Assembly: GCF_964355755.1 (NCBI RefSeq)
Contig: NC_092672.1
Span: 868,001 to 932,000, forward strand
Direction of reading: 5' to 3'
Length of the DNA: 64,000 nt
Source of the DNA: Antedon mediterranea
Taxonomy: Eukaryota > Echinodermata > Crinoidea > Comatulida > Antedonidae
Shown here: piece by piece, positions 1 to 64,000 of the stretch
Layout of the letters: the number at the start of each line of letters is the position of its first letter
Position numbering within the stretch: the first letter of the stretch is position 1
The notes under the pieces: model-generated
Databases searched by the model: none
Told to the model about the DNA's origin: nothing
Seen by the model: only the letters and a program-made list of their open reading frames with translations
Translations under genes and position numbers: made by a program

Positions 1-467
1 TATCAACATTTGATTTGGTATCAACATTTGATTTGGTATCAACATTTGATTTGGTATCAACATTTGATTTGGTATCAACATTTGATTTGGTATCAACATT
101 TGATTTGGTATCAACATTTGATTTGGTATCAACATTTGATTTGGTATCAACATTTGATTTGGTATCAACATTTGATTTGGTATCAACATTTGATTTGGTA
201 TCAACATTTGATTTGGTATCAACATTTGATTTGGTATCAACATTTGATTTGGTATCAACATTTGATTTGGTATCAACATTTGATTTGGTATCAACATTTG
301 ATTTGGTATCAACATTTGATTTGGTATCAACATTTGATTTGGTATCAACATTTGATTTGGTATCAACATTTGATTTGGTATCAACATTTGATTTGGTATC
401 AACATTTGATTTGGTATCAACATTTGATTTGGTATCAAAATTTGATTTGGTATCAACATTTGATTTC
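1..467. repeat. 18-bp minisatellite array, about 26 copies
   Basis: Head-to-tail repeats of the 18-bp unit TATCAACATTTGATTTGG run from the window edge, so the array is truncated by the window. Copies are nearly identical, with one visible variant near 439 (C to A). Because 18 is a multiple of three, long open frames appear in it, but they have no gene-like features. The array lies 3' of the second exon of the signal-peptide gene at 600-869 and so is probably inside an intron of that minus-strand gene. Confidence 0.97.
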
Positions 468-599
468 GCCATGCAAACCTTCAAACAATATATTCTCATC
501 TTATATTGTTGTACATGTATTATGTGGCTTGTGTATAATAGAAAGGTTGATCTTAATTACTGTATAGAAGATAATAATTAATGGTTAACATTAACTTAC

Positions 600-869
600 C
601 TGTTATTGAGGACTCAAACGTATCGCTACTACTTAAAATTTGTGAAGTTGAAGATGCAATTAAACTACTATAAACAAAAAGATATTAAGAATATGTTAAT
701 TTAACAATAATTTTTGAAAACATACATTTGATGTTAACATTTCTTTATAAACCGATACTGGTATTTTATTTTTTAATTTATGGAATATTTAAATTTTCTA
801 TCTAAATCTAATATTTTGTACTCACCAAAGTAAGATTGGAATTAAGCCAACTATACCGATTGCTGCCAT
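600..869 (-). CDS. 5' end of a third secreted protein gene (partial), probably a peroxidase paralogue
   Basis: Two consecutive coding exons on the minus strand: exon 1 at 869-826 (44 nt, ATG, donor GTGAGT) and exon 2 at 667-600 (68 nt, acceptor TTTATAG, donor GTAAGT). Spliced, they read MAAIGIVGLIPILLCSLIAS followed by a Ser/Thr-rich stretch. This is a good cleavable signal peptide, with frame open across the junction (112 nt, phase 1). The next exons lie beyond the left edge. PX1 and PX2 downstream on the same strand also start with a signal peptide split over two very small exons, so a third tandem peroxidase is the simplest guess. No catalytic domain is visible, so the family is inferred only from position and exon layout. 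Confidence 0.5.
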
Positions 870-1821
870 ATTGTTTGCTTTCCGCTTTCTTACCGAGGAT
901 AATAAATAATTATTTTTAATAAATTCGGCTTATATACTATCCACACCACACCTCTTTTAACTCGAGATGAATAACTTACGACGGATGCTAAGTGATCAAT
1001 GATACTTATGGTTGAGATAAGTACAAGTACTCAATATAATCCTCTTAATCTACTAGAAATCTCAAAAACACAAACGAAGGTGAAATAGATGAATGACATT
1101 ATCATCATAAAAGTGAAGAGAATAGGAGAAATGGTTTGAAAAATGGTTGGAGAAAAGGGGTGGAGAAAAGGGGTGGAGAAAAGAGTTGGAGGAAAGAGGG
1201 AGAACACAATGATAAGATTGGGGGAAGCTAACAGTCATTTGAAAGAAACTTTTTTGCACTTTTACATTAAACATAAGTAGCTAGTAACTTTTGGGCGAAA
1301 TAAGACAATGCATTCTAATGTGTATGGTATTGTATAATTTATTCAAAATAAGATATCACGTGAACAGGACGTAATAAATATTTCAAAATATTCCCGAAAT
1401 TATCACACAATTTGAATTCCGGAAATGTTACCTCAAGTGTGAATTTTAATCTTTATTATTAACAGACAGTTAATTGACTACTAATAACAGGTATTAATTA
1501 TACATAATTCTCAAGTAGGGACTACTGGAGAATACTTCTCAGATCACATAAGTCGTAAGTTTCTTACTTAGAAACCACATAGATACATTATAAGTTATAT
1601 CTTATAAGCCGTCAAACATCTAGTACGGCGCGTTTTTGTAAGATCAACATTACGCGCGTATAATTATAATTAACATACGTTATATCATTAAAAATCATTA
1701 ATATATAGAAACCTATAAAATCAATCAATAAATGTTATTTAAATTCTTAAACAAATAATATTAAATATCTTGACCCAACAATGATGCTTTTGCAAATGGT
1801 AAAAGTATGATTCTTATTTTA

Positions 1822-1920
1822 AAGCTCCGTCTACACTATCAGACTTTATGTGACAAAAAAATGTGACGTGCCCAAATATACAGTTTGTCAAACTAGTTTG
1901 ATAGTGTAGACAGATCTTTA
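1822..1920. mobile_element. Short TIR element, family II
   Basis: The ends are inverted repeats of the type AAGCTCCGTCTACACTATCA and TGATAGTGTAGACAGATCTT. There is no coding capacity. The same termini recur at 9670, 16554 and 17745, which marks a MITE-like non-autonomous DNA transposon family. Confidence 0.8.
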
Positions 1921-2195
1921 GAATCGAACATTCAATAATCCACCATCGAAAATGTTTGGAAATTTAACAACCGAATATAATAGTTTGTCACGATTTTCAT
2001 CTGAAATAAGAATCTTATTCCACGAGTCAATTTAACTCATAGTTCTATTAATGTATTATTTCTGACCGCCTCTCTGAAGGTCAACAGCTTTGTAATCGAG
2101 TTCAACCAAAGGTTCTAGAAAACAAAAATTGAGGAAAATAAATTATTAATGTACCAAGTGTATTTCTAGTTATTTTTTAAAGTTTGATAACAATT

Positions 2196-2342
2196 AAGCT
2201 CAGTTCCCACTAGGGGACGCAACGCAATGACGTAGACGCAACAAGCGAGTTGACCAATGACAAACGCAGTTCGAATAATTCATCGCTTGTGATTGGTCAA
2301 ATCCTTTACGTTGCGTTGCGTCTCTAGTGGAAACCAAGCATT
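2196..2342. mobile_element. Short TIR element, family I
   Basis: Left end resembles AAGCTCAGTTCCCACTAG and the right end is its imperfect reverse complement (CTAGTGGAAACCAAGC). Internal sequence is rich in ACGCAACGCAA and GTGATTGGTCAA motifs shared with copies at 7593, 14246, 17307 and 19173. It is a non-coding, MITE-like element. Confidence 0.8.
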
Positions 2343-2690
2343 TGTGCGAGCTTAGGCCTACCGATTTTCAATGGCAATCGGAAGTATCGTGTGTTAAAGT
2401 ATTTTCAGTATAGACTGTACTTAAAAATAAGTAAGTAACTTTTGTGTGTAAGAAAATCATTTAAAAGAATTATTGATTACCTTCGTACTCAATCCAATGT
2501 TGTAGTCTAATGGTAGGAATAGTAGCGTAGTCTCCACACGACACACGTTTATTTTCACCATGAGTGACGTACCCCGTGCTTTCACTGCAACATAATGACG
2601 TCATTACAATTATTTTTTTTTTTAAGCAAATCAAATGCTTATCTTACAGCACGTTTTATATTTTTTATATGTTTTATGTTGTGTTTTCAA

Positions 2691-5040
2691 AGTACGGAAA
2701 TAGCAGTGGAGTTTACTCATCTACGCACAATGTGCATCAAAGTAAGGCAATAGCAGTGGAGTTTACTCATCTACGCACAATGTGCATCAAAGTACGGAAA
2801 TAGCAGTGGAGTTTACTCATCTACGCACAATGTGCATCAAAGTAAGGAAATAGCAGTGGAGTTTACTCATCTACGCACAATGTTCATCGAAGTACGGAAA
2901 TAGTAGTGGAGTTTACTCATCTACGCACAATGTGCATCAAAGTAAGGCAATAGCAGTGGAGTTTACTCATCTACGCACAATGTGCATCAAAGTAAAGAAA
3001 TAGCAGTGGAGTTTACTCATCTACGCACAATGTGCATCAAAGTAAGGCAATAGCAGTGGAGTTTACTCATCTACGCACAATGTGCATCAAAGTAAGGCAA
3101 TAGCAGTGGAGTTTACTCATCTACGTACAATGTGCATCAAAGTAAGGCAATAGCAGTGGAGTTTACTCATCTACGCACAATGTTCATCGAAGTACGGAAA
3201 TAGTAGTGGAGTTTACTCATCTACGCACAATGTGCATCAAAGTAAGGAAATAGCAGTGGAGTTTACTCATCTACGCACAATGTGCATCAAAGTACGGAAA
3301 TAGCAGTGGAGTTTACTCATCTACGCACAATGTGCATCAAAGTAAGGCAATAGCAGTGGAGTTTACTCATCTACGCACAATGTGCATCAAAGTAAGGAAA
3401 TAGCAGTGGAGTTTACTCATCTACGTACAATGTGCATCAAAGTAAGGCAATAGCAGTGGAGTTTACTCATCTACGCACAATGTGCATCAAAGTAAGGCAA
3501 TAGCAGTGGAGTTTACTCATCTACGTACAATGTTCATCGAAGTAAGGAAATAGCAGTGGAGTTTACTCATCTACGCACAATGTTCATCGAAGTAAGGCAA
3601 TAGCAGTGGAGTTTACTCATCTACGCACAATGTGCATCAAAGTAAAACAATAGCAGTGGAGTTTACTCATCTACGTACAATGTGCATCAAAGTAAGGAAA
3701 TAGCAGTGGAGTTTACTCATCTACGCACAATGTGCATCAAAGTAAGGAAATAGCAGTGGAGTTTACTCATCTACGCACAATGTGCATCAAAGTAAGGAAA
3801 TAGCAGTGGAGTTTACTCATCTACGCACAATGTGCATCAAAGTAAGGAAATAGCAGTGGAGTTTACTCATCTACGTACAATGTGCATCAAAGTAAGGAAA
3901 TAGCAGTGGAGTTTACTCATCTACGCACAATGTGCATCAAAGTAAGGAAATAGCAGTGGAGTTTACTCATCTACGCACAATGTGCATCAAAGTAAAACAA
4001 TAGCAGTGGAGTTTACTCATCTACGCACAATGTGCATCAAAGTAAGGAAATAGCAGTGGAGTTTACTCATCTACGCACAATGTGCATCAAAGTAAGGCAA
4101 TAGCAGTGGAGTTTACTCATCTACGCACAATGTTCATCGAAGTACGGAAATAGTAGTGGAGTTTACTCATCTACGCACAATGTGCATCAAAGTAAGGAAA
4201 TAGCAGTGGAGTTTACTCATCTACGCACAATGTGCATCAAAGTAAAACAATAGCAGTGGAGTTTACTCATCTACGTACAATGTGCATCAAAGTAAGGAAA
4301 TAGCAGTGGAGTTTACTCATCTACGCACAATGTGCATCAAAGTAAGGAAATAGCAGTGGAGTTTACTCATCTACGCACAATGTGCATCAAAGTAAGGCAA
4401 TAGCAGTGGAGTTTACTCATCTACGCACAATGTTCATCGAAGTACGGAAATAGTAGTGGAGTTTACTCATCTACGCACAATGTGCATCAAAGTAAGGCAA
4501 TAGCAGTGGAGTTTACTCATCTACGCACAATGTGCATCAAAGTAAGGAAATAGCAGTGGAGTTTACTCATCTACGCACAATGTGCATCAAAGTAAGGCAA
4601 TGGCAGTGGAGTTTACTCATCTACGCACAATGTGCATCAAAGTAAGGCAATAGCAGTGGAGTTTACTCATCTACGCACAATGTGCATCGAAGTAAGAAAA
4701 TAGCAGTGGAGTTTACTCATCTACGTACAATGTGCATCAAAGTAAGGCAATAGCAGTGGAGTTTACTCATCTACGCACAATGTTCATCAAAGTAAGGAAA
4801 TAGCAGTGGAGTTTACTCATCTACGCACAATGTGCATCAAAGTAAGGCAATAGCAGTGGAGTTTACTCATCTACGCACAATGTGCATCAAAGTAAGGCAA
4901 TAGCAGTGGAGTTTACTCATCTACGCACAATGTGCATCAAAGTAAGGAAATAGCAGTGGAGTTTACTCATCTACGCACAATGTGCATCAAAGTAAGGAAA
5001 TAGCAGTGGAGTTTACTCATCTACGCACAATGTCCATCAA
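2691..5040. repeat. 50-bp minisatellite, 47 units
   Basis: Exactly 47 head-to-tail units of 50 bp, each containing AGCAGTGGAGTTTACTCATC and CTACGCACAATGTGCATCAA. Variants cluster in the spacer (AAGGCAA, AAGGAAA, ACGGAAA, AAAACAA) and in GTGCATCAA versus GTTCATCGA. Linked variants recur at 300-bp spacing, suggesting higher-order amplification. The array sits at or just past the 3' end of PX1 and is not coding. Confidence 0.97.
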
Positions 5041-5380
5041 GAGGAGGATGATGGCTTCTGAATCATATCGGTTACCAGCGCCACGCCACGTAATATAGAT
5101 AGTCATACTTGCCATAACTGATCAGCTGCATACAATATTTAGATTACTAATTTTTAGATAACGATATAATTACCGAATATCTCAATAATTATCACGAGAA
5201 CGCCAGAGCACAAAAGGACATTAAACAACATTTTCTGTTTGTTTTTTTTAAAGATTCCACATTGGCCAAGCCTTCACGGGATTACCATAAAAAAACAAAA
5301 TCCTTGAGATTAGTATGGTTTATATTTAATAAATTAAATGTATAGCTATTATATCAGTTACCAGATCTGGTTAAACTTAC

Positions 5381-8300
5381 GTAGATGTTTTGTCTTCATC
5401 GGCCACTTCAAACGCTCGAGGTTGGACGCTTTCTATTTCATTCAAATTTTCACATAAAACACGTGCCATTGTCATTTTTCTAATCTCATTTAATTGTTCT
5501 GTATACATAAAAATAATAAAACACAAATGTTTTGGATATTGATTTTCACTGATAAAATTCGTAATTTATTCTTTGGCCGTCATATGGTTTATATTGCTTT
5601 TTAGGCACACATTATTTATTCTTCTGGACACGTACGTAATCACAAGTTGACGTAATCAGGAATGTTTGATTTATAGCGGGTTTTTTTTCAAGTTATTTAT
5701 TTACAACTGAGAAGAGAAGAAGGCCGGAATAAACAAACGCACACAAGAATAACAAAATTTAATAAATGAGACATTATTTTAAAAATATGTGAAAGATGAA
5801 CAGAACAGATTATAGAAAGAAAACGTTTGAAGAAGAAATTTAAAACTGGTAGGCTTAACTGATAGAAGGTTCTTAAACTGGTAGGCTTAACTGATAGAAG
5901 GTTCTTAAATATATTTTATAAAAAAAAGACAAAACTCTTCTTTAACTGTAGCTTACCGATAGTAAAAGCTTGTTTTCCATTTCCATTTTCGTGCCAAAAA
6001 CGATCCCCAAACTTGAAGTTTCTAAATTGTTTGGCAATTATGCAACCGAGGGTCTTGCCAACAAGTGCACCGTGTACGGCTGTCTCGGATATAAAACCAA
6101 TAAATGCATCAATGTCATCAACTGACCTGAAAAAAAAAGTAATATTGTTACTTGTCAGCAGCAACACACTACTAATACAATATTTTATAGTTTAGTTAAA
6201 TTGGTTACTTACTCGTAAACCTTCTGTAAATTCCTGATGTTAGACGCGCTCATTTCACTTCTCAGATCGTCGAAGTTTTTGGCTTTGGGAAGTTCACAAA
6301 AATAGCGCCATTCATTATAGGCTGGCAGTCCATGATCACGCCCTCTTTGTATATTTAGAGCCACGAGATCTAAACCAATTCTGAAATGTTGATATAGCTT
6401 ATTAGACCTCTTAATATACACCAATAGAAGCAATTTTAATAAATAATAACATTTCAACAATTATTTTAAAATTCCAACAAGACCCATTGTGGTTGAAAAC
6501 TTACCCTCCAGCTGGAACTGCAAATAAATGCTTGGTGACGTCATCATCGATATTTGTGTCCACCTTTGAGAGAGAGTCTGACAACATGCCCAGTACAATA
6601 GAGTCCAAGCCTCCGTTTTCATGATCAAACAAAAAGCTTGCATTAAAGAACGCCTCTCTTAGGGTAACTCGGGGGTAAACCTCTTCAAACTTGTGGTTAA
6701 CACGTTTTAGATCTGAAGGTATCAGACTATGACCAAATCTGAAGGCAGCATGAGAGAAAACATTAACAGCTGATGGGTCTACTTTTGCACTGTAACCAAG
6801 GAAAAACCCATCATTTAATACTGTCAAGTCGTATTTTAACATTGCTTCTCGTCCAATTATAATTGGTAAAAATTCGTTATATATTATTCTTTGCCAAATA
6901 GCATAGTTGATTTTTCTTGCTTCTTCAAATACCACGTCACCCTTCCATTGAGGATTGATGTCATAAAGTATTTTAGCAAAAGCGTTATGTTGGCGCATGA
7001 ATATGGTGTGCATAGCAACCAAGCCTGGTTGTTCAGATGTTCGTAAATCGCCCCCTTTTACACATCTCTCGTCTTCTGATATTCCTACGCATTGTTCCAA
7101 TTCTTCATCGACTGGAAGGTACGGTTTGTATGGCTCTCCAAGAGGATTTTCTTGCACTTTTAAATAGGCTTTATCATCTGAAATTATAGGAAACGGTTTG
7201 TAAAATTCACCCCATGATATAAGAAAAGTCCAATATTAGAAAATAAATTATACAATTATTGCAAATTCAATTTTGTGTCGGAAATTCATCTATGTAGTAT
7301 AGTTATAGTTGATTAGAAAAATACCTTGGTTACGAAGAGCAGCGGATACGTTATCGTGCGAGCCGTAAACAGAAGATAAGTCTAAAAAGGATGTAATCTG
7401 ATTGAGTTGCTGACGGGGTCCAGGTTTGCAATCAAGTCCAGGAACTGGCGACGAACGGAGAAATTCAATACAAGATGAAGAATTGAAAAACGGATCATTA
7501 TCAGGAATCTTGATTGGTAAGCATCTGTCGTTGGTCGTGCAGTGACACTCCTCGTCTGTGGAAATCAAGAATCGAGTTATTAAAAACAGTTATGCTTGGT
7601 TCCCACTTGAAAGCAACGCAAGTAATTTGACCAACCACGACGTCGCTTGTGATTGAGCAACTCACTTGCTCACAGCGTTGTGTTGCGTCCAAAAATGGTA
7701 ACCAACTTTCTGCGCCTATAACTACACGCGGACCATTCACGTAAAGTATACTTAAAACTACAAATTGGCAAGATTTAAAAAAGAAATGATCTTTCTTACC
7801 TCCTACTTCTTCTGGTGAATGTCCAATATCATGGTCAAGATACTGCCCTGTATGCATCACCAATGTGTTAAACTGTTTTGCTAAGTTTACAACCTCATGG
7901 ACAACAGTGGATGAAACAAGACGAGGACTTGGAAGGAATCTTGGTGATGGCGCTTCACGAGGATCATTAACACCTATAAAAAAGAATTTGTTTAAATGTA
8001 CTCAAAATACAAAGATCTACAGCATAAAGGACAATTTACACAGACTAACAGTAATAAAAATATAGAATCTATGTTATCCTTTATGACCATTTAAACCGCT
8101 GAGCGGAGGGGCGGCTTCCGTTCAAGGTAGAACGGGATAAGATGGGACAAGCTACGCGGGTTTCCGCTCACCCTTGTCGCTCACCCTTGTCGCTCACCCT
8201 TGTCGCTCACCCTTGTCGCTCACCCTTGTCGCTCACCCTTGTCGCTCACCCTTGTCGCTCACCCTTGTCGCTCACCCTTGTCGCTCACCCTTGTCGCTCA

Positions 8301-10618
8301 CCCTTGTCGCTCACCCTTGTCGCTCACCCTTGTCGCTCACCCTTGTCGCTCACCCTTGTCGCTCACCCTTGTCGCTCACCCTTGTCGCTCACCCTTGTCG
8401 CTCACCCTTGTCGCTCACCCTTGTCGCTCACCCTTGTCGCTCACCCTTGTCGCTCACCCTTGTCGCTCACCCTTGTCGCTCACCCTTGTCGCTCACCCTT
8501 GTCGCTCACCCTTGTCGCTCACCCTTGTCGCTCACCCTTGTCGCTCACCCTTGTCGCTCACCCTTGTCGCTCACCCTTGTCGCTCACCCTTGTCGCTCAC
8601 CCTTGTCGCTCACCCTTGTCGCTCACCCTTGTCGCTCACCCTTGTCGCTCACCCTTGTCGCTCACCCTTGTCGCTCACCCTTGTCGCTCACCCTTGTCGC
8701 TCACCCTTGTCGCTCACCCTCGTCTGGGTATATTTGCTTTATTGATGATATATCTCCTATTTTGTGGCAGAGTAGATTTTTTTTTCAAATAATAATGATA
8801 TCGCAAGGGGTTTGTTGCTTTCATTTTGAAAGGAAAGTTAACGAACGATCTAGTAAATAAATGAAAGACAGTCTGTTGCCTTGATAAATGCTAATGATTG
8901 TCTTACCGTCTGCATAATCTGGTGCCAAAAACCGTGGCATTGGTGTAAGTGCCGCACCCCAATGCACATTATCTAGGTTATTACACGTTCCATTGATTGT
9001 TCTATATTTTTTTAATTTGCTGCAGTTTGTCTGATAGAACCCAAATCCTATCTCTTCACATAACGCTTCCAATGTTGGGGTGTATTGCGAAACAAGATTC
9101 CTGTTAAAATAATTATAGCATTTTTTGAAATTATTGTATTATAACATAAGCCTACTTTAAAAAATGCAAACAAATAGATGGACAGTTATTGTGCTCTAGT
9201 GGCTGAAAATAAAGTAAAAGGACCACCAAGACAACCAAATGAAAACTGGATAAACGAAATAAAAATAGATTTAAAATGAAAAAATAGTAGACTTTAGCAC
9301 AGTAACAAACCATCCTGGCCAAAACAGAAAAATATGGAAACAAATTGTGGAAAGCATGTCAGAATTACGGAAACAGAAAGGAGAGAGATAGAGAGAGTGA
9401 GAGAGCGACTACATGACATGACTACATGTAACGTAAATCTAGCTGTAAATAATGTAACAAACCTCCTTTCAATTTCAACATGCCTTTCCATCAGTACGGC
9501 TATTCTTGCTAATGCCCCGACGTCACCGGATGACGTTTTACTAAATAAATGTTTAAGTGACTGAGTCGATCGTTCAGTTTTTCTATAACTTGTATCTGAA
9601 ACTGAATGAAAGAAAAGAATTATAAATAAAAACAGTGAACTGGTATTGTTTTTTTCTTTGGGATACATGAAGCTGTGTCTACACTATCAAACTAGTTTGA
9701 CAAAAAAGTGTGATGTGTCCAAATATGGTAGTAATTATCACATCACATCACATATTTTGTCACACAAAGTCTAATAGTGTAGAAAGAGCGTTAAGACTAC
9801 AAACATAATAGCGCTATTTGAGTTCTGTTTATTCAGTGAGTTCTGATGTTTACATATCTCTTTATTGTCAAAATGTAAAATAATATTATATAATAATAAT
9901 TACATAATTTGACAAAAAGACCAAATAAAAAGGCTTTCGCTTGTCTGGATTTGGCCTTTAAATGAAATATAAATTAACTATTTAACACACGCTAGATAGT
10001 TATTAAATGAAAATAGCATATTTATAAATAAATACAAATAATAATAATAGTACGTATTGTGTGGTTGGGAGCGCTTTCCACTGTTTAATATATTTTTCAG
10101 TTCTTACCTTCTGGGTAGAGCCATGTGTGTACATTGGCCAAAGCGTCCTCTGTCTCTTCATATAAAGCCCTCTTAAACTGCTCATCTTCTACTGCAACTT
10201 CATCTGATAATGTGATTGTAACGCCTAACAAACTAAAAATAAATCGCACTTTATTAGTAATTTTAATAAAGAGAGAATTATCATAAAAGTCAAATAATTT
10301 ACAAAAACTATAGTACCAAAGTCAAACAACTTATTGAATACGACATGCCTTCCTGTTTTAAAGAGTCTGATGAGGACACAATTTTACAAGCCGGCGCATA
10401 TTAGTATTATAGGAACCACCGAAACATTAGTTAAATTTGGTAAATGTTGGTTTTACCACTAAATATGTGCCACATAGACAACTTAGGCTTAGGCTGACAT
10501 ACAAGTAGGCTGGCCTAACCGTGTCTATGCTTGTTAATATAAACGCAATGCAACTGAGCCTAAGAATAATCACATAACACACTAACCTTAAAAGAACATA
10601 CACGAATATGTACTGCAT
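5381..10618 (-). CDS. PX1: secreted animal haem peroxidase (myeloperoxidase/ovoperoxidase-like)
   Basis: Ten coding exons join in consistent phase: 10618-10587, 10232-10108, 9601-9463, 9100-8907, 7973-7800, 7555-7325, 7177-6505, 6380-6213, 6126-5957 and 5498-5381 (674 codons). The start is the ATG at 10618, giving signal peptide MQYIFVYVLLSLLGVTITLS. The peroxidase domain begins in exon 4 (YRTINGTCNN). Catalytic features: distal GQYLDHDIGHSP (about residues 206-217; Gln, haem-linking Asp, distal His), Ca-loop TSFLDLSSVYG (276-286), RTSEQPGL (Arg344, Glu347), proximal FRFGHS (His about 448) and LNIQRGRDHGLPAYN. By family it oxidises halide or phenolic donors with H2O2 outside the cell; the substrate is unknown. 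The 3' end is unclear. Exon 10 ends with donor GTAAGT in phase 2. An acceptor at 5062 gives 12 residues and a stop at the edge of the 50-bp array, without the usual Cys-Leu-Pro/Trp tail. Alternatively exons 2506-2481 and 2114-2056 also keep frame to a stop. Confidence 0.87.
5843..5908. repeat. Direct repeat, 2 x about 32 bp
   Basis: The stretch ACTGGTAGGCTTAACTGATA plus AGAAGGTTCTTAA occurs twice in tandem within intron 9 of PX1. It is short and non-coding. Confidence 0.9.
7593..7705. mobile_element. Short TIR element, family I (degenerate), in PX1 intron 5
   Basis: Starts TGCTTGGTTCCCACTTGAAA and ends with a degenerate inverted copy (AAATGGTAACCA). It shares the CGCTTGTGATTG core of the other family I copies and lies between PX1 exons 5 and 6. 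Confidence 0.7.
8165..8720. repeat. 13-bp minisatellite, about 42 copies, in PX1 intron 4
   Basis: Near-perfect tandem copies of TCGCTCACCCTTG. The 13-bp period makes every forward frame read the same 13-residue peptide repeat, so the long open frames here are artefacts. The array is a very homogeneous, C-rich insertion in the intron between PX1 exons 4 and 5. Confidence 0.97.
9670..9794. mobile_element. Short TIR element, family II, in PX1 intron 2
   Basis: Left end AGCTGTGTCTACACTATCAA, right end an inverted copy ending GTGTAGAAAGAGCG. It contains the family core GTGATGTGTCCAAATATGG. It is non-coding. Confidence 0.8.
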
Positions 10619-11438
10619 TTTGCAACCGTACTTGCAAAACAGTAACTTACCGAGTTGATACTTAAAAAGATTTGCTTCAAATGCCCCAAAACTGCAACCT
10701 AGCTTCTTTATAATCGTGTCCTAGGTACTTGAGAGAGCCCAATCCCCGTATGGCATTCCTAGTGAAGTACGCACTCCATAAGGGATATAAAGGGCCGTAC
10801 GTTCTATGTTAATTGGGAATTAGCATGGCATGTTTTGATATACCGTTGCCTATTTACTATACTCTTTAAACCAACATAAGATACTGTGCTAAGTGCTAAG
10901 ATGTCCATAATGCTTATTAATATGTTTGTATACTGTTAATTATTTTTAATCAAATCACTGATATATTATAGCAATCAATCAATTTAATTTATTTCACATG
11001 AAAACCCATACAGTTGATATGTAACAAAAGTTTGTGATTGAAAAAACAAGCACGAATGTGCAATACTCGGGGTACAGCGAAAGAAGCTGTAATGACGTCA
11101 TAAGACCGGAGGTAACGTCACATACACATACGGCTATACGGTACCATCTTCGAGACGTGATATGGCGGCATCCAGTTTGAAATTAAAAAATCCGGCTCTA
11201 TAGCTTTGAGGACATGTCCCTGTAGTATATTCATGCTAAATCCGAGCTCAATACTACAACGAATAAGGGAGGAGTAGTACTTTATAAATCGCACTTTTTG
11301 CTCAATAGTGTCTGGATGGTAGAAGAAGAGGAAAAGATGAGAGAGTCCTAGACTCAGGTACCCCGAGTAATACAACGAGATATACTCTATATCATATTAC
11401 GTATACAGTATATTTCACCATAAAGTTAAAGAAAAATA

Positions 11439-11519
11439 GGTTTCGCCAGGGCTCGAACAACCGGGACCTTCTGCGTGTTGTTAAGCAGACTTGACAACCA
11501 CTACACTAAAACCGAAACC
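11439..11519 (-). tRNA. tRNA-Val(AAC)-like sequence, probably a pseudogene or SINE head
   Basis: Read on the minus strand it has a perfect 7-bp acceptor stem (GGTTTCG/CGAAACC), an A-box-like TAGTGTAGTGGT, an anticodon arm CTGC...GCAG around TTAACAACAC, and a B-box GTTGTTCGAGCCC. It matches the general tRNA-Val layout, but there are extra bases after the acceptor stem, in the anticodon loop and in the T loop. It is therefore probably non-functional or the tRNA-derived head of a SINE. Confidence 0.5.
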
Positions 11520-11959
11520 TCTTGCACTAAAAATGTGGGTTACACAAAGTTTTTTAATCCATTTACATTACAGAATAAATATGGTAATAAGCACAAAGCA
11601 AAAGAAACATGTGTAAAAGTGATAATTACCGATTACACAAAATAGTTATTTAAAAAAATTAAAAGTAAATAAAAAGCAGCAACACAATAACTATAACAAT
11701 ACAAATTAAATTGTTTTATTCGAATATTTAAAACAGTGAGCCAAGATTAGATCGACAAAATCAATACATTTTTACTGTACAACAAGATAAATAATGTAGG
11801 CCTGTGCATTTTAAATCAGAACACTACTGTATATAGATAGCAGGGCACTCTTCTATTGTTAATTAAATAAGTTAAATCAACTGAGATTCGACAAAATCAA
11901 TAAAATTAATATAATTCATAATAAACAATAGGATAGGCACGTGCACTATTACATATCAA

Positions 11960-12180
11960 TTGTCGTATTCGAGTGTACCGTTGAGTAGTTTTTCCGTTGA
12001 GTACTTCTTTAACGGAGTATTTTGAGCGTTGAGATTATTGTTCTTAACGAAAAAGCTTTCGTTGTGTCAACGTTTTCTATTCGAATGACTTTCTGTTGAG
12101 CACAAATTTACAATTCGAATACAAAAAGTACTCAACGAATCTTTACGTTGACAACGGAAGTTCCCAATCGAATACGACAA
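11960..12180. mobile_element. 221-bp TIR element
   Basis: Begins TTGTCGTATTCGA and ends TCGAATACGACAA, a 13-bp perfect inverted repeat. Inside are several GTTGAGTA / TACTCAAC motifs. It is non-coding and probably a MITE of a different family from I and II. Confidence 0.65.
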
Positions 12181-12189
12181 ATGCACCTT

Positions 12190-12469
12190 TAAATAGCAGA
12201 GTACTATAAATAGTAGAGTACTATAAATAATAGAGTACTATAAATAGCAGAGTACTATACATAGTAGAGTACTATAAATAACAGAGTACTATAAATAGTA
12301 GAGTACTATAAATAGTAGAGTACTATAAATAGTAGAGTACTATAAATAGCAGAGTACTATAAATAGTAGAGTACTATAAATAGCAGAGTACTATAAATAG
12401 TAGAGTAGGCCTACTATAAATAACAGAGTACTATAAATAGTAGAGTACTATAAATAGTAGAGTACTATA
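12190..12469. repeat. 17-bp minisatellite, about 16 copies
   Basis: Tandem copies of ACTATAAATAGTAGAGT with AGC/AGT/AAC variants. The array directly follows the TIR element and ends about 20 bp from the PX2 stop codon, so it lies in the PX2 3' flank. Confidence 0.95.
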
Positions 12470-12490
12470 TTAAAAAATAAGTTAAAATGG

Positions 12491-15400
12491 TTAAGGTTCG
12501 TTCCACAGGTTTAGATTCAAGTTTGGTAAATCATCGCAAGTAACTCGACTGTTCTTGTACGATCTAAACAAAACAAAAATTCACAAAATGGTTAAATTTA
12601 GCTTTCTTTTGGCTGAATATTGTAATTTCTATGCTTCTTAAATCTTTATTTGTATGCGTCATTTCTAGATTTCATGACTAATTTCATGTGGTTTGCAAAT
12701 GGCTGTAACCTCACCTCAAACATTAAGCCACACTACATCATAAAGAACAAACATAATACAAAAGAAAAAAAAACACCTTTGATGCAAACAAAATGTGGTA
12801 CAGTAACTTACGGGAGGCGGAATACGTCAGGCTGAATACGCCAAACATCTTGTAGAGTGTCACAAAAGACTCGGGCCATTGTGACCTTACGGATTTCTTG
12901 CAATTGTTCTGTGAATAACAAAGAATCATAAAAAAGAGATGACTAACTAAGGAAAGTCTACAACAACCACTTAAGGGTCTATGACGTAAGACAAATTTCA
13001 AACCAATTATAAACCAAACTTCAACAAACATACCGTAAGTGAAGCTACTTTGAATATTACTCCGCTCGTGCCAAAAGTAATCACCAATTTTCAGCTTTAG
13101 AAATTGCAGACCGATGATGCAGGAAAATGTAGGTCCAATTGATCCGCCTCTCACTGGTGTTTCACATATTCCACCAGCATACAAATCTATATCATCAACG
13201 TGCCTAAAAGAAATCATCTTCTGTTTATTATTTTACCCGCTAAGATGGAATTTGTAAATACTTTCTAAGTTATCAAAGAAAAACGAAGTCAACTTAGAAA
13301 TAGTATACACGAGAAACAACTTAAATCTCCGATTTTACAGTAGTTGTCCGAACAAGATTTTTCATTTTTGTTAATGATGCATGATCTGAAATAGTATCTC
13401 CATGGCTATATCTTATATCTTTAGTATTTGTATTTTCTTTTCATGTTATCTATTATCTAGCTATTTTCGGTCACAATAAGTAAGTTGCACTGCAGTGCCG
13501 TATGGAACGCCTCCTCTGCCTTCAGTTCACAATGGTCATGCAGTACACACCAATCGTCATGCAGTACACACCAATGGTAAATGTGAACTGAAGGCAGAGG
13601 AGGCGTTCCATAGTGCCGTACTAAATCCTTTAAAGTTTACAATGTTGTGATAACGAGTGTATAACTTACTTATATATTGATTTAAGCTTCTCTATCGTAG
13701 ATGATCTAATACTATCCAACAAGTCATCAAAGTTATGAGCTAGTTTTAAGCCGCAAGCTTCACGAAGTTTGTTGTAAGATGCAAGTCCGTGATCACGACC
13801 ACGTTGGATGTTGATCGCAAATAGATCTCTTCCAGGCCTGTATACAACGATAATATAATTATCAATTTCATTCATAACTTATATAACCATCCTAGCAACC
13901 ATACATGCTTAGGTCAATTAACAATTTTATTATTCCATTTTGTTTTTTCCCTCCTTGTATCGTATAATACATATACATGTATTGTTATTTTACTGTTTTA
14001 TTAGCAAGTGTTAAACAGTTTTTGTATGCATGTTTTTAACCTTTTATTTTCTAAAACAGGTATGTAAAACAGGTTCTACTATTTCGGATATGTTTTTATA
14101 TTGTTTAAATAAATAAATAAATATAGGAACTAAATTATTGTCAATAATTATGTTTATTTTATCTACTAATTTAGATGACGTCATGACAAACTTTACGATA
14201 TTGACTAACTGAAACTGATTGTACTATAACGTAAACCGTTCAGTAAAGCTTGGTTCCCACTAGAACGTAACGCAAGGACGTAAACGGAACGCAAGCGTTT
14301 TAACCAATGACAAGCGAAGTTATAGACAGTTAGAAATCACAAGCGAATAAGCCATCGCTTGTGATTGGTCAATTCACTTGCGTTGCGTTACGTCCTTGTG
14401 TTGCGTCGCTAGTGGGAACCACGCTTTAAGGAATTAGTATTTACCCTTTGGTTGATTTTTTGTACACTGTGTTTTTCTTATTCTGTTTGATATGATTGTT
14501 AGTAACTGATTTTGTAAGCATTTTATTCATGATACAAACAATTATGTTATGTAAATTTATATCAAAAAGAGTTTTTTGACCACAAATTACAAGATATATA
14601 TTGTCTCTTTTGGAAATACAAAAGTAAAATTCGCGTGTAACATTTTATCGTGTTTTAAATATAAATGTATAGATTTTTTGTTGTATTAACTGTTTAGTTT
14701 TATTTTAGCCTTTCTGTTGGCTGTTCATTAAATAACATACAAAATAGTTACGTATAAATATTTTTTTTCATAATTATGTATTTTGAATTGATTTTTGTAG
14801 TATGCCTATAATAATATTACCTGTCAATATCCTTACCCATCGATTGGTCGTGGTACAAGATGTTCAGTGATTTCCTCACTCAGCGACTCGTCTGTTTGAC
14901 TCAAAGGCGTGACCATCTGGCCTAGCAGAATCCCATCAATACCTCCATTATCATCATCATACACAATACTCGCATTGTGAAAAGCAAACCTAAGTAGAAT
15001 TGGCTGGTATGGTTCATAGTACCTATTCACACGGGTGATACTTGATGGTACTTGGCTATGTCCGAATCTAAACGCAGCAGACGAGAATTCATTTAGCACT
15101 GACGGGTTAACGAACGGACTATAATACGCGCCATTTCTTCCACTATCTTCTAATTCCAAACCGTAAAGTCTGCGTGTTGATGCGTCCAGTATCGCTGGTA
15201 AATACTCACTGTACGTTATTCTTTGAAAAATCGCGCCTAATATTCTTCTAGTTTCTTCATACAAACGGTCGTTTAACCAATTTTGGTTGATCTCAGACAA
15301 AGAGGTAGCGATTTGGTTATGATATCTTAGGAATACAGTATGTAAAGCTGTCAGACCTGGCTGTTCGGACGTTCGATTATCACCGGATAGACCACACTTT

Positions 15401-18284
15401 AATTTGACATCTATGGCGCAGTTTGTAATGTAAGGATCATTCGGTAAATACATCTGTGTGGACGAACTGTTTGGCTTAAGTGTGTACTTTAGTAAGCCCT
15501 TACCTGAAAGTATTAAAGTAGCAATCGTGAGTAGCAACTTAAGCAAAGTAAATGTGAATTATGTAACGATTTGTTAAGATGTCTTAAATTCAAATTTTGT
15601 TAGGTAGTAGTTCCCGGGAGTTGGATTATTGAAAGTAAATTAATATGTTAATAGTTAATCACTTTGGAGAAGACTATTGGTAAGCAATTATTTCCTGTAT
15701 TTGTGAAATATTTTTTAAGCCTCAACTATGTATGTGACTGACTACATACACACACGGAGTTTACTGTTTGGAAACAACTTTGATACTAAATAAAGTTTAT
15801 TTAGGCTCACATCAAAATTATAATATAAAATGTATGAATGATACCTTGTGATATGTCTCTAAGTTGGTTGGCTCTAACGTCATTATTACCATACACAAGA
15901 GACATGTCAAGAAATGACGTTATAGAGTTCAATTGTTGCCATGGATTCTCTTTGCAATCTTTTGAAGGAACGTGTTGTGATCGTCTGAGTCGAATACAGT
16001 TTGAAAAACTCGGGTCGTCGTCTGCAACCTGTATAGGCAGACAGGTGTCATTGGTTGAGCAGTTGCCACACAAATCTCCTAAACATGAATGGTTTACATA
16101 TTTTAGATAATGAAAAAGCAAAATCTGTGAAGTCGAGTAACTCCCCTGGTTTTGCAGTCTTAAGGGGCCCTCCAATGTTTAAGAATTACATTGGGCTGCT
16201 CGTGCTCTGGGGCTCCTTACGCTCTTGAGCCCATGGGTTAAGCTAGTGAGCGCTCTTAGCCGTTACGTCACTGGTAAATCCTCCACAAGTGCGAAAGAGA
16301 TCGGTACTTAATTTATGTAAGTTTTTCCAAAAGTCTTACCTTCTACTGGTGAATGGCTTATATCATGAATCAAAAATTGTCCAAAATCCATCACAAACGA
16401 AGCAAAATCTTTATCAGGCATATGGTACCTGACTTCGTCTTCTGCTGTCATCATTAAGCTGATTTCTCGTGGGTTAGGAAGAGGAGAGCAATTGTGTGAC
16501 AGACGTGGAAGCGACCGACCTGATGAGAATAACAATTGTAACTTACGTTCATTAAGCATTTTCTACACTATTAAACTTTATGTGTCAAAAAAATGTGATG
16601 AGCCCATATATTGTAGTGCTGGCAGTGATATGGGCACATCACAATGTTTGATACATAATGTTTGATAGTGTAGACAGAGCTTTATACAGCGTCACATGCT
16701 AGTCACATATCACTATCATAAGAATTGATTTTAAGATTAAACAATATCACAATTGAAACTTTATTCGAAAATTTGTATGCTTTATTGGATGATAAGTTGT
16801 GTTTTTTAATATGTTATTTTATTGATATTTGTCTACCACGACCACACGAATTTCTCATTTGGAATAATAAAGTTTTATAGAATTGAATTAAAGATGCTAT
16901 ATACATTATATGTGCATAGATGCCAATCTAAAGAAGTGAGAGGCATCTTTAAATGTAAGTGTAAGTTAAATAACTATATCTAGGGACGTAGGCTGGGGAT
17001 GCTGAGGTGCAAAGAAGCTTCATTTTTCATTAATAAAATCCTACCATCTGAATAGTTAGCCGGTCTTATCCTCTCCAATGGGGTGCCAGCCTTCCCCCAG
17101 TTTACCTTGAAGTCATTATTACAGGAACCATCAATCGTTCTATACCGCTTCGATGGCGGGCAATCATTGTATACTTTATTGATACCGGCAGCAGGACATA
17201 CGGGTCTATGGAAATCATGGACAAAATAACACAAGGACTTGAATCAGTCTGTGATATAACGTTCCTTGTTTCTTGCCGTTAAGCTGGCATCCATCCGTCT
17301 ACCTAATGCTTGGTTCCCACTAGAACGCAACGCAAGGACGTGTAGACGCAACGCAATCGAGTTGACCACTGACAAGCTACAGTTAAAAAAATCCATCGCT
17401 TGTGATTGGTCAAATCACTTACTATGCACTTACTTCTGCGTTGCGTCCTAGTGGGAAAACGATTGCAAGTTGGACAGTTAGGCCTACTGACGTAAGATTA
17501 TTTTTATTTTTAACAATAACATTTTCTAATAATAATAAAGATAAATGGTGCCTACATATACAGATACAATAACAGTATTAATTCGTACCTCCAATACCAC
17601 CTGTCCTGCTGAAGTAAATTCGAAATCTTAGAATCTGCTTATAAAAGAGATTACAATCATATTTATAAAATTCATATTTGACCTTTAGCTTTAATTTTAA
17701 TGTTTTAACCATTGCAAACAAAATGGTCATACCTCCGTAACGTCGAAGCTCTGTCTACATCAAAATAGTTTGACAAAAAAAGTGGGATGTGCCCAAATAT
17801 GGTCACGATATGCCCAAATATGGTAGTGATACGACATCGTTATGTCCATATATTTTTTGTCACACACAATTTGATAGTGTAGACAGAGCTTTAGATTAAA
17901 TGAAATAATTTTACACATGTATTATATGTTTAACGCCATATGTGCCAAAATATCTTTTTACTAATATTACTCTTAGACTGTAGTTAGTAATAATAATTCG
18001 TTTTATATAGCGCCGATAAACACACGTTCTGTAGCCCTACATTAATTATAGATAATTCATGGTACTCACCAACAACGGGTAACAATGTCATAAATATATA
18101 TATACAGTTACTGAAACAAAATATTAAAATACATAGTTCAATGATATTGTATAGGTTCTTTTAAAAGTTTATTTTGAAAAAAAAACCAGTTCATCGGATT
18201 AACAAATTGGGCCTACAAAAAATACTCAACATTAGACACTACATGATTATTAAAGTAATACTAAAAACAAACAATTGTTATATT

Positions 18285-18319
<35 letters not shown>

Positions 18320-18733
18320 GTAACATTTATTTCTCTAAATTCATAATAAATAAAAATTAATCGTACAGGACAAAAACTGTAATGAAGAGTTTTAGTTTCA
18401 GAGTACCAACAAATGCTAAATATAAAAACTACAATAAGTGAAAGGCTATATACACATAACTGAGGTGTCCTTTCAATTTAAAAGAAAAACTCTTTGATAA
18501 ACAAAGCACTTTTGATAGGAACTGGTACGTTTTCCTAAAGTTTTGAACCAGTGAACTTAATGCTTTGTTTAAAAGGTGTAGGACAAAAAAATAATGGTCT
18601 ACTTCGGATATAACCTGTATGCACACATTGCCGTCATATATTATGAGGCAGTATTAATTTAGTACAAACCCTGAAAAATAATAATTATTAATTGAAGGAA
18701 AGCAGCTTACCTGATAGCGTATACGATTCGCAT
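12491..18733 (-). CDS. PX2: secreted animal haem peroxidase with altered distal haem site
   Basis: Eleven coding exons: 18733-18711, 18110-18070, 17634-17589, 17205-17045, 16519-16340, 16078-15845, 15503-14837, 13837-13670, 13203-13034, 12908-12812 and 12563-12491. They sum to 1860 nt (620 codons with stop TAA). The split signal peptide is MRIVYAISNCIYIFMTLLPV. Domain features: YRTIDGSCNN, distal GQFLIHDISHSP, TSFLDMSLVYG Ca-loop, DNRTSEQPGL, proximal FRFGHSQVP, AINIQRGRDHGLASYN, and the normal tail with CDDLPNL and a final Trp. Gln, His and Asp of the distal motif are kept, but the haem-linking Asp is Ile. The Glu of RTSEQ, which makes the second haem ester in mammalian peroxidases, is present. 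Exon 4 needs the acceptor at 17205 to stay in frame. A longer exon from 17264 starts with NVISQ, resembling PX1's NLVSQ, but is out of frame. The same strand and intron phases show it is a tandem duplicate of PX1. Confidence 0.86.
13501..13612. mobile_element. Perfect 30-bp inverted repeat element in PX2 intron 8
   Basis: Arms at 13501-13530 and 13583-13612 are exact reverse complements (TATGGAACGCCTCCTCTGCC onward). The loop contains two copies of GTCATGCAGTACACACCAAT. GTGCCG flanks both sides, which looks like a target-site duplication. It is a small fold-back element. Confidence 0.75.
14246..14428. mobile_element. TIR element, family I, in PX2 intron 7
   Basis: Ends AAGCTTGGTTCCCACTAGAA and CTAGTGGGAACCACGCTT. 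It is a full-length family I copy of about 183 bp and very similar to the copy at 19173-19356, including the internal ATAGACAGTTAG segment. Confidence 0.88.
16554..16684. mobile_element. TIR element, family II, in PX2 intron 4
   Basis: Left end contains TTCTACACTATTAAAC and right end GATAGTGTAGACAGAGCTTT. The core GTGATGAGCCCATATA is typical of the family. It is non-coding. Confidence 0.8.
17307..17460. mobile_element. TIR element, family I, in PX2 intron 3
   Basis: Starts TGCTTGGTTCCCACTAGAAC and ends GCGTCCTAGTGGGAAAAC. It lies between PX2 exons 3 and 4, within about 50-100 bp of the candidate exon-4 acceptors. Confidence 0.8.
17745..17892. mobile_element. TIR element, family II, in PX2 intron 2
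   Basis: Ends AAGCTCTGTCTACATCAAAA and GATAGTGTAGACAGAGCTTT. It has an internal partial duplication of the GCCCAAATATGG core. Confidence 0.85.
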
Positions 18734-19172
18734 TATGCCTGGTTTCTGTGGAATTTGGTGCCGAAAGATCAGTAAAAAAAAACAACCTTGCGACTATAAC
18801 ATATTATTACTTTAAATGCAAGGTTCAAAAATTGATATAATTAATCCACTGAATTACAGTTTTGGTTTGAATAACTGTTTTTTTATACATTGAAATCCCG
18901 TTGATCCTAGTAACTAATCCGATTGGATATTTCTACAGCGCGTCACAGCACCATGGTTACTTAACATCAGAAAATCGCGCAAAACAAGTTTTAAGTGATT
19001 GATGCACATATAAAATAAGGTTATACTGTAATGCGGATATTGACAGACGATTACTGTGAATGGACTATTCATTTTTATGAATAATTTTTTTTCTAAAACA
19101 ATAACTTTTAGTCAATGGCCGCAAAAACATTGTTGACGATACGCGCGTCAATAACTTTTACTACACGCCCGT

Positions 19173-19356
19173 TAAGCTTGGTTCCCACTAGAACGTAACG
19201 CAAGGACGTAAACGCAACGTAAGCGTGTTGACCAATGACAAGCGAAGTTATAGACAGTTAGCAATCACAAGCGAATAAGCCATCGCTTGTGATTGGTCAA
19301 TTCACTTGCGTTGCGTTACGTCCTTGCGTTGCGTCGCTAGTGGGAACCACGCTTTA
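19173..19356. mobile_element. TIR element, family I, inserted in a 24-bp tandem array
   Basis: AAGCTTGGTTCCCACTAGAA at the left and CTAGTGGGAACCACGCTT at the right, with TTA on each side. The flanking ATAACNNTTACGACACG units continue on both sides, so the element inserted into an existing tandem repeat. Confidence 0.85.
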
Positions 19357-20221
19357 ATAACGGTTACGACACGTGCGTCAATAACCGTTACGGCACGCGC
19401 CTAAATAACGTTGCGACACGCGCGTCAATAACCGTTACGACACGTAACTCAATCTTACTCCACCGAGTGAAGGCATAATGTTGTGAAATAAAAAAATAAA
19501 TGAATGCGCAATTGTTAGTTCTTAATCATGAACAATCACGTTTACTTCACTTCAGATTTGTTACTTACTTGATACTTACGACGAAAATACGTGTATTTAA
19601 ACGCTAATTATAAAGCACTAAGGCCTACTTTTATTTATGAGTTCTACGCACTAGCGTGTTTTGACTTACTAATAGTAGACCTAAGATAATAATTTATAAA
19701 TGTGGCACAACATTTTTTTCTTCAGATTACAGTTATATCCATAGTGATATTGAGAATCTTTTATAATTCAGCTTTGCGAACGTCATCACAACAATTGTTT
19801 AACAAATGAAATAAAAAGAATAAACTTCATTAAATTAATTTGTGTTGCCATCAATCAAAAAAGGCGGGAGGTGGTCTAGGCAATTCATGGAAACACAAAC
19901 AAACTGTTTAAAGAAATACCTGCAATAAATGTGATGATAATGAGAAGACCAAATATGAAATAATTACTACCAAATTATACTCATTGTTTATAAGTAAATA
20001 TGTATTTAAATTGTAAAATAAGAGTTATACACAATTAGACACACAGATCAAAATTTATAACAATAATATTCTTAAAGAAAATTATATGATTAAAGTTAAA
20101 ATGACCCTTGGAAGCAAAATTTTAATAATGCACTAAGCGAATCGCTTTTGCTATAACCTTTGATTTGTATTTTAAAAATATGTGATACGAAAGTAACCAA
20201 TCAAATGGCAATAAAAAGTAT

Positions 20222-20229
20222 TATAAAAT
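20222..20229 (+). promoter_or_regulatory. TATA-like box of CYP-A
   Basis: TATAAAAT lies about 100 bp before the CYP-A ATG, at the same distance as the TATA-like boxes of the other P450 genes here. The transcription start is not known. Confidence 0.45.
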
Positions 20230-20326
20230 AAACGAATGCCATGAATCGTACACAGACACATACTCCATAGCGGCTAAGTTAAGTGTTATCTTCACTCACT
20301 GTTTATCACTGTTACGTCTAACAAAC

Positions 20327-22448
20327 ATGGAGTTTCAGTACGACTTGTTTTATAGAATCAACTTCCAAACGTGTATTCTTGGTATTTTGCTGTTCCTTTT
20401 GTACATTACAAGGGATCTACGTCGTAATCTGCTACCGGGACCATGGGGGGTTCCTGGCCTTGGTATAATGCCGTTTTTGGGAAGCCAACCACAAAAGACA
20501 CTGATGAGATATTCTCGCAAGTATGGTCCAGTGTTTTCAGGATATCTTGGCAGCAGACTGGTGGTTTTCGTCAATGATTACAAGACAATTAGGCAAATGT
20601 TTGCTAAATCGGGAGATATATTTAATGATCGTTCGAAACAACTTCTTTTGATGGACGAAATAGGTCACGGAAAAGGTAACTAATAACAGAGATCATGCTT
20701 TAATTGGTATTTTGTTTTTTTAAAGCTGTTTCATGTATTTGTTTTGTGATGTTAGTCGCCTTGCTAAAAGCGACATAGATTTTATTAAGCATAAGGTCAT
20801 GTAATATCAGATTATCATCCTTAAATTTGTTTTTGCCCAAAAACGAACTAATAATCTCATAATTTGTATTTACTTTAGGATTGGTAAATGGGTATTTGCA
20901 TCTCCAATTAAAAGAAAAAAGAAGATTTCTCATAAAAACATTTCGAAGTTTCGGGATGGGTAAATCAACTTTTGAAAATACAATTGTACATGAACTAGAA
21001 TACCTGAAAAGTAAACTGATAGAAGTAGCTGATACGTCAGTTGCCTACGACCCTAAACATATCATTGCAAACGCCGTTTCAAACATCACATGTGGAATAG
21101 TTTTCGGAAATCGTTACAAGTACGACGATCCAAAGTTTAAACGATTTCTAAGGAAAATGGACGCACTTCTTGAAGCGCTAAGCCTGTCAACTGGTCTGAA
21201 CTTTCTACCAATCTTAAGATATATTCCCGAGAGCGGTTGGAAAACGGCAATAAAAAACATTGATACGATTATGAATGAATTAATTAAAGTTGAATTGAAA
21301 GAGCATGCAGAAACCATTGACTTCAACAATCCACGTGACTTCATCGATGAGTTTTTAAAAGCAAAATCTGAACTTGAAAACGCTGACGAGAATACTGACG
21401 CATTTGACAATGAATCGGCCGAACAGATTGTTCTGGAACTTTTTATCGCTGGAACTGAAACAACCGCATCAACTTTAAAATGGGCAATTCTGTACTTAGC
21501 TCTTAATCGTGACATCCAGGCTAAGGTGTATGACGAAATTGAATCAGTGTGCGGACAGACCAATCCTCCAACTTTGAAAGACCGACCGAAACTTGTGTAC
21601 ACTGAGGCAGTGATGATGGAAGTGACCCGTATCCGACCCGTTGCTCCATTAGGTAAATAATAATCGTTTTGTATTGTACCTGAACATTTATTCTTATTAA
21701 TTGGGTATCAGTACCACAGTATATTTAAGGTCAACATTAGATATTTCATATCATGCATGTTTTAATGTAAACGTTGAAATAAATATATAAATACTTTATT
21801 GCAATTTATAGTACAAAAATTGAAATACGAATTGAAGTTGAACAATTCAGCAAATTAGGAAAAATTAAGAATAATAATAAGAATAATAATAATTATAAAC
21901 ATGGGAAATAATAATAATAAATAAATTTACACACACTGTTTTTATATTCAGGTGTTCCACATGCTGTTCTACACGATACGTACTATGAGGGGCATTTTAT
22001 ACCAAAAGGTACAACCGTTATACCAAATATATGGGCAGTGATGCATGACCAAACCACATGGCATGAACCAGAGAAATTTAAACCAGAACGATTTATTGAT
22101 GAAAAAAGTAATCTAATCAAAATTGAACAGTTAATCCCATTCTCAGTTGGTAGGTTATTTCTTTTCAGTACCTAAAATGTGTAAGCCTAGTTTTAGAACT
22201 ATAATAGAAGAAATCTCTTTTATTAGTCTGCTGCAGAAAAGTATAACTAATATGATTTTTTTATAGGTCGCCGTTCATGCCCAGGAGAGCAATTAGCACG
22301 TATAAATCTGTATTTGTTCTTCACACACTTAGTTCATCAGTTCAAGTTTGAATTACCTCCAGACAAGCCGAGACCAACAACAGAACCACATGTTGGAGCA
22401 ACCTTATCTCCCAAGCCATATCAACTGATAATCACCAAAAGAAATTAA
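20327..22448 (+). CDS. CYP-A: CYP2-clan microsomal cytochrome P450
   Basis: Four exons: 20327-20675, 20879-21652, 21952-22149 and 22267-22448. They total 1503 nt (500 aa plus TAA), and all introns are phase 1 within a Gly codon. The protein has an N-terminal membrane anchor (about residues 10-26) and a basic stop-transfer region (RDLRR). It continues with the proline hinge LPGPWGVPGLG, I-helix AGTETT (about 307-312), K-helix EVTR (364-367), PERF motif FKPERF and the haem loop FSVGRRSCPGEQLA (Cys about 445). By family it is an ER-membrane monooxygenase fed by P450 reductase; the substrate is unknown. It heads a plus-strand tandem cluster. From within exon 1 onward it is nearly identical to CYP-C at DNA level, introns included, but its 5' end and promoter differ. 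Four coding exons is fewer than the nine typical of vertebrate CYP2 genes. Confidence 0.94.
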
Positions 22449-22511
22449 ATCAAGATTAAGCAACTGAAATTATAACCCACCTGAGTAGATTCTTTTCATT
22501 TGATTGGAATG

Positions 22512-22559
22512 ACGTTATCACCCAAGCCATATCAACTGATAATCACAAATCGAAATTAG
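22512..22559 (+). pseudogene. Duplicated C-terminal fragment of P450 exon 4
   Basis: Just after the CYP-A stop, the sequence ACGTTATCACCCAAGCCATA and the following bases repeat the last 40-50 nt of exon 4 (ending KPYQLIIT plus stop), with substitutions. The same fragment follows CYP-C at 37682-37730. It is a relic of a local duplication. Confidence 0.75.
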
Positions 22560-22676
22560 ATTGTAATAATAATAATAATAATATTAATAATAATATTCTA
22601 ACTAGCAGTGACCTTAATATGTAGTTTTAAACTAATTCTCATGGGATGAGTAAGTAAAAACTGGTGTAGGCTATTA

Positions 22677-23970
22677 TCTATATATAAATTTACGTAAGGG
22701 TAAAATTCGGTAAATCGCGCGTTATTTTTAGAATGTTTACTCGATGGTATATATAAAGTTGGTTAGAATCTCGGTACTGATTTTAACCATCTGATGTAAC
22801 TATGTTTACTAATTAAATTGAGTTAGATAATTAGTTATTGACGATTAAAACTAATTTAGGTTCAACGATTTGCCCCAAATAGGGGTGTTTCGTGGTCGTG
22901 ATATGCACTGTCTAATGGATATCCAACTTGAAAAATACCCACAGACAATAATGCGAGGATGCTTCGCATTTTCCTATCTCCTCCTACGATAATTGTTTTT
23001 AATAGCTGAAAACCGGTTGAACAGCTCGAGTACAGTATCATAATGTTGAAGACAGGCCGATTTAAAAAAAAAAAAACTATTTTGATAGATTTAATATACG
23101 TTTATACAAATGTATTGATTTGCGATGAAGGAAACATTCCAATCCCTCAGACTCCCAGTTTGTAGGTAAATTTATGAGCCCTTGGTTAAACACAAGTAGG
23201 TAAATTTGGAGAATAGGCTAAACTTAAAACTGAGATGCAATACTTTGACAATATTGTAAATACGTATTAACCATGTTTGGTCGCCATTTGAATCGAAATT
23301 GTCTTACTGTGAATGTGGTTACTGTTAGATATATAAACACATATACAAAGAACATTTATTACTGTGACTGTGGGTAGGCTCTACTGCTGGATATATAAAC
23401 ACATAATATACAATTAAAAACTTTATTACTGGCAGTTGCTTCTCAACGTTTGTATTAATTAATAATTACAAAAAATCTAAACGTCGTAGTGGTGTATCGT
23501 TACATGTACACTATTTCAATCGACTATAACAGGGACAGCTTTAAAAAAGTATTAAATCGTAAATGTTTACTGTGTTTAGTGGTATATTATTGATAGGCAT
23601 AAAACATTTAAAACAATATTTCGATAGATAGATCGATAGGGAATACATTTAAAAATTGTTCTTCCCATCTTCTTCCCCATCCCTCAACTATAATGTTATA
23701 TACAAAACACAAATTGGGTTTGTTTAAATGAGTTCAAATAAAACATTTGGACTCATTTTTTTCAAGTTTCTCCTTCGGAAGTAGGCCTAATTCTCAGGGT
23801 GCTAATTTTAGTTGATTACATAAATCATCGTGTCTATTTATTCGTTTCTGTAAACGACAATGTACTATAGTCCTGCGGTACGTACATTTGAAATCGCCAG
23901 TTTTTTTTACGCTGAAATTACTGTGTATTCGAGAACCATCTGTGGACACTACCTAGATGTAGAGATCTAG
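22677..23970 (+). mobile_element. Helitron-like element, copy 1 (about 1.29 kb, non-coding)
   Basis: Begins TCTATATATAAATTTACG after a host A and ends GATCTAG before a host T. A small inverted repeat (CTAGAT...ATCTAG) sits at the 3' end. These TC...CTAG ends between A and T fit Helitrons. It matches copy 2 (37835-38974, same orientation) and copy 3 (30819-32024, reversed). There is no Rep/helicase coding, so it is non-autonomous. Confidence 0.7.
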
Positions 23971-24302
23971 TTTATAGAATAAATAAATAAATCGAATAGT
24001 AATTGTGATGGTAAGTTGTTTTTTATTTTGATTTTTTTGCTTTAAGTGGTGAAACCTATTATTTCCACATTTCGAAAATGTTCAATGTAAAATCACCAGA
24101 AGAATTCAAATAAAAAATAGTATCATTAGCAATATGGGATGGAATATATTTAATTCTTTGAATAGAATATATATTTATCAAACAATAGATGTAAAAATAA
24201 ATCATTAAAAACACCTTATTGTAAATATAATTATAATATAAAATTAATTACTAAAATGACAACATATGGAAGGATAACAAAAACAAAATCACAATTTTAT
24301 TA

Positions 24303-24592
24303 ATAAGCGACTTCGATAATTCTAGAGGGCGCCTTTTTAGTCCAGCGCGACGATGTATTATAATCATCGCGCTGGCCTAGAGAGGCCTAGATGGATCGCG
24401 ACGATGTAAATTTATATCATCGCGCTTGCCTAGAGAGGCCTAGATGGATCGCGACGATGTAAATTTATATCATTGCGCTGGCCTAGAGAGGCCTAGATGG
24501 ATCGCGACGATTCATGTAAATTTATATCATCGCGCTGGCCTAGAGAGGCCTAGATGGATCGCGACGACTCATGTAAATTTATATCATCGCAC
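24303..24592. repeat. 53-57-bp tandem repeat with palindromic core, about 4-5 copies
   Basis: Units read GGCCTAGAGAGGCCTAGATG, then GATCGCGACGATGTAAATTT and ATATCATCGCGCT. Each unit can pair CGCGACGAT with ATCATCGCG. The left border (AATAAGCGACTTCGATAA, then TCTAGAGGGCGCC) resembles the ends of the fold-back element at 58887-59085. Unit 2 has fewer copies (39304-39440). Confidence 0.85.
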
Positions 24593-25232
24593 TGGGGTGT
24601 CACGAAACCTAAGACCACGAAAGCTAAGACCCCCTAAGACCTAAGATCACGAAAGCTAAGACCCAAGACCTAAGATTACAAATATTTATCTTTCGCACCT
24701 GCCTTGTATTTTAACTCCCAACATTTATTCTGAATACCACACCTTAGAATTGGCACTTTTATGAAAAAGAATCACATAAAAAGTAACAAATACATTTTTA
24801 AATTGATGATTTTACAGACGTTTTTCTCGCACACAAACTGTTTGCAAATTTCGCATGACTAGCCTACAGTACAGTAGGCCTACCCCTAAGAAAGGCAGGT
24901 GCGTAAGAAAAACATCCTCTGAACCAACACAATGGAGTAAATATATACTAACAAACAACCCGTCAAGTTTGTTTGTTGTAAAGAAAAAAATATACATTTA
25001 CTCAACGGGCGAAAATAATGTGAGTTTATCTATGTTTTGCAGTAGTATTTAATTATATTTATGGTAATAAATGAAACCTACTGTGTTTAAAATTATGTAT
25101 GGATAAACAAGTATTGTTTTTAAGCTGTAATATATCTTAGAATTTGTAATCTTAGGTCTTGGGTCTTAGCTTTCGTGATCTTAGGTCTTAGGGGGTCTTA
25201 GCTTTCGTGGTCTTAGGTTTCGTGACACCCCA
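24593..25232. mobile_element. 640-bp element with about 90-bp terminal inverted repeats
   Basis: Left end TGGGGTGTCACGAAACCTAA and right end its reverse complement. The arms are built of repeated CCTAAGACC and CACGAAAGCTAAGACC words. The interior is AT-rich with no credible gene. It is absent from the matching position of unit 2 (about 39440), so it inserted after the segmental duplication or was lost there. Confidence 0.85.
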
Positions 25233-27330
25233 TCGCTGCGATGATAAGTTAATGCGTCATAGAACCTTTATAAATATAAATCAACTAAATGACATAGTGA
25301 ATGTCCATGGAGGACCGGCCTTTGGGTTAATTTGGGCATAAAGTCCCTTAATTACCGAAGGTGGTGCACAGGGAGATTTATTCTATAGACATATATTATG
25401 AACCCACATGTTCACCCCACGTACTATTTACAATACAGTAGGTCTATTGTAGCCCCAACATAGAGAACCCAAACAATCGACCCTTGGGTTCATTTGGGCA
25501 AATCCATAATATAAATGTTCTTCAAAGATCAAGGGTGCACATTTAGTTTCATTCCATATGGTTAAATCTGTTTACCCCATTCTAATTTCTAATACAGGGC
25601 CTTATGTAGCGGACCACATAGAGATCCCAAAAGGGTCCTTATAGGGTTCATATTTGGGTAAGTCCCTATGGGTTATTATAGAATTCTGTGTGTACAGGAA
25701 ACTTTTTTCTGTATGGGCCAGCCTATTGGGACCAAATGTTTGACCGATTTCGATTACAGAGCCGGTATGACCCATAGAGAACAGAAAAGATCTGATCCTA
25801 TATAAGGATCCCATGTGAGATTATTCGGAAAAACTTTATAGGTTTTTTCATGAAGAGAAGGTATCCTTTCCCCACCCCTACCACTTTGAATTAAAATCCA
25901 TAAATAGGCTCCTTGTACAGTATTTAAAAGGTCAATACACACAAAAGTTATTTTTCAAACATTATAATCCATTAGAGTGAATGTAAGTATCTATTATTAT
26001 TATAAACAACAATGTTCGCCTAGTATCAACTATTTTTTAAAATTTAGATGAAAGTGTGTCAAATGTTAATACACACAGAATACATGTTCCAGTCATTTTT
26101 TGAAAACATTTTTAATTATGACAAGTATAAACATATACATTGCGAACAATTTGACACCAAAACTGGCTCCCTCTACGACAAATATTTATTATTTATATTA
26201 TCAAAGAAAATTAATTTATTTCAAAGGTCAATAACCCCACTTCTGGTCATTTTCAAGTAAGATCCTCTTTTAAACTGAATATAAACATATATCTTGGGAA
26301 CAATTTGCACCTAGTTTTAATTCTCTCCGACCTGCCGTTACTTAGATATGACGAAGAGAGATCAAAGGTCAAAATTGCTAAAAATGGGGTTTCCGGTCAA
26401 TTTTACATTCTGTTAGAGCTAATATAACCATATACATTGTGAACAATTTGACACCAATATTAACTCAATATGTCTAGTAATTCCAGAGATATAGCATGTT
26501 TGCATGAAAATAGCGGCCATTTTGTTTATGCTAATTACGCAAATTGCTCAATGCAATGCAGTAAAAAAATTCTTCATTCTGATGATATCGAGAATCAAAA
26601 TCCATAAAAAAAAACTATAAAAAACATTGCAAGGTTAAACCCCTTGGCTGACTGGTTCTTGGGAAGCTCTCGCCTCGTACATCCTGGCGTTCTAAATTGC
26701 CATTTATCTGCCAATGCATATGTTGCTGAATGTGAAAGGCTTCGCAGTATCCGTCACCAACAGAGTAGTTAAAAACCTAATTGCAGATGCTGAATACAAA
26801 TATTTTAACAAATAAATGAACCCAACAGACTCATCCGTAGCAGAGAAGTACTTAGCTTAACTAAATAATATTTTGGACCTGGGGGGTTATCGTCTGCCAT
26901 GACGGGATTGGGCCATATAGTAGATATTAATTGTGTTTTATTTTTTCATATTTAGAGAGCATATTTATTTGAATATACATGTTACCACATTACACCCAAA
27001 CAATATATGCCTCCCCGAATAAACTCCTCCTCCTATACATGGAATCCAGGGATGTGATACTACATCCCACCTATCCGGTATAGGAGGGGTGCTTACAATG
27101 GAAAAGGTGTGCTTCTGTTAAACAAACTTCTCCTAAAAGGAAATTTGCATTGGTAGCTATATACTGTATAAAGGGAACTATGGAGACTTTGGACAATCTA
27201 AATTTTTGAAGGTTCTGTGAGAAATTAGCAAAAAGCAAAATTAATATAATAAATAAAATATATTCACCAACAACTAATGCTGCAACTATTTCCTTGATAC
27301 AGCAGTGGATACTCTTTAATGACGTGATAT

Positions 27331-27424
27331 TTTTTTAATTTTTTTTATTTTATTCGGTATATAAAAATATATTACAAAACGACAGTCAAGGACTGAAATG
27401 AAATGTATTACAAATGACAAATGC
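27331..27424 (-). mobile_element. Small insertion with poly-T end
   Basis: About 94 bp present here but absent at the matching site in unit 2 (43757). It is flanked by TGATAT on both sides and starts with a T-rich run, as a reversed A-tailed retroposed fragment would. Confidence 0.6.
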
Positions 27425-28188
27425 TGATATGTGTCCACTGACGACGACACTACCACTGTTTGTGAAGAATGTCACGGCATCAGCACATGCTCAATTTCTA
27501 TCTATAGACAGAGGATGATAACCTGAAAATGAAAGTGAATGGATAAATAGATGGCAAGATTGTAGTTTATTGTTGTCACAGACTACAATGTAAATGAACT
27601 AAGTTTTAGTAGAGACAGTGGTCATATGCATTATAATGCATATGACTATGTTGTCTATTATTATAACTGTTCTGATATTTTGATACTTAAATTAATATGT
27701 ATATTGCAGTTGAAATGTTTTAAACTAAGAAATATAAAAGGCACTGTAAAAAAAAAATCAGGTGGTAGTGGTGTTTATTATCAGTCCGGTTGTATATGTA
27801 TTATGTTACTCTGTATTTTGCTATATTATCTGTGGAAATAAATGTTATTATTATTCGCCAACCAACAAAACGGACTGAATTCTGCTTTCGGGCACGCTCT
27901 CCAGACTGACCCCATATAAAAAATCTACGATCACTGCTTGATCCTTGCCGAAAAGGAGCCGCCCCCCGACCCCACCCTCCCTCCCTGCAAAATTCTAGGC
28001 TTTCGTGTTACATATTCATTCTGTATTTTCACGTGCTAGCTCATTCGTCTAATAACACGTGTACGTATTTAGTACGTCCTTATGCTAAAGGTTAATATGT
28101 AAAATGGAAATAGAAAGGAAATACATCTTGGTTTGTAAATTACGGTATATGAATAGAGTATCCTGATCAGGCGTTTATTGTATGCGTA

Positions 28189-28196
28189 GACGTCAC
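28189..28196 (+). promoter_or_regulatory. CRE-like GACGTCAC upstream of CYP-B1
   Basis: GACGTCAC about 70 bp before the ATG. Related ACGTCA motifs occur at similar positions before CYP-D (44517), CYP-F (TGACGTCA, 56557), CYP-C and CYP-E (ACGTCACATCC). A weaker GAGGTCAC precedes CYP-G (61555). It is a candidate bZIP site, not proven. Confidence 0.4.
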
Positions 28197-28265
28197 GTGC
28201 TCCGTATTGCAAATTCTGACTATCTGTGTCACTTGGTCACATTCATTTCTTGGGGTTACGTCAAT

Positions 28266-30483
28266 ATGAACTTTCTCTTTTCATTTTGTGGAATCAACTT
28301 CCAAACTTGTATTATTGGAATTACAATTTTGTTGTTTCTTTTGTACATTACAAGGGATCTGCGTCGTAACCTGCTGCCAGGACCATGGGGATTCCCGGCC
28401 TTTGTATCATTTTATTCATGGGTAGTCAACCACAAAAGACACTGACACGTTATTCTAAGAAGTACCGTACAGTGTTTTCGGGTTATTTTAGAATCAGACT
28501 AGTGGTTTTCGTCAATGATTTCAAGTCCATGAAGCAGATGTTTGTTAAATCGGGAGACACTTTCAATAATCGTTCGAAACTTCTTGTCGTTGACGAAGCG
28601 TCTCACGGAAAAGGTAACGTATTGACTGTGCTTATCTTTATACAAAACAACAACTAAAAAGTTAAATGATCACCTTTACTATTGGCCTCACATTTTCTTA
28701 GACCACCATATTTTGGAAACTCATGTATTCTACTTTGACTCAAGGCGAGAAGCATACAGTATTCCTTCTTTGACTTGTGTATTTACCCAGCCGAAACAAT
28801 ATAATAATCTCATCATTATGATTACTTTTTAAGGACTAGCAAGTGGCTATTTGCATCTTCAGTTAAAAGAGAAAAGAAGGTTTACCATGAAAATATTTCG
28901 GAGTTTGGGAATAGGTAAATCAGAATTTGAAACTACTATTGTACACGAACTAGAATACCTGAAAAGTAAACTGTTAGAAGTTGCTGACACGTCAGTTGAA
29001 TACGATCCTAAACATATCATCGAGAACGCCGTTTCAAACATCATATGTGGAATAGTTTTTGGAAAACGTTACAAGTACGACGATCCAAAATTCAAACGAT
29101 TTATCAGTTTAATGTACGACAATTTTGAATTATTATCCCAGTCTGCAGTTCTGAACTTTCTACCGGTTTTCAAATTATATTCCTAGGAGCGGTTGGAAAA
29201 CGGTATTGACAAACTTTTATACGATTATGAATGAATTCATTAAAGTTGAATTGAAAGAGCATGCAGAAACCATTGACGTCAACAATCCACGTGACTTCAT
29301 TGATGAGTTTTTAAAAGCAAAATCTGAACTTGAGAGTGCTGGTGAGAATACTGATGCATTTGACGATGAATCGGCCGAACAAGTTGTTGTTGATCTTCTT
29401 TTCGCGGGAAGTGAACAACCGCAACATCTTTAAAATGGGCAATTCTTTACTTAGCTCTCTATCCAGAGATTCAGGCGAAGGTGTATGACGAAATTGAATT
29501 AATGTGCGGACAGACCAATCCTCCAACTTTGAAGGACCGATTGAAACTTGTGTACACTGAGGCCGAAGTGATGATGGAGGTGAGGTGATCCGTATTCGAC
29601 CCGTTGCTCCATTAGGTAAATCATCGTCCAATTATGATCGGCGCATCCATAGGCTACTGTATGTGTCTAAATCTAGTAATAGTAAACAAAACAGTAATGA
29701 CCAATTTCACAATTTATACCGGTGGTTTTAATTCATCATTAATAACAAGGCCACATACATGGCTGCAGTCGAGTGTGAATATTTGAGTTGTGTTTACCGA
29801 CCGACAGACAAAGTGAGCTATAGATTTTCTATGTGTATTGACACTTTTTTACATTAATATTTCCTTGCACAGGTGTGCCACATGCTGTTCTGCACGATAC
29901 GTACTACGAGGGGCATTTTATACCAAAAGGTACAACCGTTATACAAAATATTTGGGCAGTGATGCATGACCAAACCACTTGGCAGGAACCAGACAAATTT
30001 AAACCAGAAAGATTTATCGATGAAAAATGTAATCTCATTAAAAGTGAGGAGTTAATTCCATTTTCTATTGGTAGGTATTGAACATAAAGATTACCAAGGC
30101 CTAATGATACATGATAAAATTGATAATCAAACATTTATATAGAGCCAATTAAACAAAAAAATGATCAAAAATAAACATATGATAATTGATGATATATGAT
30201 ACTGATAATGATACATGATAATAATAATAAAGATTTCTAATCCTTCTCTAACGCACCCAAAAGTACCCAAGACGCTTTTTATACCGCCACATGACGGAGC
30301 TTACTCAATCCAATTTCCAATCTAAATGTTTTCGATGCCGTAAATTAGTGTAAAGTGTATCAATTATTATTTAAATTTTATATTATTCTGTCTTTTGCAT
30401 TTTTATTTCCTAATAGGTCGTCGTGCCTGTCCAGGGGAACAATTAGCAGGCAAGGAACTATATTTGTTTTTCTCACATTTAGT
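28266..30483 (+). pseudogene. CYP-B1: broken CYP2-clan P450 pseudogene
   Basis: Exon remains: 28266-28613, 28834-29615, 29873-30070 and the first 67 nt of exon 4 at 30417-30483. Exon 1 has lost one base near 28390, in the proline hinge. Exon 2 is 8 nt too long: an extra base near 29175 leads to a stop, a base is lost near 29415 in the I-helix region (AGTETT becomes AGSEQ with a stop), and about 8 extra bases lie near 29565-29590. Exon 3 is open. Exon 4 keeps GRRACPGEQLAG and then runs directly into exon 2 sequence of another copy (CYP-B2). Upstream and intron sequence match CYP-D. The gene is certainly non-functional as a full P450. Confidence 0.92.
29747..29825. repeat. Dispersed repeat in CYP-B1 intron 2
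   Basis: AACAAGGCCACATACATGGC through GTGTTTACCGACCGACAGAC and AGTGAGCTATAGA. A diverged copy occurs at 55679-55785, downstream of CYP-E. It is a probable SINE or other dispersed repeat; class not determined. Confidence 0.6.
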
Positions 30484-33400
30484 GAAAATATTTCGGAGTT
30501 TGGGAATAGGTAAATCAGAATTTAAAACTACTATTGTACACGAACTAGAATACCTGAAAAGTAAACTGATAGAAGTAGCTTATACGTCAGTTGCATACGA
30601 CCCTAAACATATCATTGAAAACGCCGTTTCAAACATCACATGTGGAATCGTCTTTGGAAAACGTTACAAGTACGACGATCCAAAATTCAAACGATTTCTC
30701 AGTTTAATGTACGAAAATTTTGAATTATTATCCCAGTCTGCAGTTATGAACTTTCTACCGGTTTTCAAATATATTCCTAGGAGCGGTTGGAAAACGGTAT
30801 TGACAAACTTTTATACGACTAGATGGTACGCTCGCTTCGCTCGCGTACCATCTAGGTCGTGCCCACAGATGGTTCTCGAATACACAGTAATTTCAGCGTT
30901 AAAAAACTGGCGATTTCAAATGTACAATAATGCAGGACAATAATATATGTCGTTTACAGGAACGATTAAATAGACACTGTGATTTATGTACTCAACTAAA
31001 ATTAGCACACTGGGAATTACTTCCGAAAGAGAAAGTTGTCACAAAATGAGACCAATTGTTTAAGTCAAATTTAAACAAACTTAATTTGTGTTTTGTATGT
31101 AACATTATGGTTGAGAGATGGGGAAGAGGATGGGTGCAAAGAGGAACAATTTTAAAATATATTCTTTATTTTGTAACGAAATATTAATTAACATGTTTTA
31201 CAAATAATATACCACTAAACACAGTAAAACATTGCGATGTAATACTTTGTTGAAACTATCACCGTTGTAGTCGATTGAAATAGTACAGTACATACACTAC
31301 GACGTATGTTTATATATAATGTTAAACAATTTGTGAAAACCACCTCTATTCGGGGCAAATCATAAATTCGATTTAATCGGTAATAAATATTAAATTACGG
31401 CGACTGAAAACGCTAGCTCATTATCCGTTTAAAAAAAAATTATATCCAACCTCTGCAGCACAGATTGAAAAAAAAAATGGATCGAATTTCTGTTATGAGT
31501 ATACAGTACTTTCCTTTACGACGCCTGAGGGAATAGAGACTTGTGGAACGACACAGAGATTGGACTGTTCCATTCATCGCAAATCAATACATTTGTATAA
31601 ACGTATATTAAATCTATCAAAATAGTATTTTTTTAAGAAAATCGGCCTGTCTTCAACATTATGATGCTGTACTCGAGCTGTTCAATCGGTTTTCAGCTAT
31701 TAAAAACAATTATCGTAGGAGGAGATAGGAAAATGCGAAGCATCCTCGCATTATTGTCTGTGGGTATTTTTCAAGTTGGATATCCATTAGACAGTGCATA
31801 CCACGACCACGAAACACCCCTATTTGGGGCAAATCGTTGAACCTAAATTCGTTTTAATCGTCAATAACTAATTATCTAACTCAATTTAATTAGTAAACAT
31901 AGTTACATCAGATGGTTAAAATCAGTACCGAAAGTACGAACCAACATTATATACCATCGAGTAAAAATTATAGAAATAAACCGCGATTTATCGAATTTTG
32001 CCCTTACGTAAATTTATATATAGATTATGAATGAATTTATTAAAGTTGAATTGAAAGAGCATACAGAAACCATTGACGTCCACAATCCACGTGATTTCAT
32101 CGATGAGTTTTTAAAAGCAAAATCTGAACTGGAAAACGCTGGTGAGAATACTGATGCATTTGACGATGAATCGGCCGAACAAGTTGTTGTTGATCTTTTT
32201 TTCGCAGGAACTGAAACAACCGCAACATCTTTAAAATGGGCAATTCTGTACTTAGCTCTCTATCCAGAGATTCAGGCGAAGGTGATGTCAGTATGTGGAC
32301 AGACCGACCCTCTAACATATAAAGACCGACCGAAACTTGTTTACACTGAGGCAGTGATGATGGAAGTGACCCGTATCCGACCCGTTACTCAATTAGGTAA
32401 ATCATCGTCTGATTATCTGCGCATCCATAGGCTATACTGTAATGTTTCTGAGTCTAGTAATAGTAAAAAAAAAATAACATGACCAATTGGACAATTTATA
32501 TACCTGTTATTTTCATTCATCGTTCATAAAAAATATAAAGTCTAGAAATTAATTACAGCCTAGTCTTAAATTATCGTTTTGAAATACTATTATTTTTAAT
32601 GTGTATTGACATTTTTTACATTAATGTTTCCAACAGGTGTACCGCATGCTGTTCTGCACGATACGTACTACGAGGGGCATTTTATACCAAAAGGTACAAC
32701 CGTTATACAAAATATTTGGGCAGTGATGCATGACCAAACCACTTGGCAAGAACCAGACAAATTTAAACCAGAAAGATTTATCGATGAAAAATGTAATCTC
32801 ATTAAAAGTGAGGAGTTAATTCCATTTTCTATTGGTAGGTATTCAACATCAAGTTTATCAAAAGTAGGCCTAATGGTACATGATACATGATAAAGATGTA
32901 TTGTCTCCCTGTAAAATAATGTTTACAATTTTTGTTGTTGAATATACCATTTTAATGTTACGTAACTATCCACTTTGACAAAAAATTTGATCTAAACAAA
33001 ACTTATTTACCTGAAAAAACTGTAATTTAAAGCAAAACAAAATGGCCAAATTGGCTGCCAGCCAATGGATTGGTTGAATTTAACCATTTATTATGTTATT
33101 TTATAAATATAAACATTATTTTTTTGTTTTTTTTTCTATGGAAGTGATTAACTTTATTAAAACTACAAAAATAACCTACTAACGTCTGATTTAATAACCT
33201 GATCTAATAATTCATTTTAGAGGACAATAGATCTTTAATAATCAAACATTCATATAGCGCCAATTAAAAAAATGATAAAAAAAAGATGTTAATCAAAAAT
33301 GATAATTCATGATGATACATGACACTAATAATGATACATGATAATAATAAAGATGTCTAATCTAAAATTACCCAAGGCGATTTTAATAGCTCCACATGAC

Positions 33401-33650
33401 GAAGCTTACTCAATCCAATTCCAATCTAATTTAACAGTGTATCAATCATTATTTAAATTGTATATTATTCTGTCTTTTGCATTTTTATTTCCTAATAGGT
33501 CGCCGTGCCTGTCCAGGGGAGCAATTAGCCCGCATGGAAATGTATCTGTTTTTCACACATTTAATTTATCAGTTCAAGTTTGAATTACCTCCAAACAAGC
33601 CGAAACCAACAACAAAACCACATGTTGGATTAACGTTATCTGATAACTGA
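30484..33650 (+). pseudogene. CYP-B2: 5'-truncated P450 pseudogene split by a Helitron-like insert
   Basis: Begins in the middle of exon 2 (KIFRSLGIGKSEF), fused to the start of CYP-B1 exon 4. Exon 2 continues to 30818, is interrupted by a 1206-bp insert (30819-32024), and resumes 32025-32396 with AGTETT and EVTR intact and a 12-nt in-frame deletion near 32284. Exon 3 (32637-32834) is open. Exon 4 (33499-33650) has the haem loop GRRACPGEQLA but ends early because a small deletion near 33640 changes the last residues and gives TGA. Exon 1 is missing. Intron 3 and the 3' flank match CYP-D rather than B1. Confidence 0.92.
30819..32024 (-). mobile_element. Helitron-like element, copy 3, inserted in CYP-B2 exon 2
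   Basis: On the minus strand it begins TCTATATATAAATTTACG and ends ATCTAG, with a 7-bp stem hairpin (GGTACGC...GCGTACC) just before the end. The empty site is known from the other P450 genes (TATACGATTATGAATG). Removing the insert rejoins A and T with no target duplication, as Helitron insertion predicts. The interior is the reverse complement of 22677-23970 and has no gene. Confidence 0.8.
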
Positions 33651-35480
33651 TAATCACCAACAGAAATTAAATTTTAATAATTGATAATCAGCAAAATATG
33701 ATCATTTAGGTTACAGTTGAAAAATTGTTATACTTTATAAGTACACTATACACTATACGATATAGTATACTATACACTATACGATATAGTGATAATAAAG
33801 TTATCGGTTATGTTCTATAACATATATATCAGGATGTAGTATATCAGGATGTAGTAAATTAGTTCTTTACATTTATATATTTCTCCGTCATGTGAATTTA
33901 CTAGACTCAACAATAATGTACTTAATTTTCCATAGATGAAATCTAGGTCAAGAGAAATGACGACATCTATAAACAAAGTGGACATTGGTTGTCTCCATTA
34001 AAATGTCTTTGGTCACTGATGTCGATACCAACTCTATCCCGAAATTCCCTCAATCAAAATAATACAGGTGCAAATGAATCGATGGTCGTCTCCAATGAAC
34101 TGTCTTTCGTCTGCGTAAAATGGTTCGATACCAGCTCTATTATTCCTAATCAAAATAGGCCTAATATAGGAAGATGGAAACCATCGCATCTTTGTACGCA
34201 TTTGTGATTATAGATACAAATACAATTTTATTCAACTACTTTATTTGAACATTTTTATTTCCGTTTAATCAATTTGTATTAAAATATCAACTTTTCAATC
34301 TAGAGATCATGCTAAAGTTGTTTGCAAAATTGAGAGAGTAGACCACCAGTGCATTAAATTTCCTAAAACATTGTTTCGCATTGTCAGTTTTAAGTAACTA
34401 GTTCTTAATATATGTTTCAATAACTTGTTAGGAGTTCGAAACAAGAGCTTGTATACTTTTTGACTATAACTATTATTGTTGTAACGCTTATTATAAAACA
34501 CGTTTTTTATCACTTCTCTCCAACAAAAAATGTGAGTACTTTGACGTTCATTTACACACGCTCAAAGTTTGCAAGTCGGATTGTTTTACACATACTGGAG
34601 TTGACTAACACTAGGGGACTTGTTGTTGCCCGAATACCATCACGTGTGTTGTTGATGACTTGATAGCTATTCGGGTAATAGTTTTATATGGGTATTATAA
34701 GTTTATATATATACTGCGTTTGTACTTCGATAACCAAAGAATAAGGGGACACGATATTGATAATTAATGTGATACCCAGACAAACATCTTTTTTTTGTTG
34801 TAATGTCAACATATGTTCATACCCTATATGTACATACCCTCTCATGGAGTTAAATAAACTTTTGTACTTTGTAGCTCAATATCACACCCCTTGAACATTA
34901 TCATTGTTTCTCCAACTCGAGTTGATAAACCCGGATCGAGGACTCGAGTTCGGCGCCCTGGTGTGTTTTGACTTCTCTAAAATTTAACTCGGTGTTTGGA
35001 TGTGATAGAGTAAAAAGGTAATAGTACGAATTGCTTTGAAACAGCATAGCGCTCCGATTATGGGACGCAGAGTAGAACAGTTAGGTTCTATACTGCATTT
35101 CGACTTAATATTTTTTAAACAATTTTGGCACACATAGCGTTTCATAGGTATAATCTTGAGCTCGAAATACAATTTATTTGTTATTTTTAGGGATCTTACG
35201 ACACAAATATTTCTACTTCTAATTTGATTCATAAATTCTTTTTCATTTCTGTTTAAAGACTTTCTTTTTTTAAATATGTTGAAGAATTAATATATATCGC
35301 CAATAAATATCATAGTTTATGATACGAAATCAACCAATCAAATTTCACGGATACACTCAGAGAAGTGTTATATAAAACACATACGTCACATCCTCCGCAT
35401 TGCTAAGTTGTTGATTGTTGACTTCATTCACTGTTATCACTTGTTACAGCATTCAGCATTTCTAGGGGGTTACGTCAAAC
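33651..35480. other. Spacer between CYP-B2 and CYP-C
   Basis: No gene seen. Contains two copies of the 24-bp ACTATACGATATAG unit (33735-33792) that is hugely expanded in unit 2, direct repeats of ATATATCAGGATGTAGTA, and the CYP-C promoter region. The segment 33800-35480 matches 49560-51567. Confidence 0.6.
35371..35377 (+). promoter_or_regulatory. TATA box of CYP-C
   Basis: TATAAAA, preceded by CCAATCAAATTTCACGG and followed by ACATACGTCACATCC, 110 bp before the ATG. The block is the same as that before CYP-E (51459-51465) and unlike that before CYP-A. Confidence 0.6.
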
Positions 35481-37617
35481 ATGCAGTTTCATTACGACGA
35501 CTTATTTTCTAGAATCAACTTCCAAACATGTATTATTGGAATTACAATGTTGTTGTTTCTTGTGTATATTACAAGGGATCTACGTCGTAATCTGCTACCG
35601 GGACCATGGGGGGTTCCCGTCCTTGGTATAATGCCGTTTTTGGGAAGCCAACCACAAAAGACACTGATGAGATATTCTCGCAAGTATGGTCCAGTGTTTT
35701 CAGGATATCTTGGCAGCAGACTGGTGGTTTTCGTCAATGATTACAAGACAATTAGGCAAATGTTTGCTAAATCGGGAGATATATTTAATGATCGTTCGAA
35801 ACAACTTCTTTTGATGGACGAAATAGGTCACGGAAAAGGTAACTAATAACAGAGATCATGCTTTAATTGGTATTTTGTTTTTTTAAAGCTGTTTTATGTA
35901 TTTGTTTTGTGATGTTAGTCGCCTTGCTAAAAGCGACATAGATTTTATTAAGCATAAGGTCATGTAATATCAGATTATCATCCTTAAATTTGTTTTGTTT
36001 TTGCCCAAAAACGAACTAATAATCTCATAATTTGTATTTACTTTAGGATTGGTAAATGGGTATTTGCATCTCCAATTAAAAGAAAAAAGAAGATTTCTCA
36101 TAAAAACATTTCGAAGTTTCGGGATGGGTAAATCAACTTTTGAAAATACAATTGTACACGAACTAGAATACCTGAAAAGTAAACTGATAGAAGTAGCTGA
36201 TACGTCAGTTGCCTACGACCCTAAACATATCATTGCAAACGCCGTTTCAAACATCACATGTGGAATAGTTTTCGGAAATCGTTACAAGTACGACGATCCA
36301 AAGTTCAAACGATTTCTAAGGAAAATGGACGCACTTTTTGAAGCGATAAGCCTGTCAACTGGTCTGAACTTTCTACCAATCTTAAGATATATTCCCGTGA
36401 GCGGTTGGAAAACGGCAATAAAAAACATTGATACGATTATGAATGAATTAATTAAAGTTGAATTGAAAGAGCATACAGAAACCATTGACTTCAACAATCC
36501 ACGTGACTTCATCGATGAGTTTTTAAAAGCAAAATCTGAACTTGAAAACGCTGACGAGAATACTGACGCATTTGACAATGAATCGGCCGAACAGATTGTT
36601 CTGGAACTTTTTATCGGTGGAACTGAAACAACCGCATCAACTTTAAAATGGGCAATTCTGTACTTAGCTCTTAATCCTGACATCCAGGCTAAGGTGTATG
36701 ACGAAATTGAATCAGTGTGCGGACAGACCAATCCTCCAACTTTGAAAGACCGACCGAAACTTGTGTACACTGAGGCAGTGATGATGGAAGTGACCCGTAT
36801 CCGACCCGTTGCTCCATTAGGTAAATAATAATCGTTTTGTATTGTACCTGAACATTTATTCTTATTAATTGGGTATCAGTACCACAGTATATTTAAGGTC
36901 AACATTAGATATTTCATATCATGCATGTTTTAATGTAAACGTTGAAATTAATATATAAATACTTTATTGCAATTTATAGAACAAAAATGTGAAATACGAA
37001 TTGAAGTTGAACAATTCAGCAAATTAGGAAAAATTAAGAATAATAATAAGAATAATATAAGTTATAAACATGGGAAATAATAATAATAAATAAATTTACA
37101 CACACTGTTTTATATACAGGTCTCCCCCATGCTGTTCTACACGATACGTACTATGAGGGGCATTTTATACCAAAAGGTACAACCGTTATACAAAATTTAT
37201 GGGCAGTGATGCATGACCAAACCACATGGCATGAACCAGAGAAATTTAAACCAGAACGATTTATTGATGAAAAAAGTAATCTAATCAAAATTGAACAGTT
37301 AATCCCATTCTCAGTTGGTAGGTTATTTCTTTTCAGTACCTAAAATGTGTAAGCCTAGTTTTAGAACTATAATAGAAGAAATCTCTTTTATTAGTCTGCT
37401 GCAGACAAGTATAACTAATATGATTTTTGTTATAGGTCGCCGTTCATGCCCAGGAGAGCAATTAGCACGTATAAATCTGTATTTGTTCTTCACACACTTA
37501 GTTCATCAGTTCAAGTTTGAATTACCTCCAGACAAGCCGAGACCAACAACAGAACCACATGTTGGAGCAACCTTATCTCCCAAGCCATATCAACTGATAA
37601 TCACCAACAGAAATTAA
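35481..37617 (+). CDS. CYP-C: CYP2-clan P450, chimera of CYP-E 5' end and CYP-A body
   Basis: Exons 35481-35838, 36047-36820, 37120-37317 and 37436-37617 total 1512 nt (503 aa plus TAA). The start ATGCAGTTTCAT matches CYP-E's first codons. Motifs: membrane anchor with GITMLLFLVYI, LPGPWGVPVLG, I-helix GGTETT (CYP-A has AGTETT), EVTR, FKPERF and FSVGRRSCPGEQLA (Cys about 448). Upstream DNA and the first about 90 nt of exon 1 match CYP-E. From the proline hinge onward exons and introns match CYP-A almost base for base. It is probably active, since the frame is fully open and all key residues are present. The Ala-to-Gly change in the I-helix oxygen groove could affect activity modestly. Substrate unknown. 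Confidence 0.94.
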
Positions 37618-37681
37618 ATCAAGATTAAGCAACTGAAATTATAACCCACCTGAGTAGATTCTTTTCATTTGATTGGAATGA

Positions 37682-37730
37682 CGTTATCACCCAAGCCATA
37701 TCAACTGATAATCACAAATCAAAATTAGAT
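37682..37730 (+). pseudogene. Duplicated C-terminal fragment of P450 exon 4
   Basis: The same relic as at 22512-22559, with independent substitutions. It lies just after the CYP-C stop codon. Confidence 0.75.
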
Positions 37731-37834
37731 TGTAATAATAATAATAATAATAATAATATTCCAACTAGCAGTGACCTTAATATGTAGTTTTAAACTAATT
37801 CTCATGGGATGAGTAAGTAAAAACTGGTGTATTA

Positions 37835-38974
37835 TCTATATATAAATTTACGTAAGGGTAAAATTCGGTAAATCGCGCGTTATTTTTAGAATGTTTACTC
37901 GATGGTATATATAAAGTTGGTTAGAATCTCGGTAAAACGAATTTTAATTATTTAGGTTCAACGATTTGCCCCAAATAGGTGTATTTTCCGATCGTGGTAT
38001 ACACTGTCTAATAGATGGCCTCTTGAAAAATACCTGTACACAATAATACGAGGATGCTTCGCATTTTCCTATCTCCTCTTACGATAATTGTTTTCAATAG
38101 CTGAAAACCGGTTGAACAGCTCGAGTACAGTATCATAATGTTGAAGACAGGCCGATTTTCTTTAAAAAATACTATTTTGATAGATTTAATATACGTTTAT
38201 ACAAATGTATTGATTTGCGATGAATGAAACATTCAAATCCCTCAGACTCCCAGTTTGTAGGTAAATTTATGAGCCCTTGGTTTAACACAAGTAGTTAAAT
38301 TTGGAGAATAAACTTAAAACTGAGATGCAATACTTTGACAATATTGTAAATACGTATTAACCATTTTTGGTCGCCATTTGAATCGAAATTTTCTTAATGT
38401 GAATGTGGTTACTGTTAGAAATATAAACACATACAAAGAACATTTATTACTGTGATTGTGGGTAGGCTCTACTGCTGGATATATAAACACATAATATACA
38501 AATAAAAACTGTATTACTGACAGCTGCTTCTCAACGTTTGTATTAATTAATAATTATAAAAAAATCTAAACGTCGTAGTGGTGTCTCGTTACATGTACTT
38601 TACTATTTCAATCGACTATAACAGGGACAGTTTTAAAAAAGTATTAAATCGTAAATGTTTACTATGTTTAGTGGTATATTATTGATAGGCCTATAAAACA
38701 TTTAAAACAATATTTCGTTACTGAGTGGATAGAGAATATATTTAAAAATTGTTCTTCCCATCTTCTTCCCCATCCCTCAACTCTAATGTTATATACAAAA
38801 CACAAATTGGGTTTGTTTAAATGAGACTCATTTTTAAGACAAATTTCTCCTTCGGAAAACGACAATGTACTATAGTCCTGCGGTACGTACATTTGAAATC
38901 GCCAGTTTTTTTACGCTGAAATTACTGTGTATTCGAAAACCATCTGTGGACACTACCTAGATGTAGAGATCTAG
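37835..38974 (+). mobile_element. Helitron-like element, copy 2 (about 1.14 kb)
   Basis: TCTATATATAAATTTACG at the start and GATCTAG at the end, between A and T. It was duplicated together with CYP-C, is about 150 bp shorter than copy 1 through internal deletions, and carries no genes. Confidence 0.7.
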
Positions 38975-39739
38975 TTTATAGAATAAATAAATAAATCGAA
39001 TAGTAATTGTGATGGTAAGTTGTTTTTTATTTTGATTTTTTTGCTTTAAGCGGTGAAACCTATTATTTCCACATTTCGAAAATGTTCAATGTAAAAACAC
39101 CAGAAGAATTCAAATAAAAAATAGTATCATTAGCAATATGGAATGGAATATATTTAATTCTTTGAATAGAATATATATTTATCAAACAATAGATGTAAAA
39201 ATAAATCATTAAAAACACCTTATTGTAAATATAATTATAATATAAAATTAATTACTAAAATGACAACATATGGAAGGATAACAAAAACAAAATCACAATT
39301 TTATTAATAAGCGACTTCGATAACTCTAGAGGGCGCCTTTTTAGTCCAGCGCGACGATGTAAATTTATAATCATCGCGCTGGCCTAGAGAGGCCTAGATG
39401 GATCGCGACGACTCATGTAAATTTATATCATCGCGCTGGCCTGCGATGATAAGTTAATGCGTCATAGAACCTTTATAAATATAAATCAACTAAATGACAT
39501 AGTGAATGTCCATGGAGGACCGGCCTTTGGGTTAATTTGGGCATTGAATGTCCCTTAATTACCGAAGGTGGTGCACGGGGAGATTTATTCTATGGACATA
39601 TAATAATATTATGAACCCACATGTTCACCCCACATACTATTTACAATACAGTAGGTCTATTGTAGCCCCAACATAGAGAACCCAAACAATCGACCCTTGG
39701 GTTCATTTGGGCAAATCCATAATATAAATGTTCTTTAAA

Positions 39740-41946
39740 ATGGACCTGAAATGGAATTTCGATTTTCAAGAAATTCACACATGTTATTTAAATGTATCGA
39801 ATTAACACAAACCCATACAAATAAAAACAAAATGTATAGTATTTTGAGTAAAAACGAAATTTTAAGATACCATGGTAAATTAGCGAAAATTACTCACGCC
39901 ATTGCAATATTCTATTTCAACGGCCGTCGGAAGCCTCTATATTCACGACGTCACATACACACGATGATATCGAGAGCGTGTATGCCGCCCGATAGTCAGT
40001 GAATGATCGACGGCCTGGGAAGATACGCGAAGCGTTGACACTAATACTAATTTATTCAATATCTAATGTTGTTGAAATATAGGTCCCTAAAATGTACTTC
40101 GTTTGTTCTAAAACCCGAATTTAGAAGGCCTACCTCCCAAACCTTTACTAGGCCTAGGCCTAGGCCCCCAATCCAGTGCGCGGAGTCGATCCACCACCCA
40201 CATCATGCGGCGAGGCTCCGTTTCATGTGCATCCAAGGCAGGCCCGTAGCCAGGGGGGGTTTTTATGGTTCAGGCGAACCCCCCCTTTACAGCGAACCCC
40301 CCTTAACCAACTGTGAACCCCCATCCCCGACATGCCCAATACCTCACCCTCATCTCCAAAAATCCTCCAAATACGTGCCCCACAGTACAAAAAATTGTTT
40401 GTAAATTGAAAAATTCGTAAACTTGTTCGTGAACCTTCTTCTCTGTATGAGCGTCAACTAGTGATACGTGTCTGTAAATTTCTAAAAGCTGCAAATGAAT
40501 TTCCGATTATTTTAACCTGAAAAATAAATGTTTGGTCCCTGCATGTAACATGATATTGACGCGTCTCATAGCGAGCTGGCGCACGAACGATTCGTACAAA
40601 GGACACCGCCAGACAACTGCGTACCTATAATTGTTTAGATCACTGGCAGTCAGGCAGCATGCATAAAGTATATAGCCTTCCGACCTACATCAGTATTTAT
40701 GTGTGACTATGAAGTATAATGTATCATAGAGGATTATAGTGAATATTAATATTTTACACTATAATATCTATGGTATCAAGTACTGACGGAGTTCACATTA
40801 TGGCATCCGATTATTTTTTTCTAGACCACCAGCCGATACGTACTAAAATGTATCAATATCACCTATTTACATATTTATATTCCTCAACAAATTGCTGTAA
40901 ATAAATATTATAGATAGAGCTAGCAAATAGCATTTGCCTTCACCCAGTGTGCTTTTTTCGGGGCTGCTCCTAGATATACGTTTGCATTGAACTTGAACGC
41001 AAAACAAAATACGGAGTAAATGATCAAACAATCGGCGGTTCCGCACAGAGCACGCGCATCTAACATACGGCAACAAATAGTTATCGTCATTTAAATTATC
41101 GACGTGTTTGAGGAGGAGGAAAAAAGTATGATCTTTTTGCTCATTGGTTATATAGCATGCTGCACGAGAGTGTCTTTTCCGGCCATCTAGGGGTGTCATT
41201 TAACAAAATTCGCTTCGCATCAGGCTGGGTGAGAGGGGGGGGGGGGGGGTTGTCCCAAATATTAAGTGTCCGAACCCCCCCTTGACAGATCCTGGCTACG
41301 GCCCTGCAAGGACCAAAGCGATATCAACAACTTGCTGCGCTCATTGTCAAGCCAAAGTAAAATATGAATAAAATTCGTTTTCGAACTGCCTGATTCGTGA
41401 CAAATAAATTATCATCTCATATTACTAATTTAATTCTGCTAAACTAAAAACTAAAGAAACTAACACATTTTAGCAGTATAAATTACAAACGATACAAAAT
41501 ACACGAACGGAAAATATGGATACGCATCATTGCGCACGGAGCTGTATCCCGGACAACGTTGCCAGGCCAACTTCAGTATTGCCAGAAAAAACCCGTTGAT
41601 TTTAAGATTTTAAATCGTCATTTACTCGATGAATAACCGTTTATACGGTAATAATTTTATCTAAAAAAATTCTAAATACGTTTCTGCAAATTCACAAGCA
41701 TTTTTTAGAAAATACTCCATAGATTTCAAGAGTTATAGCCAAAAAACTGCAAATTGTCCATTGGAGGGATAGGAATATATTCGCAAAGTGACGTCACCCG
41801 CGAATTTTTGATTTTTTATTTTCAAATGGGGCTTTCCCCAAAAGGGCCAATTTATATTTTGTAACAATATACATTCTAGCAACACTTAATAGCCCCCAAA
41901 ACATCATTCTAAAATGAAAAAAATCGAAAATCCATTTCAGGTCCAT
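39740..41946. mobile_element. 2.2-kb TIR element, private to unit 2
   Basis: Left ATGGACCTGAAATGGA, right TCCATTTCAGGTCCAT. The inverted match extends about 26 bp with one mismatch. It is flanked by TTTAAA on both sides (or TTAA if the ends are shifted by one base). The empty site exists in unit 1 at about 25519 (TTCTTCAAAGATC). No transposase is recognised, and it contains a second element (40239-41306). Confidence 0.85.
40239..41306. mobile_element. 1.07-kb TIR element nested in the 39740 element
   Basis: Ends CAGGCCCGTAGCCAGG and CCTGGCTACGGCCCTG, flanked by the 5-bp direct repeat CAAGG. Next to each end there are G/C homopolymer runs and GAACCCCCC motifs. An open frame on the minus strand (41199-40867) shows no recognised domain. 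Confidence 0.8.
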
Positions 41947-44591
41947 TTTAAAGATCAAGGGTGCACATTTAGTTTCATTCCATATGGTTAAATCTGTTTA
42001 CCCCATTTTAATTTTTAATACAGGGCCTTATGTAGCGGACCACATAGAGATCCCAAAAGGGTCCTTAGAGGGTTCATATTTGGGTAAGTCCTTATGGGTT
42101 ATTATAGAATTCTGTGTGTACAGGAAACTTTTTCCTGTATGGGCCAGCCTATTGTGACCAAATGTTTGACCGATTTCGATTACACAGAGCCGGTATGACC
42201 CATAGAGAACAGAAAAGATCTGATCCTATATAAGGATCCCATGTGAGATTATTCGGAAAACTTTATAGGTTTTTTCATGAAGAGAATGTACCCTTTCCCC
42301 ACCCCTACCATATAGGCTCGTTGTACAGTATTTAAAAGGTCAATACTCACAAAAGTTATTTTTCAAACATTATAATCCATTAGAGTGAATATAAGTATCT
42401 ATTATTATTATAAACAACAATGTTCGCCTAGTATCAACTATTTTTTTTATTTAGATGAGAAAAGTGGGTCAAATGTTAATACACACAAAATACATGTTCC
42501 AGTCATTTTTTGAAAACATTTTGCATTATGACATGTATAAACATATACATTGCGAACAATTTGACACCAAAACTGGCTCCCTACGACAAATATTTATTAT
42601 TTATTTATTGATTTATATTATCAAAGAGAATAAATTTATGTCAAAGGTCAATAACCATACTTCCGATCATTTTCAAGCAAGATCTTCTGTTAAACTGAAT
42701 ATAAACATATATCTTGGGAACAATTTGCACCTAGTTTTAATTTTCTCCGACCTGCCGTTACTTAGATATGACGAAGAGAGGTCAAAGGTCAAAATTGCTA
42801 AAAATGGGGGTTTCCTGTCAATTTTACATTCTGTTATAACCATATACATTGTGAACAATTTGACACCAAAATTAACTCAATATGTCTAGTAAATCCAGAG
42901 ATATAGCATGTTTGCATGAAAATAGCGGCCATTTTGTTTATGCTAATTACGCAAATTGCTCAATGCAATGCAGTCAAAAAATTCTTCATTCTGATGATAT
43001 CTAGAAGCAAAATCCATAAAAAAAAAACTATAAAAAACATTGCAAGGTTAAACCCCTTGGCTGACTGGTTCTTGGGAAACTCTCGCCTCCAACCGTACAT
43101 CCTGGCGTTCTAAATTGGTAACTAGTCACCATTTATCTGCCAATGCATATGTTGCTGAATGTGAAAGGCTTCGCAGTATCCGTCACCAACAGAGTAGCTA
43201 AAAACCTAATTGCAGATGCTGAATACAAATAGTTTAACAAATAAAAGAACCCAACAGACTCATCCGTAGCAGAGAAGTACTTAGCTTAATTAAATAATAT
43301 TTTGGACCTGGGGGTTATCGTCTGCCATGACGGGATTGGGCCATATAGTAGATATTAATTGTGTTTTATTTTTTCATATTATTTAGAGAGCATATTTATT
43401 TGAATATACATGTTACCACATTACAACCAAACAATATATGCCTTCACGAATAAACTCCTCCTATACATGGAATCCAGGGATGTGATACTACATCCCACCT
43501 ATCCGGTATAGGAAAAGGGGTGCTTACAATGGAAAAGGTGTGCTTCTGTTAAACCAAACTTCTCTTAAAAGGAAATTTGCATTGGTAGCTATATACTGTA
43601 TAAAGGGAACTATGAAGACTTTGGACAACCTAAATTATTGAAGGTTCTGTGAGAAATTAGCAAAAAGCAAAATTAATATAATAAATAAAATATATTCACC
43701 AACAACTAATGCTGCAACTATTTCCATGATACAGCAGTGGATACTCTTAATGACGTGATATGTGTCCACTGACGACGACACTACCACTGTTTGTGAAGAA
43801 TGTCACGGCATCAGCACATGCTCAATTTCTATCTATAGACAGAGGATGATAACCTGAAAATGAAAGTGAATGGATAAATAGATGGCAAGATTGTAGTTTA
43901 TTGTTGTCACAGACTACAATGTAAATGAACTAAGTTTTAGTAGAGACAGTGGTCATATGCATTATAATGCATATGACTATGTTGTCTATTATTATAACCG
44001 TTGTGATATTTTGATACTTAAATTAATATGTATATTGCAGTTGAAATGTTTGAAACTAAGAAATATAAAAGGCACTGTAAAAACAGCTATCAAGTGGTAG
44101 TGGTGTTTATTATCAGTCCGGTTGTATATTTATTATGTTACTCTGTATTTTGCTATATTATCTGTGGAAATAAATGTTATTACTATTCGCAACCAACAAA
44201 ACGGACTGAATTCTGCTTTCGGGCACGCTCTCCAGACTGACCCCATATAAAAAATCTACGATCACTGCTTGATCCTTGTCGAAAAGGAGCCCTTCTCCCC
44301 CTCCCTGCAAAATTCTAGGCTTCCGTGTTACATATTCATTCTGTATTTTGACGTGCTAGCTCATTCGTCTAATAACTCTATTACACGTGTACGTATTTTG
44401 TATGTCCTTATGCTAAAGGTTAATATGTAAAATGGAAATAGGAAGGAAATACATCTTGGTTTGTAAATTACGGTATATGAATAGAGTATCCTGATCAGGC
44501 GTTTATTGTTTGCGTAGACGTCACGTGCTCCGTATTGCAAATTCTGACTATCTGTCACTTGGTCACATTCATTTCTTGGGGTTACGTCAAT

Positions 44592-47268
44592 ATGAACTTT
44601 CTCGATTTATTTTGTGGAATAAACTTCCAAACTAGTATTATTGGAATTACAATGTTGCTGTTTCTTTTGTACATTACAAGGGATCTGCGTCGTAACCTGC
44701 TGCCAGGACCATGGGGACTTCCTGGCCTTAGTATAATTTTATTCATGGGAAGCCAACCACAAAAGACACTGACACGATATTCTAAGAAGTATGGGCCAGT
44801 GTTTTCGGATTATTTTGGAAGCAGACTGGTGGTTTTCGTCAATGATTTCAAGTCCATGAAGCAGATGTTTGTTAAATCGGGAGACACTTTCAATGATCGT
44901 TCGAAACTGCTTATCGTTGACGAAGCGTCTTACGGAAAACGTAACGTATTGACTTATATTGCTTATCTTTCTACAAAACAACATCTAAAAAGATAATGAT
45001 CACCTTTACTATTGGCCTCACATTTTCTTAGACCACCATATTTTGAAAACTCATGTATTCTACTTTGACTCAAGGCGCGAAGCATACAGTATTCCTTCTT
45101 TGACTTGTGTATTTACCCAGCCGAAACAATATAATAATCTCATCATTATGATTTACTTTTTAAGGACTAGCAAGTGGCTATTTGCATCTTCAGTTAAAAG
45201 GGAAAAGAAGGTTTACGATGAAAATATTTCGGAGTTTGGGAATAGGTAAATCAGAATTTGAAACTACTATTGTACACGAACTAGAATACCTGAAAAGTAA
45301 ACTGATAGAAGTAGCTGATACGTCAGTTGAATACGACCCTAAACATAATTATCATTGAAAACGCCGTTTCAAACATCACATGTGGAATCGTCTTTGGAAA
45401 ACGTTACAAGTACGACGATCCAAAATTCAAACGATTTCTCAGTTTAATGTAGGAAAATTTTGAATTATTATTCCAGTCTGCAGTTATGAACTTTCTACCG
45501 GTTTTCAAATATATTCCTAGGAGCGCTTGGAAAACGGTATTGACAAACCTTTATACGATTATGAATGAATTCATTAAAGTTGAATTGAAAGAGCATACAT
45601 AAACCATTGACGTCAACAATCCACGTGATGTTATCGATGAGTTTTTAAAAGCAAAATCTGAACTGGAAAAACGTTGGTGAGAATACTGATGCATTTGACG
45701 ATGAATCGGCCGAACAAGTTGTTGTTGATCTTTTTTTCGCGGGAACTGAAACAACCGCAACATCTTTAAAATGGGCAATTCTGTACTTAGCTCTCTATCC
45801 AGAGATTCAGGCGAAGGTGTATGAAGAAATAATGTCAGTATGTGGACAGACCGACCCTCCAACATATAAGGACCGACCGAAACTTGTTTACACTGAGGCA
45901 GTGATGATGGAAGTGACCCGTATCCGACCGGCCGTTGCTCCATTAGGTAAATCATCGTCTGATTATCTGCGCATCCATAGGCTATACTGTAATGTTTCTG
46001 AGTCTAGTAATATTTAAAAAAAAATAACATGACCAATTGGACAATTTATATACCTGTTATTTTCATTCATCTTTCATAAAAAATATAAAGTCTAGAAATT
46101 AATTACAGCCTAGTCTTAAATTATCGTTTTGAAATACTAGTATTTTTAATGTGTATTGACATTTTTTACATTAATGTTTCCCACAGGTGTGCCGCATGGT
46201 GTTCTGCACGATACGTACTACGAGGGGCATTTTATACCAAAAGGTACAACCGTTATGATGTAGACAGAGCTTTATACTAAATATTTGGGCAGTGATGCAT
46301 GACCAAACCACTTGGCAAGAACCAGACAAATTTAAACCAGAAAGATTTATCGATGAAAAATGTAATCTCATTAAAAGTGAGGAGTTAATTCCATTTTCTA
46401 TTGGTAGGTATTCAACATCAAGTTTATCAAAAGTAGGCCTAATGGTACATGATACATGATAAAGATGTATTATCTCCCTGTAAAATAATGTTTACAATTG
46501 TTGTTGTTGAATATACCATTTTAATGTTACGTAACTATCCACTTTGACCTAAAAATTGATCTAAACAAAACTTATTTACCTGAAAAAACTGTAATTTAAA
46601 GCAAAACAAAATTGTCAAATTGGCTGCCAGCCAATGGATTGGTTGAATTTAACCATTTATTATGTTATTTTATAAATATAAACATTATTTTTTTGTTTTT
46701 TTTTCTATGGAAGTGATTAACTTTATTAAAACTACAAAAATAACCTACAAACGTCTGATTTAATAACCTGATCTAATAATTCATTTGAGAGGACAATACA
46801 CCTTTAATAATCAAACATTCATATAGCGCCAATTAAAAAAAAATGATAAAAAAAAAAGATGTTAATCAAAAATGATGATTCATGATGATACATGACACTA
46901 ATAATGATACATGATAATAATAAAGATTTCTAATCTTTCACTAACGCACCCAAAATTACCCAAGGCGATTTTAATAGCTCCACATGACGAAGCTTACTCA
47001 ATCCAATTCCAATCTAATTTAACAGTGTATTAATTATTACTTAAATTGTATATTATTCTGTCTTTTGCATTTTTATTTCCCAATAGGTCGCCGTGCCTGT
47101 CCAGGGGAGCAATTAGCCCGCATGGAAATGTATCTGTTTTTCACACATTTAATTTATCAGTTCAAGTTTGAATTACCTCCAAACAAGCCGAAACCAACAA
47201 CAGAACCACATGTTGGATTAACGTTATCGCCCAAACCGTATCAACTGATAATCACCAACAGAAATTAA
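44592..47268 (+). pseudogene. CYP-D: P450 pseudogene
   Basis: Exons 44592-44940, 45165-45946, 46187-46403 and 47087-47268. Exon 1 is open, but its last base is C where the other genes have G before GTAAC, turning a Gly codon into Arg. Exon 2 has a 4-nt insertion near 45350, an in-frame TAG at 45450, a TAA at 45600, a 1-nt insertion near 45670 and a 3-nt insertion near 45930. Exon 3 has a 19-nt insertion near 46256. Exon 4 is open with GRRACPGEQLA and the normal C-terminus. Promoter and intron 1 match CYP-B1; exon 2, intron 3 and 3' flank match CYP-B2. Confidence 0.93.
46256..46274. mobile_element. 19-bp remnant resembling a family II TIR end, in CYP-D exon 3
   Basis: The extra bases contain GTAGACAGAGCTTTA, matching the right terminus of the family II elements (GTGTAGACAGAGCTTTA at 16684 and 17892). 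It looks like an excision scar or a truncated insertion. Confidence 0.5.
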
Positions 47269-47339
47269 ATTTTAATAATTGATAATCAGCAAAATATGAT
47301 CATTTAGGTTACAGTTGAAAAATTGTTATACTTTATAAG

Positions 47340-47946
47340 TATACTATACACTATACGATATATAGTATACTGTACACTATATGATATAGTATACTATACA
47401 CTATACGATATAGTATACTATACACTATACGATATAGTATACTATACACTATACGTTATAGTATATTATACACTATACGATATAGTATACTATACACTAT
47501 ACGATATAGGTATACTATACACTATACGATATAGTATACTATACACTATACGATATAGTATACTATACACTATACGATATAGTATACTATACACTATACG
47601 ATATAGTATACTATACACTATACGATATAGTATACTATACACTATACGATATAGTATACTATACACTATACGATATAGTATACTATACACTATACGATAT
47701 AGTATACTATACACTATACGATATAGGTATACTATACACTATACGATATAGTATACTATACACTATACGATATAGTATACTATACACTATACGATATAGT
47801 ATACTATACACTATACGATATAGTATACTATACACTATACGATATAGTATACTATACACTATACGATATAGTATACTATACACTATACGATATAGTATAC
47901 TATACACTATACGATATAGTATACTATACACTATACGATATAGTAT
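47340..47946. repeat. 24-bp minisatellite array 1, about 25 copies
   Basis: Tandem TATACTATACACTATACGAT plus ATAG. The unit is partly self-complementary (TATACTATA, TATAGTATA). Variants with an extra G near 47509 and 47727 shift the period locally. Confidence 0.96.
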
Positions 47947-47949
47947 ATT

Positions 47950-48844
47950 ATATAACACCTATATAAATTCCTGTCATTTGATTGGACGAATGTGGGTCAC
48001 ATGGCGTGCAATAGTACGCACTATTCAACGATCGTTAAATAGTACTTTTTGAAACATTTTTGTGTACGAAAAAAAAAACGTCTCGCGGATGAAAAAAAAT
48101 CTAGTACACAAATTATCCTATGATATGGCTATGTACTGTGAAATACAACAGCGCCACCTGTCGTCTGGTCTCAGTTTCATTTGTAAACACCACCGCGAGA
48201 TATGCAACAGCAGCAGATATTTGTGTACGATTTGGACATTATGTACTAATTTCATTCAAAAAGGCATTTAAATTAGCTTTAGATCGTTTTTAGGATTTTG
48301 ATTAATTAATGGGGACATCCCTACAAGAAAACCATAATTAGCTTAGATAAGTTCCAATTGTCTGTCGAAGTTTTGCCTTTCAGCCAAGCTAGTACTAGGC
48401 TACTAGCTAGGTCTAGCCTAACCCATGCTAGTATTAGGCTAGGCCTAGCCTAGGCGTTTTAGCCTTGCTAGGCCTAGGATTGTTTGGTCGTTTGTTGACA
48501 TAATTAACACAAAAGTAGGTGTGTTTACGAAATCCATATAAATATAACATTTAATATAACATTATTAAAAACCAAATGTTACTGTTTTTAATCAAATGTG
48601 TGTGAATGAAATGTAGTAAGCTTTGGCTAGGGCTACCTTTTATTTGATTCAAATAACTAGAATTTATTTAGATGTTATATAAAACAAATAATGAATGTTT
48701 TGTATTCATGTAATGGTACAAATAATGGCACTTGGTGAATGATGAAAGGTTATATCAACTCGGCTTTGCCTCGTAGATATAACCTTTCATCATTCACCTC
48801 GTGCCATTATTTGTACCATTGCACTCATAAACATTCATTATTTG
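47950..48844. mobile_element. About 0.9-kb insert between the two 24-bp arrays
   Basis: Unique-looking DNA splitting the array. It contains GTGGGTCACATG (also at 59828, after CYP-F), a cluster of TAGGCCTAG / CTAGCCTAG palindromes (48400-48480) and a hairpin at 48684-48844. In the hairpin, CAAATAATGAATGTTT and AATGGTACAAATAATGGCAC pair with inverted copies around a short loop. It may be a fold-back element that landed in the array; class unknown. Confidence 0.5.
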
Positions 48845-49545
48845 TATACTATACACTATACGTTATAGTATATTATACACTATACGATATAGTATACTAT
48901 ACACTATACGATATAGGTATACTATACACTATACGATATAGTATACTATACACTATACGATATAGTATACTATACACTATACGATATAGTATACTATACA
49001 CTATACGATATAGTATACTATACACTATACGATATAGTATACTATACACTATACGATATAGGTATACTATACACTATACGATATAGTATACTATACACTA
49101 TACGATATAGTATACTATACACTATACGATATAGTATACTATACACTATACGATATAGTATACTATACACTATACGATATAGTACACTATACACTATACG
49201 ATATAGTATACTATACACTATACGATATAGTATACTATACACTATACGATATAGTATACTATATACTATACGATATAGTATACTATACACTATACGATAT
49301 AGTATACTATACACTATACGATATAGTACACTATACACTATACGATATAGTATACTATACACTATACGATATAGTATACTATACACTATACGATATAGTA
49401 TACTATACACTATACGATATAGTATACTATACACTATACGATATAAGTATACTATACACTATACGATATAGTATACTATACACTATACGATATAGTATAC
49501 TATACACTATACGATATAGTATACTATACACTATACGATATAGTA
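48845..49545. repeat. 24-bp minisatellite array 2, about 29 copies
   Basis: Same unit and phase as array 1, with TACACTATACACTATACG variants near 49183 and 49326. Confidence 0.96.
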
Positions 49546-51122
49546 TAAGTATAGTATAAGTGATAATAAAGTTACCGGTTATTATTATGTTCTATAACAT
49601 AAATGTAGTAAATTAGTTCTTTACATTTATATATTTCTCCGTCATGTGAATTTACTAGACTCAACAATAATGTACTTAATTTTCCATAGATGAAATCTAG
49701 GTCAAGAGAAATGACGACATCTATAAACAAAGTGGACATTGGTTGTCTCCATTAAAGTGTCTTTCGTTACTGATGTCGATACCAACTCTATCCCGAAATT
49801 CCCTCAATCAAAATAATACAGGTGCAAATGAATCGATGGTCGTCTCCAATGAACTGTCTTTCGTCTGCGTAAAATGGTTCGATACCAGCTAGCTCTATTC
49901 CTAATCAAAATAGGCCTAATATAGGAAGATGGAAACCATCGCATCTTTGCACGCATTTGTGATTATAGATACAAATAAAATTTTATTCAACTACTTTATT
50001 TGAACATTTTTATTTCCGTTTAATCAATTTGTATTAAAATATCAACTTTTCAATCTAGAGATCATGCTAAAGTTGTTTGCAAAATTGAGAGAGTAGACCA
50101 CCAGTGCATTAAATTTTCTAAAACATTGTTTCGCATTGTCAGTTTTAGGTAACTAGTTCTTAATATATGTTTCAATAACTTGTTAGAAGTTCGAAACAAG
50201 AGCTTGTATACTTTTTGACTATAACTATTATTGTTGTAACGCTTATTATAAAACACGTTTTTTATCACTTCTCTCCAACAAAAAATGTGAGTACTTTGAC
50301 GTTCATTTACACACGCTCAAAGTTTGCAAGTCGGATTGTTTTACACATACTGGAGTTGACTAACACTAGGGGACTTGTTGTTGCCCGAATACCATCACGT
50401 GTGTTGTTGATGACTTGATAGCTATTCGGGTAATAGTTTTATATAGGTATTATAAGTTTATATATATACTGCGTTTGTACTTCGATAACCAAAGAATAAG
50501 AGGACACGATATTGATAATTAATGTGATACCCAGACAAGCATCTTTTTTTTGTTGTAATGTCAACATATGTTCATACCCTATATGTACATACCCTCTCAT
50601 GGAGTTAAATAAACTTTTGTACTTTGTAGCTCAATATCACACCCCTTGAACATTATCATTGTTTCTCCAACTCGAGTTGATAAACCCGGATCGAGGACCC
50701 GAGTTCGGCGCCCTGGTGTGTTTTGACTTCTCTAAAATTTAACTCGGTGTTTGGATGTGATAGAGTAAAAAGGTAATAGTACGAATTGCTTTAAAACAGC
50801 ATAGCGCTCCGATTATGGGACGCAGAGTAGAACAGTTAGGTTCTATACTGCATTTCGACTTAATATTTTTTAAATATTATAATTATTAGGTATAATCTTG
50901 AGCTCGAAATACAATTTATTTGTTATTTTTAGGGATCTTACGACACAAATATTTCTACTTCTAATTTGATTCATAAATTCTTTTTCATTTCTGTTTAAAG
51001 ACTTTCTTTTTTTGAATATATGTTGAAGAATTAATATATAGATATATATATATAAATCGTGGTGAATTTAACGCAGACCATGAAAGCGAAAGTGCTCGAT
51101 ACAAAATGTAGAGCCAAATATA

Positions 51123-51363
51123 AATAAATAAATGAAAGACGCTAGTAAATTACCAACTGAACATTTTATTGCACTACAGGCTGTTTCATGAGTATGAACT
51201 CAATCTTCAGGTGCTTGGCTCTGAATGATAGTCACAAGTCATAGTCACTTGTGACTATCATTCAGAGCCAAGCACCTGAAGATTGAGTTCATACTCATGA
51301 AACAGCCTGTAGTGCAATAAAATGTTCAGTTGGTAATTTACTAGCGTCTTTCATTTATTTATT
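51123..51363. repeat. Long palindrome, about 117-bp arms, upstream of CYP-E
   Basis: Arms 51123-51239 and 51247-51363 are essentially perfect inverted copies (for example CAATCTTCAGGTGCTTGGCT and AGCCAAGCACCTGAAGATTG) around a 7-bp loop. They lie in a (TA)n stretch. The matching position before CYP-C (about 35290) lacks it. A diverged single arm occurs at 55790-55860. Confidence 0.92.
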
Positions 51364-51458
51364 GATATATATATATATATATATCGCCAATAAATATCAT
51401 TAGTTTATGATACGAAATCAACCAATCAAATTTCACGGATACACTCAGAGAAGTGTTA

Positions 51459-51465
51459 TATAAAA
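51459..51465 (+). promoter_or_regulatory. TATA box of CYP-E
   Basis: TATAAAA in the same block as before CYP-C, about 109 bp before the ATG, followed by ACGTCACATCC. Confidence 0.6.
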
Positions 51466-51567
51466 CACATACGTCACATCCTCCGCATTGCTAAGTTGTT
51501 GATTGTTGACTTCATTCACTGTTATCACTTGTTACAGCATTCAGCATTTCTAGGGGTTACGTCAAAC

Positions 51568-54500
51568 ATGGAGTTTCATTACGACGACTTATTTTCTAGA
51601 ATCAACTTCCAAACATGTATTATTGGAATTACAATGTTGTTGTTTCTTGTGTATATTACAAGGGATCTACGTCGTAATCTGCTACCGGGACCATGGGGGA
51701 TTCCTGGCCTTGGTATAATACCGTTTTTGGGAAGCCAACCACAACAGACACTGGTAAGATATTCTAAGAAGTATGGTCCAGTGTTTTCAGGATATCTTGG
51801 AAGCAGACTGGTGGTTTTCGTCAATGATTTCAAGTCCATGAAGCAAATGTTTGCTAAATCAGGAGACACTTTTAATGATCGTCCGAAACTGCTCGTGATT
51901 GATGAAATAAGTCACGGAAAAGGTAACGTGTTTCGTGTACAGATATTTTCTTTAGCTTTCTTGGGTTACTGTTATACTGTGTTAAAAGGGCCATGAAAAT
52001 CAAATAAAAGAAATGATAATGTTTCTGAAACATGCTATTGGGAACTTTAGATATGCGACGACCTATAAGACCTTTTAATATAAAAACATCTTTCAAAGGT
52101 CGTAGGTCATGATAATGTCATATTGTGATAACATGATATCATTCTTGTATGTACGTTGTTATAAGGTTTGCAATACACCAAGTGTTTATAGTTCTGAAAA
52201 GAACTTGTGAGTTTCTCAACGTTTCGCTCAGGAGTGAGATTACAGAAGAGGAGAGCAGGACACATCATCCATAATTATGCATTCTCACAAACAACAACAC
52301 TGAGTTAATTTGAAAGAAGCTAAACTGATTGCTACTGTTCCTTCTTGGCATTCCAGAGAAGACATTGAAATCTACGAACACAAATACCTTCATCAATACA
52401 TTTGTTATTAGTGACATTTGGCTATCTTCAACAATAATCTACATCGACTGTAAACCATGCCATAGTCTTTGGCCTTTTAAGACTCATGGTTTTTGTTTAC
52501 CCAGTCAAGACAATGCTATTGCTTTTAGCGTGTCTCACTTTTCTGTTCACACCTCTTTGAAACACGAATCTTGCTATAGTTCACACCAGTCCCACTCAAT
52601 TTCACTTTTATTCTTAGTTTCCTGGACTTTCTCACTCCTGAGGACGATCAAAGTATATTAATCAAAACGTCGAGAAACTCAGTATCCCTAGTTCTTTCCC
52701 GAACTATATATACTTAGTGTACCACAAAGAACATTATTATTGATTCCAATATGCAAACCTTCAAACAATATATTCTCAGTTTTTTTTTTGGCCAAACCGA
52801 TCTAATAATCTCACAATTTTTACTTGATAGGATTAGCAAATGGGTATTTGCATCTCCAGTTAAAAGAGAAAAGAAGATTTACCATGAAAATATTTCGAAG
52901 TTTGGGAATAGGTAAATCAAGATTTGAAAATACAATTGTAAACGAACTAGAATACATCAAAACTGAGTTATTAGAAGTAGCTAATACGTCAGTTGAATAC
53001 GACCCACAACATATCATCGAAAATGCCGTTTCAAATATCATATGTGGGATCGTTTTTGGAAAACGTTACAAGTACGATGATCCCAAATTCAACAGATTTC
53101 TAAGTACACTGTATGCAATATTTGAAATGCTATCTCAGTCTTCAGTTCTAAACTTTCTACCGATCTTGAGGTATATTCCCGGAAGCGGTTGGAAGACGGT
53201 GATGAACAAAATAGATACGATTATGAATGAATTCATTAAATTTGAATTAAAAGAGCATACAGAAACCATTGACGTCAACAATCCACGCGATTTCATCGAT
53301 GAGTTTTTGAAAACAAAATTTGAACTGGAAAACGCTGGTGAGAATACGGATGCGTTTGATCAGGAATCAGCCGAACAAGTTGTTGTTGATCTTTTTGCCG
53401 CTGGAACCGAAACCACCGCATCAACTTTAAAATGGGCAATTCTGTACTTGGCTCTTAATCCTGACATCCAGGCTAAGGTGTATGACGAAATTGAATCAGT
53501 GTGTGGACAGACCAATCCACCAACTTTGAAAGACCGACCGAAACTGGTATACACTGAGGCAGTGATGATGGAAGTCACCCGTATCCGACCCGCAGTTCCT
53601 TTAGGTAAATCACTGCTTTGTGTTTAATATCATTGCAAAATTCCTCCTCAGTCTATCAGTATCTTTTCGTTTCCATGACGCTCAACACGAGTTATTGTAG
53701 GAGTTGTATTGATTGATTGATGTATTGTATGCATTATGCGCACAACGTTTCTAAATATGAATCTGAAATGTGCAGAATAACTTTCTGCTCAACCGCTATG
53801 CGTAGTCTGGAGTAATAATAACATTAATTTTCAAACGCAATGTTTACATTAATGGTTCCCACAGGTGTGCCGCATGGTGTTCTGCACGATACGTACTACG
53901 AGGGGCATTTTATACCAAAAGGTACAACCGTGATACAAAATGTTTGGGCGGCGTTGCATGACCAAACCACTTGGCAGGAACCAGAAAAATTTAAACCAGA
54001 AAGATTTATCGATGAGAGATGCAATATTATTAAAAATGAGGAGTTAATTCCATTCTCGATTGGTAAGTATTGAATACAACTAATTTGTAATGCGTTTAAC
54101 AGAAACCTGCCATCTAAACAGTGACAAAATCGTGTAAGTGTAAACTAAGCTTAACACGAACTCTACGAAAATCCAAAATCAGTTGACGTGCGCGCCTCGT
54201 ATCTTATTGTCTGCGCTTCCCAGAACAATCAATTGCTTATATTTCTGAAAATGATGAAGACACAAAGCAACCAAAATTGATTCGTTTTCTTCTGGAATTT
54301 TTCAAATGGTGGGATTTGGCGTTTTTTGTTTGCCGTCAATTAGTTAATTGATTTGAAAGTTTTTATTATAATATTTTTATTAATTAAATTAAAATTTTTC
54401 CAGGTCGCCGTTCATGCCCAGGAGAGCAATTAGCACGTATAAATCTGTATCTGTTTTTCACACACTTAGTTCATCAGTTCAAGTTTGAATTACCTCCAGA

Positions 54501-54585
54501 CAAGCAGAAACCAACAACGGAACCACATGTTGGAATAACCTTATCTCCAAAGCCATATCAACTGATAATCACCAACAGAAATTAG
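51568..54585 (+). CDS. CYP-E: CYP2-clan microsomal P450
   Basis: Exons 51568-51922, 52831-53604, 53865-54062 and 54404-54585 total 1509 nt (502 aa plus TAG). The ATG at 51568 is chosen because MEFHYDDLF aligns with the starts of CYP-F and CYP-G; the frame is open 24 codons further upstream but nothing similar is found there. Motifs: anchor and RDLRR, LPGPWGIPGLG, AGTETT, EVTR, FKPERF, FSIGRRSCPGEQLA (Cys about 447). It is expected to be an ER monooxygenase. Intron 1 is long (908 nt) and holds an inverted repeat with CTCAACGTTTCGCTCAGGAG ends (52207-52682). Its promoter and first about 90 nt of exon 1 are shared with CYP-C. It begins the non-duplicated half of the cluster. Confidence 0.94.
52207..52682. 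mobile_element. Inverted-repeat element in CYP-E intron 1
   Basis: Outer words GTGAGTTTCTCAACGTTTCG and CTCAGGAGTGAG recur inverted at the right (CTCACTCCTGAG...AACGTCGAGAAACTCA). The interior has an open frame without recognised domains. It is a probable non-autonomous element. Confidence 0.55.
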
Positions 54586-54778
54586 ATAGGCTTAATGAGC
54601 TGCAATAGTCTTGCATTCATCTGTATAAGTTTGATTTTTCTTATCTAAGTTTTAGTTCAATTCTTACGGATTCTTAGTACATTGTTTAGTTAAGCTTGAT
54701 GATGATAATGAATTCCTACATACTTATCTACATACTACAAGGGGATTAAAACCTTAGAACCATTTTTATCCTTTTTAC

Positions 54779-54890
54779 AGTTCATCAGTTCAAATTCGAA
54801 TTATCGGCAAACCAGAAACCAACTACTGAACCATATGTTTGAAAAACGTTATCGCCCAAAGACTAATAAATACGAACAGAAATTACACAA
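54779..54890 (+). pseudogene. P450 exon 4 fragment
   Basis: TTCATCAGTTCAAATTCGAA and following bases match the middle and end of exon 4 (HQFKFEL... EPYV), with deletions and a stop at the position of HVG. It lies about 190 bp after the CYP-E stop. It is a decayed duplicate. Confidence 0.85.
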
Positions 54891-55157
54891 TGAGCAACCC
54901 TAATTTTTATACGTTTAATTTGTCTTGAAGTTCAAGTTTAAAATCATCTATTTACCATCTATATCTTAATACATTGCTTTGTGCTGTCCCATATATCTCT
55001 CAACAAGTGGCTTTAAAAACAGTTTTACCTTTTTTATCTTTTCTGCAGTGTTTATATTATTATACAAATAATGAGTGAAATAACTTTTCCAGTTAACATG
55101 GTGGAGTATACCCGCTGCCTACTCGGGCTCGAATCTAACCCCTAGCCTTCCGCGCAA

Positions 55158-55217
55158 GCTCGGTGGTCTAGAGGTATGAACTGGTGATCTGGATGTCGTG
55201 GGACCGAGTTCCACCGG
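55158..55217 (+). repeat. tRNA-like SINE head
   Basis: GGTGGTCTAGAGGTATGA resembles an A box and GGGACCGAGTTCCACC a B box, about 45 bp apart. It cannot fold into a complete tRNA as read. It is a probable tRNA-derived SINE fragment. Confidence 0.45.
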
Positions 55218-56556
55218 AGAATTACTTACGTATATTTTCGCAAGTATTCTCAATGTACTTAGTATAAAGTACAAATTACGTCAGAGTAGGTCAAACACAT
55301 CTGACCAACTAACTAAAAATACCGGTAGGCATACGGAAGTTAGTGAAAGAAACATACTATATTCATTGCTTGGTACTTTTCTATATTACTCTCAGCAAGT
55401 GGCTTTAGTCTCAGCAAGTGGCTTTAGTCTCAGCAAGTGGCTTTACTCTCAGCAAGTGGCTTTACTCTCAGCAAGTGGCTTTAACAGTTTACCTTTTTAT
55501 CTTTATTTAGTTTTTGGCTTAATCTGTTATATTATTATACAAATAGGAATGAACAAATAAGTTCTCCAGTTAACTTGTGAATGTCTACCATTTTTAATTT
55601 CTCGTCTCGGTGTTTATCTATTCTGTATATCAACTGGTAACGAACTAAAAATAGGCATACGTAAGGTTCATGAAAGAAAAAACAAGGCCATATACATGGC
55701 TGCTGTCGCGTGCTCAAATTTGATTTAGTGTTTACCGACCGACCAACCAACCAAACCAACCGAGTGAGCTGTAGAGTCGCGTTTGCACATTCAGAACCAA
55801 ACATCTGAAGATTGAGCTACTCCTCGTCAAACAGTATGCAGTGCATTTAAATGTTCAAGTCTTTGAGTATTTCTTTGTAGTGTTATATTTTTTTATTTAT
55901 ATCTATTCTTATACTTAATGACAATTTCGGTGCAAGGCATTGATTTACGAAGTGTTTCAGTATTAATATAATATATAGCCCAATAGCAACATACACCAAA
56001 CAAATGACATAATCCAACGAATGTGAACTTCCACCTGATTTGCTATACGGCTATAATGTTTTATGCTTACTTTTCATTTAATATTTTGATTATACTATCC
56101 AATCACACGGTGCTACATAATATGTCCTACAAAGGTTATTTCTAAAGTCAATATTCTTACTGTCAACATGGAGATAAATATGCCTTTGTAACTAGTTGAA
56201 TGTCACCCTGCTGATATTTTAAATAAAGCATGATTCTATTCTGATATATAATACACCTGTGCAAACAACAACGTTAGAAAATGAATACTAATGGTCGAAA
56301 CGCGCACATGGTCCTTTATATTAATCCATGAACCCATAAACCCTAGCGTTTAATATGAAAGAACGTTGCGTTTCACCTACTAAATTTTCTCCTGTTTTAA
56401 CCTGTATTATTTAAACTACTCACAAATAAGGAGATATGATTGATAAATTGATTGGATATTTTGATTATACTCTCCAATCACACTGTGCTACATAATATGT
56501 ACTACAAAGGTTAATCAAATTCCGTGGAGATAAATGCACATTTGTATGTTTGCGTT

Positions 56557-56579
56557 GACGTCACGTTGCATTATAAATT
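56557..56579 (+). promoter_or_regulatory. CRE-like site and TATA-like box of CYP-F
   Basis: TGACGTCA at 56557-56564 and TATAAATT at 56572-56579, 70-90 bp before the ATG at 56648. Confidence 0.5.
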
Positions 56580-56647
56580 GCATCTCACTCACATCATTCT
56601 CAGCCAAGATACTCTTTCTTGTAGTTGCGAGATCACACTCCTAAATC

Positions 56648-59600
56648 ATGGAGTTACTTTACGACGAATTATTTGCTAGAATGAACTTCCAAACCTGTCT
56701 TATTGGAATTACAACGTTGTTGTTTCTTGTGTATATTACACGAAATCTGCGTCGCAACCATCCACCGGGACCATGGGGTCTTCCCGTCCTTGGTATAATA
56801 CCGTTTTTGGGAAGCCAACCACAACAGACACTGGTAAGATATTCTAAGAAGTATGGTCCAGTGTTTTCAGGATATCTTGGAAGCAGACTGGTTGTTTTCG
56901 TCAATGATTTCAAGTCAATGAAGCAGATGTTCGCTAAATCAGGAGACACTTTTAATGACCGTCCAAAACTTCTTATGTTTGACAAAATAAGTCACGGAAA
57001 AGGTAACGTATTTAGTCTTTATTTATATCTAGGCCTATAACTTGTATTTCTCTTTCGTTGGGGCATCCTACTTTTATTTCATACCGGTATTGTACGATCT
57101 GCCAATTTTGTCAATATATATATATATATATATATTTGAAACGATGAAGTTGAGGAAATCACATTACATATGATAAAAAAGAACTGACAATAAATTAATA
57201 CAATTGAATGCTTGTTTGAGTATTTTCAGTATATTTCTTTAAAAGATAATTTAAAGTTTAAACTTATATACACATACTTATATACATTGACGGGCGGGCA
57301 CCGAACAAATTCTAATTCTTACATTGTTGACGACTGGAATAGCTAATTACCAATGATATGTGAAGCAATCACTGCCTCTCGCTTTGTTTTAAATATATGT
57401 ACGCGTTTTTAAGGCCAAATGCCACAGGGTAACGGTAAAAGGTAAAGTAGGCGGAAAACCACGTGGCTTGCCATCATTTACATAGCGCGTGAGGTGGAAA
57501 GTATAGATTCTTGTAGGCCTCGAGGCTACTGCATGTTACAAGCACTGCTGGACTAGAATAATATGCCTGACTGTCATTAGAACTAGACCAGTAGCCTATG
57601 TTTTAGATGGACCTATTCCTACATGTCGTACATTCAGTCACGTCGTAGTTGTTGTTGTATTTCTGAATAATAACAGGTTCCAAAACTAGGCTAGGCATAC
57701 TACGGCACTCGTATTTATTGTCATATTGAACTCGACGGACTCACACAAAAAAAGTTGTCGATAGATAACGTAAAATCAATCATGTCTTCGATTGACCAGA
57801 ATATACAATTACATGGCGGTATTTTCACAAAATCGAAGTGTTTATCCTAAGCGAATTTCCGTTCAACCACCCGTCCGCTCTGAGTTATGTTTAAATAGTC
57901 ATAATAAATAACATAGATTCTAAAATGTGTTCGTTTTCCACTTACCGTTACCACTCGTCGGAGTAAAATGACCTTTAGGCGTAAGCTATGACTTTATAAG
58001 TATCTAACAATTTGTATTTATCTTTAGGGTTAGTGAGTGGGTATTTGCATAACCAAATAAAAGAAAAAAGAAGATTTGCCATGAAAATATTTCGAAGTTT
58101 CGGAATGGGTAAATCATCTTTTGAAAATACAATTGTACACGAACTAGAATACCTGAAAAGTAAACTAATAGAAGTAGCTGATACGTCCGTTGCATACGAC
58201 CCTAAACATATCATCGAAAACGCCGTTTCAAACATCACATGTGGAATTGTTTTTGGAAAACGTTACAATTACGACGATCCAAAATTCAAACGATTTCTAA
58301 GTATACTGTACGCAAATTTTGAAAAGGTATCCCAAGCTGCTGGCCTGAACTTTATACCAATCTTGAGATATATTCCCGGAAGTGGTTGGAAGACTATATT
58401 TAAAAACGCAGATACGTTTATGAATGAATTTATTAGTGTTGAAATAAAAGAGCATACAAAAAACGTCGATTACAACAATCCTCGTGACTTCATCGATGAG
58501 TTTTTGAAAGCAAAATCTGAACTGGAGAATGAAGGCGAGAATACTGATGCGTTTGACGATGAATCGGCCAAACAGATTGTGGCAGAACTTTTTATCGCTG
58601 GAACTGAAACAACCGCAACATCTTTAAAATGGGCAATTCTGTACTTAGCTCTCTATCCCGAAATTCAGACGAAGGTACATGAAGAAATAATTTCAGCATG
58701 TGGAGGAAACAAACCTCCAACATACAAGGACCAAACAAAACTTGTGTACTCTGAAGCCGTGATGATGGAAGTGATCCGTATCCGGCCCGTTGTTCCATTA
58801 GGTAAATAATAGTAGAGCCTATAAAAAACATAGGTCTTTTAAAGTTTTGTTTTTTTAATTATCAATACCACCCCACTTTTAAGGCCAATAAGCAACTTTG
58901 ATAACTCCAGAGGGCGCAATATTTCAAAGCTCAATCAGGAGAAAATGTTTCATCGAGGCGCGCGCGCCTACCGCGATGATGTAAATTTTAGAACATCGGG
59001 CTAGCCACGCGCGCATCGATGGAACATTTTCTCCCGATTGACCTTTGAAATATTGCGCCCTCTGGAGCTATCGAAGTCGCTTATTTGACAATTCGCACCA
59101 TACGTATTTCATAATTATTCCAAAGTCTTAGTATTATTAAACGTTTATGCAATGCATTATCGAATAAAATTAACATCTAAACATTTAGTGACTGTTTTAT
59201 ACCTACCTCGAATATATCATTAAAAATAATATACCAACACATTTTAAACACACTGTTTTTATATTCAGGTGTTGCACATGCTGTTCTACAAGATACGTAC
59301 TACGAGGGGCATTTTATACCAAAAGGTACACCCGTGATACCAAATTTTTGGGCAGTGATGCATGACCAAACCACTTGGCATGAACCAGAGAAATTTAAAC
59401 CAGAAAGATTTATCGATGAAAATTGTGATGTAATCAAAATTGAGGAGTTAATTCCATTCTCAGTTGGTAGGTTATTTTCAGTATGCCTATCTACCTAGTT
59501 TTAGAACTATACTAGAGTTCAAAGTATTTTCTCTAGAAAAAATATGTAATCTTATTTACTATATTATGACTTTCTTCATAGGTCGCCGTTCATGCTTAGG

Positions 59601-59763
59601 GGAACAATTGGCGCGCAAGGAACTATATTTGTTCTTCACACACTTAGTTCATCAGTTCAAGTTTGAATTACCTCCAGAAAAGCCAAAACCAACAACGGAA
59701 CCACATGTTGGAGCAACCTTATCTCCCAAACCTTATCAACTGATAATCACCAACAGAAATTAA
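56648..59763 (+). CDS. CYP-F: CYP2-clan microsomal P450
   Basis: Exons 56648-57002, 58028-58801, 59269-59466 and 59582-59763 total 1509 nt (502 aa plus TAA). Motifs: anchor with GITTLLFLVYI, hinge HPPGPWGLPVLG (closest in the window to the canonical PPGP), AGTETT, EVIR, FKPERF and haem loop FSVGRRSCLGEQLA. The residue after Cys is Leu instead of Pro; many P450s tolerate this. Intron 1 is about 1 kb with a (TA)n run near 57117. Intron 2 has a 199-bp fold-back element. The 5' flank resembles that of CYP-G (ATACTCTTTCT...TCGCGA/TTGCGA...ATCACACTC), making F and G sister copies. Confidence 0.94.
58887..59085. mobile_element. 199-bp fold-back element in CYP-F intron 2
   Basis: Starts AATAAGCAACTTTGATAACT and ends with its inverted copy (AGCTATCGAAGTCGCTTATT). 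The arms continue inward (CCAGAGGGCGCAATATTTCA) for roughly 70-80 bp with some mismatches. The same terminus is at 24303 and 39304. Confidence 0.88.
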
Positions 59764-61164
59764 ATCAAGATTAAGCAACCGAAACTACAACCCACCTGAG
59801 TAGATTCTTTTCATTCAATTGGAGGGTTGTGGGTCACATGATATTCAATAACTACTCCATTAAAGACTTACGTGATCAAACGCGCAATTTTAAATTACAC
59901 GTTTGTGATGACGTAAGGCATTGATATAATTGTTAAGGTCTACTGTATAAAACTACGGTAGTTTGAGTGGTAGTGATGTGACGTCATCGTGTCCATGGGC
60001 ACATCACATCACGTTTGACAGTGTAGACAGACGCCTGAAACTTTGAAAATGACGTCATTTTAATTTATAAACCGAACTAAATCGGCGACTAAATCAGGTC
60101 AATCTCGACTAAATCAAGACGGATTTGGATTAATTTTTAATATGGTTTTTAACGAAGTTTATAAAAAATGTAACATTATTGAGTTGAAATTGACATTATT
60201 AGCTTAATTCGATATCCATAGGTTGTATTTAATAATATTAATTATATATTAGGGCCTAGGCCTAATGCAAATCATGTTTATTTACAACCGTATAATTACA
60301 TTATTTTCTTCGCGGCAAATCCTACTTGAATTAGGCTACTACGTTACGCCATAGCGACAATGGGAGGAGAGATGAGGTAATTCACCACGCGAGGGATCGT
60401 CTAGGGGCCTAGCTCTTTCTGGTCAGGCTATGAATTAACTACGTGGTTCGTCGAGATGATACTTGGCCAGAGGTCTAGAAAATATGAAAGTTACCGTACA
60501 ACAATGGTTCCTATACACATTGTAGTTTTTGTTTTTTGTTAATCGGAAGTACTTCATTGTTAATTAATCATTGCTTACCTTGTTCTAATAATAAACTATT
60601 CGAATGATAGTCCTGATGTCTGAACAGTTTTCACGCTGCTGCTCTAGCCCGCTACGTCACAAGAGATGACGTAATCGGATATAAAGCAAGCAGCAGTTTT
60701 AGTACTGAGGGACTCACATTTTTGCGAAAATGCATACTCCACTATAATTTATAGGTCCCAGCTGCTAGACCCAAAAACGTCTGGGAATAGAGTCTAACGG
60801 TTGAACGACAAATCCCAAAGCATTTCTGGTATTTATGAGTCCCATGATATTATATAATACTGTAAATCGCTGTCAGAAAATCATTGAATTATTATTAAAG
60901 CAGTCCATGAAAGTTTTTGTTTGTACTAAAGTGACAGAAATTGAGTCTGTGTTTCATATCAAAGTTATTCACTTCTGTAACAACACAAAAAATATTTATT
61001 CACATATAAAAAGAGAAAAGAAACGTTTAATTATAACTCAAAAGTATTTTTTACTTTAAATTACATTTTTTCATGTAAAATAACTATTATGTGACAATAA
61101 AATGACACATTCAAAAACAAATTTGAAAAATATTTTTCAGAGGGACAATATATCTATAAAACTA

Positions 61165-61274
61165 AGTATATTACAAGGGATCTACGTCGTAACCTGCTAC
61201 CGGGACCATGTTCGCTAAATCAGGAGAAACTTTGAATGATCGTTCGGAACTGCTTGTAATTGACAAAATAGGTC
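61165..61274 (+). pseudogene. P450 exon 1 fragment with internal deletion
   Basis: GTATATTACAAGGGATCTAC through GGGACCATG matches the end of the anchor and the hinge (YITRDLRRNLLPGP). It then jumps at the ATG (61208-61210) to TTCGCTAAATCAGGAGA, normally about 150 nt further on in exon 1. The two source sites share ATG, so the deletion has microhomology. Confidence 0.9.
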
Positions 61275-61568
61275 AATATTCGTACTGTCAACATAGAGAT
61301 AAATATACCTATACCTTGTACCTAGTTGAAGGTCACCCTGTTGATTGTTAAATATAATCGCTAAAGCATAACATTCTAATACCGGTATTTAATCCATTTA
61401 ATATTCCTTTGTGTATTATACTATGCACACTATACAACGATACAAAATAAATATCCATGCATGACTCGCACAATGTGTTTTATATTAATGCATGAACCAA
61501 TCAACCATAGCGTTTATTAATACTATATGCAAGATAAAATGCTATGTTTGCGTTGAGGTCACATGCCT

Positions 61569-61575
61569 TATATAT
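61569..61575 (+). promoter_or_regulatory. TATA-like box of CYP-G
   Basis: TATATAT about 95 bp before the ATG, with a GAGGTCAC motif just upstream (61555-61562) where CYP-F has TGACGTCA. Confidence 0.4.
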
Positions 61576-61665
61576 TGCATAATTTCCGGGATAATTTCTC
61601 GCTCATTTACATCATTCTCAGCAGAGATACTCTTTCTCAGAGTCGCGAAATCACACTCTTCAATC

Positions 61666-63977
61666 ATGGAGTTTCTTTACGACGACTTATTTGCTAGAAT
61701 GGACCTCCAAACGTGTATTATTGGAATTACAGTTTTGCTGTTTCTTTCGTATATTACAAGGGATCTACGTCGTAACCTGCTACCTGGACCATGGGGTCTT
61801 CCCGGCCTTGGTATAATACCGTTTTTGGGAAGCCAACCACAAAAGGTACTGGTAAGATATTCTAAGAAGTATGGTCCAGTGTTTTCAGGATATCTTGGCA
61901 GCAGACTGGTGGTTTTCGTCAATGATTTCAAGTCAATGAAGCAAATGTTCGCTAAATCAGGAGACACTTTTAATGATCGTCCGAAACTGCTTGTGATTGA
62001 TGAAATAAGTCACGGAAAAGGTAACCACGTGTTAGTAGGTCTATAGTCTATATTTATCTATTTACCTATATTATGAGAAACAATCACTGTATCTAGCTTT
62101 GTCTTAGATATATGTACGCGCTAGGCGTAAGCTATGACGTTTTTTTGTTAGCCTTTTGTGATTGGTTGCCAAAACAAAGTTTCTAATAATTTGTATTGTA
62201 TTTCAAGGTATAGCAAGTGGGTATTTACATTTACAATTAAAAGAAAAAAGAATATTTGCCATGAAAATATTTCGAAGTTTGGGAATGGGTAAATCAACTT
62301 TTGAAAATACAATTGTACACGAACTAGAATACCTGAAACGTAAACTGTTAGAAGTTGCTGACACGTCAGTTGAATACGACCCTAAACATATCATCGAGAA
62401 CGCCGTTTCAAACATCACATGTGGAATCGTTTTTGGAAAACGTTACAAGTATGACGATCCAAAATTCAAAAGATTTCTAAGTATACTGTACGCAAATTTT
62501 GAAATGATTTCCCATTCTGCTGCTCTGAACTTTCTACCAATCTTGAGATATATTCCTGGAAGTGGTTGGAAGACTATATTTAAAAATGTAGATACGTTTA
62601 TGAATGAATTCATTAATGTTGAATTGAAAGAGCATACAGAAACAATTGACTTCAACAATCCACGTGACTTTATCGATGAGTTTTTAAAAGCAAAATCTGA
62701 ACTGGAGAATGAAGGTGAGAATACAGATGCATTTGACGATGAATCAGCCAAACAAGTTATCTCGGAACTTTTTATCGCTGGAACTGAAACAACCGCAACA
62801 ACGTTAAAATGGGTAATTCTGTACTTAGCTCTCTATCCCGATATTCAGGCTAAGGTGTATGAAGACATAATGTCAGTATGTGGAGGAAACAATCCTCCAA
62901 CATATAAGGACCAACCAAAACTTGTGTACTCTGAGGCAGTGATGATGGAAGTGACCCGTATCCGACCTATTGCTCCATTAGGTAAATAATTGAGCCTATA
63001 TAATATATGCCTGTAATTACATACCTCGAATATATAATTTTAAAATAATAAATATATACGAACACATTTTATACACACTGTTTTACATACAGGTGTCGCG
63101 CATGCTGTTCTGCACGATACGTACTACCAGGGGCATTTTATAGCAAAAGGTACAACCGTGATACCAAATATGTGGGCAGTGATGCATGACCAAACCACTT
63201 GGCATGAACCAGACAAATTTAAACCAGAAAGATTTATCGATGAAAAATGTAATCTAATCAAAATGGAGGAGTTAATTCCATTCTCAGTTGGTAGGTTATT
63301 TTCAGTATCCACAATTATAGATAGTTTAAGAACGACACAGCGATTGTTCAAAATAATTTCATGTTATGCTCAGTTATCCACGATAAATATACTCAACAAA
63401 AACACCAATTCTACCCACAATTTAAAAGAACCACTAAAAAATAATTAAGTTTAGTTAGTAAAGGGGTTGAACTTTGGCGTGAAATACCTGAGACTCTTAA
63501 GTTACATAAGAATCCTATAACTTTTAGGCCTAAAATAAAATACAAAGATAAATTACTTTTGCAATACTCTGATTAATCTTTTTTTGTTGATAAGAAAAAA
63601 AAAAGATTTCTACTTATAAGCTGTGCTTCAGACATTCCCCCTTTCCATTCTTTCGTTTTGTACAGTAATGAATATTTATATATGTTTATGTTTTTGTTGT
63701 GAATGGAAATAAAGAAACAAAACACTAGAAGAATGTATGTATTTTTTTCCCAGAAAAATATCTAATACAGTGTATACTTATAATTCTCTCCATAGGTCGC
63801 CGTTCCTGCCCGGGAGAACAATTAGCTCGCAAGGAACTATATTTGTTTTTCACACACTTAGTTCATCAGTTCAAGTTTGAATTACCTCCAGACAAGCAGA
63901 AACCAACAACGGAACCACATGTTGGAATAACCTTATCTCCCAAGCCATATCAACTGATAATCACCAACAGAAATTAA
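61666..63977 (+). CDS. CYP-G: CYP2-clan microsomal P450
   Basis: Exons 61666-62020, 62208-62981, 63093-63290 and 63796-63977 total 1509 nt (502 aa plus TAA). The ATG at 61666 gives MEFLYDDLFARMDLQ, in line with CYP-E and CYP-F; the open frame extends upstream, but that part has no P450 similarity. Motifs: anchor GITVLLFLSYI, LPGPWGLPGLG, AGTETT, EVTR, FKPERF and FSVGRRSCPGEQLA (Cys about 447). All four introns-exon borders are GT/AG in the conserved places. It is a likely functional ER monooxygenase of unknown substrate and the last gene of the cluster inside the window; the cluster may continue to the right. Confidence 0.94.
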
Positions 63978-64000
63978 ATAATAATAATTATTGACGAGCA

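Follow-up and report, generated by a model that had tools for sequence, protein, structure and literature searches.

Unequal crossing-over within exon 1 as the probable origin of a chimeric cytochrome P450 gene

INTRODUCTION

The cytochrome P450 gene called CYP-C here raises the question of how one gene came to carry the upstream DNA of one neighbor, CYP-E, in front of the coding body of another neighbor, CYP-A. A first-pass annotation of the locus had proposed that a promoter swap was brought about by recombination in exon 1. The analysis described here covered a window of 64,000 nucleotides (G000:C3:868001-932000) within a 354-Mb assembly of 18 contigs. Ectopic (unequal) crossing-over within a short exon 1 tract provides the best explanation for CYP-C, and we consider this origin very probable.

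A TANDEM CLUSTER OF P450 GENES

The + strand of the window carries a cluster of detoxification-type P450 genes of the CYP2 clan, designated CYP-A, CYP-B, CYP-C, CYP-D, CYP-E, CYP-F, and CYP-G, and this cluster contains every match in the assembly above 70% protein identity. Exon mapping and translation showed four exons and an intact coding sequence of 500 to 503 amino acids in A, C, E, F, and G, and frameshifts in B and D, which are pseudogenes. The loci that bear on the origin of CYP-C are as follows.

20327-22448, + strand: CYP-A, the proposed 3′-side parent, an intact P450 of 500 amino acids (exon mapping, translation)
20327-20675, 20879-21652, 21952-22149, and 22267-22448, + strand: exons of CYP-A
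28263-33670, + strand: CYP-B locus, a pseudogene with frameshifts, extra partial exons, and a transposon copy in exon 2
35481-37617, + strand: CYP-C, a chimeric but intact P450 of 503 amino acids (exon mapping, Pfam PF00067)
35481-35838, 36047-36820, 37120-37317, and 37436-37617, + strand: exons of CYP-C
44589-47268, + strand: CYP-D, a pseudogene and the counterpart of CYP-B in the second duplication unit
51568-54585, + strand: CYP-E, the proposed 5′-side parent, an intact four-exon P450 of 502 amino acids

The CYP-C protein gives a full-length match to the PF00067 profile (E 3.3e-117, residues 40-498), and it includes an N-terminal anchor and proline hinge (LLFLVYITRDLRRNLLPGPWG) as well as the haem-cysteine motif FSVGRRSCPGE. 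Its best matches in the PDB are CYP2C5, 2C9, 2R1, and 2A13. These features are those of a microsomal P450 of the CYP2 clan, with the clan being placed from best matches rather than from a tree.

A second in-frame junction between paralogues is present at the CYP-B locus, where a fragment of exon 4 (GRRACPGEQ...SHLVK) runs directly into exon 2 sequence (IFRSLGIGKSEFK...) at 30344-30560. CYP-D does not have this arrangement.

A SINGLE SWITCH POINT IN EXON 1

The earlier proposal held that the upstream DNA, the TATA block, and approximately the first 90 nt of exon 1 in CYP-C are of E type, and that the gene is of A type from the proline hinge onward. Both statements proved correct when A, C, and E were aligned. 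At each diagnostic difference between A and E from 35381 to 35567, CYP-C is E-type, and at each such difference from 35613 to 35860 it is A-type. The order of these sites in exon 1 is 12 consecutive E events followed by 28 A events with no exceptions (p 1.8e-10 under random order), and the only switch falls within a tract that is identical in all three genes. The parts of CYP-C and the matching tracts in its neighbors are listed below.

34233-35567, + strand: E-type part of CYP-C, which spans its 5′ flank, core promoter, and 5′ UTR and ends after 87 nt of coding sequence, 97-100% identical to CYP-E except for short gaps and one insertion in CYP-E
35568-35612, + strand: proposed crossover interval in CYP-C, a 45-bp stretch shared without mismatch by A, C, and E
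35613-37934, + strand: A-type body and 3′ flank of CYP-C, with 1.1% substitutions from CYP-A
20405-20449, + strand: the 45-bp identical tract in CYP-A
51655-51699, + strand: the 45-bp identical tract in CYP-E

The 45-bp tract encodes ITRDLRRNLLPGPWG, which covers the last part of the anchor together with the proline hinge. Its first 41 bp occur at seven places in the window with three or fewer mismatches, and never in shuffled sequences. The first-pass annotation had recognized a shared stretch of about this length and placed it exactly in CYP-C, but its position in CYP-E was off by one and its end in CYP-A was one base too far. The motifs it quoted were found where it had placed them.

Sliding-window identity among A, C, and E, which had been suggested as a check, changes sharply in exon 1 from C-E similarity upstream to A-C similarity downstream. 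Identity between C and E is 0.95-1.00 across most of the 1.3 kb upstream, where the match is broken by a short gapped stretch at approximately 35076-35136 and by a 336-bp insertion in E (51041-51376). Past the switch, this identity is 0.78-0.93 in exon 1 and about 0.4-0.5 in the intron. The values for A and C are mostly 0.3-0.5 upstream and 0.97-1.00 past the switch.

Coding sequence comparisons and trees give a similar picture. Only one base differs between C and E in the coding sequence 5′ of the switch (dS 0). Past the switch, trees group A with C with a support of 100/100, and a grouping of C with E is rejected both for the part of exon 1 beyond the switch (p-AU 7e-31) and for coding positions 133-1509 (p-AU 3e-38). 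The tree built from the 87-nt 5′ coding part of C alone is unsupported because the stretch is too short.

As a point against the proposed crossover, two bases of CYP-C located just past the tract, at 35618 and 35620, are unlike those of both A and E and equal to those of F, and one of them changes Gly to Val. Three more clustered changes in C are found at the start of exon 3. These changes are possibly the result of a short conversion or of mutation linked to the exchange.

CYP-C AT THE JUNCTION OF TWO DIRECT UNITS

Recombination at the shared tract had been predicted to yield a tandem duplication of 15-16 kb. Two such units can be delimited in the window.

About 20450-35612, + strand: unit 1, comprising the body of CYP-A, CYP-B, and the promoter and 5′ part of exon 1 of CYP-C
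About 35613-51699, + strand: unit 2, comprising the body of CYP-C, CYP-D, and the promoter and 5′ part of exon 1 of CYP-E

The spacing from junction to junction bears out this prediction, at 15,163 bp (20450 to 35613) and 16,087 bp (35613 to 51700). The units are collinear along their whole length, differing by substitution at 259 of the 11,240 positions compared (2.3%), and CYP-C sits exactly on the junction between them. Moreover, the parents are located at the outer ends in the order expected, such that A upstream gives the 3′ part and E downstream gives the 5′ part. A genome-wide search for a second copy of the CYP-C junction found it to occur once, and a search of the 354-Mb assembly for a second copy of the 5′ flank of CYP-A recovered only a 185-bp dispersed repeat.

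The same geometry bears on gene conversion, in which CYP-C would once have been a full copy of CYP-A whose 5′ end was later overwritten by CYP-E. Other parts of the cluster may plausibly have undergone exchange without crossover, given that A/C and E are unusually alike in tracts of exon 2; at positions 961-1080 of the coding alignment, A-E identity is 93-97% and that of A-F and A-G is 70-83%. At CYP-C, however, the E-type similarity runs on upstream of the gene, and the B-C intergenic DNA matches that between D and E over the entire unit. No A-type upstream DNA was found 5′ of CYP-C, and overwriting does not predict a switch that coincides with the junction of a duplication. Since the E-type similarity extends this far, gene conversion was rejected as the only cause, and we judge this history of CYP-C to be extremely improbable.

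An assembly artefact must also be weighed, in which one A-B-E locus would have been assembled twice, from two divergent haplotypes placed end to end and misjoined at the 45-bp tract. A divergence of 1-3% between units, along with several large indels, would also be consistent with alleles of a polymorphic animal, and the region is present in one copy only in the assembly, so that there is no alternative haplotype for comparison. Nevertheless, the junction lies in gap-free sequence, with no N in the window, and the assembly resolves the long tandem arrays of the window, which suggests that long reads were used. Overlaps between long reads would not normally be joined on a 45-bp match within an exon that is 87% identical. 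An error of this kind is therefore considered improbable.

PROPOSED ORIGIN OF CYP-C

Unequal crossing-over is favored because the gene at the junction resembles the downstream parent on its 5′ side and the upstream parent on its 3′ side, with one switch in an identical tract. The ancestral chromosome would have carried the order A-B-E. Exon 1 of E on one copy would have mispaired with exon 1 of A on another copy, and one exchange inside the 45-bp tract would have generated the order A-B-C-D-E. In the resulting gene, the upstream DNA, promoter, 5′ UTR, and N-terminal anchor of E would have been fused in frame to the hinge, catalytic domain, introns, and 3′ flank of A. We infer that the exchange was a homologous crossover, either meiotic or between sister chromatids.

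Replication-based template switching or microhomology-mediated repair might have made the same duplication and hybrid. The perfect homology is just 45 bp long, and another break in the cluster resembles a microhomology-type event, in that an exon 1 relic upstream of CYP-G is joined at a shared ATG. Yet the CYP-C junction joins homologous exons of one gene family in register, as homologous exchange predicts, and it lies inside one of the longest identities between A and E, whereas template switching needs no such register. These processes seem a rather unlikely source of CYP-C.

AGE OF THE EXCHANGE

The event is recent because A and C differ past the switch by a dS of only 0.017, compared to 0.36 for A and E. 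The corresponding A-C dN is 0.010, and introns of the two genes are 99.0-99.5% identical. Divergence between the units is not uniform, as it would be for a single event without later exchange, but rises from 1.2% near CYP-C to 2.7% in the interior when the transposon is left out (Fisher p 9e-8). Uniformity is not strictly a defining feature of such an event, because conversion, constraint, or allelic differences can break it. A single clean event would thus have to be accompanied by later conversion, by different selection, such as weaker constraint on the B and D pseudogenes, or by old allelic differences between the recombining chromosomes, any of which could account for the pattern. When differences between A and C were polarized by the ancestral base in the other paralogues, somewhat more changes were assigned to A, although the numbers are too small to establish a trend.

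THE E-TYPE PROMOTER AND ANCHOR OF CYP-C

The E-derived part of CYP-C consists of the promoter, the 5′ UTR, and approximately the first 29 codons, which specify the N-terminal membrane anchor. The earlier description of a promoter swap was correct in placing an E-type promoter before an A-type enzyme, but the exchange was not purely one of promoters because the 5′ UTR and the anchor moved as well. Since the exchanged part ends at the proline hinge, the catalytic domain of CYP-C is unmixed and A-type throughout. CYP-C is the enzyme of A with the membrane anchor of E.

Expression of CYP-C would be expected, on the basis of its promoter sequence, to follow that of E rather than that of A. The proximal promoter of A appears to be a diverged relative of that of E rather than an unrelated sequence, and the two have in common CCAATCAAAT and a TATA-like box. 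One motif within this region is a candidate promoter element and serves as a lead only.

35383-35389, + strand: candidate core-promoter element ACGTCAC in CYP-C (motif only)

The motif occurs at the corresponding position in B (28190), D (44518), E (51471), and F (56558), is absent in A, and is altered in G. Perhaps the exchange restored ACGTCAC, located some 100 bp before the ATG, to an A-type enzyme, after which C would have taken the regulated role while A is drifting, and perhaps the anchor swap also alters the membrane placement of the protein, but this scenario is doubtful.

RELATION TO KNOWN CHIMERIC P450 GENES

The mechanism is a textbook one, and both it and its outcome have precedents in P450 genes of humans and of a moth. 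The human CYP11B1/CYP11B2 hybrid is part of a duplication and is flanked by its two parents, both of which are retained. It is a rare disease allele with a known regulatory effect, whereas CYP-C comes from a reference assembly and is known here from its sequence; also, the unit containing CYP-C carries a pseudogene, unlike the human case. The hybrid of glucocorticoid-remediable aldosteronism arises by unequal crossing-over between tandem P450 paralogues, as proposed for CYP-C, and it places one promoter before the coding sequence of the other gene (PMC8750845).

In Helicoverpa armigera, the chimeric P450 CYP337B3 has been attributed to unequal crossing-over and has formed at least six times independently (PMC6211633). 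Like CYP-C, it takes its 5′ part from one paralogue and its 3′ part and intron from the other (PMC6211633). However, CYP337B3 replaces both parental genes on its chromosomes, whereas both parents remain around CYP-C, and its switch is well inside the coding sequence, whereas the CYP-C exchange involves promoter and anchor only and leaves the catalytic domain unmixed (PMC6211633).

More generally, tandem P450 clusters undergo birth-and-death turnover by unequal crossing-over and, like this locus, are arrays of intact genes, pseudogenes, and transposons (reviewed in PMC13411725). The present cluster is the same in kind and represents a well-preserved single step. The case is recent, and a single contig holds the hybrid, its two parents, and the precise crossover interval. 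With its catalytic domain unmixed, CYP-C provides a natural test of promoter capture apart from enzyme change.

OTHER REPEATS AND RELICS IN THE WINDOW

An exon 1 relic is located upstream of CYP-G at 61166-61275. The region of the 45-bp tract is nearly perfect in this relic (97.8% to G, E, and C), which then resumes at a shared ATG with the 3′ part of exon 1, some 155 bp farther on; the remainder is only 79-88% alike. Toward the 3′ end of exon 2 in CYP-E (52831-53604), at coding positions 961-1080, E is 93-98% identical to A and C, and F and G are 67-83% identical to E. This stretch is likely a conversion tract, judging from these identities.

A dispersed repeat of approximately 1.26 kb, with many copies throughout the genome at 82-91%, is present 3′ of A (22702-23959), 3′ of C (37950-38825), and in inverted orientation inside exon 2 of B (30821-32019). 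The copies located 3′ of A and of C differ by 5.2%, compared to 1.1-1.4% for their flanks. The 185-bp short repeat, found at 19174-19357 and 14243-14429, is an imperfect inverted repeat that has many near-identical copies in the genome and is MITE-like. Tandem arrays occupy 2687-5040, 8165-8724, and 47308-49559, with units of about 50 bp and of 13 bp, plus a TATACTATA-type array between D and E.
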